64,000 nt of DNA, from the NCBI GenBank assembly GCA_037176725.1, contig JAZBRS010000023.1:30685001-30749000 (forward strand), in the 5' to 3' direction. Position 1 is the stretch's first letter. Every line of letters starts with the position of its first letter. The position numbers and the translations under genes are program-made. This stretch comes from Posidonia oceanica (taxonomy: Eukaryota; Streptophyta; Magnoliopsida; Alismatales; Posidoniaceae). The notes below the pieces were generated by a model. The model saw only the letters and a list, made by a program, of their open reading frames with translations, ran no database searches and was not told the origin of the DNA. Positions 1 through 64,000 of the stretch are shown in pieces.

Positions 1-527
1 ACCAAATACGGCAGGCAACAACATACAACAGAGCAAAAGGCAAGTGCATGGCATGTGCGAGTGTTTGTGAGCATGATAGTGAAGGGGAAGCATTCATCAT
101 GTCAAAAGGCATATATACAGAGTATGTGCGTGTGTAGTGACATAGCAAATGTGTAAAAGAAAGCATTCATCATTCAAAAAGCATGCATTGTTGCCAAACA
201 AGTATGTAGACATGCATTGTGCAGGAAATAGAGCAGTAATAAGTAAAAGGGCTAAAGAAAGTAAAACAGGCAAGCTATAAAGCAAACAAGAGCAGATGCG
301 AGGAAATAAGCCAGCAAACAAACAACAGAGGCAAAGCAGAGCAAAACAGAACGCGAATCGAGGCAAAGGGGGTGCAAAACCAAAGCTGAGTAGCCACAGG
401 CGACTTGCCAGGAGTTTGCACAGGAAAACGAGCAAAACAGGCGAAGGAAACACAAAGGCAAACAAAGAAGGCAAATCCCAAGCAGAATGCGAGTGAGCGA
501 AAGCCAAGGCGAAAGCCGAAGTCTAGT
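1..527 (-). mobile_element. 5' leader of a minus-strand long-LTR retroelement (partial)
   Basis: This A-rich stretch lies just downstream (minus-strand sense) of the primer-binding site at 528-546, so it is the untranslated leader of an LTR element whose body continues left of the window. Read on the minus strand it has the same TGCTTGCCTTG / TTTATGCTTGC character as the leaders after 9365 and 50079. The 136-aa and shorter ORFs here are compositional and match no family I recognise. Confidence 0.6.
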
Positions 528-546
528 ATCCCTAGCGGAGTCGCCA
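528..546 (-). promoter_or_regulatory. Primer-binding site (PBS) of minus-strand LTR element
   Basis: On the minus strand this reads TGGCGACTCCGCTAGGGAT, one base after the LTR terminal CA. The same word follows the LTR ends at 9342 (TGGTGACCCCGCTGGGGAC), 50059 and 61632. The TGGCGACTC start resembles tRNA-Arg-type PBSs described for Tat/Ogre elements; the exact tRNA is an inference. Confidence 0.65.
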
Positions 547-867
547 CTGTAGTAACCCCGGTGTTCAGATCGTCCATGCACATTGCCAAAGCTCGCGTGC
601 ACCGATCAGAATCAGACTCACTATTAGCGGCTATGTCCGAGAAGGAAGACTTAACTTGAAAACATTTAAAAAATGGGAAAATGGGAAGAAAAGAAGAAGA
701 TAAGACAAATCGGAGTTGCCACCAAGTCTATTAGATCGGGAGACAAGGAAAATCGGGGAAATGCGTGAATAATCACGCAAAACCAAGCAAAAGATGCAAT
801 GCAAGGCAATGCAAAAGAAATGAGATGCAAATGAATGCAAATGATGTGACTCGCGCCTAGGATAAGG

Positions 868-985
868 GCAATATGGTCATTACGGGCCAAGAGAAAGAGC
901 AAGGACTCCTGTTACGCACGGGGAAGGTGTTAGGCACCCCCGACACGCCCAAAAATCGGTCTTTCTAGGGTTACGCTCGCATACG
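868..985 (-). promoter_or_regulatory. Conserved ~110-nt LTR block
   Basis: On the minus strand this contains GGGGGTGCCTAACACCTTCC followed by a GAGTCCTT word and a GGCCCGTAATGACC word. The same block is at 9010-9125, 17125-17240, 49745-49860 and 61320-61430 on the plus strand and at 35265-35390 on the minus strand, in LTRs otherwise unlike each other. Its position near the LTR 3' end suggests a transcription or RNA-processing element; function is not established from sequence. Confidence 0.6.
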
Positions 986-1254
986 CAGGGAAATGCAGAT
1001 TTGAATGCCTAAGTGCCAATGAATGCCTATCTAAATGCTCAAAGGTGTGCTCTAAGTGATGAATGCAATGCAAGGAAGTAAACGTGCAATCTAAGCGCTC
1101 AGCAACGCTGTCTGTGTTCTGAACCAGGCGAAACCTGGCTTGTGAGAACTCCAGGCAGTAAGCATCACTGCCCTAATGCAAATGCAGGCGATAAAACAAA
1201 ACAACGGTGAAAACAGGCAATGTGGGCGACATGCAAGAGAAAACAACGTAAAAC

Positions 1255-2335
1255 AAGCAAAACGATGCGAGAGGCGAAGCCGATCTGCAAAACGATACAA
1301 GAAACGAGGTCGACATGCAAAACGATGCGAGAAACGAAGCAAGAACGTAAAACAGCGGGAGAAACAAAGCAAGAACATAAATTAGTGCGAAAAACAAAGT
1401 CGGCATGCAGAACGGTGCAAGAAACAAGCGAAGCACGCAAAACGGTGCAAGAAACGAGCGAGGCACGCAAAACGGTGCAAGAAACAAACGAGGCACGTAA
1501 AACGGTGCAAGAAACAAAGTCAGGCATGCAAAACGATGCAAGAAACAAAGCAGCATGCAAAACGGTGCAAGAAACAAAGCAGCACGCAAAACGGTGCAAG
1601 AAAACAAGCGTTACGCAAAACGGTGCGAGAAACAAAGCCGGGCACGCAAAACGGTGTAAGAAACAAAGCAGCACGCAAAACGGTGCAAGAAAACAAAGCG
1701 GTATGCAAAACGGTGCAAGAAACAAAGCGGCACGTAAAACGGTGCAAGGAACAAAACGAGAATGCAAAACGGTGTAAGAAAACAAAGCGGCACGCAAAAC
1801 GGTGCGAGAAACAATGCCAGGCACGCAAAACGGTGCAAGAAACAAAGTGGCAAGCGAAACGGTGAGAGAAACAAAGGCGGGCATGCAAAACGGTGCAAGA
1901 AAACAAAGTCGGGCACGCAAAACGGTGCAAGAAAACAAAACGGCACGCAAAACGGTGCAAGAAACAAAACGACACGCAAAACGGTGCGAGAAACAAAGCC
2001 GAGCACGCAAAACGGTGCAAGAAACAATGCAGCACGCAAAACGGTGCAAGAAAACACTGCAGCACGCAAAACGGTGCAAGAAACAAAGCGACACGCAAAA
2101 CGGTGCGAAAAACAAAGCCGGGCACGCAAAACGGTGTAAGAAACAAAACGGCACGCAAAACGGTGCAAGAAACAAGGCTAGCACGCAAAGCGGTGCGAGA
2201 AACAAAGTCGGACACGGAAAACGATGCAAGAAACAAAACGACACGTAAAACGGTGCAAGAAACAAAGCGGCATGCAAAATGATGGGGGAAACAAAGCGGC
2301 ACGCAAAACGGTGCAAGAAACAAAGCGAAAAAGAG
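1255..2335. repeat. 28-31-bp minisatellite, about 36 copies
   Basis: The unit is close to AAAACGGTGCAAGAAACAAA plus GCGGCACGC, repeated head to tail with small length changes. It sits inside the 6-kb LTR. It keeps several frames open on both strands (for example a Phe/Leu/Cys-rich 394-aa minus-strand frame at 1165-2349); these are periodic by-products, not genes. Confidence 0.9.
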
Positions 2336-2689
2336 TGTGTAAAAGCCATGCAATGCGAATGATATGCAAAAGATGCTACCGAAGTTCAAGAGGACTTACC
2401 TTGGAAATCTGACGCCTGATCTGAAATCTGATTGGTCCTTGCTGAAGAGCGCTCCGCCGGGGTCGCCCAGGTAACTTAGTTGAGAAGATCCAACGGCTGG
2501 ATCTAAAGATATCCAGACTTCAAGACAGGAGGCCAGAATAGGGGAGAAGATAAGATCTAAGTGTAAAAGGGGCCTAAGGGGTGTGCAAAACAGGTCCTCC
2601 CGTGTAACCGGGAGCTAAGAATGCCTGAGTGTGTGCAAGGGATGCCGGATGCAAGAATGCAATGCGTGCGGAATGCAAGAAGAGACTTA

Positions 2690-3430
2690 AGGATGATTTT
2701 TCAAAAAAATGGGGACTTACATGCAATTTTGAAAAAGATGGGGGTCTGAATGCAATTTTACAAAATGCAGGGTTCAAAATGCAATTTTCAGGATAGCCAT
2801 GCATCAGGACAGGTTTCAAAGTCAAATGGTAAGTCGACATGCAATTTTGAAATCAATAGGGTCTAAAATGCAATTTTTTCTGCAAAACAGGGGTCTGAGT
2901 GGTCTGGAATGCAAACAGGGGCCTATGTGCAGTTTTTCAAACATGCAGGGTCTAAAATGCAATTTTATAAGCAAAATATGCATTTAAATGACTTCCATAA
3001 GCATGCAGAGGACTTATGTGCAATTTTCAAGTCATGCAGGGTCAAAAATGCAATTTCATAAGCAAAATATGCATTTAAATGTATGCTGTGCATTAATGAA
3101 GGACCTATATGCAAAAAACAGAAAGTATGAGGGAAATGATGCAATATAGTAAGAAAAAAAGAAAAATAAAACCTAAGTTAACAGATCAGAGGACCAAAGT
3201 GAAAATAAGAAAACTAACAAGGACTAGAAATGCAATACATCAAGGTAAAATACGAGCATTAAATCAGATTAATATCAGGAGGACTAACATGCAATTAATT
3301 GATTTTTGGGTTTTTTCCATGCAATTTCATAAGATTTACATACGAAATTAAATGAATAATAACAGAGGCAGGACCAGAATGTAATAAACTGAAAACAGAA
3401 GCTGAAAATGCAATTTATGGCAAAATAAGC
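2690..3430 (-). repeat. Degenerate TTGCATTTAGGTCC-type array in LTR
   Basis: On the plus strand words such as ATGCAATTTT, GGGTCTAAAATGCAATTT and GGACCTA recur every 20-60 bp. On the minus strand they match the TTGCATTTAGGTCC arrays at 48350-49170 and 59925-60745 and those of the LTR at 12290-13270. A shared LTR structural feature with no coding content. Confidence 0.65.
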
Positions 3431-3439
3431 ATGCTAATC

Positions 3440-4790
3440 AGAAAATAAATGCACAGTAAATGCCAAACGCCGACCACTGTAGCACAGTGCTACCATTGGC
3501 CGTCGCGGGCGGAGGGGGAGGCTGGTGAGGCACTGATGCGGCGGCGGTGCTCTCCGGAGCTTGGCGGAGGTCGCTGTGGCGTCGGCGAGCCGTGACGCTG
3601 CCTGAGGATGGCTGGAGGCGGCATCGGAGGTCTGCAGTCCAAAGGGAGATTGTCCGGGCGATCGACGCGACGGGAGGATGCTCTGAAGGCACCGGCATGA
3701 TCCCAGGGTCCATGCGGAGCGGAGACAACCGTCGGGGCAGCGTTCTGCAGGCCGGAGCGGCGAGGCGAGCTCGGAGCTCGCCGTAGAAGACGGGTCAGCG
3801 GCGGTGCTGACCCGACGAAGGAGGAGAGGAAACCCCGATCTGAGGGGTTAGGAAGTAGGAGAGTGAGGAGATTAGCTACAGGGAGAATAAAAAAACCTGT
3901 TTCGTTGGCTGGGAGGTCCCCCCGACGCAGGTGGATTCTGCAGATGCCGGCGGTGATCGTCCGAAACGTGCGGGCGTCGTCAGCGGCTCGCGGGCGTCTG
4001 GAATCACTCCACTCGATCCTCCGGTGCTTGCTGTATGTTGCTCCTTAGGCTGGTTGGAAGCGTCCGGTGGACTTCTGGAAGACGGGTGATGGTGTTTGGA
4101 GGGTTAGGTTGGGCAGTGGTGGCTTGGAGAAGGAGTTGGCCGGTATGTGGATTTCGGACAGAAAAAGGGGTTAAGTGTTTGCTGTGGAGGGTTGGCTGTG
4201 AGGGGAGCTGCTGGAGTGAAGGCTTGGTGGTCTGAGAAGGTGGGATTCAGGAGAGTTTCTGGGTGAAGTTTAGAGGGGTTCTGTGGACGGAAGAGGAGGG
4301 AATTCTGGAAAGATGGAGTGTTGGGTTCTGCTGAAGAAATGGGTGAGTCGGGAGGTGGATTCGGAGTGATTTGAGCTGCTGAATGGGGGGCTGTGAAGCT
4401 GGTTGCCTGGGTGAGATTGGGGGCGGAATTGAGGTGATTCTCCTAGGAGTTGGGTACTCTGGTTTGAGTGGAAAAGAAGAGGAAGAGGAATGCCGGATTT
4501 CAGTGGAAGATAGTGGGAATTCTCTGGGTTCTCTCCGGCTGGGGGAGCGCACGGGAAGAGGGTGGAGGTCTGGGCAATGAAGGATCTGTCTCCCTCCTGC
4601 GCTCGAGCTGCTACTGGTTTTTGAAGTACTGGCCTTGATCGGTCTTTTCGGTCTGAGGGTGGATGCTGCAATTGAGGGCTAAGGAGGCATGGCAGGAAGG
4701 TTGCAGGTGCACGGCCGAGGAGGGCGGCGCACGCCGGTCCGACCTGGGCAGAGGGCGTGCAAGGTGCAAGGACGGTCAGGTGGAAGGACG
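3440..4790. other. GC-rich, ORF-permissive LTR segment without recognisable gene
   Basis: The first part (3470-4030) is CGG/CTCCGG-rich and the rest is G-rich. Several 60-130-aa frames are open on both strands, but none has a recognisable domain and none is clearly conserved between LTR copies. Equivalent Pro/Ser/Ala-rich frames are found in the plus-strand LTRs (6800-7780, 47000-48250, 58770-59850). Read as the 5' half of the minus-strand LTR. Confidence 0.5.
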
Positions 4791-4799
4791 ATGCTGTCG

Positions 4800-6200
4800 A
4801 CTGCGGAAGGTTGTTGGCAGAGAAAAGAGAAGAAAAAACCAGAGGGAGGAGAAGGAGAGGAAGAAGGAGGGAAGGAGGTGGTTTGCAGGCGTGGGCCGGG
4901 CTTTGTGCGCACGGGAGAAAAGGAAAAAAAGAAAGGAAGGAGGAGAGGGGAGACGGGCCGGACCGGGCCCAAGAATGGAGAAAGAAAAGAAAGAAAGAAA
5001 AAATAGAAAGGAAGAAAGAAAGAAAGGAGGAAGAGAAGGGAGAGAAATAAATTAGATAAAAAAAAAAATAGAAAAGGTTCTTAGAGTGATTGTGTTTTAA
5101 GTTGGGACCTTGATTAAGTTTTTTAATAATTGTTTTTGATTAATTAATTGGATTTAGAGAGATTTAGTTTTGATTAGGGTTTTTAGAGTTTTGTTTATTT
5201 TGATGTGTTTTTTATTTTGATTAAATGTTTGTTAAGTCTTTTAAGTTGTTTTCTAATTATGTTTTCCTTGTTAAGTACCTGGGATGTTAATTAGGATTTT
5301 TTAAAGTTTGTTTTAAACTAATTAGAGTGGGTTTTGGATTTTTGATTTTGGTCCTTTTTTGCTTAAGTCTTTTTTATTTGTTTTTTATTTTTGTTTGTTG
5401 AGTTCTTTTAATTAATTTCTTTTTTGTTAGGTCTTCTTGTTATGTTTTTAGTTGGGTGTTTTTGGATTCTTGATTGTTTGTTATTATTATTATTTTTCCT
5501 TTTTTTTTAATTAGGTTTTTGAGTTCTTCTTCTTATATTTGTTAGGTTTCTTCTTTTTTTCTTAGTTAGTTGTCTTGGCACCTTTTTAATTGTTTTCTTT
5601 TCTTTTTAGGAATTGTTTTCAATTGTCTTTTAGTAAGGTTCTTACTTTGACTTGTTTTGATTGCTTTTTGGTTTTTTCCTTGATTTTACAGCATTCTCTT
5701 TTGGTTGGTTTCGCATTTTTTAGTTGCATTCTTGGTTTCCCTTTTTTAGTTGGATTTAGTTAGGCTTTTGTTTTTTAATTGTTTGGTTAAGTTTTTAATT
5801 ATTTCTTTTTAGGATTTTGACTTGTTTCTCTTTTGTTTTAGAGTTTTAAAGGTTTTCAAAGGTTTTTAAAGGTTTAGTAAGAGAAGAGAAGGGGAAATTA
5901 GAAAGGAGAGGAAAAGGGAGAAATGGAGGAATAAATAGGAAAGAGAGGAGTTGAAAGAAAATAATTTTTTGAAAATCAAAGAAAATGGTAAAAATAAGAT
6001 AAAAATAGGAATAAGATTGAGAACAGATGGAAACACAAGGGGGCCCACAGCCAGGCAAAAAAGAGGGAGAAAAGGAGGTGAAAGGAAGGAGGATGATCAG
6101 GAGAGAGAGAGGAGAGAGAAAAGAATAATCTAGGAGAGAGAAAAGGATAATTTAGGCAAAAGGAGGTCTTAGAGGTTTCGAAAAGGGGTGAAATTTGGTG
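4800..6200. repeat. Purine-rich tract followed by T-rich low-complexity DNA
   Basis: 4800-5050 is GGA/GAAA-rich (simple-repeat-like), 5060-5860 is T-rich with TTTT(G/A) runs, and 5870-6160 is purine-rich again. There are no coding features beyond Lys/Arg/Glu-rich shadow frames. The strand asymmetry is strong: on the minus strand the long middle part is A-rich. Confidence 0.7.
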
Positions 6201-6563
6201 GGTGTGTAGTCTAGGGTCTCTAGTCTTGCTCCCAGGGTTTTGGTTTGGTTTTGAGAAAGTTTTGGAAGGGTTTTGAGGTGTAGAAAAATGGTAGTTTTGC
6301 CTAAGTTTTCTTGGATTTTTGGGAGTGGTTTTGGTTTGAAATTCTATGGGCTTTTTGGTGGATTTGCTAAGTCAGGAAGGGTGAGTTTTCCTATGGTTTT
6401 TGGGTAGTTTTTGAATTCAGGAAATGGGTGTAATCTTAGGTTGAGTTTGGGCTTGTTTTGAGGGGAAAGAGGAAGAGAATGGTGCGGGTTTGGACCTAGG
6501 TTTGGGTTCAGAAGCCACCAGAAGATTCTAATCGATTCAACCTGTCAAAATGGGGTGTCAACA

Positions 6564-6577
6564 GATGCCCCTCCCTT
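6564..6577 (-). promoter_or_regulatory. Polypurine tract (PPT) next to minus-strand LTR
   Basis: The minus strand reads TAAGGGAGGGGCATC directly before TGTTGACACCCC. The same arrangement (CAGGGAGGGGTATC before TATTGACACCCC) occurs at 58069-58082. This is the expected plus-strand priming site for 3' LTR synthesis. Confidence 0.7.
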
Positions 6578-6800
6578 AGCGAGGTCGAGCGAAGCGAGGC
6601 CGCTGCTCAGGATTGACAAGACACCCCGTCTGACCGACGGGAGTAGAGGATTGCTGTCGGCGTGAGCCTCTTATTCGGCGGATGCACCGAACGTCGTAGA
6701 TCGTTGCCGCAATGCAAAGTGCAGGTGCAAATGGATGAAATGCAATGTATGCAATGCATGCGAATGCGGATGCAATGCAAAAGTTAGTGCCGGAGTTAGT
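6564..6800 (-). mobile_element. 3' end of internal region, minus-strand element (partial)
   Basis: Reverse complement of 6578-6720 aligns by eye with 57940-58068: both contain TTGCGGCAACGA, CATCTGCCGAATAA-like words, GGGGTGTCTTGTCAATCCTG and then the PPT. The match fades near 6750-6830, where plus-strand LTR-like sequence begins, so the remainder of this copy is lost at a rearrangement junction. The exact breakpoint is not visible. Confidence 0.6.
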
Positions 6801-9342
6801 ACAGATGGGGAAGCCGACCGTTGCCCTCTGTCACCAGTCACCTTCGCACTTACTGCCTCGCTCCCGCCATCCGCTAGGCGACAAGGGCATTTACTCGGCC
6901 GCCCCTCCTTGTCGTTTCCCCCCTCTCACAAAAACCCATCATCACCCTCGTCGGCCACATGCTCTGACAACCTCGGCCTCCTCGCTGGCCGGCCTGCACA
7001 CACGTCCGTCACCTCACCACCAGTTCGGCCTGCCGCGCCTGACCACGTTTTCCACTCTCACGCCTCCCTCTAAGCACCTCCGTCCTCGTGTGGAGAGCCA
7101 CCCTTCGAACAAAACCGAAGAACCCATTTCGCTGACCGACACACCTTCACACTCGGCTCACATTTCCCACACGACCCTTGCCTCCAAGCGAACTCCCGAG
7201 CTCCCTTGTGCGATCCTCGAGCCTCCCCGAAGCTTTCCCATGCGTTTCCAAGCATCTGAGGACTCTTCCCAAGCTTCGCTGGTGTCATCTTCCCCAACTC
7301 CGGCGACATCTCTCCACGCCAATTGTCACTTCCGGTGAGCCACAAGAGGTACACACCTCTGCCCCTTGCATGCCTAAGGGTCCGGGAAGCTTCCCGAACC
7401 CCTCCCCTTTCTTCCTAGCTAGCTAGATGCCATGTTTGCGCTCTCGGCCAGCCCAACGGCCGACAACGCGCGGCAACGCCGGCGAGCCGCTAGCGGAGGC
7501 GGGGAGGAGGCGTGAGCCTCTCCCCTTAGCCTGCGAGCACTTCCTCGCATCCTCCTCCATGCCACATAGCCTCCCAGTCCGTTCCACGAGCCTTCGGCCA
7601 CCTCGTTGGCTGGAATTCGTTGACCGTCGGCGACACAAAATGGAGGAGGTGGGTGGAGCTCCTCAAGCCACCGTTTCCCACGCCGATGGCGTGGTTGGAT
7701 TCCTGGGAGCTTCCTCATGCTTCCCAAATCCTCCCCAGATTTTTAGGCCTCGCTCAAGTGGCGAGAAGCGGCGTTGAAGTCCAGTGAGCGAACTGCCTGC
7801 AACGCTCACAGCCTGCCAGCCGCACTTTGAGCCGTTGCCCCGGCCGACTCAAAGCCCCATTTTCTATGTTGATTATATTCTTATGCTCCTGAATGATAGC
7901 TCTACATGTCTGTATGTTTAGTTTTTATCTTAGCTTAGCCTCGGGTTCCTAGTCCAGCCATGAACATGGCTGTTTGGCCACTAGAGTTGTAGGTCAGCCG
8001 CCGCTCTGACCGGCGACTAGGCTGCAACTCTAGGCAGCCTTCCGGCTAAGTTCGGGCCACTATACCTCGCGACCTATTTACCCATTTGCCAATCTGAATG
8101 CATGTTTGTGTGCCCCTTTGTGCCAACTTTATTTCCATGTGTTTGGTTCCCGGTTTTACATTAGTTTTCTACCCCGATCTTGGCAATGAAAGCCACAGCT
8201 TGGAGTACTGCATATGGCTGGGCCGCTTGTCTGAACGGTGACCCAACTGGGCGCCCCTACAGATGGCGACTTGGTTTGCAGTCCAAGTGGTGAGCGAGCC
8301 ATCAGTCTGCCGTTTTGTCGCTTTGCTTGTGTGATTTGCTTTTACGACGATTTCTATGCTTGGTTGCCGTCTGTGTTTTCAGTGCCGTTTTAGTCATTAA
8401 ATCCGCCCTACTTTTATGCCTCTTTCTTGGCAATGATGGCTACTGTGCAGGGAGCATGGCCTGTGCCTCTGCCGCCGGCTTCACCAGCGACAAGCACCGT
8501 CGCCTGGGTGACAGGTGACCATGCCCTGAACTTGACAGTACGCCTAGCCGCCGCCTCGTCGCTTTGCCGTTTCTTTTTTCCGACTTGCTTGCACTGATTT
8601 GGATGCCGGACCCTTTATCTGCATTTTCCAAGTTTCAGTTTTAGTTTCGCTTTGTTTTTACGCCTTTCCCGTAGCAATGATTGTTGCAGTCTGGGGAGTG
8701 TTGTCTACGAGCCTGCCGCTGGCCTCACCGGCGACCAGTGTCGTCGCCTGCCGTACCAGCGACCACATACTAAACCAGGCAGTATGCCTAGCTACCCTGA
8801 TCATCGCTTTCCGCTGGTTCCTTTCGGTGTTGTGATTCTAGTTTCGTCTCCCTTTACTGTTTATCACCCCTTTTCAACGCTTTGGCTTTCGTCATTCATC
8901 TTCAAGCATGGTTTTTGCTAAGCTATGCATGGTTTATAAAATGCATGTTGCATACCGCCTTAGGTGAATATAAACCGGCGTTTTACGCCAACATTTAGCC
9001 ACACAAGAGTGGAAAGTCAAGAAAGACCGATTCTTTGGGTGTGTCGGGGGTGCCTAACACCTTCCCCGCGCGTAATAGGAGTCCTTACCCTTTCTTTGGA
9101 CCCGCATTGACCTCTTTGCCTTCATCCTTGGCACGAGTCACATATTTTGCATAGCATTACATTTATTTGCATGTTTTCTTTCTTTTCCTCGGTTTTCCTC
9201 GTCTTCCCGATAATAGACTAGGTAGCGACTCCGTTTTGTCTTATCTCCTTTTGCTTTCCCTCTTCGCGTCGCTCCCATTCGTGAAGTTCCTCTTCTCTTT
9301 CGGACCCCCTCTGGTCCGGATCCGTGGGATCAGGCATTCACA
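6800..9342 (+). mobile_element. Plus-strand LTR, 5'-truncated
   Basis: The 3' part is clear: the conserved block (9010-9125), U5 word AGGTAGCGACTCC (9220-9232), terminal CA at 9342 and a PBS at 9346. The 5' start (TGTTGACACC) is missing; the left part is CCTC/CGG-rich and resembles the Pro-rich body of other LTRs. 7980-8790 carries four GGCGAC-type palindromic cassettes. Short frames here have no recognisable domains. Confidence 0.65.
7981..8790. repeat. Four palindromic GGCGAC-core cassettes about 225-255 bp apart
   Basis: Cassettes lie at about 7981-8033, 8229-8290, 8466-8520 and 8710-8775. The first has outer arms CTAGAGTTG (7981-7989) and CAACTCTAG (8025-8033), a perfect inverted repeat, around an inner GGTCAG...CTGACC stem. 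The third and fourth have CAGCGAC...GTCGCCTG and GGCGACCAGTGTCGTCGCC. Flanks of the last two (TTTTAGT..., GGCAATGATGG / AGCAATGATTG) show they are diverged tandem units. Confidence 0.6.
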
Positions 9343-9345
9343 GGC

Positions 9346-9364
9346 TGGTGACCCCGCTGGGGAC
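9346..9364 (+). promoter_or_regulatory. PBS of plus-strand LTR element
   Basis: TGGTGACCCCGCTGGGGAC lies four bases after the LTR terminal CA (9342). It matches the PBS words at 528-546 (minus) and 50060-50078 apart from a few substitutions. Confidence 0.65.
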
Positions 9365-10557
9365 CAGACTCCGACTTTCGTTTTTGCCTTTCCTCTTTTG
9401 TGTGGCTCTTTTTATTGCTTAGCATTCTAACTGCCTTGCTTGTTTATTTACCGCATTTAATTTGCTCCCCTTTGCTTGGTTTAGCATTTCACTTGCCTTA
9501 ACTGCTTTATTATTGTGTTAATTCTTGCATTTTTGCTTATCCTAGCATCTAATTGCCATGATTGCTTGATTTAACGTACTAATGCATGCCTTTTGCTTGT
9601 GATTTGGTTTCTTTTTACACAAACATGCTATGCCACTTCACTTATGCACATGCCATGCCTTTACCTACCTTTTGATGTGTTGGTTGCTTTTCATTTTCAC
9701 TAAGCATGCCCACAACATCAGCACATGCCATGAGCATGCTTTTTACAATAATGTATGATGTTTGCATGCCATGCTTGGATGATTTTCTTCCTCTTTTTGC
9801 ATTAATCCTAAGGACAATTAGAGACTGATTGTTTCCCCCCATGGCAAGTAAAAATTAAATCTAGGAGCAACTAGAGACATCAACCCACATTCACCCCCTT
9901 GAGTTAATACAACATGTAAGATTAAAAAACTTTAATCATTTTGCATGAAGCATCATATAGGACATGCATTCTTCTCATCTAAGTCCACCTATCAGTCTGA
10001 GAAGGACGGTTTCGGTCTCTCGTTCCACCGCTTTGGCGCAGAGCGAGTTGGTTGCTCTATCCTCCTTTGTCAGGGGTCGTGTTGGTATTAGTCGTGGGTA
10101 CAACCTGTGCTTTGGCTGGGTCGAGGCTCCAAACGCACCACGCGTTCACTGCCTAAGCTTTAGTCAGGATTTAGAATGGGGACCTTACTTTCTGACCGAG
10201 TCGGTGACCTATACACTTGTGGGAGTCCGAAGTAGACAACCTACTAGGACACACTAGATTGGTGAGAGAGAGAGCATGCTAGAAAGCATACCATTTGCAT
10301 GAATGCATTTCATACCACCAATTAAACATTTGCTTTTTCTTTCAAGTTCTAACACCTATTTGCTTTGTCTGTAACAGAGGTTAGTGAGCGAGTTCCCTAG
10401 CCAGAGCTTGAGTACTTCCTTTCACTGACGCCCTTGTTGTGACATCTGTTTTCGACCCTCCTCTTCTGAGCTATTCGCCTTTGCGACTATAGCTCCTCGT
10501 AGGTGTCGTCCCTCCCCTTTTCATCGTAGCCCTGTTTTTACCCGCTCATGGTCAGCC
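9365..10557 (+). mobile_element. Untranslated leader with conserved ~290-nt block
   Basis: The leader is TTGC/CTTT-rich. Block 9960-10260 is clearly alike 50655-50950 and 62225-62530 (words ATGCATTCTTCTCATC, AGTCTGAGAAGGA, TGCTTTGGCTGGG). A pyrimidine stretch then AG (10360-10377), matched by CCTGTCCGCAG at 51065-51075, could be a splice acceptor ahead of gag. A short frame in the block keeps some protein-level similarity between copies but is broken in each. Confidence 0.5.
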
Positions 10558-11926
10558 ATGGCCCAGCGCACCATTGAGCCCCTGCTTACTCTTGTCACGA
10601 AGGGTGTTTCCGCTTCGGCCCCTCCGGTGATCTCTTTGACTTCTGTTGTACTCGTGCCTTCCCCTCAGGTACAGCTGCCTCCCCATTATCCTGTGGGACA
10701 GTGGCAGCCTCCGGACCCGGTCACCGAGTCTACCTTGGTGACCGCCACCCATGCCCCGGAGGCACCACTATCTCCACTCTCCTAGGGCCATGTCCCTCTT
10801 GACACCCTTGCTGCTGCGGCGACTCCCACCATAGGATCCCAGCCTCTTGGACAGTTTGTGTCCCCTCTTCTTGGATCTGGTTCCCTGCCGGTGTTGCACT
10901 TCAGCATCCCCACTGATGGGGCCCCTGAAGCGAAGTATCAGCGTTTGATGGAGCTTGCCCAGAAATTCCAGGGCATGGCTCTATCCACTCGCCCCCCCTT
11001 TAGCTCCCTTTGCACCTGAGGTCCCTCTGCACCCTGCTTCTGCTCTCCAAGCTTTCCCTGCTACACCGCCGCCCCGGCCATCACCTCAGCTACTCTCTTC
11101 TCCGGTGATGGGGGCGCAGCCTCCGCCCTCTGCACACACCGCACTGCATACACCTCCGCCACCTGGTGGCCAGCCCCTCAGGTTGGTTAGAGCACAGCAC
11201 TTCTTTGGCCCGCTACCTGGCACCGTGCCACTCCAGTAACTGCTGCTCCCACAATCTCCACAATTCACTGCACAGCATCAAGCTTACCCCTACCCTGTGC
11301 ATCAGCATGTTTCTCCCCCTGCATACATTTCACCACCCACTGCACACACTCCACCCCTACATGGATACGCTGGCCATCACGTTGCGCCATCAGGTGATGT
11401 GATGGTAGATCCGGAGGAGCACCTAGGTGCGACCCATTCGGCGTATGTAGTTCCTACCCCTGCTGCCCCATCACCTTCGGCAGCTAATCCAGATCCCTAC
11501 GACAATAGGTTTGCCGTACTAGAGAAAGCACTTCGTCAAGTGCAAGGCACGGACCTCCACTCCTACCAATTCCGGGACCTCTGCTATTTCCCAAAGGCGG
11601 TACTCCTACCAAGTTTAAGATCCCGGACTTCGAAAAATATAATGGTAGGGGTTGCCCCATCGCCCACTTGAAGGCATATTGCGGAGACCTTGCTCAGCTT
11701 TAGGCTGATGACAGGTTACTGATCCGCCTGTTCCAGAAAAGTCTTACCGGCCCGGCCCTCAAGTGGTTCACATCACTTGATATGGCCACCATTAAGACTT
11801 GGGACGACCTTAGCAGGACGTTCCTCGAATAGTACTCCTTCAACCTCGACCTAGTCCCTAAGCGTGAGGACCTCGTCGCAACCAAGCAAAGGAATAACGA
11901 GCCGTTCGGGGAGTACGTCAGACAGT
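10558..11926 (+). pseudogene. gag: gag of Tat-like gag-only retroelement, broken
   Basis: Gag would form the virus-like particle. The start ATG at 10558 (MAQR) matches the start at 51240 (MAHR) of the related copy. The first ~240 residues are Pro/Ser/Thr-rich; the capsid-like domain starts near 11490, with RQVQGTD, YQFRDLCYFP, FEKYNGRGCPI, LKAYCGDL, RLLIRLFQKSLTGPALKWF and KREDLV. This is the Tat/Ogre-type Gag pattern. Frameshifts and in-frame stops (for example TAG at about 11701 and 11829) inactivate it. Coding similarity ends abruptly near 11926 at EYVRQ, where minus-strand LTR sequence begins, so the zinc-binding end is absent. Confidence 0.75.
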
Positions 11927-12794
11927 AAGCATCACTGCCCTAAATGCAATGTAGGCAAGAAAACAAAATACCGAGTAAAACCATGCAATGCAAGTGTGCA
12001 ACAAGCAAAGGGGAAAGGAAACAGGGGCAGAAAAACCCTAATCTACATCCACGAGAAAACAAATCGAGAAAACGATGCATGCAGTGCAAGTGATAAGGCA
12101 ATAAGTGATATGCAATGATTCAGGTGGACATATCTTGAGGATCTGAGGTCTGATCTGAAATAACTTTGGTTAGAATGAAAGATCATTCAACCAGGAAGAC
12201 CAGGATAGTTAGATCATGAAGATCCAACGTTTCGATCAAAAGTTATTCAGGATTCAAGTTAGATGGCTCAAGAGCTAGAAATAGTAGTCTAAATGGGGAT
12301 CTAAATGCAAAATGCCCCTATGTGTGTGCAATGTAGGGTGTCCTACATGCAGTGAAGCTAAAGGTGCTCAAAAAGATGCAAGGGAGCTATGTGCAATGAC
12401 ATGAGGATGCAATGAATGCAAGAATACAAATGTAGGGAACTAAGTGCAAGTAAAATAACTGCAGGGGCCTAAATGCAATGTCATGGCAAAATGCAATGCA
12501 GCAAGGTAAAGGCATGATAAAAACTAATGCAGTAATGTAGAAGGCCAGCAAGGGTTAAATGCAACATTAATTAAAAGACATGCATGCAACAAAGCAAGAA
12601 AATGACCTAAATGCAGTTTTGAAAATATGCAGGGTTTAAAATGCAAAGCAAAACAAGCATGCAAACAAACAACAGTTTAAAATGTGAACTAATATGCAAT
12701 TTTGAAAACCGTTGGACATTTAAGCAATGCAAAATGATTAAAATTACAACTTAAATGATGTATGAATGCAAATAGGACTTAAATGCAATAAAAA

Positions 12795-13190
12795 TAAGTC
12801 ACAGGATTTTATTACAATGTAATAAGGTTTTAAAATAACATTTAAATCACAGTTCAAATCAAACTAGACTGAAATGCAATAATGGAAACCCACAAGACTT
12901 TATTACAATGTAATAAGGTTTAAAAATTACATTTAAATCACAGTTCAAATCAAACTGGACTGAAATGCAATAATGGAAACTTGCAGGACTTTATTACAAT
13001 GTAATAAGGTTTCTAATTTGCATTTAAATGGCAGTTCAAATCAAACTGGACCTAAATGCAAATAAGCAAACATGCAAGACTTTATTACAATGTAATAAGG
13101 TTTTAAAATTGCATTTAAATGGCAGTTCAAAGTAAACTTGACCTAAGTACAAATAATTAAACATGCAGGAGTTATATGTAATGCAGTATG
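12795..13190. repeat. ~97-bp tandem repeat, about four copies
   Basis: Units share TTATTACAATGTAATAAGG (itself a palindrome around ATTACAATGTAAT), CATTTAAAT and CAGTTCAAATCAAACT. Starts fall near 12795, 12895, 12990 and 13080. It lies within the minus-strand LTR. Confidence 0.8.
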
Positions 13191-14399
13191 ATTTTAAATA
13201 GCATTTAAATGATTTTCAATTCAAGCCAGGACTGCAATGTAAAGAAAATAAAACTTAAGGACTAAATTGCAATGTATCAAACAAAATTAAAATCAAAACA
13301 TTTAAAACCTAATGCTACAGTGCTACAGTAGCCCTTGAGCTGCTGCAGACTACGCCGGAGAAGACGATGCTGCCAGCGGCGGTCTGGCGGGCTGGAGGCC
13401 AAGCGACGGCGTTCGGGAGCTGGAGGGAGTCTCCCCAAAGGTGTAGGTGGCCTGAGCAGCGTACGGCGATGGCAAAGCTGCTCTACTGACCTCGGTGGAC
13501 TGTTGCAGAGGTGGCCGTCGATAGGGAGGGCGTTGAAGGCAGCGGCGGAGCACGGGCGGCATTGGACTGAGTTGCTGGAGCTCTGGCGGTGCTCTAGGAG
13601 TGGTCCGGAGGGTCGGAGCTGGCCGGGAGTGCAGCGACGCGCGGCGGCAAATGCAAGTCGACGCCGGAGAAGAAGGCGATCACGGTGGAGCTCAAAATGC
13701 AGAATACGATCCAAAATGCAGAAATAACCAGCTAGGAAGCAAGAGTGGCATGCAAGGAAGCTAAAGGGCATATCCATTACCTGTGTGAGTGTTCGGAGCG
13801 TGCTGCCGACCTTCGTTGCGTTCGCTGGAGGTGCTGGAAGTCGCGGCGACGTAGCTAGCGTCGGCGGGCATGTGGTGCGATCTAGAGGAGTTGCAGGCGA
13901 TCTGGAGGAGGTCTGAAGCCGGCCAGATGCTCATTTGCCTGCTCTGTGATCGGTTTTAGAAAGATGGGTCCTCTGAGCTTTTTTCTTTTCTTTTGGCGAT
14001 GTAGCTCTCTCAGTGGCTCGTGACTCTCTTTGTGGCTTCATGGAGGGCTGAGGGAGGTGAAAGGGTGCTACGTGGGTGCATGGTTGTCTCTAGTTGCTGG
14101 GGAGAAAAAGGAGGCTCTTAGGGCTGTGGGTGCTGCTGCTTGGTTGTTGTGTGTGTGTGTAATGTGTGCTCCCGTGTGTATAAATGTGAGCTCTCCCGCC
14201 TTGTGATCGCTGGAGGAGGTGGGTTTTGTGTTGGGTTGAAGGCCATAGAGATGGCAGGTGGTGATGCTGTTTTTGTGCAGAGAATTGGCTGTCAATTGGG
14301 AGCTATGGGGGAGCGCGAATTGAGGGGGAGTTAGTGAGAAGAGATGGGTAGTAAGTGGGGAAGAGGTGTGTGGAAGGCCGTGTGAAGTGTAGGTGCTAC

Positions 14400-14690
14400 T
14401 GTGGTTTTGCAGCAAGTGGAAGGAGGGAAAAGAGGAGAAGAAAAAGATGAAGAGGGTCGTAGGCTGGCTGGGAAAAAAAGGGAAAAAAGAAAGAAGGAGA
14501 AGAAGTGGGCCGGGCTGGTGAGGAGAAGAGGAAAAAAAGAAATAGAGAAGGAAAGGAGGAGAGAAGGAGAGAAGGCTGGTGGGCTGGGCCAAAAGGAAAA
14601 GAAAGGAGAAAAGAAAGAAAGAAAAAGAAGAGGAAGAAGAAGAAGAAGAAGAAAGAAAGAAAAGAAAGAAAATAAAGAAAAATGAAAAAA
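14400..14690. repeat. Purine-rich simple-repeat tract
   Basis: GGA/GAAG/AAAG-rich on the plus strand, ending in an AGAAGA run. It occupies the same place relative to the LTR start as the purine tract at 4800-5050 in the other minus-strand LTR, but is nearer the end here. Confidence 0.75.
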
Positions 14691-14934
14691 AGGATGGGTT
14701 GGGCTTGGGCTTAGGCTTGAAATGGGTGTGACTTAGGGTTTCTAGGGTTTAGGGGTTTAACCTAGGTTTAGTTCTAGGGTTCTACCCTAGAGTTTTTTCT
14801 AGGGTTTTGTGCATGGGTTTACTAAGCTTTGGTTTTTAGTTTTTTTTTGTTTTTTTTGTGTGGGGGTTTTCTAGATTATTTCCACCAGAGAGAGCCATTA
14901 ATAGGGGTCAAAAGTGGGGTGTCAACACCTATTC

Positions 14935-15115
14935 ACTAAACCCAAACCTAAGCCTTGTCCAAAACCCAAGCCTAAACCCAAGCCTAATCCTAAAACCAAT
15001 CCCAAACCAAGCCTAAACCCAAGCTTAATCCCAAACCCAAGCCTAAACTCAAGTCTAATCCCAATACCAAGCCTAAACTCAACCCTAAACCCATTTCAAG
15101 CCCAAGCACAACCAG
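14935..15115. repeat. AAGCCTAAACCC short tandem repeat
   Basis: About 15 degenerate 12-13-bp units (AAACCCAAGCCT, AATCCCAAACCA). They resemble the plant telomere word CCCTAAA only loosely. Confidence 0.75.
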
Positions 15116-15151
15116 AAAAAGCCCAGAATATCCCAAAATCTACTCTGGGTC

Positions 15152-15288
15152 GTTGGACACTGGATATGCCCGCGTCTTATGTAAGACGTAGAAAATCCGG
15201 CGTCTAACACTGCCAGTCTCTTTGGGGCGTAAGACGCTGCCTGAGACTGCGTCTTATGTAAGACGCAGCTCAGGTAGGCATCCTACAC
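15152..15288. repeat. Two adjacent palindromic GTAAGACGC cassettes
   Basis: Cassette A (15152-15208): GTTGGACAC, then GCGTCTTATGTAAGACG, then GGCGTCTAAC. Cassette B (15229-15288): GTAAGACGCTGC, then an extended palindrome from CTGAGACTGCGTCTTA to TAAGACGCAGCTCAG, then CATCCTACAC. Same plan as the cassettes at 16113-16880. Confidence 0.75.
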
Positions 15289-16112
15289 ACCGGAACTGAC
15301 AGAGCTCGATTTTGGGACTCTAATCGACTCCCAAGTGCAAATACCTTAGTGCCCCTTGTTTAGAACACATTCCCGGCCATGTCCCAGGGACTCTTCGTTT
15401 CAACTTCCACAGTTACACCTCATAGAAGCCATACAAAAGCTTTGTGGGCTCCTTCATTGAGGAGGCCGGAAAATTGACTCTTGTGGAGACCTCTCTGAAT
15501 CCCACAGCCATAAGCCACCCACAAACACCCCACTCCGGCCACTGGGAACCATTTCCAGCCCCTCACGAGCCTAGACAAGCCCTTCAGCCGCCACCACTGC
15601 TGCTGTAACTTCCGGGAAGACTCCGCTGGCGAAGGGAAGCCACACCAAACTTTACAACAGGTAGGTGCTCTCCTCCCTATAGCTTAGAATCATATTTTCC
15701 TTGTTGAATATGTTTATTTCAATACATGAAATCTGAATTTGCATGAATTCTTTCCCTGTTTTGGCATTTTCATTTAACTCCGGTGATAGGTTCCGGCCAT
15801 GTGAGGCCACCGGCCATTGAGCTTGGCCGAGAACCCAGTCACCCCTGCGGGTGTCATGCCATCTCTCCGTCTTCCCCAAACCTTCACTGAGCTTCATGGC
15901 CGTGTACCATGGCTTCCCGACCTTACAATGGCCAGAGAACCCATTGGATTCCAGCGACAGGCAAGTGGAGGTGAGGAGGATAGTTTGGACGTCCATTTTT
16001 TATAGAAATTGCATGTTTATGTTCGTGGATGTCTATTCTTGCTTGGGGAATGATTTTTGTTTGGATTCGTTTTGATTTGAATGGATTTTTAATCTGAATG
16101 CTCTGTTAGTAC

Positions 16113-16880
16113 ATTGGACGCTGAGCCTAGTGCATCTTACATAAGACGCTACCATGGCTAGCGTCCAATGCCTCTGATACTCTTTTATTTTATTTTCCTT
16201 CATAAAATGTTCTGAAAACTCCCTAATAGCAGATTTGTGATGTATATTGGAATTTCGATTCATTCTTATCATGTTTTCTTCATTTAAAACATTTAAATAG
16301 AACAAGTTTTATTTCTTGAGTTTTAAATCTGAAAAAAGAATAACTTAGGTGTAAAACGCTGGAAATCACAGCGTCTTACGTAGCACGCTGGATGTCACAG
16401 CGTCTTACACCTCTGTCAGAATTTTCCTTTATTTTTCATTATCAAAATGATTTTATTGATATCTGAAGTTTAGCATGTGGTACCAGAGTGCCCTTTAATC
16501 TTATTTCATATCCTGTCTTGTTTCATAGAATTATTTGACATTAATAAAAGCTGCTTCCCTTGTTTTACTTGAGAATCTAGTTCTAGGTGTAAGACGCAGA
16601 ACCAATAGCGTCTTATGTAAGACGCAGAGGTCCTAGCGTCTTAAACTCCAGACAGTCCTTCATTTGTGATGATTTTTGAAATACTTTCATTAGATTTGTA
16701 AACTGGCTCTAGATTGCATACCATTATTTAAACCATTTTCAATGATGTTTTGTCTCTCATGAGCAATGGCCTCTGTTTATCCCTTGTTAGATTAGCCACT
16801 CTGTGAAGTTCCTGATTTTCTGTGTTGGACACTGGCTCCTACGCGTCTTACATAAGACACTGGGAATCCTAGCATCCAAC
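16113..16880. repeat. Four palindromic GTAAGACGC cassettes about 237 bp apart
   Basis: Cassettes are at 16113-16169, 16347-16412, 16586-16647 and 16824-16880. Outer arms form inverted repeats: ATTGGACGCT/AGCGTCCAAT (perfect), AGGTGTAAAACGCTG/CAGCGTCTTACACCT (one mismatch), GTAAGACGC/GCGTCTTAA and GTTGGACACT/AGCATCCAAC. Each encloses an inner palindrome such as GCGTCTTATGTAAGACGC. Arms co-vary between cassettes (GGAC with GTCC; AAGAC with GTCTT). Confidence 0.8.
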
Positions 16881-17418
16881 GCATTCAGTAAACTGAATTT
16901 CATTTTAGAGTTTTCCGACATTGTTTTTGGGTCTGTTTGCTTTGATTTTAATCATCCAACATGATTTGCGTGTCTACAGTGTTTTGAGGCATTTAACTTT
17001 CATTTTTGGCATATTTCAAAGATATTTAGCATGTTTTCAAAAGACATATACCATGTTTTCACTTGGCATGGCATAATCGCCCTCGGACGTATAGTAAATG
17101 GCATCATCGCCAACATTAGCCACAAACGAGCGGAATAGCCTAGAAAGACCGACTCTCTCGGGTGCATGGGGGTTCCTAACACCTTCCCCATGTGTAATAG
17201 GAGTCCTTGCCCGATCTCTGGCCCGTAATGACCTTGTGTCATATCCTTTGCATTTTATTTATTTTACATGTTTTTCCGATTTTCCTTGTCTTCCGATTTT
17301 CCAAATAGACTAGGTGGCGACTCCAAGTTTTTTTGTTTTCTTTTCTTCAACCTTCGTTTGTTTTCTTTACATCTTTTTGCCGTGACCAACGATTCGATCA
17401 TCGAGTCATTCGGTCACA

Positions 17419-18255
17419 TGGTTACAGCCTCTCAAGTAAATTTGAATCCCTATAGCTTCAGAAACCTGATTATGGACTGTGACTAACTGCATGTCTTTCT
17501 TCTTTACAGCCCTCGACTAGTACCGCACCTCCTCCAGATTACTCGGAGGAAATTTCCCGACTCCAAGATAAGGTATAAACATTTTCTGCTTTTGAATAGA
17601 TCTAGCTTGATACTAACACTGTTTTCTAGCAGGTTGCTTATCTGGAGAACGAACTGAAGGAACAAGCCAGTGATTTTATCGCTGCTAGATACGTCGGGAG
17701 ACTAGAGGAGTTGGAAGGGACTGTCACTTCCCAGGCCACTCGGATCTAGGAGTTGGAGTAGCAGGTACAGGTGGCTGCTGGTGACTTGGGATCTGCCCGT
17801 CAGCTTGCTGAGCAGAGGGCTGCTGAGGTTGCCCGGCTGACTGTGCAGCAGCAGGCTCCACCGACAATTGACTCAACCAGCGAGGTTGCCGAGTTGCAAC
17901 GGAAGTTGGAGAAGGCCCATGCGGTATGACTATCTTTATTTCACCTGTTAGTTCTCCACTTTCATTTGTAGCTGACATGTCGGTTGTCTTTTCGTAGGCT
18001 CTGGGATCTAACGAAGAACTCATAGCACAACTCGAGGGCGAGGTGAGGCATTATAGGAGACATGCCTATGCGAACAGCGCCGCTTCAAGCCAATCAGTTC
18101 CTCCTAAGCCGATGATTCCACCGAGCCATCATTCGGGCAGCCACCGCTCTCGAGCCGTTTCTAGGGCTCCCTCTGGTGCTTTCGTCCGTCAGTCGCCTCA
18201 GTCTCCTGCTGCCCCTTCTTCAGCTCCAGAAGGCGAGGGAGAGAGTGCCCCCTAA
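17419..18255 (+). pseudogene. Antisense ORF of Tat element: coiled-coil protein with introns
   Basis: Plus-strand ORF lying 3' of, and antisense to, the minus-strand Tat pol. Plausible exons: ...17438, 17510-17572, 17633-17923 and 17998-18255, with GT...AG borders (GTAAAT...TTTACAG, GTATAA...TAGCAG, GTATGA...TCGTAG). The product is Glu/Gln/Leu-rich with coiled-coil character (SRLQDK, YLENELKEQ, AELQRKLEKAH, IAQLEGEV) and a Ser/Pro-rich tail (PPKPMIPPSHHSG) ending at TAA 18253-18255. Two TAG stops in the third exon (after QATRI and ELE) look like CAG decay. Its 5' exons are cut off by the LTR ending at 17418. Antisense ORFs after integrase are known in Tat elements; the function is unknown. 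Confidence 0.6.
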
Positions 18256-19110
18256 ATAGTCTTTTCTTTTCTTGTTTTTGTACTTCAGTCTTTTCTTTTC
18301 TTGTTTTTGTACTTCAGGGGTATGCCCCAGGGATGCTTGTAGAACAATTTCAACTTTTATGAAAAAAAAAATATGCACACTTAACAAATTTGTCAAATAT
18401 CTCTTTTGAATTACCTTCCTCGAAGTTAAGATGAATTAATATGACCAATACAGCTAAATAATGGTCTTTAATTCAAACTAACTTAGAACCAGCATATTTG
18501 CGTGAAATAACATATAAATGATGAAGCTATGAAGACAAATTTCACCTGCGAGCTTTAAAACTAATTTATGAGGTTGTTGGCGCCTTAACGAGTCATTAAT
18601 TCCTTGAAAGGCACAACAGGTGATTCACAATGGCCCGGAAGTCCAAAAAAAATGTGAAACCAGCACTCACATGTGTGTTTCAACTTGATTAAGCCTCTGA
18701 ATTCGACCAAAGCTGTTTTTGCAACTCAATCACTAATTTAGGGGGGCCTTAGCCAAGTTCAGCAATTTAAGTTGCTGATAAAACGTTGAACGTCTGAACT
18801 AGCACGTTCAATGTTGAACGCTGGGAAACAAGCATTCAACGCTGAAAACCTTGTTCTAACGTAGAACGTTGCTTATTCCCCGTTCTACATTAGACGCTGC
18901 AGAACCTACGTTCAACGAATCAAGATAAGGATCTTTTCTTTCCTTTCTTGTTCTTGGCTAATCTTGTGGAATGTTGCGAGATTTTCTCAATGCCCGTGTA
19001 GGGAGGCCTCCGACGTCCTTCCAGTGCCCATAAAAACATGGCCTCCCCTTTTATGTATCCTTATCCCTTGTATTTTTGCCTGTAATTTTGCATCTCTCTT
19101 TCTTGTTCTC
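18256..19110. other. Spacer between antisense ORFs with GTTGAACGC cassettes
   Basis: AT-rich spacer. A direct repeat of the TTCTTTTCTTGTTTTTGTACTTCAG type occurs at 18260-18320. Two fused palindromic cassettes lie at 18783-18918 (ACGTTCAATGTTGAACGCT and CGTAGAACG...CGTTCTAC words). Just before them, TTCAGCAATTTAAGTTGCTGATAAAACG (paraphrased; 18756-18785) recurs in altered form at 20628-20656 after the next ORF. Confidence 0.55.
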
Positions 19111-20457
19111 ATGGCACATACTTCAGTCCCCAACGTTTCCATGCACAATAGGAGAGGAATTGCAAAGCCTTTGGAGGGAATCGAGGGGCACATGATGTCT
19201 CATATCAAGATCGGGCAGGTATGCTTTGTTTTTTCCACTGGTCTTTTCTTCCTTTCTAAGTATTGATCTCCTTTGCTCTTGGTTGCAGGAAATCATCAAC
19301 TTCACGAAGACGCCCTGTTTTGACAATGATTTTCCTTATTACTCTCCCTGAGAGAAGGAATTTGTGCCTTGGGCTCTGGCAAGGAAGTCTGTCCTATCAC
19401 GTACAGGCTTTGAAGGGCTCGTAGATTCATTAAGCACTACCCTGGACTGGCCTCTGCTCCATGCTCTATGTGCGTTCTAGAATCCTCAAACTCACACTTT
19501 CTTCCTCGGGGGTTGTGAGATGACAATCCTGGTGGAGGATGTTCATGGCCTTCTCGGTGTTCCTCAAATTGGGGTCTTCCGACCAGATACTGACTTCCCG
19601 CTGCCGTACGGAGTAGCTGACATGCAAACATCCATTGCTCATGTCTTTACCACTTCACCCACTTACCCCGTGCTCAAGGGTCGTCGGCTCAATTTGGCAC
19701 ATTTGTATTATACCTCCGAATTCAGGATCCTGCTTCCGAGGACCAGCTGTGGGTCTGTCTAGACTTGCTGATTGGGGGCCTCATCGTATTCATTTCCAAA
19801 GATTTCACCTTGGACGTCTATCATACTGAGTTCTTGGTGGGGCTTACTGAGCATTTTTGGCATTCTCCTTCGGTGGCCATCCTTGCAGCCACGTACCTCA
19901 GTCTGACCAGTGTTGCAACTGGTGGGGACTTCGTGGGTTCTCCCTTTCTTCTTTCCAGGTGGTTGCATACCCACTTTCCAAAGATCAAGCCCGCAAAGAC
20001 CAACTTCATTGAGGAGAGGGTTTGTCTTTTGTCTTCTGCCCCTATCAGCATCTTTACACACTCCACGCCATATTGCCGCAAGCATCAGGCACGAGGGCTT
20101 CCAGTTGAACTTGAGTTGATTGGGCCTACCCACTTTGTGGTGTATAACTCGCATCGCTGTTACAAGATGGTGGGGCATAAAAAGGGTGTACTGCCTCGGC
20201 TAAGCTCTATTCCTCGTATTCGGACTCGGGAGCACGGCTCACCAACTGATGCAGCGATGGTTTACTATATTCAAGCCCTGTGGACAACCTTGGATCGCCA
20301 TGATGACTCGGACGGGACCCACTTTACTCCTTTGACTTGTTCTCTACTCTAGGAAGATGAGCACTGGAACTGGTATTCAAAGTTGCTGCCCAAGCCTAAG
20401 GAGTGGGTCGAGGAGACTGGCATGTTGCGTAAAAAGAAAAAGAGATTGATTGGATAG
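19111..20457 (+). pseudogene. Antisense ORF of Tat element: plant-mobile-domain-like protein
   Basis: The likely start ATG at 19111 gives MAHTSVPNVSMHNRRG. An intron of about 70 bp (GTATGC at 19219 to TTGCAG ending 19288) separates a short first exon from the main exon. The main exon reads FEGLVDSLSTTLDWPLLHAL, PQTHTFFLGGCEMTILVEDV and HGLLGVPQIGVF, the N-terminal pattern of plant mobile domain / aminotransferase-like proteins (PMD or DUF7745-type). The domain continues through LDLLIGGLIVFISKDF and ends KKKRLIG. Broken by TGA/TAG stops (about 19349, 19479, 20350) and one frameshift near 19720. It is the second antisense ORF after Tat integrase. Assignment to the PMD group is by remembered motif pattern only. 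Confidence 0.6.
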
Positions 20458-22285
20458 GCAATTTTTCCTTGTATTTTATTTTATCTCCTTCGTTCTTGTG
20501 ATAGGCACTTGGGTAATGAATGAATATTTTTCCAATTTTTATATGTGTGCCTTCGTTTATTTTGGATTGTGAAGGGTCAAGAAATACTCTCTGGTGATCT
20601 TTGCATTGGTTGAGGGCTTTGGGCAGGATTCAGTGATTTAAGTCACTGATAAAACGTAGAACGCTCGAGATGGGCCATTCAACATTGAACGCTAGATTTA
20701 AAGCGTTTAACACTGCCGACAATTTTCTTTATTGAACACTGAAGTTGGACCGTCCAACTTCGAACACTGGATGACACCCGTTCAACACCTGTGAATGATT
20801 CCTGCAACATCTTAAAAAAATTGTTGATCCATCTAGGGTTGCTATTGCTCCTAGTCTCACATGAATATAATGAAACCAAAATGACCTACATGGAACGAAA
20901 ACTTAGGTTTTGGATAACAAGTCTTGGCCTCAGCTTTGTTGTCTAAAGATGGTATGCCTGACGAGGGGTTGTCTCTTCTTGAGATCCCAGCATCGGCTCG
21001 TAGGCGAATACCAAGTGACCATCCTGAATAGAAGGGGTCAAGTACAACGTGAAGTCGTAAAATTTCCTAGATTTCTGCATCATAGGTCAACTTGTTATCG
21101 GTTTCATGAGGTGATGTTGGTTGGATAAATTTTACCCTATTTTCTATTTTTTTGATTTTTTTTTTTTTGGATTTTGGATTTTCTGATTTTTTTTGGATTT
21201 TTGGGTTTTCTTATTTTTTTGGATTTTTGAGTTTTCTTATTTTTTGGATTTTTGGGTTTTCTTTTTTTTTTGGATTTTTTGCTTTTCTTATTTTTTGGAT
21301 TTTTTTGGGTTTTCTTATTTTTGGATTTTTTGCTTTTCTTATTGTTTTGGATTTTTGGGTTTTCTTATTTTTTGGGTTTTTTTGGATTTTTGGGAGAGAA
21401 AGAATCTTTCATGGAGCTGGGAAACACAGGACCTCGTGGGTGGAAACCTTGATAATTGGGTCCCTTGTGCATTCCCAAGATAAGAGATGCTTCAGGCTTG
21501 CCTTGGTATCTAACTGCCCCTAGTCCTAGGTTCCTGCCCTTTGCCTCAAAGTGTGTCGTGCAAGGTGTAGGGAAGGAGGGTCAATGTCCTATCCTAAGAC
21601 TTCAGCTAAAAATTTGGAGCTTATACCCCTCCCAGTTCAAGGCCGAGTCCTACTGTGCTTGGCAATTCCCCTATTTTTTAATTTTTGGACAGTTTCTTTG
21701 CTACCTTCTTTTCCTTTCTATTTGACAGCTTCTTTGCTGCCTTCCTTTCCTCTCTCTTTCTTTTGTTGTGGATGGGTAGTTTCTTTGCTGCCTTCTTCTC
21801 TTCTCTTTTCCTTTTTCCTTTAATACTTTGGCAAGCGTCAGTGGTCTCACCCACTTTTGAGTGCTCGGTTAATCGGTATTTGTTAATAGAATGAAACACT
21901 CTCTTTTGGTACACTCCCCTTTTTTACGCTTCTAAGCTTGACTTTGGACAGAAATCATGCTGGGATGTCATGCCCGACTCAAGAAAAGTGTGTGGACTTG
22001 TTATTCATGAACTGGAAGGGGGCTTTTTATGATTTGCCTCCCTCTCAGTGTTGGACTGTTTCCCCTCCTTTTCCCATAAAGTGTTCGTGAAGTGAGGCTA
22101 AGACATGGTTCCTAGGCCTTGGAAAACAGTAGGTTCACAAACACGAGCAATCTAGTGGCTCAACGTGCATGTCAAGGGTAGTTCCTTTTAAGGTGCAGTG
22201 CATTCTAGGGATATTCAAGACTAGTGCCATCCCCTCTGGCAAAACAATAGGCATTATCTAGATATGCCTCAATCACCAAGTATGG
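20458..22285. other. Tat 3' non-coding region between antisense ORF and integrase
   Basis: Holds two GTTGAACGC-type cassettes (20653-20712 and 20731-20788), a TTTTTGGATTTTTGGG minisatellite (21150-21395) and otherwise ordinary AT-rich DNA (21400-22285) with CTTTGCTGCCTTC words repeated at 21700-21810. I could not identify a polypurine tract or the 3' LTR of the Tat element here. Confidence 0.5.
21150..21395. repeat. T-rich minisatellite
   Basis: About nine units of ~27 bp, TTTTTTGGATTTTTGGGTTT plus TCTTA. It yields Phe-rich frames (FLDFGFS) that look membrane-like but are periodic artefacts. Confidence 0.85.
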
Positions 22286-23330
22286 TCATTCCCAGTTTGA
22301 TCTTAGTTTCCCATGTTTGCGTGGAAGGATTTCTTTAAGCACCCATTCACCAACATTGAATTTACGTTCAATTGCTTTCTTTTTATAAGCTCTTGCAAGT
22401 CGTTCTTGATAGAGGCGTGCATGCTCAACTGTTTGCAACCGTTTCTCATCTAGTAAATCTAACTGTAAACTTAACAACTGCCTCTTATCCTCGGCACTTA
22501 TCTCATCGTCAAGTTGGATTTTGGATGAGGGGACCATGATTTTAAATGGGACTACTGTTTCCATATCATAAGTGAGCGCGAACGGGGTTTGGCCCGTAGG
22601 TGTCCTTATGAAGGTTCGGTAAGCCCATAAAGTATCAATTAGTTTATCTGTCCAATCAGGCCCCTTGGCATCTCCTACCGTTTTCTTAAGAATTCGGATT
22701 AACATTTTATTAGTAGCTTCATCTTGTCCATTACCATGGGGGTAATATGGCGATGAATGATGCAACTCGATATTGAACTTCTTACAGAGCTTCTTGAAGT
22801 CCTGTGACACGAAGATTGCACCCTTATCCGCTACTAGCCTCTTCGGGATCCCAAACCTTGAGAGACTATTCTTCCGCATGAACTTGCATAGGCTTGGAGC
22901 TTTGATTTTAGTGAATGCTTCTGCTTCAGCCCATTTGGTGAAGTATTCAGTAGCAGTGAGTATGAACTTGTTCTGCTTGCCAGTGTCAAAGGGTCCTACG
23001 ACATCGAATGCCCACATGGAGAAGGGCCACGCTGTTTGAGTTGGATTTAGTTCTGACGCTGGCGCATGTATCCTGTCTGCATGGATCTGGCACTGCCTGC
23101 ACCTCCTCACTTTATCTGCACAATCTGCCTCCAGTGTGTGCCAATAATAGCCTCTACGTAGTATCATCTTGGCCATGAATTGAGAGCTGATGTGTCCTCC
23201 ACATATTCCTTCGTGCATCTCACTAAGGATGACTCTGACTTCCTCATAAGTGAAGCAACGAAGCTCTATTCTACTAAAAGAGCTCTTGAAAAGAACTCCG
23301 GCCCTCATGAAGTATCTTGTAGCCATCCTT
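22286..23330 (-). pseudogene. pol: Tat-type integrase domain
   Basis: C-terminal part of the Tat polyprotein, which inserts the cDNA. A zinc-binding HHCC module is visible (HEGICGGH then CRRCRQC). The catalytic core has D in AFDVVGPFD, D in LVADKGAIF (usually DNG), and E in GQDEATNK, so the DDE residues are kept although the DNG motif reads DKG. After it come TPFALTYDMETVVPF, ERKFNVGEWVLKEILPRKHG and the C-terminal domain, which runs on past 22286 into stops. The 346-aa frame is the longest intact piece of pol. Upstream it joins RNase H through a stop near 23384. Confidence 0.88.
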
Positions 23331-23385
23331 CTAACTGCCTCTTTGTCTTGTGAAGTCGCATACTCAGGAAAAGTCCCGTCTTGAA

Positions 23386-23960
23386 TTAGTTCTGAATGTC
23401 GAAGAACCAGAGGTTTCCGTCATCTTCTATATTGTAGCAGACCTCAAACCTTGTTGCCTTCGATTCCCCAATCTTCTGTTTGAGCTCCACTGCCCATGGT
23501 TCAGTGGAATCAATGACGGATGTCCCATGCTGCTGTGCCATGATCGTCTGCTTCTGGGCATTAATGGGGAATTCGATTGAAGAAGCCAATGAAGCGAGAG
23601 CGTCTGCCAGAAGGTTGTGGCTCTGAAGAGTATGGACATACACCACTTGCTGGAACCGAGCTAATAGTAAATGAGCGATGCCTTTGTACGTCTCCAACCT
23701 TGGATTTAGGGTTCTGTACTTGTTCAGGATTTGCCTCAGAACCAACTGGGAGTCTCCGATGAGCTTTAGCCATCTTGCCCCTAGCTCTAGAGCTAGGCGT
23801 AGTCCGAGGATCAAGGCCTCGTATTCTGCGACGTTGTTGGTATTTGCGGCGAAGTTCAGCTGAATAGCTCGTGGGATGAGGATTCCTTCCAGGGTGAGAA
23901 GCGCCACTCTGATGCCTGTCCCTTGTTTGTTGAGTGCCCCGTCGAAGTAGAGGGTCCATT
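23386..23960 (-). pseudogene. pol: Second (archaeal-type) RNase H domain of Tat pol
   Basis: The minus strand encodes WTLYFDGALNKQGTG, VAEYEALILGLRLALELGA, LIGDSQLVLRQI and HNLLADALASLA: D, E, D, D of an RNase H fold. It follows a first, degraded RNase H after RT. Two RNase H domains are a known hallmark of Tat-lineage Ty3/gypsy elements, which supports the lineage call. A TAG stop just before QWTLYF separates it from the RT frame and a TAA follows DIQN. Confidence 0.85.
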
Positions 23961-23961
23961 G

Positions 23962-25281
23962 CTAGCTTGGAAGCTCAGCAGTTTGTATTTTTAGTACCTC
24001 CTCATTTGGGAAGTCTGTCTGTACTGGCTGATAGTCTTCTAATGGCAAACCCGCCAAATGATCCGCTATAGTTTGCCCCTTGACTACTTTCTGAGGTACA
24101 TATTGGAGGTCAAATTCGATGAGGAGGAGCTGCCATCTTGCTAGCCTTCCAGAGAGGGTTGGCTTCTCGAACATATACTTAATTGGATCCATTTTGGCGA
24201 TGTAGCAAACTTTGTGAACCAAGAAGTAGTGCCTCAATTTTTGGGAGGCCCATACCAAGGCTAAACAGTGCTTTTCTATAGTTATGTATTTCTCCTCGTA
24301 ATCTAAGAAGGTTCTGCTCAAGTAGTAGATAGCTTTTTCTTTCTTTCCATTTTCATCATGCTGGGCTAGCACTACTCCTATTAATGACGAGGTAACTACT
24401 ACATACAGCAACAAGGGCTTTTCTGGTACAGGTGTCGATAAGACGGGAGGACTCATGAGATATGCTTTGAGCTCATCAAAAGCTTTCTGCCAGTTTTTAT
24501 CCCAAGCAAACTCTTTTCCTCCTTTCAATAGCTCGTAGAAGGGTTTACATCGGTCGGCGTGTTGTGAGATGAATCTCTTGATGAACTGTAAGTGCCCGAT
24601 GAGTCCTCTGAGCTCCTCGATATTTCGTGGGGGAGGCATTTGTGCAATCGCCTTAGTCTTCTGCAGGTCTACTTCAATTCCCTTTTTACTGATGATGAAG
24701 CCCAATAGTTTCCCAGCAGTTACTCTAAATACGCACTTCTTTGGGTTCATTTTTAGCTGATATTGCCTTGCTCTGCACAGCATCTTTCTCAGTGCTTCGA
24801 AGTGCCCTTCCCTTGTTTTTTATTTGACTAAGATGTCGTCAACATATACTTCCATGCAGTCGTGCATCGTGTCATGGAAGATGGCCATCATCGCCCTTTG
24901 GTATGTTGCACCTGCGTTCTTGAGACCAAACGGCATGACCACATAGCAGTATGTCCCCCATGGTGTAATGAATGACGTCTTTTCTTGGTCTTCTTCTGCT
25001 AAGTTTATCTGATTGTAGCCGAAGAAGCCATCCATGAATGACAGCATTTCAAATCCCGCTGTATTGTCTACCAACAAGTCGATGTGTGGCAGAAGGAAGT
25101 CATCTTTGGGACAAGCAGCGTTGAGGTTGCGGTAGTCAATGCAAACTCTATCTCTTCTGTCTTTCTTGGCCACTAGCACTATGTTGGAGACCCAGCTGGG
25201 GTATACTACCACCCTGATGAATTTTGCCTTGTGGAGCTTGTCGATCTCTTCCTTTACTTTAAGCGCCAGCTCCGGCCTCAA
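23962..25281 (-). pseudogene. pol: Reverse transcriptase and first RNase H of Tat pol
   Basis: The RT reads VKEEIDKLHKAKFIR, SWVSNIVLVAKKD, VCIDYRNLNAACPKDDF, FMDGFFGYNQI, TYCYVVMPFGLKNAGATYQR and the active site YVDDILVK (near 24830-24850), then the thumb region GFIISKKGIEVD, RNIEELRGLIGHLQFIKRFIS. The first RNase H is degenerate (LYVVVTSSLIGVVLAQ lacks the usual catalytic D), then EEKYITIEKHCLALVWA and LSGRLARWQLLLIEFD. Stops: TGA after KQKLR at the left edge of the upstream frame and TAA after DDILVK. Chain order and motifs are those of Ty3/gypsy Tat pol. Confidence 0.9.
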
Positions 25282-26335
25282 TCACCTAAGTTTCTGCTTG
25301 ACAGGCTTGGCATCAGGGTTTAGTAGTAGCAGATGTTCCACTAGGGCCGATTGTAGACCGGGCATGTCTTCGTATTTGAAGGCCAACACATCCACAAACT
25401 CCTTTAGGATTTGAACCATTTCTACTTGTTCCTCCGGACTTAAGTTGGCACTTATGAGTATTGGCTTTGGCTCTTCCGTGGTCCCCAGGTTGACCACTAT
25501 GGTTTCTTCCTCTGCTGCCTTAGTTTGCTTATCATATTTGTCCATAAGGTGCTTAAGCATATCTGAGTCGGCTTCTTGATCTTCTTCATCACTTGTGCAA
25601 TTGATTAGCTCATATGCCTCGACACCTGCACACTTCCTAGATTGATCAAATTCCTCTACCAGGAAGACCATGTTAGCAGTAGCTAGCTCCTGAGGCATTG
25701 CCTCCGTGTATTGACACACACGAATAGTTTTTGAAGCAGTGGTCAAGATTGACCGTGAGCTTCTACAACCAACATGGTGATCCTTTTCTCCCTTAATGAA
25801 AACAGAAAGTAAATCGGAACTACTATTAGGAAAAGAAAATAATGCAGAATTGAAAAGTTTTTTATTTATAGAATCTAGGGGGATGCCCCTAAAGTTACCT
25901 CCATCAGTAGAGGTTGGAGCCTTTCTAGGTAGGCTCGTCATTGCTGACGTTCCCATCGTCTTCGAAAAGCTCATGATCCACTCCCAAGTCTGGATCACTT
26001 TCAAGCCCGTGGGGCTGCGGACTTTCAGAGACGTTCGCGGTGAGGCAGCGAACCTTGTCCACTAGTCGTTGTGACCTGCGCGGACTTTTCTCAGTGAGTT
26101 GCTCCAAAGAAGAATGAGGGTTTGGAGCTGTGGGAGGAGGAGGATTAGAAGTGGCGGTGCTGGAAGGAGAGAGAAGAAGAGGTGGCTTGCCCGGAGGTAC
26201 GGGAGCCGGCGTACTTGACAGTGGTGGCGGTGGTGATTCCTCAGCAGGCGGAAGAATTTCTTCTGCAGTCTGGCCTTCTGGAGGCTCTGCTTGCAAGTTG
26301 AGTGTCTGAAATAGGCTGGAAATGTATTCGTCGGT
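25282..26335 (-). pseudogene. pol: N-terminal region of Tat pol between protease and RT
   Basis: The minus strand encodes DDEYISSLFQ-like sequence directly after the CACTA insertion, a Pro/Ser-rich linker (PPAEESPPPPLSS, TATSNPPPPTAPN), then acidic sequence and the RT lead-in (LRNV-less form: ANLSPEEQVEMVQILKEFVDVLAFKYEDMPGL in pieces) with VEHLLLLNPDAKPVKQ. There is at least one frameshift near 25925-26000 between the two long frames. It continues across the CACTA insertion to 31656. Confidence 0.75.
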
Positions 26336-26338
26336 CGT
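26336..26338. repeat. CACTA target-site duplication, left copy
   Basis: CGT immediately left of the CACTA terminus; the partner is 31653-31655. Three-bp TSDs are diagnostic for CACTA (En/Spm) elements. Confidence 0.9.
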
Positions 26339-26790
26339 CACTACAAGAAAACTGGGCTTTAGCCACGGCTAAATGCTGTGGCTAATACTAAAAAAGCCAT
26401 AGCTAAATCAATTTAGCCACAGCTTTTAACCATGGCGGAGCCCGTGGCTAAAAGTCCCGTATCTAAATTTTAGCCATGGCTTAGGTTGGTCGTGGCTAAT
26501 TTAGCCACGGTCTTCATCCATGGCTAATCCGTGGCAACAAAGGTATTATACTTATATCAAGATCCGTGGCCATGCCGTAGCTAATTTAGCCACGGTATTT
26601 TTTCGTGGCTTTTCTGTGGCTATTCCGTGGCTAATTTAGGCACGGTATTTTCTGTGGCTATTTCGTGGCTAATTTAGACACGGTATTTTCCGTGGCTAAC
26701 ACTATGGCCAAGGCCATGGCGAAAATTAGCCACCACTATAGCATGTAATAATACCGTAACTAAATTCGTGGCTAAACCTGTGGCTGAAGT
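26339..26790. repeat. CACTA left terminal and subterminal repeats
   Basis: The terminal inverted repeat is followed by about 20 copies, in both orientations, of a TAGCCACGG word (for example GTGGCTAATTTAGCCACGG near 26492-26510, itself a palindrome). The matching right block is 31400-31652. Confidence 0.85.
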
Positions 26791-27059
26791 TTTAGTACAA
26801 TTTCAACATGTAATATAATTTATTTTCTTTTCATCACCTGTATTATAATATATAAAACAAACTAAATTATTTTCAAAATGAAGATCATATACTAATTTAA
26901 TAACAAACTTCAAATTCAACAAAAATAATATATATTAATTTCATAATCCAGTACATCATGTTCTCATATTAAGGTATCAGTTACTGACTATTTTCAAAAG
27001 AAAATATAAAATATTAAGGTATCAGTTACATCAAGATTGATTGAATGAAATATCTAATT

Positions 27060-27139
27060 CAAACATCATCATCTGCATAGCTTGTAGAATTTGGCTCCAC
27101 ATCATGATCATCATTAGTGTTAACACTTGTAGAAGCCTA
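27060..27139 (-). pseudogene. Possible terminal exon inside CACTA (unrecognised)
   Basis: Minus strand: after a TTTTTTGTAG acceptor, a short acidic frame ASTSVNTNDDHDVEPNSTSY and ADDDV ends at TGA. It could be the last exon of a transposon- or host-derived gene; I do not recognise it. Confidence 0.25.
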
Positions 27140-27559
27140 CAAAAAATAATACAAATCATAAAACAATATTAGAATATAAACAACATAGAATATCACATAA
27201 CCAAAGCATAAAAAAGAAGACCATACAGTTTTCCTTAATTGTTGACAAAAAACAAGTGATAGTAAATACTGAAAATTAGCGTGGTTCAACAATAAGTTAC
27301 TTCATTGGGATAGAAAAGAAACTACAATGTCAAAAAACACAAGGTATTAGGAAAATTTCTTGAAAAAAGAATCTCTAGAACACAAAAACGAAGTCCAGAA
27401 GAATCCCAAAAGAAACATCAACCATTCATCTCTTTATAGAAAAGATAAAGACAAAGAGGCCATGGAAATTTAAAATTGGAAGAACATTCTTACCACTCCA
27501 GTATTTTCTATACAATGATGAAGAATCCACTCAAAGTAATGAAGAATCTTTGCCTATTG

Positions 27560-27890
27560 TTTTCCAAGCAAGACAGGGAATCCATCTGATAATAAAGGTC
27601 CTTTTGGGCTTCCAGGAATTCCAATGCTGAGAAAGAACTTTGCCAAGCCCAAAATTTTATCACCTTGAATCTGCAAATATCTAATCTTCAGAGAAACATA
27701 ACAGCAAAAAACACTTATTTGAAGCCCAAATAGTGACAGTAGTTATGCCCTTTAACTCACATTTATCTTCCCAGAAGAAACATCAGCAAATGCAGTTAAT
27801 CCTCAGACTACAAAAGCAGTTGTTGACAGTGGACCCTGATACTTAGTAACATCAACATGTTCCTCATCAAAATAGAAGGATCCATCATCT
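27560..27890 (-). pseudogene. Captured gene fragment(s) in CACTA, unrecognised
   Basis: Two minus-strand exon-like pieces. 27868-27895 leftward reads LADDGSFYFDEEHVDVTKYQ then GPLSTTAFVV, a stop, then GLTAFADVSSGKI. 27560-27670 reads LGLAKFFLSIGIPGSPKGPL then LSDGFPVLLGKQ. Codon-like composition and clean frames suggest captured host exons, but I cannot name the gene. Confidence 0.4.
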
Positions 27891-28700
27891 GCGAGTGACA
27901 CTAATTCAGTAAATAACACTGGCAACAAAACAATAGGTATGAAAGCAACTCTGCCTAGCATATTGCATTTTAGCTTTGGAAAGGCAAACTAGGTTGAATC
28001 TGTAGTACTGAGAGTTTAAAGAACTAATTAGATACTATGAAAGATGTCAGTAAGGCCATTCAGGCAACAATATTTTCCCCTTAAAAACAGCAAACATCAG
28101 AAGACCTTAAAAAAAAATTGTTAATCCATGCCCCAAGAGCATCATTCCGATGAATATGAAAAAAGCTTAGATGATTCATTTGAGATCCAAACATGCAAAA
28201 TGCAAATTAAATGGCGGGGAAACTACTGTGCCATCAAACCTGGGTCTTTAAGATAGTGGTTGCAATGGACAACTACTATGCCATTCAAAAAACAAATATA
28301 ACTGAATCCCAAAATACATGAAAGACAAGTAGATTATAGGACAACCATAAATATTTCCACATGAACTTTAAAGAGTCAATTCCAAGAGGGAAGAAACAAC
28401 TTAAAGGTAGGAATTGTTACAACTTAAAGGTAGCAAAACAAAATACAACCAACATAAAGGTAGGAATTTTTATAATCTTTACAGAATCAACAAAATACTC
28501 CATTCCTGCACAGTTAAATAATTATTGCAAAAAACTAGTGAGCAAAGCATGAGCTTTCCTTATCACTAAATATTATGACGATATTTTGCAAAAGCTCACT
28601 CATGTTAATAGATTAGCAATGGCAGGAAAAGAAAAACTCTTTAAATTACAATGTTTCTCATATATGAATCAGACCATTTGTACAAAGGAAAAGAAGAACT

Positions 28701-28794
28701 TACATAAACTGTACTCTTTCTGGTACAGAATGTAGGACAGCACTAAGAAGTCCAAGAATCGTCTGTGTTTTTCCAATGCCTGGTGGGCCCTAAG
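28701..28794 (-). pseudogene. Captured exon of MAA3/SEN1-like helicase
   Basis: The minus strand encodes GPPGIGKTQTILGLLSAVLH followed by SVPERVQ. This is a Walker A (GxxGxGKT) exon of the superfamily-1 Sen1-type helicases such as plant MAA3, whose usual text is GPPGTGKTQTILG. It is bounded by TTTTCTGCCTTAG on the acceptor side and a GTAAGT donor word (about 28700). A single exon cannot make a helicase. It shares the CACTA with fragments of other genes, so it is transduplicated cargo. Confidence 0.7.
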
Positions 28795-29730
28795 GCAGAA
28801 AATTTTAAATCATCCACGTACATACATATAAATAAAAGAAAACAATCATGAACTACTATGAAAGAAAACTAAGATAACTTACATGAAACAGACAAGATTC
28901 TAGAAAAAAGTAAAATAGAAACACAATCTAACTTGCTAAATTTGTTATAGCACTTAAGTAATCTTAAACAACAGTAAGTTGCCTGAGTCAAAGCCTCAAA
29001 GGACAAGTATACACCACAAGTTGATATATGACGTGCTACAAAATCTAAAATAAACTTGATATCTTTGAGCATCCAATCTAGACTATAATAACAACTATAA
29101 CAGCATCTTTCTCTTTTTTATTGCAAATGTCATTAGTGTTATTCACAGAAAATAGTTCCTATTATTTTCATTGTTAAGAGAGTTCCTACTACTTCTAGAC
29201 ATATAAGGGTGAGTTTCACAGGCTACTAGCCTAGTACTAGTCCAAGGAAAGTATCGCATGAGTTCTTCTCTACATTTTGTACTCCACCTTTGATATCAAC
29301 ACAAGTTGTCAATTTCTCTTTTTCCATCTTTCACTTACTGCATGAAATGAGTAAGCTTTAATTTTATGTGAGATTTAAAAGCTAAATCTAACTAAACACC
29401 AGTAGCCTGGTGAGAGTAGACAAATGTAAATTCAAACCAATATGACATATTCTTCAATAAGAAGCCAATGTATAACCAACTATTCTTCTTTGAAAAAAGT
29501 GTCAAATGACAACCGTTTTATAGGATGATAACATGGTCAACTCAAAATCATAAGATAAGTTTCTAAGGCAAAGCAACACCAACAACATTACTTCCATCAT
29601 GCTATTATTTGCAAGAAATATTAGGTCACAAGATAGTAGATCGAGTTTCAACTTCGTGATGCTTAAAGTAAAATCTTGTTTTGGAAGGTAGCACTTACGA
29701 ACTAGAAGAAGAGACCTCAACACTGCCAAA

Positions 29731-30060
29731 GAATCAGATAGGATACATCACATCATGCCTGACAATTTCCCAGGGACTAAACTTCTGTAGAAACATGACC
29801 AAAACAAACTTAATCAGATCTAGAAGAACTAAAATAAATGTTAAATAGATTGATTCCTGATTACACCTCAAGCCAATCATCAGCAACTTCTTCTTGGCCC
29901 TCCCTAGAAATTCATTGTTTAAAAAGTCCATATCTATAACGTAAACCATAACCCATGCTGGCAAATTCAATGTAGCCATTGAATCTAGAAAGCATGAAGC
30001 GAGTCTACCCAATCATCCATTTCCAAGAGCTGCATCGTTTTCCCACAAGCAACAAGGTGG
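29731..30060 (-). pseudogene. Captured starch (alpha-glucan) phosphorylase exons, broken
   Basis: The minus strand encodes DAALGNG, a TGA, LGRLASCFLDSMATLNLPAW, then frame-shifted WVMVYVIDMDF (expected GYGLRYRYG), and at 29735-29785 FSPWEIVRHDVMYPI. These match the conserved plant phosphorylase segment GNGGLGRLASCFLDS...PWEIVR. The stop and frameshifts make it non-functional. It follows the upstream exon at 30499-30683 in gene order, so one contiguous host gene piece was probably captured. Confidence 0.75.
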
Positions 30061-30498
30061 TTACAAAAATAACAATGACACACTGCAAAAATTTAAATAA
30101 AAATTAAATGATGAAGCCATGGGTTTAGATAAGCAGAAGGAAGATGAAACCTTCCAGTGGATAGGTTGGAATTTTTTCTAGTGAAACTACTACACTCTCC
30201 TTAAAAGTTGAAAACTAAAGGTCCTTTGTAGTGCTAAAAAATAACTAAAATTGCAGCTTTTCTCAATGAGAAGAACACAGACTCTAGAGATCTATATTCT
30301 TGGTTGGACTGAACAACAAAACTCAATATTCCGGTTATCGTTTATATTTATTTTAATGTTCATGAAAGGAAAAATGATTGGATAAAATTCATCAATAAAA
30401 CTTGAAGGGACCCTTTAAAAGACAACTAGAGATTTTTGAATCGAGGATGATTATGGTGCTCATTTCATGGAAAAAAGAAAGAAAGAAAGGATGGCATA

Positions 30499-30683
30499 CT
30501 TGTTCAGATATTGCTTCAAGTTCATGCCCCAATTTGTTTAAAGAATCAGAGTATGCATATCGAAGATCAAGACTTCCAATGGCAATAGTCAATGATCGCC
30601 CTTGTAGATACTCCATGGACAGATAGTAGGTTTGCTTAGGATCGACCATGTGAAAATGGTGATAGGTATCATTCCACCTCTGT
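30499..30683 (-). pseudogene. Captured starch phosphorylase exon
   Basis: The minus strand encodes RWNDTYHHFHMVDPKQTYYL then SMEYLQGRSL, IAIGSLDLRYAYSDSLNKLG and HELEAISEQ, ending at a GT-type border near 30499. This is the N-terminal catalytic region of plastid-type alpha-glucan phosphorylase (normally YYLSMEFLQGRALLNAIGNL). The frame is open but isolated, without the pyridoxal-phosphate C-terminal half. Confidence 0.8.
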
Positions 30684-31082
30684 GGAAAGGATAGACAATA
30701 AACTTGAGGATAGAAATAGGATATCATGTGTTCAAAGATGCTTAATCGATCTTTTATCCAAACTTGAGCACCCTTCAGAAACAAATCGTTGGAGAAAAGT
30801 CTAAAAAACAAAAGAAACAGGCATATAGAACTTCCAAGCAACAGCCAGCTGCTTTAGATTAAAAAAAACAAGTAAAAAAGATTGACTTTCGAATCCTCAT
30901 TTCAATAAGTCCTACAACAAATTACAACCAGGAGACACGATATAAAAAAATCCTCTTCCTCCAGCCACCAGTTGCTTCAGATAAAAAACAAAACAATTAA
31001 AAAAAACAACTCTAAAGCTTCCATTCCCATCAGAAATCCAACCACCAGAAAGAAGAAGGCTAGAAGAAAGCCGTCACAAACC

Positions 31083-31170
31083 TCTGTAACCGCACTTCCT
31101 GAGCAGCACCGCCAAGATCTCCCTGGTGGAGTCGTCCTTCTCCACCAGCAACACCCTCACAAACGGGTTT
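31083..31170 (-). pseudogene. Captured pseudo-response-regulator (PRR) receiver-domain exon
   Basis: The minus strand encodes [20 protein letters not shown] then [11 protein letters not shown] before a stop. The pattern VRVLLVExDDSTRxI(I/V)xALLRKC is the start of the PRR/APRR receiver domain of plant clock proteins. Only this piece is present, next to the CACTA right end, with GC-rich DNA at 31170-31330 that could be captured 5' sequence. Confidence 0.72.
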
Positions 31171-31389
31171 GATACTAGAGGAGTCGGACGTAGGAAAGAA
31201 GGATGGAGGGAACATCGGAGAAGGAGTAACTAGCGGACGCAGGCGTGGGCACAGGCGTAGGGCCGTAAGACGGCGAAGGGAGAACGGAGGAGGAGGAAGG
31301 GATTTTGGGGGCTTTGGGCGGAGGAAATGAAAGAGGTAGTGGAAAATTTGAGTGGTTTCGTAGGAAAGACAGAGGGAATGGGGGCGATG

Positions 31390-31652
31390 GCTAAATTTTC
31401 AAGGTTTTAATATTAGCTATGGTTAAATTCCGTGGCTAATCTGTAGCAAAAACAAGTTTCTATTAAACTAAAAATTTTAGCCACGGATATTTCATAATTA
31501 GCCACGGCATGTGACCGTGGCTAAATAATATTTTGTTTTATTAATTGAAACTTATGTATCCGTGGCTATTCCTATGGCTAAATATATTAATTAGCCACAG
31601 ATTTATTGTCCGTGGCTAAAATCGGTGGCTAAAGCCCAGTTTTCTTGTAGTG
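31390..31652. repeat. CACTA right subterminal and terminal repeats
   Basis: Multiple TTAGCCACGG / CCGTGGCTAA words, ending in the inverted TIR AGCCCAGTTTTCTTGTAGTG. Confidence 0.85.
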
Positions 31653-31655
31653 CGT
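31653..31655. repeat. CACTA target-site duplication, right copy
   Basis: CGT, identical to 26336-26338. Confidence 0.9.
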
Positions 31656-31985
31656 GTCCTCCCCACTTGGGAGGATGAAGTTTGTTGGTTTCGCCAATGT
31701 GATGTTTCCCAGCGGGGTGGTATTCGGGTTGAAGATCCCTATGCTGGTGAAGTGATTTTGTAAACTCCACTATAGCGGCCGCTCATCAGGGAACTGGTTG
31801 AAGTCAACTCCTACTTTCCCTTCTCCATCATAAGCCCGTATCAACTCCTTTATTCCTCTTCCTTATGGGCCCAAGCCCTGGCCTTCATTGTAGCCAAATT
31901 TTCTCATTATTTCCCACCCCACACTCATGAAGGGTGTTTTAGTCTTTGGGGATGCTTTCACTTTGTAGGCCAGCTTGGGCTTGGC
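31656..31985 (-). pseudogene. pol: Tat polyprotein linker between second protease and RT
   Basis: Minus-strand reading shows fragments (ETNKLHPPKWGGH or, in the joined frame, PSGED next to the CACTA site; IVEFTKSL; WLQ) with many stops. No domain is recognised. Position and frame continuity place it in the polyprotein. Confidence 0.5.
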
Positions 31986-32723
31986 TCATTTCTCCATCAA
32001 CTCAACCATGGATACTATGCTCTTGCCTTTCTCAGCTCTAGTTGGCTTTTCTCGCACACTGACTTTGTGTGGCAGGTATATTACATTGGCTTCGACTTCC
32101 TTGGCCGGTATGTCCCTTACTATTTTTATAATCTTCCCGTTGTGAGGGAATTTCAAGCACTGGTGCTGGGGGGATGAGACACCTTTCAAGCTATCAAGCC
32201 ATTGCCTCCCCAGGATAATCTGGTACAGGTCGTTCATGTCTATGACGATTAATTGGGTTAAGACCTGAGCTGGTCCTACCCCGATCTTTGTGGTCTATTT
32301 GCCGTGAATTATTCTCTTGCTGTCGTCATATTCGGCAATAGTCATGTCTATGGGGGTTAGTGAAGCCTCATTCACGCCCAGAGTTCTTATGGTAGGCAAG
32401 GAGCAAATATTCATTGACGCCCCGATGTCTATTAGCACACTAGACACTAAATGATTATTTATAGAGATGGTTACATTTAGTGGTGCCCTCCTTCTTTCTG
32501 GTGGTGCCAACTCACTATCAGAAAATGTTATTACAGGCTCTACAAAAGCTGCTGTAGCTATTACATAAAGATCCTCCACAAATATATCAGGGGCGACTTG
32601 CGCCCTCTCTAGCACTTCTTGTAGAGCTTTTCTATGTAGGACCAAGGTGTTTATGAGATCGAAGATGGAGATCCTGGCTTGTGTTTTCTTTAGCTGTTCC
32701 TGGATGTCATACTCCGTTGGCAT
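31986..32723 (-). pseudogene. Second aspartic-protease-like domain of Tat element
   Basis: The minus strand encodes RRAPLNVTISINNHLVSSVL then IDIGASMNICSLPTIRTLGV, and after one TAG (about 32294) the C-terminal half VLTQLIVIDMNDLYQIILGR, QWLDSLKGVSSPQHQCLKFP and HNGKIIKIV. The active-site triplet is D-I-G instead of D-T-G. The whole fold parallels the domain at 33190-33602 (FERSWLAEVGAVASPIHQLL there, LGRQWLDSLKGVSSPQHQCL here). An N-terminal extension of about 50 residues precedes it. The DTG to DIG change and the stop suggest it is inactive now. Confidence 0.75.
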
Positions 32724-32795
32724 CGGCCTTTCCTATGGCCTAGACGGCTCTACCTATTCTGCTGGTGGCATGATCCGGTTTGATAACCTTCCCCC

Positions 32796-33602
32796 TCAGG
32801 TGATAGGTGCCGCTGCCTCTCCTGTTTTGCTTGGGCTGCCCGGTTCTTCGTTTTTCTTGATCATGGTATGCGACAGGGCAAAGACAGGCTTCTTCTGTGT
32901 AGGCCTCCCAAGCTCTGATGGATCGGTGGATCCAGCTGACTGTCCTGTTGGTATTCGGAAGATTGAAGATGGTGGAGTAGTAGCAGTCCGAAATACCGAA
33001 GTGCTTTGTAAGCTTGGTGCTTTGAAGATTGGCAGCTGGCCTGATGGTGGCCTGCCTATTCTAAATATTGGGGAGACCGGAGGTGATTGTGGCTTGGGGC
33101 CCCATAGTGATGATTTCCTCCATGGCGAGGGCCGTAAGTTTTCTTTTTCCTTGTCACGAAGGGTGGCTATTTGGGGTTCGAGCAGCTCGAACTTGCAAAG
33201 TATTCCCGGACGATTAACAGGAATGCTGACAACCGTTCCCTCATGCTTGAATTTTAACAGTTGGTGGATAGGGGATGCCACAGCTCCGACTTCCGCTAGC
33301 CAAGACCTCTCGAAGATAAGTGGTTCCAGGACTTCCTCTTCCATTATGATTACTCTGGTGGTACTGGTTAAAGGGCCTACCGTAATTTCCATTTGCATTG
33401 TCCCTAAGGCTAGCTTTTCACTCTGATCAAACCTCGTGCACATGAATGGGGTCTTGTCTAGTTCATCCTCATTGATCCCCAAGTTCCGGAGTGTGGATAA
33501 AGAACTAAGGCTTCGGCTTGCTCCAGTGTCAACTAGCACTCCTTCCAATACACAATCATTAATGCCTACTGTGATGATGAGTGGTAGTTCTTGGTCAGAC
33601 AA
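32796..33602 (-). pseudogene. First aspartic protease domain of Tat element
   Basis: The minus strand encodes LPLIITVGINDCVLEGVLVD and TGASRSLSSLSTLRNLGINE: a DTGAS active site near 33522-33530. It continues through VGPLTSTTRVIIMEEEVLEP to LLKFKHEGTVVSIPVNRPGI. After it comes a Pro/Ser-rich linker (GPKPQSPPVSPIFRIGRPPS) leading toward the second protease-like domain at 31986-32723. The 268-aa frame is open with a canonical active site. Confidence 0.8.
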
Positions 33603-34198
33603 TGGTGGAAGCTCGGATTCTTGGAAGACGATATTTTCTTTTCGAACTGCTTGGTGGCTTTTTGAACTAAGGTAAGAGAGCTTTTCTCTTCTGTGCCATC
33701 CCGTAGCTTGTCCATCGTGACGAGGTTGAGGATGCCAAGCTCTTCAATTATTTGCTCTTCCTCTGCCTCGCTGTCCCAGTCATCATCTGAAATTACTTCC
33801 TTGCCCACTACTTGGCTATCCCAGTCATCGTCCGAGATCGTTCCCAATTCCTCTCTGGGCTGCTGAGGCTCTTCTATGGGGAGGTCCTGAGCCATGGGGA
33901 CTTCATCATCCTTGAATGCCATTATTTTATGATTAGGGTGAAGGTTATTGTAAATTTGTTGGCATGCCCCCATTTGCCCCCGCTGCTTGGCTCTTTCAAC
34001 CAGGACATCCCATTCAAATAAGTTTGTCTCCACCATATCGTAGACTATATCTCTGAAGGTCCAGCAATCATCTATGTTGCGACCGTGTCTTCTGTGAAAA
34101 GTATAGTATTTGTTCTGATCATTATTTGGAACTTCTGACTTGATTGGCGGGAGTTTAGTTGCCTTTGCACCCTCTAGTTCTATGAACATGTTTGCCAA
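33566..34198 (-). pseudogene. gag: Tat gag C-terminal zinc-binding-like region
   Basis: The minus strand encodes YYTFHRRHGRNIDDCWTFRD then IVYDMVE, the Tat/Ogre variant of the nucleocapsid motif (Y/C-x-x-H-x6-H-x4-C). Acidic repeats follow (SDDDWDSQVVG, SDDDWDSEAEEE: two related ~14-aa units). The 210-aa frame is open and overlaps the start of the protease reading frame. Confidence 0.7.
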
Positions 34199-34560
34199 AG
34201 TGACCGGAAAGGAGGGTAATGATCCCGCTTCGACCCTCTGGGTGGTGGTAGCTGTGGGGGAGGAACATTATGATAATTGGCCCTGTTCCCATTGTTGTTG
34301 CGAAATCTACCATTGTTGTCCTAATTGCCCCTATCCCATTGTGGCCTGGGAACATTCCACTGCTGCAATTGGGAGCGGATTTGCTGCTGCTGGGGATGAT
34401 TCCAGGACTGTTGTTGGGGAGGATGGCTCCACGTTTGTTGCTGAAGAGGACGGCTCCATGTTTGTTGGGGAGGATGACTCCATGTTTGCTGGGGAAGATG
34501 GGCCCATGTCTGTTAAAGAGGATGGCTTCGTGGTGGCTCATGAGTCACTGCAGCTATTTG
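34199..34560 (-). pseudogene. gag: Gln/Trp-rich repeat region of Tat gag
   Basis: In the gag frame the minus strand encodes four to five copies of W-S-(H/R)-P-x-Q-Q-(Q)-T, then NHPQQQQIRSQLQQWNVPRP and an Asn-rich NNNGRF-like part, with a TAG after RGN. It links the capsid domain and the zinc-binding-like region. Plus-strand frames here (for example 34140-34574) are shadows. Confidence 0.6.
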
Positions 34561-35006
34561 TTCTTGTGGCTTAGGCGCAACATTGATTTTGTTTACGTCT
34601 CCAGTTACGCCTTCCACCATTTGTGTTTTTCTGCTCTTCTTGGGCTCCTCTATGAATTCGTGCAGATTCTCTTTGACAGAGGCTGCCACTTCATAAAGAG
34701 CTGCTACATTAAGAAAGTAAGCATTTACAAGTCCCTTCTTCATCAGAGCAGTAGTATTTGCAATAATGGTCTGAACCACTTGTCTTTCTAGAATGGTCAG
34801 GCCTGATCTGACCGCCATTTCACGCCATCTGTTGGCGAAGGTTACCCAGCTTTCGCCTTGTCTCATAACCTCTTTGCTTAAGTCATGGAAGGTTGGCTTG
34901 GGATCTATCTTGTGCTGGTATTTAGTAAGGAAGCTTTCTCGGATTCTGTCAAAGCTACTGAGATCTTCCTTGGAGAGGGTGAGGAACCAGTCCATGGGTT
35001 CGCCCT
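34513..35006 (-). pseudogene. gag: Tat gag, C-terminal part of capsid domain
   Basis: The minus strand encodes EGEPMDWFLTLSKEDLSSFD, FLTKYQHKIDPKPTFHDLSK, GESWVTFANRWREMA and YFLNVAALYEVAASVKENLH: the second half of a Ty3/gypsy retrotransposon gag domain. The first half is at 37370-37610, on the other side of the solo LTR. Deleting the LTR plus one TSD yields FFYSL-EGEPMDWF in one frame. Confidence 0.85.
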
Positions 35007-35011
35007 CTAAT
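35007..35011. repeat. Solo-LTR target-site duplication, left copy
   Basis: CTAAT, matching 37365-37369; 5-bp TSDs are typical of Ty3/gypsy elements. Confidence 0.92.
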
Positions 35012-37364
35012 TGTGACCATCCCGCGCTCGGCCACGACAGGTCTCGCACCGCGCACCGCTGCCATAGCTCGCGATGCGATCGCAGCAGTGAATCCGAGGA
35101 GAAAACTCGACTCGAAAACACAGGAAAATGCGAAGAAAAACACGAAGATAAGACAAAACGAAGTCACCACCTAGTCTATTATCGGAAAGACGAGGAAAAC
35201 CGAGGAAAGTATAGAAAACATGCAAGTGAATGTGATGCTATGCAAAATAAAATGACTCCTACCAAGGACGAGGGCAAAATGGTCATTATGGGCCAAAGAA
35301 AGGGTAAGGACTCCTGTTACGCGTGGGGAAGGTGTTAGGCACCCCCGACATGCCCGAGGAATCAGTCTTTAAAGGTTAATCGCTCGCATATGCGGGAATT
35401 TCAGCAAATGCTTGCTTTTAACTGTACGCCCGTAGGCGATAATGCTATGCATGCCTAATGTATGCTTTGCTTGCCTAAATGCCATTTGAAAACATGCTAT
35501 ACTTAGTAAAAACATGCCAAATATGGATGATTTGGGCTAGAATGCCATGATGCAATGATAAAGCAATCAGGAAATTAAAACAGGGTTAAATAAGCTAAGC
35601 AGATGCAAAACTAAAGCGGTAATCAAGGGATTAAGGCTACTGTCTGGATGTCAGGCTTAGTCACAGTCATCTGCGTGACAAGGTCAATCGCCTGTTCTCA
35701 GGGCGACGATGCGCGTCGCCGGCCAGAGCGGCGGTGGCACAGGTCGCCGACGAGAGTGGCGACTGGACCTTGTGCAGGCTACCAAACAGGCAACTTCATT
35801 GCCTCCAAAAAGCTAGCAAATCTAATCAAAATAAGAAACCAAATGCATGGCAACACAGAGGGCATAACAGAGATCAAATCCATGCAAACGGAAAGTAAAA
35901 TGGATGCCTAGACAGGGAGATACACCAGTGCAAAGTCGGCGCGAAGACTGCCCGGAACGCCAAGCTAGTCACCGCTACAAGCGGTGCCGTAGCTGGCAGC
36001 TCAGGTAGTTCGCATGGCAAACTTTGGAGCCAAATCTTCTGCCGTCGACGATGCGAAACAAGAAACTAAATACTGGAAATTAAATACCATTCATCCACGA
36101 ACACATGCATATAGATATCAAGCAAAACAGCCACCTGGGCCGCAAGATACGGAGGCCCAAACTCCGACCGGTGACAATCCAAAGGTCGGACTTTGACGCC
36201 AAAATCTGCGCCAACGGCGGTGCAAAAGAGACCGGTGACGATCGGGAAAGCTTCACGACATTCCCACGAACACAGGCATGCATTCAAAATGGAAAACGAG
36301 CTAACGGATCGCTCTAACCACCTCTCTCCTCTTCTCGCCAGCGACAACCGCGTCCGCGGGCCTTGGGGAGGCCGACAGGCCGCGAGATGCCACCAAGGCA
36401 CTCGGAGGAGGCCAAGAGAGTTAGAGGGAGGTCCGTGGAGGGAGAAGGGATAGTTTCGCACCTGTGCGGGGGCACGGATGTACCTCCCGACGTGGCTCAG
36501 CGGAGTTGGACGGCGTGGAGGTCGCAGCGGCGTTGGAGGAAGCGGCAGTTGCTTGGCGGTGTTGGAATGTGCTCAGGGACGTCCGGAGGTGCTTCCTAGT
36601 GTGCGAGGAAGGAGAATGCAACGTCGGACGGGCGAGATGAGGTCGCTGTCGGAGTTCGGGTGACTCGCCGGAGTTGGGGAAGACGACTGCGCGAAGGATG
36701 CTTGGAGGCTCGGGAGGCCTGTTGGAGTTTATGTCGGCGTCCGAGGATGTTTGGGGATCGCTCAGAAGGGTGTTTTTTGGCTCTGGGTCACTCTGGAAGC
36801 CAAGGAAAAATGGTTGACCATGTGTGTGTGGAAGTGAGCAAGCCTGTGGCCATGGGTTCATTGTGATGGGTTGTAGTTTTGTTCGGCCCTCTGCCCAAGG
36901 AGGACGGTGGCAGGGCATGGCATGCACGGGAGTGGGTGGCAGGGCATGGCGTGGGCTCTGACAGGCATGGCGTGCACGACAAAGGGTGGACGGCATGGGT
37001 GCAGGTCGTGGCGTGCGGCAGTTCACGTGGGAGAAGGTTGAACAGGTGAGTCACCGCACTTGTAGGCAACAACACAGTCCAGTCGCCGCTGTTAGTGGCG
37101 ACAGACTGAGTCGCCCCTGTGAGTGGCGACAACACAGTCCAGTCGCCTGTGTGACTGGCGATCGGACTTTCCTGTCTCAACAGGGCTTCTAAATGGGCCT
37201 AGTGGGTTTCTAATGGGCCTAAGTTTGTGTTGGGGGAGAAATGTTAGGGTTTTGGTTGAGTTTTAGGGTTTGGATAGAGTTTTGGTGGAAAGTGGGGTTT
37301 TAGGTTTCTGAACTCGATCCCCGAGTGAAATTCGCCAAATGGCAGTCAAATTAGGGTGTCTACA
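35012..37364 (-). mobile_element. Solo LTR (2,353 bp) inserted in Tat gag
   Basis: On the minus strand it starts TGTAGACACCCTAATTTGAC and ends GGTCACA, with perfect CTAAT TSDs. It has the conserved block (35265-35390) and the U5 word GGTGACTTCG/TAGTCTATT near 35150-35180, as in the full elements. No internal sequence is present, so LTR-LTR recombination has probably removed the element body. GC-rich parts carry GGCGAC-type cassettes and GC-driven ORFs without domains. Confidence 0.95.
35640..37165. repeat. GGCGAC-core palindromic cassettes in solo LTR
   Basis: Clusters at about 35680-35766 (GGCGACGATGCGCGTCGCC, then GGTCGCC...GGCGACTGG), 35955-36000 (GTCACCGCT...AGCGGTGCC), 36175-36245 and 37045-37165 (CAGTCGCCGCTGTTAGTGGC followed by GACAGACTGAGTCGCC and further CAGTCGCC...GGCGA pairs). 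Same logic as 7981-8790. Confidence 0.55.
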
Positions 37365-37369
37365 CTAAT
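37365..37369. repeat. Solo-LTR target-site duplication, right copy
   Basis: CTAAT, identical to 35007-35011. Confidence 0.92.
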
Positions 37370-38090
37370 GAATAGAAAAATAAATGTATAACAAGCCCCA
37401 AGTAGTAGAAGTAAGGGGCTGACTCCATCTGGAACCGCACAAGATGACTGTGTGGCTTCGTGGTTCCGTCGAACTTCGGAGTTTTTGGGTATTTGAAACG
37501 CGGGGGAAGTATAAAAGGAGGAAACCAGCTTATGTCAAAGTTTGCTAGAGCCTGGGTGTGTACCCCTAGTGCGCTAACCACTTTCCTCATCTCGTCTAGA
37601 TTTGTCAACCCGACCGCCGAGGTTGGGATGTGTGAGTTGGATGCTTGACAATTGAGCTGCTGATAATAGCCGTTGTCAAAATGTCGAGGTGCAACTGGCT
37701 CATGTTGTGAGAGAGGACCTTGGTGGAGATGATAATCCGGTAGGGGCTAGTTGCCGAGTATCGGTGCTTGGAGAAGAGGCTCCTGGTGCTCGTAGAGCAG
37801 ATTGACTCTTTCCCGGTACTCACCATGTGGAAATTGAGGTTGTTCCTGGAACAAGGGGTTTGCCCTTGTCTTGTATACTCCATTGAGCATTGTACCTTGC
37901 CCTTGGTGATATGTGTCCGGCGGTGGGTTGCCAAATTATCCCTGGTGTAGTTCATCAGGGATATGATCCGCAGCAGGCCTTCGTTGCCTTTCACTACGGG
38001 AGGTGGCTCTTGGAGGCTGGTGTTTGGATGTTGGCACGTCTCCGTTGGGGCAGGTGCATCATTATTTAAGAACTTGTACATGGCTCTGTA
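37370..38090 (-). pseudogene. gag: Tat gag, N-terminal part
   Basis: The minus strand encodes LANFDISWFPPFILPPRFKY, PKTPKFDGTTKPHSHLVRFQ and MESAPYFYYLGLVIHLFFYS, the start of the gypsy gag capsid domain, interrupted after FFYSL by the solo LTR. Upstream (37605-38081) the frame shifts but coding character (His/Pro/Gln-rich, QPQFPHGEY-like in another frame) continues. The start codon is not secure. Confidence 0.7.
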
Positions 38091-39790
38091 CTAGATTGAG
38101 TCAGGATCCAGGTCTTCTCCGATGGTAGGGTGTTAGATGCTCAGGGTAGGTTCCTCTCCTGATACACTGGCCGTCTCTGACCTTTCTCTATCTGGCCTTG
38201 TCTGGTTGGCTTCAGAAATTTGGTTCATCATTGTAGCAGCTTGAAGGGGGATATCTGCCTCAGAAGTGTAGAACGCTGAGGATCAGACGTTCAATGTTGA
38301 ACGCAGATACAGAGGCGTTCAATGGCCTCAACAGCACTATTTCAGTTTTATATTCCCCCTCTTTTCCCTTTGTCTTTTTTCTTGCTCTTTTTTTCTTTTC
38401 TTTTCTTTTCTTTTCTTTTCTCTCTTTCTTTCTTTCTTTTTCTTTTTTTTTCTTTCTCTTTTTATTTTTCTTTTTTTTTCTTTTTGCTTTTTTTTTTGCT
38501 ATAAATGGAGGTAAATTACAAGGAGTACACTTGGAAAGAAATAAAATTTACAAGAAAATTTTGGCAACCTAATACAAGTTTTTAGGAAATGAAACAAAAA
38601 TGGGAAACTAGAATGTCAGCCTCTGTTTAAATGTCCTGTAACATGCAGTCATTCACCATAAAACAGAAAAATATAAATCAAGCAAAGTGTTGAACGCGTG
38701 ACCTGGGACGTTCAACGTTGAACGCAGGTTTCTGCACGTTCAACACCCTTGTGTCAGACAGCTGCACAATAACACTTTCAGATAGCGTTTAGCAGTCGGA
38801 TTTTTGGGTTTACGCTTAATTATTAGTGTTTTAACCTTTATGCCTCTCAGGGTACCTAAGCTTGGGTATGGCTTTTCTCTGGGGTTTATCTGGGGATCCT
38901 CACAATAGGACAAAATGCTTCTTCTTGGTACTACCCCCTACCTCAACTCCTGAGGATGTTAAGGGGAGCCTAAGCACACTTACATTCCTACCCCGTAAAG
39001 GTAGAGCTAGCGTACTTAGGATTGATTGGGGTCTCTCTCGTATCAAACACAAACAATCTACAACAAACCACCGAAAAGGGGGGGAAGCAATTCTTAACTT
39101 AGGGTTCTAACTTATTTTTACAAGAGTCAAGGGAAGAAAATGTGACTCTTGGAAAAACAAGTGACAATACAAGCACTTTACTTAGATTCTTTGCAACAAG
39201 GGTGCTTAGAATCTAAGGAGTTACTTGTATAGCCTAATAAAAGATACAAACAATTTAGTTCCCAAAAAGGACCATACAAGTCATACAAAAGAAAAGTTCA
39301 ATTTTTTTTTTTTTGAAAAGCACCTGAGAATCAAAGTTCCAGTCCCTACGGCAAAGCTGATTACCTCACACTTTGACTATCAGGTCAGTTATAAACAAAG
39401 AAAACAAGAAATTTGCAAAATAGAAAGAGTTTCTGTTCAGCGTTGTTGAACGCTGAGACTGGGGTGTTCAATGTTGAATGCTTAGAATCAGGCATTTAAC
39501 GCACTGACAGAGAATTTTTCAGAAAAAACAGTGATTTTTAATTAACCACCCACACTCCTGAGAATCACAGAGAAAAGGGAGGTGATTTCAGGTATTTTGA
39601 ACATAAAAAAAAAAAACAAAACAAAACAAGAGTTGCGGTACCTAAAAATGCTATGAGGAATTTTACCGCACTCGTAAAACCCACGAAAATAAAAGAAAAA
39701 AAGATGCAATGAAGAAAAGAAAGAAGAAGAAAAGGTAGGGAAACTCACCTTAGCACGGGGACACTTTTAGCGGTCCCATAGTGATTGCCA
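38091..39790 (-). mobile_element. Tat 5' leader region with polypyrimidine tract and cassettes
   Basis: Between gag and the probable 5' LTR. It has a TTTTC-rich tract at 38350-38505 (purine-rich on the element's sense strand) and GTTGAACGC-type cassettes at 38266-38322, 38687-38746 and 39443-39503. TGGCAATCACTATGGGACC on the minus strand (39772-39790) is a possible PBS, but the adjoining LTR end is not a clean CA, so this is tentative. Short ORFs have no domains. Confidence 0.45.
38350..38505. repeat. Polypyrimidine (TTTTC) tract
   Basis: About 155 bp of almost pure C/T on the plus strand; Phe/Ser-rich frames across it are artefacts. Confidence 0.9.
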
Positions 39791-41437
39791 GACTATAGAT
39801 ATGAGGTTTTGGAGGAGAAAAACCGTCTCTCGGTTCTTTTGCTTTCTCAGCGTCCCCTTTGCTTGTTCGTCGATCCCAATACTCCACGTGTGTTGAAACC
39901 GGTGTGATCGCCACTCTCGGTTTGCTTTCGCCGGCCCTAAGACGCCTTGGGGAGATGTGTTGATGTGGGTTCAGCTACCTTGAGACAACGCCAGCGTTGC
40001 TCAAGGGTGCTCGTGCAAAGTGAGCTTCTTCTTCTTCTTCTCTTTTCCTTGCAAACTAGTATTAAAAAAACGGATCAATACAGTGTAGTAAACGGTTCAT
40101 GGTAAATGAAAAGTGACATAAAATAAACACAGAAAATACTCACCTGAGGGGTTTTTTCCTCCGGTTGCAACTAAGTATGAATATGCCTAGCTACAACATG
40201 CAATAGAAATGAAAACACAATGTGCAAAAAACTACTAAAAGAAAATCCCATTTTGATATTATAGAAATGCAATATGTCGTCGTGGCGTGGTTGGAGATGG
40301 GAGAAGACTGAAGCTCTCTGGCACTCTCTTTTTACTCACTTGTTTTTCACAACCTCTCTTTCTCCTAAACTATAGAAATTCCTCTCCATTTTCCTCCCTT
40401 CCAATTCCTTGGCTCAAAATCTTATTTCTCCAAAATTTTTTGGTCCCCCCTTCAAGGTTGGAGTGCCCCTACTTTAAAGAAGCAAGGGGGACACAACAAT
40501 GGTGGATTGGTTTGAATTAGGCATGATTAGGCAGCTGTATCAAAAAGTTTCCAATTTAGAAGTGTTGAACGCTTGAAACCACAGCGTTCAACGTTGAACA
40601 CTGGAATCCAAGCGTTCAACGACCACCCGAGGCATAGTTGCCAGAATAAAGGAATATTCCCCCACTAATTACTGATTAGCAATTATTATGCCCAGATTAT
40701 GTGATTGATTGGTCGACGGAACTCTAAAGGAGGCAAGAATTCGAACTCTGGATTTCGTCCAAAAAAGGAAAGTTGGTCTAGCAAAATGTCGTCGTAGGAC
40801 GCTTGAAAATAAGCATTCTACGTTGAACCCCGGTATACAAGCGTTCAACGACCACCCGAGATGCAGCTATCAAATTAAGGGGACAATCAGCAATTAAAGG
40901 TGGGTGAATATTGGTTGAATCATGATTGGCCATCCACTTGATCACCAGGCCTCCAAAAAGAGGAATAATTTGGATTTCGATTTCGGTTAAATAAGAAAAG
41001 TTGTGGCCAGCATTGGGCTTTATAAAACGCCAGGAGCTCAGTGTTCTATATTGAACACTGTGAAACCAGCGTTCAACAAACCCAGGCGGTCAACCTGCCA
41101 AATTTGGCCAAGAAATTATTGGGACCGAAATTACTGAAATTAAGAGATAATGATGGACCTAAATCGGGCTGATCTGGCAAAAGCAGTTCTGGGTTGTAGA
41201 ACGGTTCTAATATTGCATTCAACATAGAACGCTTGTTAACCAGCGTTCAATGTAGAACGCTGGATTTCAAGCATCTAATGTTGGACGCCCAGATATGTGC
41301 GTTCAATACCCTGGATTTGCAATTAGCTCAGAGGAGAGAATTCGGATTGAAAAGAAGTCTTCTAGAGGTGAACCGGGAGTGCTATGGTGTAATGAGATTT
41401 TCAGCAATAGGGGGAGTGCCAAAACGGGATATCTACA
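39791..41437 (-). mobile_element. Probable 5' LTR of the Tat element
   Basis: On the minus strand it starts TGTAGATATCCCGTTTTGGC (complement of 41418-41437), a typical TG...LTR start, beside unrelated chromovirus LTR sequence. The body has four diverged ~230-bp units, each with one GTTGAACGC cassette (40564, 40794, 41020, 41193). The left limit is inferred from a possible PBS at 39772-39790. No partner LTR is seen in the window, so the call rests on position and start sequence. Confidence 0.5.
40564..41307. repeat. GTTGAACGC palindromic cassettes, ~230-bp spacing
   Basis: 40564-40620 is the cleanest: GTTGAACGCTT and AAGCGTTCAAC form a perfect 11-bp inverted repeat around the perfect palindrome GTTCAACGTTGAAC. 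Others: 40794-40849, 41020-41077 (inner CAGTGTTCTATATTGAACAC) and the fused pair 41193-41307. CCACCCGAG and GCC/CAAATT words recur after each. Confidence 0.8.
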
Positions 41438-43320
41438 CTCTCCACCTTCCCTTTCCTCCCATCCCCTCTTTCTCCTCCTTCCTCCTATCTATTGGGTCGG
41501 CTGTGGTGGTGGACGATCGCCGGCTTCTCCTCCTCCTCGGATCGCGTAGTGGCAGGCGAGCTCCAGTCTTCCTCCTAGTGGTGGGACGAGCTCGTGGATG
41601 GCCGCAAGGAGCTTAGTGCGGCGGTGGGTCGCCGAAGTCGCGCGGTGGATCACCGGTGTGGACAGTGGGTGCCACTGTCTAGAGGTGCACATTTTGCCCC
41701 TCTTGCTCCATTTATCTTGAAAATTATAGATTTATGTTCCTTGCTATGATTTGAATGCGTGGATGTGGTTTGAGAATTTTTGGGAATTTATGTGGGTTTT
41801 TAGCCGAATTTGTTGGCTTCGGTTGATATATATCATGCTCTGTGGTTTTATGGGTTTTTGTGAGTTATGAGCCTTGGAATGGCATGATTCTTGTGTTGTT
41901 GTGTTCCTTGTTCAATTCCGATCATTTCAGTATATTGCATGCTTTTTTTTGGTGTTTTGTGCAGAGAGTTTTGATCCAAATGGGATCCTCCTATTTTTCT
42001 GCAAGGCTCTGTTTCGATATGCCAAATTGGGTTCGGCATGCCGAAACCTACTCTAAATTGAGTCCAGAGCTTCTATTCGGTCGACCGAACATGGGTTTGA
42101 GTTATTTCTCAGACTTGTTTTAAGGGGGTGTTAATTATGGTTTAATTAGTATTTGTTTATGCTTATGCCTGTGATTACCTTATGGCTTGTTAAAGGTTTT
42201 CAAAGATGTTTTTTGGAAATTATAGAGGTGTTTTCAAAATGTTTTTCCGAGGTTTTGTCAGGGCCGAAACCTCGAAGTCGTATGGTCTGGACCCGGGGAC
42301 ACGATGGCATTCCTGGCATGTCACACACTTCACCTGGGCTGAGGTTTGGGGGTCGAGGTGTCGGCCGTACCTAGCGTTATCGTGACAGTGGACTCCGGAG
42401 GTATAATACTCCTGCGTAGCTGGGCATGATACCCTAGTCACCATTTGTGGTGTTGAGGGACCCATGAGTGGTTCAGAGCGCATTGTTGCGGACGTCGATA
42501 GTTGCATGCCCTGTGCTTTTGTCCCGAGTGCGAATAGCTCACTTAGGTGGGGTGAGTAGCTTTCCTAGGTGGGGATCGCTTTTGAAGCTTCTCTGGTGTG
42601 AGAATGTCGTGATGGGCACGCTCCTCCACAGGACGGGTATCCGTGGCAGTGCAGTAAGTGCGGGGGTGAGTCTCTAGCTACTGCTTGAGGCCAGGTCGGT
42701 TGCTTGGCGCCAGGCAACGCGACTAGTTGTAGTTTTTTGTGCCCGTGGGGCTGTGTTTGATTTGTTGCTGGCCGTATTGGGCCTAGAGCTTTGCCTGTTT
42801 TGTGGTTTAATGGCTTTTGCTGAGTTTTGGCCGTATTAGGCCTAAAGTTTTTCCCGCCTTTTTATGGCGTTGTGGTCTTTGCTGAGTTTTTGGGCCGATA
42901 GGCCGAGCTTTAATAAATTGGAATTGTTTTACATCTGGTTTTCCCTGTCTAGCTTATTGGGCTTTGGGAAAGATGTTTTATCATTATAAAATGATTATGT
43001 TGACCTGGATTTGGGGCTTTTCACCGGTTTACTCCTTATTGTGGTTTTATGCCGGTTTTCTCGTGGTTTTTGCGAGGTGTGTGCTAGGTGACAATTTCTG
43101 GTCACTCACGTGTGTTTTATTGTGGTTTTAGTTGCAAGTGTAGATGATTAGCTGGTTTTGGATCATAGTGCATATAGTCGGAGTCACGTATTTGTCTACT
43201 GCAGATTCCTAGCACAAATTTTTGTTGTTTGGCCGTTAGATAATTGTTTATGTAACAGTTATTTATGTTTTAATTTGTTTGGGCTTTTGGAATGTATTGG
43301 TAGCGACTCGAGTCGTTACA
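41438..43320 (+). mobile_element. Chromovirus-type LTR, 5'-truncated
   Basis: It ends TCGAGTCGTTACA at 43320, four bases before a tRNA-Met PBS. It holds GC-rich DNA (41500-41690), AT-rich DNA (41700-42250) and a block starting GGGCCGAAACCTCGAAGTCG at 42262 of the sort common in Tekay/Del-like LTRs. The 5' end is replaced by the Tat LTR start at 41437. ORFs inside (for example 42220-42507 minus) lack domains. Confidence 0.6.
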
Positions 43321-43324
43321 GAAC

Positions 43325-43337
43325 TGGTATCAGAGTC
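43325..43337 (+). promoter_or_regulatory. PBS complementary to initiator tRNA-Met
   Basis: TGGTATCAGAGTC directly after the LTR end (GAAC spacer). TGGTATCAGAGC is the standard plant iMet PBS of many Ty3/gypsy and copia elements. Confidence 0.85.
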
Positions 43338-43492
43338 TAGGTTCACTAGGTTGCACTAGCCTAGGGGTGATCAGTCTAGTGACTCCATAGGATTGCATAT
43401 CATGATTGAGTCTGCATCTGTCGATTTTTATCACATATTGTTGTTTGTCTCATTAATTGTGGTGTAGGTCGTTGTTCCTCTTCTGCTGCAGA

Positions 43493-44716
43493 ATGGCTCG
43501 CCGTGGTCGTAAGAAGGACAAGGTCTCTACTGCAGAGCCCAGCTCTCGAGAGGAGAGCGGATGGCAGGGCGTGCAGACTGAGTTGCAGGGCTGGATGCAT
43601 GGTATCTCTCACACTTTTGCCAAGGGTGGCTCTAGTGGATCGTCTGGGGAGATCCGTGGCTACGCTAGTTGAGCAAGCTTCACCTGCCAACATTCAAGGG
43701 AAAAAGTGCTCTTGAGGAATGCGAGACATGGCTGTGGCGGATCGAGAAGATGCTGGATAGCATGGCGTGCCCAGCTGAGCACTGGGTGGGATTGGCTGCG
43801 TTTCTGCTGGAAGGAGATGCTGATGAGTGGTGGAGAGCCACACGGCGACTGAAGTTCCCGGAATATATAACAGTCGACATCAAGTGGAAGGACTTTGAAG
43901 CTGCTTTCCACAAGAAGTATTTCCCGAGCCATGTGAGGAATCGGTTCGACCAAGAATTCTGGAGCCTCCAGCAGGGTCGCATGACTGTGGCTGAGTATGA
44001 AGCTACGTTTGCCCGACTGGAGAGGTTCGCCCAGGCCTTCGATACTGAAGAGAGGCTGGCGGATAGATTTCTGGAGGGCCTTCAACCCAACTTGAGGGTG
44101 AAGGTGATGGGTTGCCGATGCACAACGGTAGCTGATATGGTTCAGATGGCTTCCCATTTTGAGGAGGAATACCAGCAGTACTTGGGAGGTCGCTCCAAGG
44201 GGAAGACAAGACGTCCTTTGCTTCTCGGTTCTCGTTCTCTAGTCTAACAAGTTCCGGTGGCACAAGTAGCCCGGGGAAGAGGAAGAAGGACAAGTCTGGT
44301 GGTTCTGGTGCCTAGCACAACTTGACAGGAGGTAGTAGGACCGGTTCTGTCTCTGGTGCGCGGCACAATTTTGCTGGAGTTAGTAGCACTAGAGTTAGTA
44401 GCGTCGTTCCTAGCCAGGTTGCTTCGAGTGGGCAAGGGAGCACCCAGTATTTCCAGTGTGGCTAGATGGGTCACTTTGTAGCGGACTACCCTCGAGCGCA
44501 GCAGCCTACAAGTCAGAGAGGAACAGGGTGCTACAACTGTGAGAGACCGGGACATATGCAGAAGTTCTGTCCTAATCCTCCTAAGAGAGTGGAGAGTGTG
44601 CCACAGCAGTTGACTCAGGGGTGGGTGTTCACCATTTCTTCTCCCGACAGTGGACCCTCTGGTGATGTTATAGAGGATAAGTCCCCATATATCCTTGGGT
44701 GGTGTGACCCCCTTGT
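43493..44716 (+). pseudogene. gag: gag of chromovirus-type Ty3/gypsy element
   Basis: ATG at 43493 (MARRGRKKDK). A frameshift/stop near 43672 separates a 60-aa N-terminus from the main capsid domain 43676-44247: LHLPTFKGKSALEECETWLW, LLEGDADEWWRATRR, FHKKYFPSHVRNRFDQEFWS, GRMTVAEYEATFARLERFA and VADMVQMASHFEEEY. Two CCHC knuckles follow: FQCG-stop-MGHFVADY (a TAG where Q is usual, last Cys replaced by Tyr) and an intact CYNCERPGHMQKFC (44538-44580). Domain order matches Tekay/Del-like gag. It is not functional as written. Confidence 0.85.
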
Positions 44717-45052
44717 GTGATTGTTGTTTTCTTTCCCATGTATTATGAACTATGTTGTTTAATTGGGGATATTGTTGGTTGTGCTTTCGCCTTAGGTTCC
44801 TTTCTTATGGCGGGTCGAATGGCCAAGGTTCTCTTTGACTCATGGAGTACTTTCTCCTTTGTCTCCGAGCCGTTTGCGGCGAAACTGGATGATGTGCCAG
44901 CTAAGTTGGCTTTCCACCTGGATGTTGTAACGTCATTGGGTGAGCACAGTTTGGCATGGAGATACCTACCGTCTGTCGATCTGGAGCTGAACGGCCGACT
45001 GTTCGATGCTTCTCTTATTCTCATGGGCATGAACGAGTATGATGTCATCTAG
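44717..45052 (+). pseudogene. Chromovirus protease domain, active site lost
   Basis: The frame reads VLFDSWSTFSFVSEPFAAKL, where related elements have a DTGA(T/S)HSF motif, so the catalytic D-T-G has become D-S-W. It continues through LDVVTSLGEHSL, LELNGRLFDASLILMGMNEY and DVI, then a TAG where related elements read L-G-M-D-W-L. Fold order is retained; catalysis is not expected. Confidence 0.75.
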
Positions 45053-45055
45053 GGC

Positions 45056-46328
45056 ATGGACTGGCTAGGCCAGCATTCTGAACTGATCGACTGTGCTCAA
45101 AGGAGGGTTTTCTTTGGAGCTGCTGAGGCTGGATTTTTCTTTATGCAAGGTGTACGCCAAGGTGAGCCTAAGTTCGTTATCTCTGCTATGAAGGCTTACA
45201 AGTCTCTAACTAAGGGATGCGTGGGGTACCTTGCTAGTGTGGTTACCTCTGCTTCTCCAGAGTTGGGCGTTCATAACATCTCAGTGGTGTGTGAATATCC
45301 CGACGTCTTCTCTAAGGATTTGCCTAGCATGCCACCTCACAGAGAGGTAGAGTTCACCATTGAGTTGGCTCCGGGAAGCGGTGCTGTTGCAAAGAATCCT
45401 TATCGTATGGCACCAGCAGAGTTGTGGGAACTCAAGGCCCAGTTGCAAGAGTTACTGGACAAGGGCTTTATCAGGCCAAGTGTATCTCCATAGGGAGCGC
45501 CTGTCTTGTTCGTCCGTAAGAAGGATGGTTCACTCTGTCTGTGCATTGACTAACGGATGTTGAACCAGATTACAGTAAACAACAAGTATCCCTTGCCCCG
45601 TATTGAGGACCTATTTGACCAGTTGCAGTCTACATCTGTTTTCTCCAAGATTGATCTGAGATCAGGATATCACCAGCTGAGGATCCACGACTCAAACATT
45701 CAAAAGAGTGCTTTCCGGATGTGGTACGACCATTATGAGTTTACGATTATGCCCTTCGGTTTAACTAACGCCCCTACCGCATTCATGGAGTTGATGAACC
45801 GGATCTTCAGGCCTTATCTGAACCAGTTTGTGGTGGTCTTTGTGGATGACATCTTAATCTACTCTCCTGATGAGGACTCTCATGCTCTGCATCTGTGGGC
45901 GGTGCTGGACATTCTGAGGCAGCACCAACTGTATGCCAAGTTCTCCAAGTGCGAGTTCTGGTTGAGTGAGGTTATGTTCCTCGGCCACCTTATCTATGGA
46001 GAAGGCGTCAGAGTGGACCCCGCCAAGGTTGAAGCAGTTAGCAATTGGGAGAGACCCAGGACTGTGACTGAGATAATAAGTTTCTTGGGATTGGCAGGTT
46101 ACTACTGGAGGTTTATCAAGGACTTCTCCTCTATTGCATCATCCCTGACAGCTCTGACCAGACATGGGGTTCCGTTCATCTGGGACCACGACTGTGAGGC
46201 AAGTTTCAACGAGTTGAAGGCTCGTCTGACTACAGCTCCTGTTCTGGCCCAGCCTTCTGGTAATGGAGTCTTCACTGTGTACAGTGACGCTAGTGGTGTT
46301 GGGTTGGGCAGTGTTCTAATGCAGCGTG
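45056..46328 (+). pseudogene. pol: Chromovirus reverse transcriptase and RNase H start, truncated
   Basis: DWLGQHSELIDCAQRRVFF, then the RT: EVEFTIELAPGS, NPYRMAPAELWELKAQLQEL, LDKGFIRPSVSP, a TAG, GAPVLFVRKKDGSLCLCID, a [55 protein letters not shown] and active site [10 protein letters not shown]. RNase H opens with [19 protein letters not shown] and is cut there by the LTR at 46329; the rest of RNase H, integrase and the 3' LTR are not in the window. PBS and motif choice suggest the Tekay/Del group of chromoviruses. Confidence 0.88.
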
Positions 46329-49300
46329 TGTAGACACCCCATTTTTTATCCGTTATGTTGGTGGTTTTCTTTCCAAACCCTAAACCCCATTTCAGCCCAT
46401 GAACACCCATTTTCCCACCAAACCCTAAGCCCAATTAAACCCATTTAAGGCCCACAACCAAGCCTACCATTAAACCCTAGAAATCCCCATTTTAAACCAA
46501 AACCCATTTTCCAATTTCCCTCCAACACTACCAAGCCCAATCAAACCCTTGTCCCAACTACACCAAGCCTTGGCCTCTTAAACCCACAAACCCAATACTC
46601 CTTTTCTTTCTCAACCCACAACTCCATTCAAGCCCACTACAAGGCCCACAACCCCACTCACTGCATTTTCCCTCCACACCAATTCAACCCCTCTGCATCC
46701 TTTTTTTCCCTTCTGCACCCACACTTTAGCACCCAGATTCACACCACAGCACCAACCTTCAGCACCCAACCCAATCTCTTCTAAACCCACAACACAGCAA
46801 CCCATTTGTGCACCAACCTTCAACACCCAACACAGCCTCATTGATCCACCACAGCAACCACACCATTCAGCAACTTCCTTCACCATTCTCTCACCCACGA
46901 CCTCTGCAAGTCACCTCCTACACCCAACCAACTGCAGATTCTCCACCTTCTCTGCCACACCACAACCAACAGCATGCCTCCACCTCAGCCTCGATCTTGG
47001 TCGGCCATTCACAGCCCCAGATCCCATCCAGCGGCTGCCATCCTTCCACCACCCAATAAAACAGTGCTTCCTCCACCCACAGGGCTCTGGCTGGCTTCCC
47101 CATTGCTCCACCTTGCTCCCTGGTCTGCGTCCCTCACCACAGCACACCTAGCAGCCCCTCTTGCCGGCCAAACCTCTCTTCGCTGGCAGAGTGCACCCAT
47201 CGCAACCTCACCATAGTCCCAACCACTGCATTCCCCTTCCAGCACCAATTCACCACTCCACGGACTCACCACAACCTCCAACAACCTTCTCCGGCCTCCA
47301 CATTGCCCGCACGACCCAAACACAACCGGTGAACCCAACTGCATCCACCTCCGGCCACCTCTGCAACTTACTTCACCAAAGCCAGCAACAGCACCTCTAC
47401 GCTTCATCCGGACGTCCACCAATGATCCACGAGAGCGTCCCAGCACCACCGAGCCTCCTCTGCCGCATCCAACAGCACCGCCGCTTGGAGCAACAGAGAC
47501 CGCAGCCACTCGACATCGACAGCCTCTTCCAGCCACGGTTTTAGGTAAGAGACCTCTCCCTAAATATCATAGGAATCCTCTCTTGCTTCCTAGGCCTTTA
47601 AATGCATGTTTTATATCTGTTTACTTCAGTTTTACCCTCACCTGTCATCTTCTTCTTCTTCGATGACGGCTCGTCGGCAGAAACGACCATCTGCCGTGAC
47701 AGACAGCCTCGACCCTCCAGATCACTCCCGAGCGACCTCCGGACTTCATGCATCTCGTCCAAGCCCCGCCTAAGCCTCCTCCTTGGCCTCCAGCACCGCC
47801 ATTGGCCAGGGCGACGCTTGTCATGACCCACCGACGTCGAAGGAGTGCTTCGAGCAGCGTCACGCCTGCGTGAGACCTCCCTCACCTCCAGGAGCTCCCC
47901 CTCCAACTTCCAGGCCTTTCTCTTTGGCCGTGGACCCCCTAGATCGTTGCAGCCACCTAGCTCCAGCGTCCTGCCCTTCCGGTGGTGGCTCCACCGGCCG
48001 TGCGAGGCCATTTGGCCTCTGAGCATGGCTGAGAGCCACCATCTGGCCTCCCCTCCTCTCCTCTTTCTCTCCGCGAGCTCGCAGCACCTCCTCGGTGTCA
48101 GACGAAGCCTCTGTCAGCATTCTTCTCCAGCTCTGGCGATGCATGACTTTTCTCTGGTGAGTCAACTGCGTCGTCACTACGCCCGCAACCGCCTTCTCTC
48201 CGCCTGCATAGCTCCGCCGGATCACCCTCAGGCCTCTCCCGCCGTCGCCGAGTGCAGAGTGCCCCTCTAGTAAGCTAGCAACCTCCTTCGCCGGTGTGAA
48301 GCTTCTTCTTCGACGCAGCAAGTAAGCCCCTGCATTCCACTGTTCATTTATTTAAGTTAAAACATTCATTTCATTTAAAAAGCATTGCAACTATATTGCA
48401 TTATCTTTTAATCTAGCATTTTACTTTTATTGTAGTTAAGTCCAGCATGCATTGCATTCCATTTAAGTTGCATTTTAAACTATATTGCATTTATGCTTGC
48501 ATTGCATTTAAATCCTGCATTGTAGTTTTATTGCATGTAGGTCCTACTGTTAACTGCGCTGCATTTATGTCGCATTACAGTTAGGTCCTGCATGTTTATT
48601 TTATTGCATATAGGTCCAGCAGCTGCATGTATTCCATCAGAACCATATTGCATCTTTCCCACATTGCATTTAGGTCCGGCATGTTTATTTTATTGCATAT
48701 AAGTCCAACTGTTAACTGCATTGCATTTAGGTCCAGCAGCTTTGTTTTATTACATTTAGGTCCTGAATCTAAACATTTGCATGCACTGCATTTATACTGA
48801 CTTTGCTCTTAGGTCCAGTATGTTAGTTTTATTGCATCTAAGTCTAGAATTTGCATACATTGCATTATCCCAGCATTGCAGTTAGGTCCAGTAGTTTAGC
48901 CTTATTGCATTTAAGTCCAGAATTCAAACTGTTGCATGCATTACACCTTCTGCTGATATTGCATTTAAGCCCTTGCATTTTGCCATATTACACCATTGAC
49001 CTTCATTGCATTTAGGACTCCACCTCATTGCATTGCATGCATACATGGGCATATTGCATTTGAGCCCCTACATTTCTCCCATATTGCATCATTGGTTTTA
49101 TTGCACTTAGAACCTTATTGCATTGCATGCATACATGGGCATATTGCATTTAGACCCTGCACTTGGCCTCTTTTGCATCAGTGGGCTTTGAGCTATCTGG
49201 CTTGATCTCTGAATAACTTTTGATCAGACCGTTGGATCTTTACGATCTAAACATCTGAATCTTCCTTGTTGAATGAGCTTCCATTCAAACTTGGGTTTAC

Positions 49301-50059
49301 TCAGATCAGGTATCAGATCGTCGAGTCAATGCCGATTTGAGCCACTGCATATCATTCATTACTTCATAACTTGCATTGCATACATTGTTTTCTCGATCTG
49401 TCTTCTCGAGCATATAGATTAGGCTTTACCGATCGATTTCCCCTTGCTTGCCTCGTCCTTGCATTGTATGGTTTCCCGTCGGTGTCTTGTTTTCCCTTTG
49501 CATGCTGCATCCTTGCATTGCGTGGTTTTCCTCCGACGTTTTGTTTCTCGCCTGCATTGCATCTAGGGCGATGATGTTTACTGTTAGACTTCTTTGGAAC
49601 CGTGGTACGCCCGGTTTAGATACCAACAGCGTTGCTAAGCACATAGATCGCATGTTTTGTTTTCCCTCATGCATCATGGCATTTTTAGCATACATTTAGG
49701 CATGTTAAAGCATTCATGACATAGCATAGCATTCATTCCACACATGTGAGCGAGATTAGCCTAGAAAGACCGCTCCTCGGGCGTATGGGGGTGCCTAACA
49801 CCTTCTCCATGCGTAACAGGAGTCCTTACCCTTTCTCTTGGCCCGCAACGACCTTTGTGTCTGCATCCATTGACATGAGTCATACATTTTGCATCATATC
49901 GCATGCATAGCATTGTTTTTCTCGATTTTCCGACAATAGACTAGGTGGCGACTCCGTTTCTTGCTTTATTCTTTGTTTTCTTCGCCAATTATCCTTGACT
50001 CTCTCTTTTCACCGGATGTCGGTCAACCCAGCATCGCGGCGGGGACGGTCATAAGGACA
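46329..50059 (+). mobile_element. 5' LTR of gag-only retroelement (3.73 kb)
   Basis: It begins TGTAGACACCCC inside the chromovirus RNase H codons and ends GGACA at 50059 before a PBS. It is nearly identical to 58083-61632; the main difference is about 195 bp (47947-48141) absent from the second copy. Layout: AACCCTAAACCCC start, Pro-rich ORF-permissive GC part (46800-48250), TTGCATTTAGGTCC array (48350-49170), conserved block (49745-49860) and U5 with GGTGGCGACTCC (49944-49955). High LTR identity implies recent insertion. Open frames such as 47009-47536 (minus) recur in both LTRs simply because the LTRs are copies. Confidence 0.92.
48350..49170 (+). repeat. TTGCATTTAGGTCC degenerate array
   Basis: More than 20 words such as ATTGCATTTAGGTCC, TTGCATATAGGTCCAGCA and GTAGTTAAGTCCAGCATG at irregular 25-60-bp spacing; ends with a duplicated CATTGCATGCATACATGGGC unit (49031 and 49121 areas). 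Confidence 0.75.
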
Positions 50060-50078
50060 ACGGAGACTCCGCTGGGGA
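50060..50078 (+). promoter_or_regulatory. PBS of gag-only element
   Basis: ACGGAGACTCCGCTGGGGA directly follows the LTR terminal CA. It aligns with TGGCGACTCCGCTAGGGA at 528-546; the first bases have drifted. An identical word is at 61633-61651. Confidence 0.6.
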
Positions 50079-51239
50079 TCAGTAGACTCCGGCTTTCGTT
50101 TCCACTTTTCTCGCTTGCATGGTTTATTGCTTATGCTTGCATTGTCTTTGCTTGCCCTTTCATGCTTAATTCATGCTTTATATGCTTGCCTTGTTTATGC
50201 TTGCCTTGTTTATGCTTGCCTTGTCTTTACTTATCATGCTTAATTGATGCTCTATTGCCTGCTTATGCTATGCTTACATGCCTTTTGAGTGGTGAATGCT
50301 TATTCGCACACATATGCCATGCCACCACTTGCACATATTCTGCAACATGCCTTTTGATGTGATGGATGTCTTCCCTTTTTCACCATCATGTGCACAACAC
50401 AATCACATGCCATGCTCATGCCTTATGAAGTGATGTGTGATATATCATTGCCATATTTGGATGTTTCTTTCCCTCTTTTGCATTAATTCTAAGGTTAAGT
50501 AGAGATGTGATTGCCTCTTCCCTTGGTTTAATCTAAACAAATGCAAGTAAAAACAATGCTTAGGCTTACTAGAGCTTTACACTCAGCTCTTTCCTCTTTT
50601 GGTTAATAAAACGTGCAAGTAAAAAACTTAAAGCATACTCGCATGATTGATCATATAGGGCATGCATTCTTCTCATCCCTGAGTCTGCCTTCTAGTCTGA
50701 GAAGGATAGGTTCGGTCTCTTGTTCCGCTGCTTTGGTGTGGGACGAGCTAGTCGGTCTATCCCCCCTGTCTGGGGTCGTGTCGGTGTTAGTAGAGGGTAC
50801 AACCCATGCTTTGGCTGGGACGAGGCCACCAATGCACCACTCCATTACTGCCTGAGCTTTAGCTAGAATTTAGACGGGGAACTTACTTTTTCTGACTTGA
50901 GTCAATAAACCCATACCCTGTGAGCTGGTCCGAGTATACAGCCTACTCAGGACATACATGGTGAGAGAGTGCATATTAGGACATTCATCTGCATGTATGC
51001 CATTCATTTCACTATAAAAACTGGCATTGCGTCTTTGTCTAGGTGCTAACCTGATTTGCTTTGCCTGTCCGCAGGTAGGTGCGAGGTCCTCAGCCGAAGC
51101 TCAAGCATCTCTGTCTCGAGCAGCTCCTCGTGGTCCCCCTCTCTTTCCGGGCTATTCATCGTCTTCGACGATAGCTCATCCTAGGACTCGTGCATCTTCT
51201 TTTCGCCGCAGCCCTGCCCTTACCCACTCGCGGTCAGCT
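50079..51239 (+). mobile_element. Leader of gag-only element
   Basis: TTGCTTGCC/ATGCTT-rich, with GCTTGCCTTGTTTAT repeated at 50180-50220. It contains the conserved block 50655-50950 shared with 9960-10260, and a pyrimidine-rich stretch plus CAG (51060-51075) that could be a splice acceptor. It is nearly identical to 61652-62370, then more diverged to 62788. No supported gene. Confidence 0.6.
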
Positions 51240-53539
51240 ATGGCCCACCGTGCCGGCGAGCCTCTTACTTCTGTTGCACCAAAGGAGATCCAGACTTTGG
51301 TCCCTCCTACTGCTGCAACTTCCCTTTCTCTACATGCATTCCGTTTCCGAGTGCATGATGACCCTCTGTGTGCCACGAGGGAACCGCGAGTCATAGTCAG
51401 TCTAGAGTCCATCACCGATTCTGTCGCGGTGACTGCCACTCGGGCTCTGGATACCCCTCCTCTTGCCCCTTCCTTGGGCTTTCCTGTCTCAGGAACTCGG
51501 CCGGCTGCGGCTACTTCTACTGTAGGGTCTGTCCCTCTCGGCTCTTTTGCTTACGTGCCCCCTTCAGCAACTATTCCTTTGCATCCATGCTCGTCGATTG
51601 ACGGGTCTTCTGTCATGCGAGCGCAGCACCTGTTGGCTACGGCCTAGGGGTTGCGAGGCATGACCCTTTCCTTTGGTCCTGCTTCTTCGCTCCCTCCTCT
51701 GCTGACCCCTGAGGTTCCGGTGTAGCCCTCTGTAGTTCTGCAGGCTCACCACACTGCACTTCTGACCTCACCATCGCCCCAGCTCCTCACAGCTTCGGTG
51801 ATGAGGGCGCCTTATCGGCCTCCTGCTCTTCCACAGCACTGTGCACAACATTTAACTCCAGCACCTGGTGGCCAGTTCCCCATATTGGCAGGGGCACAAC
51901 ATCTCCCGAACCCGTTGCCCAGAACCGTACCAGCACAACAGTTGCTGCTCCCATACATTGCACAACACACAGCACAGCATGCCTTTTACTCATCCCCTTT
52001 GCATTAGATTATTCAGGCTCCGGCATGCATATCACCACACTTTACACCCTCGCACGGGTATGCTGGCCCTCATGCTACGACACCAGGTGGCGTAATGGTG
52101 GATCCGAAGGAACGCTTTCGTGCGACCCACACAGCATACGCAGTTCCTGCCTTAGCTGCACCACTCTCATCAGCAGCAATCTCAGACGCCCTCCTTGCCA
52201 GGATGGGTGATCTAGAGAGAACACTTCGTCAAGTGCAAGGCACGGACCGCCAGTTCTACCAATTCCGGGACCTCTGTTACTTTCCAGAGGCGATACTCCC
52301 TGCGAACTTCCGTATCCTGGAATTTGAGAAATACAATGGTAGAGACTGCCCAATCTCTCATCTGAAGGCGTACTGCAGCGACCTTGTCCAACTTCAGACT
52401 AATGACAGGCTGCTGATCCGTCTGTTCCAGAAAAGTCTGACGGGCCCTGCTTTTAAGTGGTTCACATCACTTGACATGGCTACTATCAAGACTTGGAACG
52501 ACCTTTCCCAGGCTTTCCTAGAGAAGTATTCCTTCAACTTTGACTTGATCCCTAAGCGTGAGGATCTTGTCGCACTTTGGCAGTAGCCCCACAAACCATT
52601 CAAGGAATATGTCGGCCGCTGGTGCATCTTGGCCTCCTAGGTCAAAGATAGACCCTCGAACGAGGAGTCTATTGAGATCATCATCAGGGGAGCACAGCTA
52701 GCGACTGGGGGACTGCTTAGCATCCAGCCTGTCCCTAGTTTTGCATCGCTGATCCAGGCTGGCGCTCACATGGAAAGGTCGCTGCAGAGTGGGAACTTCC
52801 CCGCACTCACTGAATTCACGAAGCAAGCAACCACCTCCAGCGATAACAACAGCAGCAACAACAACAAAGGCAACAACGACTCCGACGTCCGCCACTACAA
52901 GAAGCCGACCATCGCTTGCATTGATTCTCCCGCAGAGTCTGCCCTCGCAGCCAGCTAGCCTGACTCATCTCAGCTTGCATCTGCACCTAGTTTAGCACAC
53001 ACTACACAGAGCACTGCCATCGTTGAGGCGGTGCATCACATCGTACCAGCTCAGCAAGGACAACAGCCTAAGCAGAGACGAGGCCGCCGCACTGAAAGCA
53101 ACTTCACCCCACTTGGTAAACCGCTAAGCGCCGTCTTTCCTCAGGTTGTGTCACTTCTAAGGCTCCCAGAATCTCGCTTGCCACCAAACCCTCTTCCATG
53201 GTGGTACGATGCGAGCAAGCACTGCGATTACCATCGAGCAAGCACTGCGATTACCATCGAGCCGCGAGGCACTCGACGGATAATTGCCACACTCTTCGGG
53301 ATGTCATTCAAAACCTGATTGACAATGGAGTCCTCGTTGTCAGTCCACAGGAGGCCACACACACACCTGCACCTGCACACTCTAGCATAGCCAGCCTTTC
53401 CTCGCCTGAGCTTGCGAGCTCCGAGGACCCTGGGACCTCAGGGATCTTTTTTCTTGCTCCCGTCCTTGCTGATTCCAGCCCTTCCTCGATGGATCCCTCT
53501 GATCACATCAGTTTGATCTCTTCTCCTGCTTTTTCCTAG
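51240..53539 (+). pseudogene. gag: gag of gag-only Tat-like element
   Basis: ATG 51240 (MAHRAGEP) corresponds to 10558 in the sister copy. The N-terminal ~280 residues are Ser/Pro/Thr-rich. The capsid domain spans about 52200-52600: LRQVQGTD, YQFRDLCYFPEAILPANFRI, FEKYNGRDCPISHLKAYCSD, LLIRLFQKSLTGPAFKWFTS and TWNDLSQAFLEKYSFNFDLI. After a TAG: KPFKEYVGRW, SIEIIIRGAQLATG and an Asn/Ser-rich linker. The zinc-binding-like end KHCDYHRAARHSTDNCHTLR then DVIQNLIDNG is thrown out of frame by a 23-bp tandem duplication (53213-53258). No protease, RT or integrase follows, so the element needs helpers. Confidence 0.82.
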
Positions 53540-55100
53540 CCTTGTTCGCAGGGGGCTCGACCTAGAACTTGCCTGTCTGTCGAGCACTGGCCCAAGTTTG
53601 CAAGCACAACACCCTGGATCCCAACAAAGGCACGGATCAATAGCAGCACAGGCAATGTCAGTCTCAACGACCACAGCAGTACTGCCAACAATGACAGCAA
53701 CAAGCAACAAATAATGGGAACTAGTGTTGTATACTTTGTCTGTTTCCTTTTTGCATTCCTTTTCTTTCGAAAACTGAAAAAAAATCAAAAAAAGAAGAAG
53801 CAAAAAGCAAATACAAAAAAATCAAAAAATCAGGAAATCAAAAACATCTTGCATGCCAATCATTGGCCCGATGAGGAAATCGGAAAAGCAAGCCTGTTGG
53901 AAGGAGACAGTCATCCCTTCTCATTTGTCCCTACCTAGACAACCAAGTAAGTGAGAGAACCACCATCCATCGAGAGTAGGACGAAGTGTCCAAACTCCGT
54001 ACGGGGCCTGCACCTCCAAGAGGGAGAAGAAAAAATGCTAGGGCGGCGAGAGAGTGAGCCAGAAAAAATGCAAATTCGCATGGGCATAAAAAAGAAAAAC
54101 ATGCAGACAGAAGGCGAAGACAGAAGTCAGCCCAAGAGAGGGACGTGCGGATTAGTTTTATCCCCACCACACCTTGGAGAGGAGTCGGAGCATGCGCCTA
54201 GACAACCCCCATCTCCAGAGGGACTAGCCACCCCTTCCTGCAACAAAAGCCTCCAGCCCAGACCAAGCGCCTATTTACCTCCAAGTCAGGGATAGAGCGA
54301 ACCAGAGCGTCCGCGAGAGAGCAAAAAAGAAGAAAAGTCTCAAAAGAGCAGGTGCAGGTCCTAAAAGAGTTTGGCACGGAGCCCGATCCATCACCCGCTG
54401 AGGGCTTGAGCGTCACCACCCACCAAGGAGAGCCACCCACAACTTGTGAGTCCTAGTAGAGTCAATTGAGTCGAGGGTTTCCTCCTCCTTTCAACAAGCA
54501 TAAATGCTTTCCAGCATAACTGAGGGCAGATAAATAAAAACCTCTAATAATCAATCATCTTGCTTGAACACTATCTTGCCTGTTTCATATGCATAACCTC
54601 ACAGGATCTACTCCAACATATCTGACTAGGGGCGTGACAGCCGTCTTCCAGTCAAAACGCATGTACCAGAGCACTCTCAGAATAGACCTGTGACAGCCCA
54701 CAGCACGAACTCTGCGTCCTACATCAGGAAATAGATCCGCTGCCCCAACACAACTGCAAGATCAGTACAGCACTGCAGACTATCCATGTCCCACAAGCAT
54801 CAAGTGTGGACATCAGGCATGGACAACAAGCATTGACAACTAGCGACAGCAATCTCCCTGCAATCAGCGACAAGCCAACTTGCCCTCAGAGGTGAGCATC
54901 AACAAACAAGTGTCATCCAGTGCCTCAACCAGTATTCAGTAACAACGGTCCAGGAGCACCTGCAGACCAGCCTCCTTGGCAGACATCCTTTCGGCTAAAC
55001 TAGCCAGCTAGCCCCCTTTGCTTTCACATCTCCTTTTGTCTCGTTCGCTCGCATAGCGAACCTTTCTGCGTCTCGATACCAGGGGCATCTCGTTTGTCCT
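53540..55100 (+). other. Post-gag region without recognisable genes
   Basis: Stop-rich sequence with Gln/Asn/Ser-coding character to 53710, a 74-aa frame (53714-53938) with hydrophobic VYFVCFLFAFLFFRK then Lys-rich residues, purine-rich DNA (53940-54400), and unique-looking DNA to 55100. No pol motifs are seen on either strand. Confidence 0.55.
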
Positions 55101-55104
55101 CTGA

Positions 55105-57200
55105 TATCGCCTCGCTATCCCGCTTCGCATTTTTGTCACCGATATGCGTCCCGGTTGACAGACTTGCCTTCCCGCTCCGCGTTTTTGTCACCGATATGCG
55201 TCTCGGTTGACAAACTCGCATTCCCGCTCCGCATTTTTGTCACCGATATGCGTCTCGGTTGACAAACTTGCCTTCCTACTCCACATTTTTGTCACCGATA
55301 TGCATCTCGGTTGACAAACTAGCCTTCTCGCTCTGCGTTTTAGTCACCGATATGCGTCTCGATTGACAAACTCGCCTTCCCACTCCGCATTTTTGTCACC
55401 GATATGCAACTCAGTTGACAAACTCGCCTCCCCGCTCTGCGTTTTTGTCACCGATATGTGTCCCGGTTGATAGACTCGCCTTCCCGCTCCGCGTTTTTGT
55501 CACCGATATGCGTCTCGATTGACAAAATCGCCTTCCCGCTCCACGTTTTGTCACCGACATGCGTCCCGATTGACAGACTTGCCTTCCCGCTCCATGTTTT
55601 TGTCACTGATATGCGTCCCAGTTGACAGACCCACCTTCCCGCTCCACGTTTTTGTCACCGATATGCGTCTCGGTTGACAAACTCGCCTCCCCACTCCACG
55701 TTTTTGTCACCGATATGCGTCCCGGTTGACAGACTCGCCTTCCCGCTCAGCATTTTGTCACCGACATGCGTCTCGGTTGACAAACTCGCCTTCCCGCTCA
55801 GCATTTTGTCACCGACATGCGTCTCAATTGACAAACTCGCCTTCCCACTCCACGTCTTTGTCACCGACATGCGTCTCAATTGACAAACTTGCCTTCCCGC
55901 TCTGCGTTTTTGTCACCGATATGCGTCTTGGTTGACAAACTAGCCTTCCCACTCTGCGTTTTTCTCACCGATATGCATCTCGGTTGACCAACTCGCCTTC
56001 CCGCTTCTCGTTTTTGTCACCGATATGCGTCTCGATTGACAAACTCACCTCCCCGCTTCGCATTTTTGTCACCGATATGCGTCTCAGTTGACAAACTTGC
56101 CTTCCCGCTCCACATTTTTGTCACCGACATGCGTCCCGGTTGACAGACTTGCCTTCCCGCTCCACGTTTTTGTCACGGATATGCGTCCCGGTTGACAGAC
56201 TCACCTTCCTACTCCGCGTTTTTGTCATCGATATGTGTCTCGGTTGACAAACTCACCTTCCCGCTCCATGTTTTTGTCACTGATATGTGTCTCGGTTGAC
56301 AAACTCGCCTTCCCACTCTGCATTTTTGTCACCGATATGCATCTCGGTTGACAAACTCACCTCCCCGCTTGGCATTTTGGTCAACGATATGCGTCTCGAT
56401 TGACAAACTCGCCTTCCCGCTCTGCGTCTTTGTCACCGACATGCGTCTCGGTTGACAAACTCGCCTTCCCGCTCCGCGTTTTTGTCACCGACATGCGTCT
56501 CGGTTGATAGACTCGCCTTCCCGCTCCACGTTTTTGTCACCGATATGCGTCTCGATTGACAAACTTGCCTCCCTGCTCCACGTTTTTGTCACCGATATGT
56601 GTCCCGATTGACAAACTCGCCTTCCCGCTCCGCGTTTTTGTCACCGATATGCGTCTCGGTTGACAGACTCGCCTTCCCACTCCGCGTTTTTGTCACCGAT
56701 ATGCGTCTCGATTGACAAACTCGCGTTCCTGCTCTGCATTTTGTCACCGACATGCGTCTCGGTTGACAAACTCGCCTTCCCGCTCCGCGTTTTGTCACCG
56801 ATATGCATCTCGGTTGACAGACTCGCCTTTCCACTCCACGTTTTTGTCACCGATATGCGTCTCAATTGACAGACTCACCTTCCCGCTCTGCGTTTTTGTC
56901 ACCGATATGCGTCTCGGTTGACAGACTCGCCTTCCCGCTCTGCGTTTTTGTCACTGATATGCTTCTCAGTTGACAAACTCACCTTCCCGCTCCGCGTCTT
57001 TGTCACCGATATGCGTCTCGGTTGACAAACTCGCCCTCCCGCTTCATGTTTTTGTCACCGACATGCGTCCCGATTGACAGACTCGCCTTCCCACTCTGCG
57101 TTTTTGTCACCGATATGCGTCTCGATTGACAAACTTGCCTTTCCACTCCGCGTTTTGTCACCGATATGTGTCTCGATTGACAAACTCGCCTTTCTGCCCT
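55105..57200. repeat. 52-bp minisatellite, about 40 copies
   Basis: The unit carries CCTTCCCGCTCCGCGTTTTT, GTCACCGATATGCGTCTCGG and TTGACAAACTCG in order. Some copies are 51 bp (one T fewer). Each holds an imperfect inverted repeat: TGTCACCGA ... TCGGTTGACA. Copies differ at a few positions (GCGT/ACGT, TCTC/TCCC, ACAAACT/ACAGACT). Six-frame ORFs here (VSTETHIGDKN-type) are periodic artefacts. Confidence 0.95.
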
Positions 57201-57204
57201 CCAG

Positions 57205-57640
57205 TTTGCTTTCCTCCTCCGGGCTGGCAGCCCTAACTACTCGTTTGACATCCGTCAAAATGTTTGCCTCGGGCTGACAGTCCTAACTGCTCGGTTGACA
57301 CTCGTCATACTGTCTAACCCCTTTGCTCCTTTGTGCTGGCAGCCCTAACTGCTCAGATGACACTCGTCAAATTGTCTAGCGTTCTTTTCCGATGCCATGA
57401 GCATTTCAGCCGCCCCTGGTATCATCTGTCTGATACCAGGGGCATCTTTTTCACTGCCTTTGGTATCATGCCCTCATTTCCCCTGGGCTGGCAGCCCTAA
57501 CTACCCGGATGACATCAGTTAAAGTGTCTGGCGTCGCGGGCGGTAAGCACGATAGTCTTGTCTGGAGTCCTCCTCTCGGCTGGCAACCCTAACTATTCTG
57601 ACGGCAAGCACGTTAGTCTTGTCTGGTGTCCCTCTTTGCG
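57205..57640. repeat. Diverged ~50-90-bp repeat (GGCTGGCAGCCCTAACT)
   Basis: Copies near 57222, 57274, 57339, 57486 and 57579 share GGCTGGCAGCCCTAACT (GGCT-GGC-AGCC is a small palindrome) and, in most, a nearby GACA(T/C)(C/T)CGTCA word. Immediately follows the 52-bp array. Confidence 0.7.
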
Positions 57641-58068
57641 CAAGTTTGGATTAGCTGCCAACTTGTCGCTCGGCATCGCATTGCATCCTTTTCGCATTTC
57701 TTTGCATCTCATCGCATTACATTTGCATCACATACACCGCATCGCCTTCGTTTGAGCTGCACACCGCTCAGTGAATGGCACCCCACGTTTGAGCCATACA
57801 CTGCTCAACGCACAGCATCTGCATCGCCCTCGCTTAGAGCAGTGCTCAGCAAACGGCACCCCCACGTTTGAGTCATATAGAGTTCAGCGCGCATCAGCAT
57901 TTGCATCCTAGCATTCTCATCAGCATTTGCATTGCGGCAACGAGTCACGATTTTCAGTGCATCTGCCGAATAAATGACTCACGCCAACAGTGGCACCTGG
58001 CTCTCACCGGTGTCGGGTGGGGTGTCTTGTCAATCCTGAGCCATGGACTCGCTACGCTTGACTTCGCT
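57641..58068 (+). mobile_element. 3' internal end of gag-only element
   Basis: Words GCATCGCATTGCATC and CACGTTTGAG(C/T)CATA (twice: about 57783, 57863), then TTGCGGCAACGA and GGGGTGTCTTGTCAATCCTG as in the complement of 6578-6720. Non-coding. Confidence 0.6.
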
Positions 58069-58082
58069 CAGGGAGGGGTATC
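58069..58082 (+). promoter_or_regulatory. Polypurine tract of gag-only element
   Basis: CAGGGAGGGGTATC directly before the second LTR. Matches the minus-strand tract at 6564-6577. Confidence 0.75.
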
Positions 58083-61000
58083 TATTGACACCCCATTTTT
58101 GATCCCTTATGTTGGTGGTTTTCTTTCCAAACCCTAAACCCCATTTCAGCCCATGAACACCCATTTTCCCACCAAACCCTAAGCCCAATTAAACCCATTT
58201 AAGGCCCACAACCAAGCCTACCATTAAACCCTAGAAATCCCCATTTTAAACCAAAACCCATTTTCCAATTTCCCTCCAACACTACCAAGCCCAATCAAAC
58301 CCTTTTCCAACTACACCAAGCCTTGGCCTCTTAAACCCACAAACCCAATACTCCTTTTCTTTCTCAACCCACAACTCCATTCAAGCCCACTACAAGGCCC
58401 ACAACCCCACTCACTGCATTTTCCCTCCTCCACACCAATTCAACCCCTCTGCATCCTTTTTTTCCCTTCTGCACCCACACTTTAGCACCCAGATTCACAC
58501 CACAGCACCAACCTTCAGCACCCAACCCAATCTCTTCTAAACCCACAACACAGCAACCCATTTGTGCACCAACAGCACTAACCTTTAGCGCCCAACACAA
58601 CCTCATTGATCCGCCACAGCACCCACACCATTCAACAACTTCCTTCACAATTCTCTCACCCACGACCTCTGCAAATCACCTCCTCTTGCACCCAACCAAC
58701 TGCAGATTCTCCACCTTCTCTACCACACCACAACCAACAGCATGCCTCCACCTCAACCTCGATCTTGGCCGGCCATTCACAGCCCCAAATCCCATCTAGC
58801 GGCTGCCATCCATCCACCACCCAATAAAACAGTGCTTCCTCCACCCACAGGGCTCTGGCTGGCTTCCCCATTGCTCCACCTTGCTCCCTGGTCTGCATCC
58901 CTCACCATAGCACACCCAGCAGCCCCTCTTGCCGGCCAAACCTCTCTTCGCTGGCAGAGTGCACCCATCGCAACCTCACCATAGTCCCAACCACTGCATT
59001 CCCCTTCCAGCACCAATTCACCACTCCACGGACTCACCACAACCTCCAACAACCTTCTCCGGCCTCCACATTGCCTGCACGACCCAAACACAACCGGTGA
59101 ACCCAACTGCATCCACCTCCGGCCACCTCTGCAACTTACTTCACCAAAGCCAGCAACAGCACCTCTACGCTTCATCCGGACGTCCACCAATGATCCACGA
59201 GAGCGTCCCAGCACCACCGAGCCTCCTCTGCCGCATCCAACAGCACCGCCGCTTGGAGCAACAGAGACCGCAGCCACTCGACATCGACAGCCTCTTCCAG
59301 CCACGGTTTTAGGTAAGAGACCTCTCCCTAAATATCGTAGGAATCCTCTCTTGCTTCCTAGGCCTTTAAATGCATGTTTTATATCTGTTTACTTCAGTTT
59401 TACCCTCACCTGTCATCTTCTTCTTCTTCGATGACGGCTCGTCGGCAGAAACGACCATCTGCCGTGACAGACAGCCTCGACCCTCCAGATCACTCCCGAG
59501 CGACCTCCGGACTTCATGCATCTCGTCCAAGCCCCGCCTAAGCCTCCTCCTTGGCCTCCAGCACCGCCGTTGGCCAGGGCGACGCTTGTCACGACCCACC
59601 GACGTCGAAGGAGCGCTCCGAGCAGCGTCGCGCCTGCGTGAGACCTCCCTCACCTCCAGGAGCTCCTCCTCCAGCTTCCAGGCCTTTCTCTTTGGCCGTG
59701 GACCCCCTAGATCGCATGACTTTTCTCTGGTGAGTCAACTGCGTCGTCACTACGCCCGCAACCGCCTTCTCTCCGCCTGCATAGCTCCGCCGGATCACCC
59801 TCAGGCCTCTCCCGCCGTCGCCGAGTGCAGAGTGCCCCTCTAGTAAGCTAGCAACCTCCTTCGCCGGTGTGAAGCTTCTTCTTCGACGCAGCAAGTAAGC
59901 CCCTGCATTCCACTGTTCATTTATTTAAGTTAAAACATTCATTTCATTTAAAAAGCATTGCAACTATATTGCATTATCTTTTAATCTAGCATTTTACTTT
60001 TATTGTAGTTAAGTCCAGCATGCATTGCATTCCATTTAAGTTGCATTTTAAACTATATTGCATTTATGCTTGCATTGCATTTAAATCCTGCATTGTAGTT
60101 TTATTGCATGTAGGTCCTACTGTTAACTACGCTGCATTTATGTCGCATTACAGTTAGGTCCTGCATGTTTATTTTATTGCATATAGGTCCAGCAGCTGCA
60201 TGTATTCCATCAGAACCATATTGCATCTTTCCCACATTGCATTTAGGTCCGGCATGTTTATTTTATTGCATATAAGTCCAACTGTTAACTGCATTGCATT
60301 TAGGTCCAGCAGCTTTGTTTTATTACATTTAGGTCCTGAATCTAAACATTTGCATGCACTGCATTTATACTGACTTTGCTCTTAGGTCCAGTATGTTAGT
60401 TTTATTGCATCTAAGTCTAGAATTTGCATACATTGCATTATCCCAGCATTGCAGTTAGGTCCAGTAGTTTAGCCTTATTGCATTTAAGTCCAGAATTCAA
60501 ACTGTTGCATGCATTACACCTTCTGCTGATATTGCATTTAAGCCCTTGCATTTTGCCATATTACACCATTGACCTTCATTGCATTTAGGACTCCACCTCA
60601 TTGCATTGCATGCATACATGGGCATATTGCATTTGAGCCCCTACATTTCTCCCATATTGCATCATTGGTTTTATTGCACTTAGAACCTTATTGCATTGCA
60701 TGCATACATGGGCATATTGCATTTAGACCCTGCACTTGGCCTCTTTTGCATCAGTGGGCTTTGAGCTATCTGGCTTGATCTCTGAATAACTTTTGATCAG
60801 ACCGTTGGATCTTTACGATCTAAACATCTGAATCTTCCTTGTTGAATGAGCTTCCATTCAAACTTGGGTTTACTCAAATCAGGTATCAGATCGTCGAGTC
60901 AATGCCGATTTGAGCCACTGCATATCATTCATTACTTCATAACTTGCATTGCACACATTGTTTTCTCGATCTGTCTTCTCGAGCATATAGATTAGGCTTT

Positions 61001-61632
61001 ACCGGTCGATTTCCCCTTGCTTGCCTCGTCCTTGCATTGTATGGTTTCCCGTCGGTGTCTTGTTTTCCCTTTGCATGCTGCATCCTTGCATTGCGTGGTT
61101 TTCCTCCGACGTTTTGTTTCTCGCCTGCATTGCATCTAGGGCGATGATGTTTACTGTTAGACTTCTTTGGAACCGTGGTACGCCCGGTTTAGATACCAAC
61201 AGCGTTGCTAAGCACATAGATCGCATGTTTTGTTTTCCCTCATGCATCATGGCATTTTTAGCATACATTTAGGCATGTTAAAGCATTCATGACATAGCAT
61301 AGCATTCATTCCACACATGTGAGCGAGATTAGCCTAGAAAGACCGCTCCTCGGGCGTATGGGGGTGCCTAACACCTTCTCCATGCGTAACAAGAGTCCTT
61401 ACCCTTTCTCTTGGCCCGCAACGACCTTTGTGTCTGCATCCATTGACATGAGTCATACATTTTGCATCATATCGCATGCATAGCATTGTTTTTCTCGGTT
61501 TTCCGACAATAGACTAGGTGGCGACTCCGTTTCTTGCTTTATTCTTTGTTTTCTTCGCCAATTATCCTTGACTCTCTCTTTTCACCGGATGTCGGTCAAC
61601 CCAGCATCGCGGCGGGGACGGTCATAAGGACA
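58083..61632 (+). mobile_element. Second LTR of gag-only element (3.55 kb)
   Basis: It starts TATTGACACCCC (first LTR TGTAGACACCCC) and ends GGACA at 61632. About 99 percent alike the 5' LTR by eye, with a ~195-bp deletion after 59715 and a few small indels. It is followed by a PBS and internal leader rather than by a TSD and foreign DNA, so it is an LTR shared with a further tandem copy. Confidence 0.92.
59925..60745 (+). repeat. TTGCATTTAGGTCC degenerate array, second LTR
   Basis: Copy of 48350-49170 with only scattered substitutions (for example GTTAACTACG for GTTAACTGCG). Confidence 0.75.
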
Positions 61633-62788
61633 ACGGAGACTCCGCTGGGGATCAGTAGACTCCGGCTTTCGTTTCCACTTTTCTCGCTTGCATGGTTTAT
61701 TGCTTATGCTTGCATTGTCTTTGCTTGCCCTTTCATGCTTAATTCATGCTTTATATGCTTGCCTTGTTTATGCTTGCCTTGTTTATGCTTGCCTTGTCTT
61801 TACTTATCATGCTTAATTGATGCTCTATTGCCTGCTTATGCTATGCTTACATGCCTTTTGAGTGGTGAATGCTTATTCGCACACATATGCCATGCCACCA
61901 CTTGCACATATTCTGCAGCATGCCTTTTGATGTGATGGATGTCTTCCCTTTTTCACCATCATGTGCACAACACAATCACATGCCATGCTCATGCCTTATG
62001 AAGTGATGTGTGATATATCATTGCCATATTTGGATGTTTCTTTCCCTCTTTTGCATTAATTCTAAGGTTAAGTAGAGATGTGATTGCCTCTTCCCTTGGT
62101 TTAATCTAAACAAATGCAAGTAAAAACAATGCTTAGGCTTACTAGAGCTTTACACTCAGCTCTTTCCTCTTTTGGTTAATAAAACGTGCAAGTAAAAAAC
62201 TTAAAGCATACTCGCATGATTGATCATATAGGGCATGCATTCTTCTCATCCCTGAGTCTGCCTTCTAGTCTGAGAAGGATAGGTTCGGTCTCTTGTTCCG
62301 CTGCTTTGGTGTGGGACGAGCTAGTCGGTCTATCCCCCCTGTCTGGGGTCGTGTCGGTGTTAGTAGAGGGTACAGCCCATGCTTTGGCTGGGACGAGGCC
62401 ACCAATGCACCACTCTATTACTGCCTGTGCTTTGGCCAGGATTTAGACGGGGAACTTACTTTTTTTGACTTGAGTCAATAAACCCATATCCTGTGAGCTA
62501 GTCCGAGTATACAGCCTACTCAGGACACACATGGTGAGAGAGCGCATATTAGGACATTCATCTGCATGTATGCCATTCATACCACCATAAAAACTGGCAT
62601 TGCGTCTTTGTCCATGTGCTAACCTAATTTGCTTTGCCTGTCCGTAGGTAGGTGCGAGGTCCTCATTCAATGCTCGAGCATCTCTGTCCCGGGCAGCTCC
62701 CTGTGGTCCCCCTCTCTTTCCGGGCTGTTCGTCGTCTTCGACAATTGCTCGTCCTAGGACTCGTGCGTCTTCTTTTTGCCACAGCCTT
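61633..62788 (+). mobile_element. PBS and partial leader of a further tandem copy, truncated
   Basis: ACGGAGACTCCGCTGGGGA at 61633-61651, then leader nearly identical to 50079-50795. From about 62370 on, differences from 50800-51216 become frequent. It breaks at about 62788, just before the gag start, against copia sequence. No gag remains. Confidence 0.8.
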
Positions 62789-63115
62789 GATTAGTTTCTG
62801 CCTTTTCATTATTGGCAAATCATTTCTCAAGGTCATTGAGAAACTCTCTGGTATTTGTCTCTTCAGTCATTGTGCCCTTAAAGGTCTCTGGAATGGTGTA
62901 CTTCATGATCATCAGACTTAGCCGATTGGAACGCTCCCACTTTGCATAAGCTTTCTTGTCCCCAGCAGAATTGTCGGACTCAAAAGAAAGGGATTGTTCC
63001 GTCTTTAGGGCTAAATCTAGATCCATGTATTCAAGAACAATCATAACATTTCTTTCCAGTACTTGAAATTTTTGTCATTAAACATGAGAATTGAATTAAT
63101 GTTGGCAGTTATTTA
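62789..63115 (-). pseudogene. gag: Copia-type gag, truncated
   Basis: The minus strand encodes INSILMFNDKNFKYWKE, then after a one-base frameshift VMIVLEYMDLDLALKTEQ, KKAYAKWERSNRLSLMIMKY, TIPETFKGTM and EFLNDLEKWFANNEKAETNQ. This is the UBN2-type Gag of Ty1/copia elements (usual text WKE-x-V-MIVLG-MDLDLAL...WERSNRLSL-MIMK). It breaks off at 62789 against the gag-only element, so C-terminal gag and all of pol are missing here. Confidence 0.82.
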
Positions 63116-63152
63116 AGTAGATGCATTAACTGAAGCAATTAATAAATATTTG
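63116..63152 (-). mobile_element. Copia 5' region, left of LINE insertion
   Basis: AT-rich leader immediately 5' of gag on the minus strand. Continues at 63540 after removal of the LINE and one TSD. Confidence 0.5.
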
Positions 63153-63170
63153 AGAACCAAAAGAATAGTT
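63153..63170. repeat. LINE target-site duplication, left copy
   Basis: AGAACCAAAAGAATAGTT (18 bp), identical to 63522-63539. Confidence 0.92.
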
Positions 63171-63521
63171 TTTTTTGGGTAATAAAAATTTTATTTATTG
63201 AAAAATTGAAAGGGTACAAAAATAATGATACACCTCGGAGTGAGGATAATGACCCATCAATCACCAATCCTTTGGGTAGACTGAAAAAACTCCTCTCTAA
63301 AACCCATGCCCTTGGGAAAAAGAAGATGAGAAAAAGACTAACCTGTATCCTTTCTAGTTCTTATACCAGGCATACCCCATCTATCAATGTTACATATGCC
63401 TTTAAGCTCCCTAGGAAGCTCCTCGAAGCTGTGATAGATTTTATCTTGAAGATTTCTACCACCATCTTTGGCCAAGTAATCAACAACACTATTAGCCTCC
63501 TGAAAGCAATGAACCACATCA
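63171..63521 (-). mobile_element. 5'-truncated LINE (L1-type) insertion
   Basis: Flanked by an 18-bp perfect TSD and ending (minus strand) in ATTACCCAAAAAAA, a short poly(A)-like tail, after an AATAAATAAAATTTT stretch. The coding tail on the minus strand is HCFQEANSVVDYLAKDGG then LPRELKGICNIDRWGMPGIR, the C-terminus of the RNase H domain of plant LINE ORF2 (usual H-x-x-REAN-x-x-AD-x-LA). About 350 bp long, so heavily 5'-truncated as expected from target-primed reverse transcription. Inserted into the copia 5' region. Confidence 0.88.
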
Positions 63522-63539
63522 AGAACCAAAAGAATAGTT
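63522..63539. repeat. LINE target-site duplication, right copy
   Basis: AGAACCAAAAGAATAGTT, identical to 63153-63170. Confidence 0.92.
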
Positions 63540-64000
63540 AGTCCAATGACAACCATATTAATCTTTAACAATAAAGAAATAAGCAAATAAATTCAACTTA
63601 TGGTGGGGTCCATCTCAAGATACCTAGCACAACATTAACATTTAGCTAGACAGAAATGTCAACTTACAAGTAGTACTCTTCATATAGTAATCAAATACTA
63701 ACAAATAGTTCTGTCAAGTAACAAGCCTTCCTTTGGACCGACTTGTAGCTCACATGGAATAACCGTATAATTGTCATGTGTTTATCACTACAGGTGTGCG
63801 TGGTATTCGGCTAAATAGTAATCTTCCTTTGAGCCGATTACTATCCACATGAATATCAAATACACAATCATCTTAATAGTCCAAATAAATCAATTTATAC
63901 AAGAGAAGCTACTTTGGTAACATCTTGCTTCAATTAATCTATTTTAAAAATATCAGACATCCAAAAGGAATAAACACCAAAAGTTGAATTATTATTATTG
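63540..64000 (-). mobile_element. Copia 5' leader/LTR region (partial)
   Basis: AT-rich non-coding DNA 5' (minus strand) of the copia gag. Two related words, CTTCCTTTGGACCGACTTGT (63728) and CTTCCTTTGAGCCGATTACT (63823), lie about 95 bp apart. I could not place the LTR border or PBS. Confidence 0.45.

What the first reader, a model, noticed from the sequence alone, without database searches (positions are those of the whole stretch)
38266..41307. Same cassette plan with a different core (GTTGAACGC) in the Tat LTR and leader
At least seven cassettes (38266, 38687, 39443, 40564, 40794, 41020, 41193) repeat the half-site / palindrome / half-site plan with core GTTCAACGTTGAAC. At 40564-40620 the outer arms GTTGAACGCTT/AAGCGTTCAAC are a perfect 11-bp inverted repeat. 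At 38687-38746 the outer GTGTTGAACG/CGTTCAACAC is perfect. The core shares only the ACGC ending with the GTAAGACGC family, so the architecture is kept while sequence changes, like a rapidly evolving protein-DNA recognition system.
Basis: seen in the sequence. Interest (0 to 1): 0.8.

Follow-up and report, generated by a model that had tools for sequence, protein, structure and literature searches.

The report
Tandem paired-site modules in plant retrotransposons
Large retrotransposons of a plant carry, in their control regions and around extra genes they encode, many copies of one rigid 28-base DNA module made of two mirrored docking sites, which looks like the landing site of a still unknown DNA-binding protein.

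Summary
The cassettes are tandem copies of one unit, F-N10(11)-R, with F = GTWRRACGC (W = A/T, R in the triplet = purine) and R its reverse complement; two abutting units give the 'half-site / palindrome / half-site' plan. None of 500 dinucleotide shuffles of the region gives such a chain. Genome-wide, GTTGAACGC-N(2-31)-GCGTTCAACG occurs 753 times against 0 reversed controls, and 80 of 84 distinct listed places have a spacer of 10 or 11. The 'different core' is not a separate recognition sequence: GTTGAACGC and GTAAGACGC half-sites occur together in single cassettes (L018:9430). Cassettes lie in LTR, leader and on both sides of antisense plant-mobile-domain (PMD) genes; 0 of 139 overlap detected coding homology. 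Half-sites are conserved between diverged LTRs, spacers are not. No G-U preference argues against RNA hairpins. Best reading: arrays of dimer sites for a sequence-specific nuclear protein, perhaps the element's own PMD protein (VANC-like), perhaps a host factor; the binder is inferred, and a second lineage has the sites with no PMD gene seen. Precedents: Sirevirus palindromic LTR motifs, VANC target motifs.

The parts
39790..41437 (-). 5' LTR of the Ty3/gypsy element (minus strand, starts TGTAGATATCCCG at 41436; inner end approximate)
   Evidence: Shared LTR segments and start in other copies; end inferred from where homology blocks stop
38250..39790 (-). Leader between LTR and gag-like coding sequence (limits approximate)
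   Evidence: Homology blocks in L007, L009, L012, L013, L024; gag-like reading judged by eye
38268..38323 (.). Cassette FRFR, spacers 10/10
38689..38744 (.). Cassette FRFR, spacers 10/10
39445..39500 (.). Cassette FRFR, spacers 10/10
40564..40620 (.). Cassette FRFR, spacers 11/10; L013 and L023 lack one whole unit here
40794..40849 (.). Cassette FRFR, spacers 10/10
41022..41077 (.). Degenerate cassette (20 of 27; fails the chain test)
41196..41307 (.). Four-unit cassette FRFRFRFR, spacers all 10
18785..18840 (.). Cassette on the 5' side of the PMD gene
18861..18916 (.). Second cassette on the 5' side of the PMD gene
20656..20711 (.). Cassette on the 3' side of the PMD gene
15152..16880 (.). 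Six cassettes (15152, 15229, 16113, 16351, 16589, 16824) of a second lineage, spacers 10 or 11, mostly AAG/TGG triplets
19289..20352 (+). PMD gene antisense to gag-pol; reading frame broken in this copy (two pieces in different frames, change near 19711)
17762..18255 (+). Coiled-coil-like antisense frames (no Pfam match)
22286..23326 (-). Integrase (rve, H2C2)
23962..24783 (-). RT-associated RNase H

Best explanation
The cassettes are tandem arrays (usually two, up to four) of a 28- or 29-bp dimer site: two half-sites GTWRRACGC facing each other across 10 or 11 unconstrained bases. Shown by sequence: the unit, its geometry, its placement in LTR, leader and flanks of antisense PMD genes, and its conservation relative to spacers. 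Inferred: a nuclear protein binds each unit as a dimer and neighbouring units together, and by binding it activates, or keeps free of silencing, both the LTR promoter and the promoters of the antisense genes. I commit to an element-encoded reader, most likely the PMD protein that these sites bracket (perhaps with the coiled-coil product), as a self-recognition loop like VANC proteins in VANDAL transposons. The protein-dimer-site part I hold at about 0.8 whoever binds; PMD itself at about 0.3.
For: Exact geometry: F..R gap 10 (231) or 11 (28), R..F gap 0 (143), other frequent values mostly sums of these, none at those gaps in the reversed control; 80 of 84 distinct genome places at 10 or 11 where 2-31 was allowed, 753 against 0 controls. 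Unit is F-N-R: palindromes have both outer half-sites in 131, one in 12, none in 0 of 143, while 12 F-N-R units stand alone; middle triplets agree most within a unit (52 and 47 of 93 against 28.7 and 28.3 shuffled); two LTR copies lack one whole unit. Conservation in 13 LTRs: half-sites 0.899, spacers 0.756, rest 0.785 (non-CpG columns), 3 of 1364 mask shifts as high. Placement: 0 of 139 cassettes on coding homology that covers 17.6% of bases; of 16 PMD stretches 13 have a cassette within 650 bp on the 5' side, 12 within 450 bp on the 3' side, 10 both. PMD domain: L020 frame 36.4 bits against cut-off 34.9. Published parallel: VANC binds motif arrays in non-coding regions of its own transposon (PMC5735166, PMC10398659, passages).
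Against: No binding data of any kind. The second lineage carries the sites, and no PMD homology was seen in L031 or L032, although 2.8 kb before the 3' LTR cassette next to L032 was not readable. PMD has no known DNA-binding activity in the passages read; the promoter motif linked to MAIN/MAIL1 (CATGCAGTTT) is unrelated. All but the window of the PMD loci were chosen because they hold GTTCAACGTTGAAC, so closeness of PMD and cassettes is partly selected. Some PMD stretches lack a nearby cassette on a side without being at a locus edge (L005 5' side at 2160 bp; L020 second stretch and L029, 3' side). The predicted structure was unusable (mean pLDDT 37.9).
Confidence: 0.4

Rival explanations
1. 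Host transcription-factor sites: both retrotransposon lineages exploit one host factor that binds GTWRRACGC pairs as a dimer, as an enhancer in the LTR and at the accessory genes; PMD genes are incidental neighbours.
For: The sites are shared by a lineage in which no PMD was seen. Repeated sites for host factors in LTRs are a known type (PMC2829016, passages). The degenerate middle triplet suits one shared reader.
Against: Arrays also lie in the leader and on the 3' side of the PMD genes, and in every gap examined of the 3' region, which is more than an enhancer needs. No known plant factor fits as far as I recall; none was tested against a motif library.
Confidence: 0.38
2. RNA structures: units act as hairpins in the retrotransposon transcript (packaging, dimerisation, translation).
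For: Each unit is a perfect or near-perfect hairpin with a 10-nt loop; leader and LTR are transcribed; triplet agreement is strongest within the unit.
Against: On the sense strand G-T does not exceed A-C among mismatched pairs: 84 against 95 in palindromes, 129 against 140 in hairpins (97 of 138 cassettes could be oriented). Many units have F and R with different triplets that pair poorly, as in the second lineage.
Confidence: 0.05
3. Passive tandem repeats: a 28-bp repeat spread by slippage without function.
For: Copy number changes by whole units; 2-4 units per cassette.
Against: Spacers differ widely while half-sites stay; cassettes avoid coding homology (0 of 139) and recur at similar places.
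Confidence: 0.07
4. Methylation-related DNA element: CpG-rich clusters acting as small unmethylated islands or as silencing targets, without a dedicated reader.
For: CpG starts are denser in half-site columns (0.102 against 0.033) and kept more often (178 of 246 against 244 of 419), like CpG islands at Sirevirus motifs. Both numbers are helped by the way sites were found.
Against: Does not explain the strict spacing or the nearly invariant T and A at positions 2 and 6, which are not CpG.
Confidence: 0.05

Closest known systems
Sirevirus repeated motifs (RM boxes) in Ty1/copia LTRs and upstream of ENV (PMC2829016; passages seen)
   Same: Palindromic motif of high copy number in the LTR, further copies near the accessory gene, CpG-containing, sequence varies between elements, binder unknown.
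   Different: Ty3/gypsy here; a spaced pair of 9-bp half-sites in tandem units of exact 28/29 bp rather than short compact palindromes; also in the leader and on the 3' side of antisense genes; half-site not CGG-CCG.
VANC target motifs of VANDAL transposons (PMC5735166, PMC10398659; passages seen)
   Same: Short motifs in arrays confined to non-coding parts of an element that encodes an accessory nuclear protein; motif differs between related elements; copy number varies.
PMD-encoding Ogre/Tat-type retrotransposons (PMC6317226, PMC9289625, PMC5418596; passages seen)
   Same: Large Ty3/gypsy element with PMD extra frame after integrase (PMD reported in 57% of Ogre elements).
   Different: No such cassettes are mentioned in the passages seen; lineage was not tested here by a tree.
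MAIN/MAIL1 with the 'DOWN' promoter motif (PMC7156037, PMC9899485; passages seen)
   Same: PMD proteins linked to a promoter motif and to transposon silencing.
   Different: The motif there (CATGCAGTTT in the MORC1 promoter) is unrelated; direct binding was not shown there either.

Membership tests
Ogre/Tat-type Ty3/gypsy retrotransposon | RT-RNase H and integrase domains of a Ty3/gypsy element | tested here: met
   Pfam: RT_RNaseH, RT_RNaseH_2 at 23962-24783, rve and H2C2 at 22286-23326; order inferred from coordinates
Ogre/Tat-type Ty3/gypsy retrotransposon | Antisense extra frame with a PMD domain between pol and 3' LTR | tested here: met
   PMD in L020 above the Pfam cut-off; order integrase, PMD, coiled coil, LTR in L010; window copy broken and below cut-off
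Ogre/Tat-type Ty3/gypsy retrotransposon | Placement in the Tat clade by an RT or integrase tree | not tested
   No reference elements in hand
Sirevirus RM box | Ty1/copia Sirevirus host element | tested here: not met
   Gag-pol domains are of Ty3/gypsy order
Sirevirus RM box | Repeated palindromic motif in the LTR and near an accessory gene | tested here: met
Sirevirus RM box | CGG-CCG core | tested here: not met
   Half-site is GTWRRACGC
VANC-type anti-silencing system | Motif arrays confined to non-coding regions of the element | tested here: met
   0 of 139 cassettes on coding homology
VANC-type anti-silencing system | Accessory protein of the element binds the motif | not testable with these tools
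   No binding data
VANC-type anti-silencing system | Accessory protein is a VANC relative | tested here: not met
   The accessory genes found match PMD (PF10536, DUF7745), no other Pfam family
VANC-type anti-silencing system | Protein removes DNA methylation from the element | not testable with these tools
   No methylation data

The most novel reading that the evidence does not exclude
PMD proteins of these retrotransposons are sequence-specific DNA-binding proteins that read the F-N10-R units in their own element, giving LTR retrotransposons a self-recognition and anti-silencing system parallel to VANC, with the middle triplet of the site changing along with the PMD protein; host MAIN and MAIL1 would be relatives of such readers.
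Probability: 0.28. Interest if true: 0.88.

Novelty: new variant of a known kind. Interest (0 to 1): 0.65.

Why it matters
What the plant mobile domain does is open (said so in PMC5418596, passage). A rigid, abundant site that brackets 10 of the 16 PMD stretches examined on both sides is a ready probe: one gel shift or DAP-seq run would tell whether PMD reads DNA. If a host factor binds instead, a plant transcription factor exploited by two abundant retrotransposon lineages would be found. The two-level grammar (half-sites in fixed-spaced units, units in tandem) is also stricter than what the passages on Sireviruses and VANC targets describe.

Tried and rejected
Two separate core families: rejected, since the triplets form one cloud mixed in single cassettes. 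RNA hairpins: disfavoured by the G-U test. Palindrome as basic unit: rejected, none of 143 palindromes lacks both outer half-sites. Sites of known plant factors (heat-shock element, NAC, MYB, WRKY, ARF): considered from memory only, not tested. PMD structure: AlphaFold model mean pLDDT 37.9, discarded without a fold search. Solved structures: no relative (two hits at E 0.13 and 0.14). Species: not identified; protein searches returned seven unnamed ENA proteins in all. Change of PMD with core: the L029/L030 element has no TGA among its 15 chained half-sites; its PMD-A is 67-68% identical to L020's (others 73-79%, apart from short L023 pieces at 60-69%) and its PMD-B 70.5% to L015's (others 71-87%), while integrase is 83.5% (others 80-85%); but L020's PMD-B is also 70.6% and its cassette is of the TGA type, so this is one case with a counter-example. 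Not done because the genome search stayed busy: a genome census with a free triplet, a count of the GTTATACGC core, and DNA searches for LTR and PMD copies. Literature: nine searches; no listed title or abstract start describes this motif, but for several searches only part of the matches was listed (10 of 306), and preprints and most subscription papers are not held.
Full report
What is in the window. On the minus strand from 41437 down to about 17430 lies one large Ty3/gypsy element: a 5' LTR (start TGTAGATATCCCG at 41436), a leader, gag-like sequence, an insertion of other DNA at 37364-35010, further gag-protease sequence, RT/RNase H and integrase, and then two antisense frames on the plus strand, a plant mobile domain (PMD) gene at 19289-20352 and a coiled-coil-like frame at 17762-18255. 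That these are one element follows from other copies: L007, L009, L012 and L013 run straight across the insertion site, and L010 shows integrase, PMD, coiled coil, LTR start and LTR in order. The PMD frame is broken in the window copy and scores below the Pfam cut-off; L020 has an open 312-residue stretch that passes it (36.4 against 34.9). A second PMD gene, about 30% identical, lies elsewhere in the 3' region of other copies (L005, L008, L011, L014, L015, L023, L029).

The unit. The finding's plan is two abutting copies of one unit, F-N10(11)-R. In 319 kb (L005-L030 and the window) 138 chains were found: 93 FRFR, 16 FRFRFR, 4 FRFRFRFR, and 25 with an odd end (10 RFR, 5 RFRFRFR, 4 FRFRFRF, 4 RFRFR, 1 FRFRF, 1 FRF); spacers are 10 in 260 cases and 11 in 38. 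The chain test itself allows only these two spacers, so the free distances matter more: with half-sites alone, in 338.5 kb, the F..R gap is 10 (231) or 11 (28) and the R..F gap 0 (143); 38, 39 and 28 are sums of these, and a 19-base gap between neighbouring cassettes occurs 13 times; a handful of other values occur one to three times each among the values listed. In the reversed sequences 338 half-sites gave no pair at gap 10, 11 or 0 among the listed values. The chain test gave 621 half-sites in chains forward and 0 reversed. Genome-wide, with the gap allowed to be 2 to 31, 73 of 84 distinct listed places had 10 and 7 had 11 (the other four 9, 13, 15 and 23); the totals are 753 and 777 on the two strands against 0 controls. 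GTTCAACGTTGAAC occurs 942 times against 7, GCGTCTTACGTAAGACGC 1303 times against 0. None of the 143 palindromes lacks both outer half-sites (131 have both, 12 one), while 12 F-N-R units stand alone: the unit is F-N-R.

One half-site, not two cores. The middle triplets of 621 half-sites are TGA 308, AGA 90, TGG 44, TAG 42, TAA 40, AAG 38, AAA 20, AGG 8 and others 31; TAT (9) is the main exception and comes chiefly from L019 and L029/L030. L018:9430 holds GTTGAACGC, GTAAGACGC, GTTGGACGC and GTTAGACGC in one cassette; L022:4220 mixes TAG, TGG, AGA, TGA and TTA. In 76 cassettes with 10/0/10 spacing, position 2 of the outer half-site is T in 150 and position 6 is A in 151 of 152 (the scan itself favours these letters). 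L005-L024 were chosen for an exact GTTCAACGTTGAAC, so TGA is over-represented. Without cassettes of that core (76 of 93 left) the triplets still agree within units (35 and 34 against 17.3 and 17.9 shuffled).

Conservation, and DNA rather than RNA. In an alignment of LTRs of 13 copies (14 aligned, the partial L009b dropped; with all 14 and all columns the values are 0.856, 0.746 and 0.773) non-CpG half-site columns have mean pairwise identity 0.899, spacers 0.756 and the rest 0.785; 3 of 1364 circular shifts of the mask reach the half-site value. The mask uses positions 1, 2 and 6-9, but the middle triplet, which it does not use, is conserved too (0.90, 0.88, 0.93). CpG starts are denser in half-sites (0.102 against 0.033 per column) and kept more often (178 of 246 against 244 of 419), though the way sites were found helps both numbers. 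If RNA stems were selected, G-T on the sense strand should exceed A-C; it does not (84 against 95 in palindromes, 129 against 140 in hairpins; 97 of 138 cassettes could be oriented, the others were left out).

Where the cassettes sit. In 338.5 kb, 0 of 139 cassettes overlap homology to 14 element-protein queries, which covers 17.6% of bases. Copies are related, so no probability is given. Sixteen PMD stretches were examined (one, in L014, spans both PMD genes). A cassette lies within 650 bp on the 5' side in 13 of 16 (misses: L005 at 2160 bp; L020 first stretch and L030, 4 and 649 bp from a locus edge) and within 450 bp on the 3' side in 12 of 16 (misses: both L020 stretches, the first L023 stretch 61 bp from an edge, and L029); 10 of 16 have both. 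In the window, not chosen by motif, the distances are 373 and 436 bp.

Second lineage. The cassettes at 15152-16880 and those of L018/L025 and L015/L026 lie by a conserved stretch around TGGCGACTCC (taken from memory for R-U5 and primer-binding site) and have more spacers of 11 and more AAG and TGG triplets. L031, next to such a cassette, showed no homology to the query proteins at all. L032, which lies between two GCGTCTTACGTAAGACGC places 15.8 kb apart, shows gag-like, RT, RNase H and integrase homology, no PMD and no cassette in its 9.5 kb; the last 2.8 kb before the second place could not be read.

Mechanism. Fixed spacing with free spacers, conserved half-sites and loss by whole units (L013 and L023 lack one at the 40564 cassette) are what arrays of dimer sites look like. 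Their spread over LTR, leader and gene flanks recalls VANC targets, which fill non-coding regions of VANDAL elements and differ between related families (PMC5735166 and PMC10398659, passages). Palindromic CpG-bearing boxes in the LTR and upstream of an accessory gene are known in Sireviruses, binder unknown (PMC2829016, passages). PMD is reported in 57% of Ogre elements (PMC6317226, passage), and two PMD clades are said to be encoded only by Gypsy elements (PMC5418596, passage). Host MAIN and MAIL1 act in silencing and in expression of genes carrying a promoter motif, CATGCAGTTT in MORC1, unrelated to this one (PMC7156037, PMC9899485, passages). Anti-silencing by PMDs captured by MULE elements has been speculated upon (PMC5418596, passage). 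I hold the dimer-site reading at about 0.8, PMD as binder at about 0.3, a host factor at 0.38.

Verdict. Observation confirmed and extended; interpretation partly corrected: one degenerate half-site with a strict two-level grammar, shared by two abundant lineages. The precedents make it a new variant of a known kind; the link with PMD genes is what would make it important.

Noticed in passing
window 55111-57207: Tandem array with a 52-bp period between two nearly identical segments.
   Followed up: no
window 46333-51213 and 58087-62786: Two segments about 11.7 kb apart, 97 to 98.6% identical, with no cassette chains in the parts tested.
   Followed up: partly
window 1241-2329: Tandem repeat of about 30 and 60 bp with an open frame of 394 codons across it, without a Pfam match.
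   Followed up: no
window 18785-18916; also L010, L011, L023: Two cassettes upstream of the PMD gene stand about 75 bp apart, a gap of 19 or 20 bases, in several copies, as if the spacing of neighbouring cassettes were also fixed.
   Followed up: partly
L013 and L023, LTR cassette corresponding to window 40564: One whole F-N-R unit is missing, leaving a single intact unit.
   Followed up: partly
P0003, P0004, P0007, C-terminal end: PMD relatives end in a basic KKRKR stretch that resembles a nuclear localisation signal (the resemblance is from memory).
   Followed up: no
L019:650 and L029/L030: Half-sites with a TAT middle triplet (GTTATACGC type) cluster here and may be a further variant; a genome count did not complete.
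   Followed up: partly
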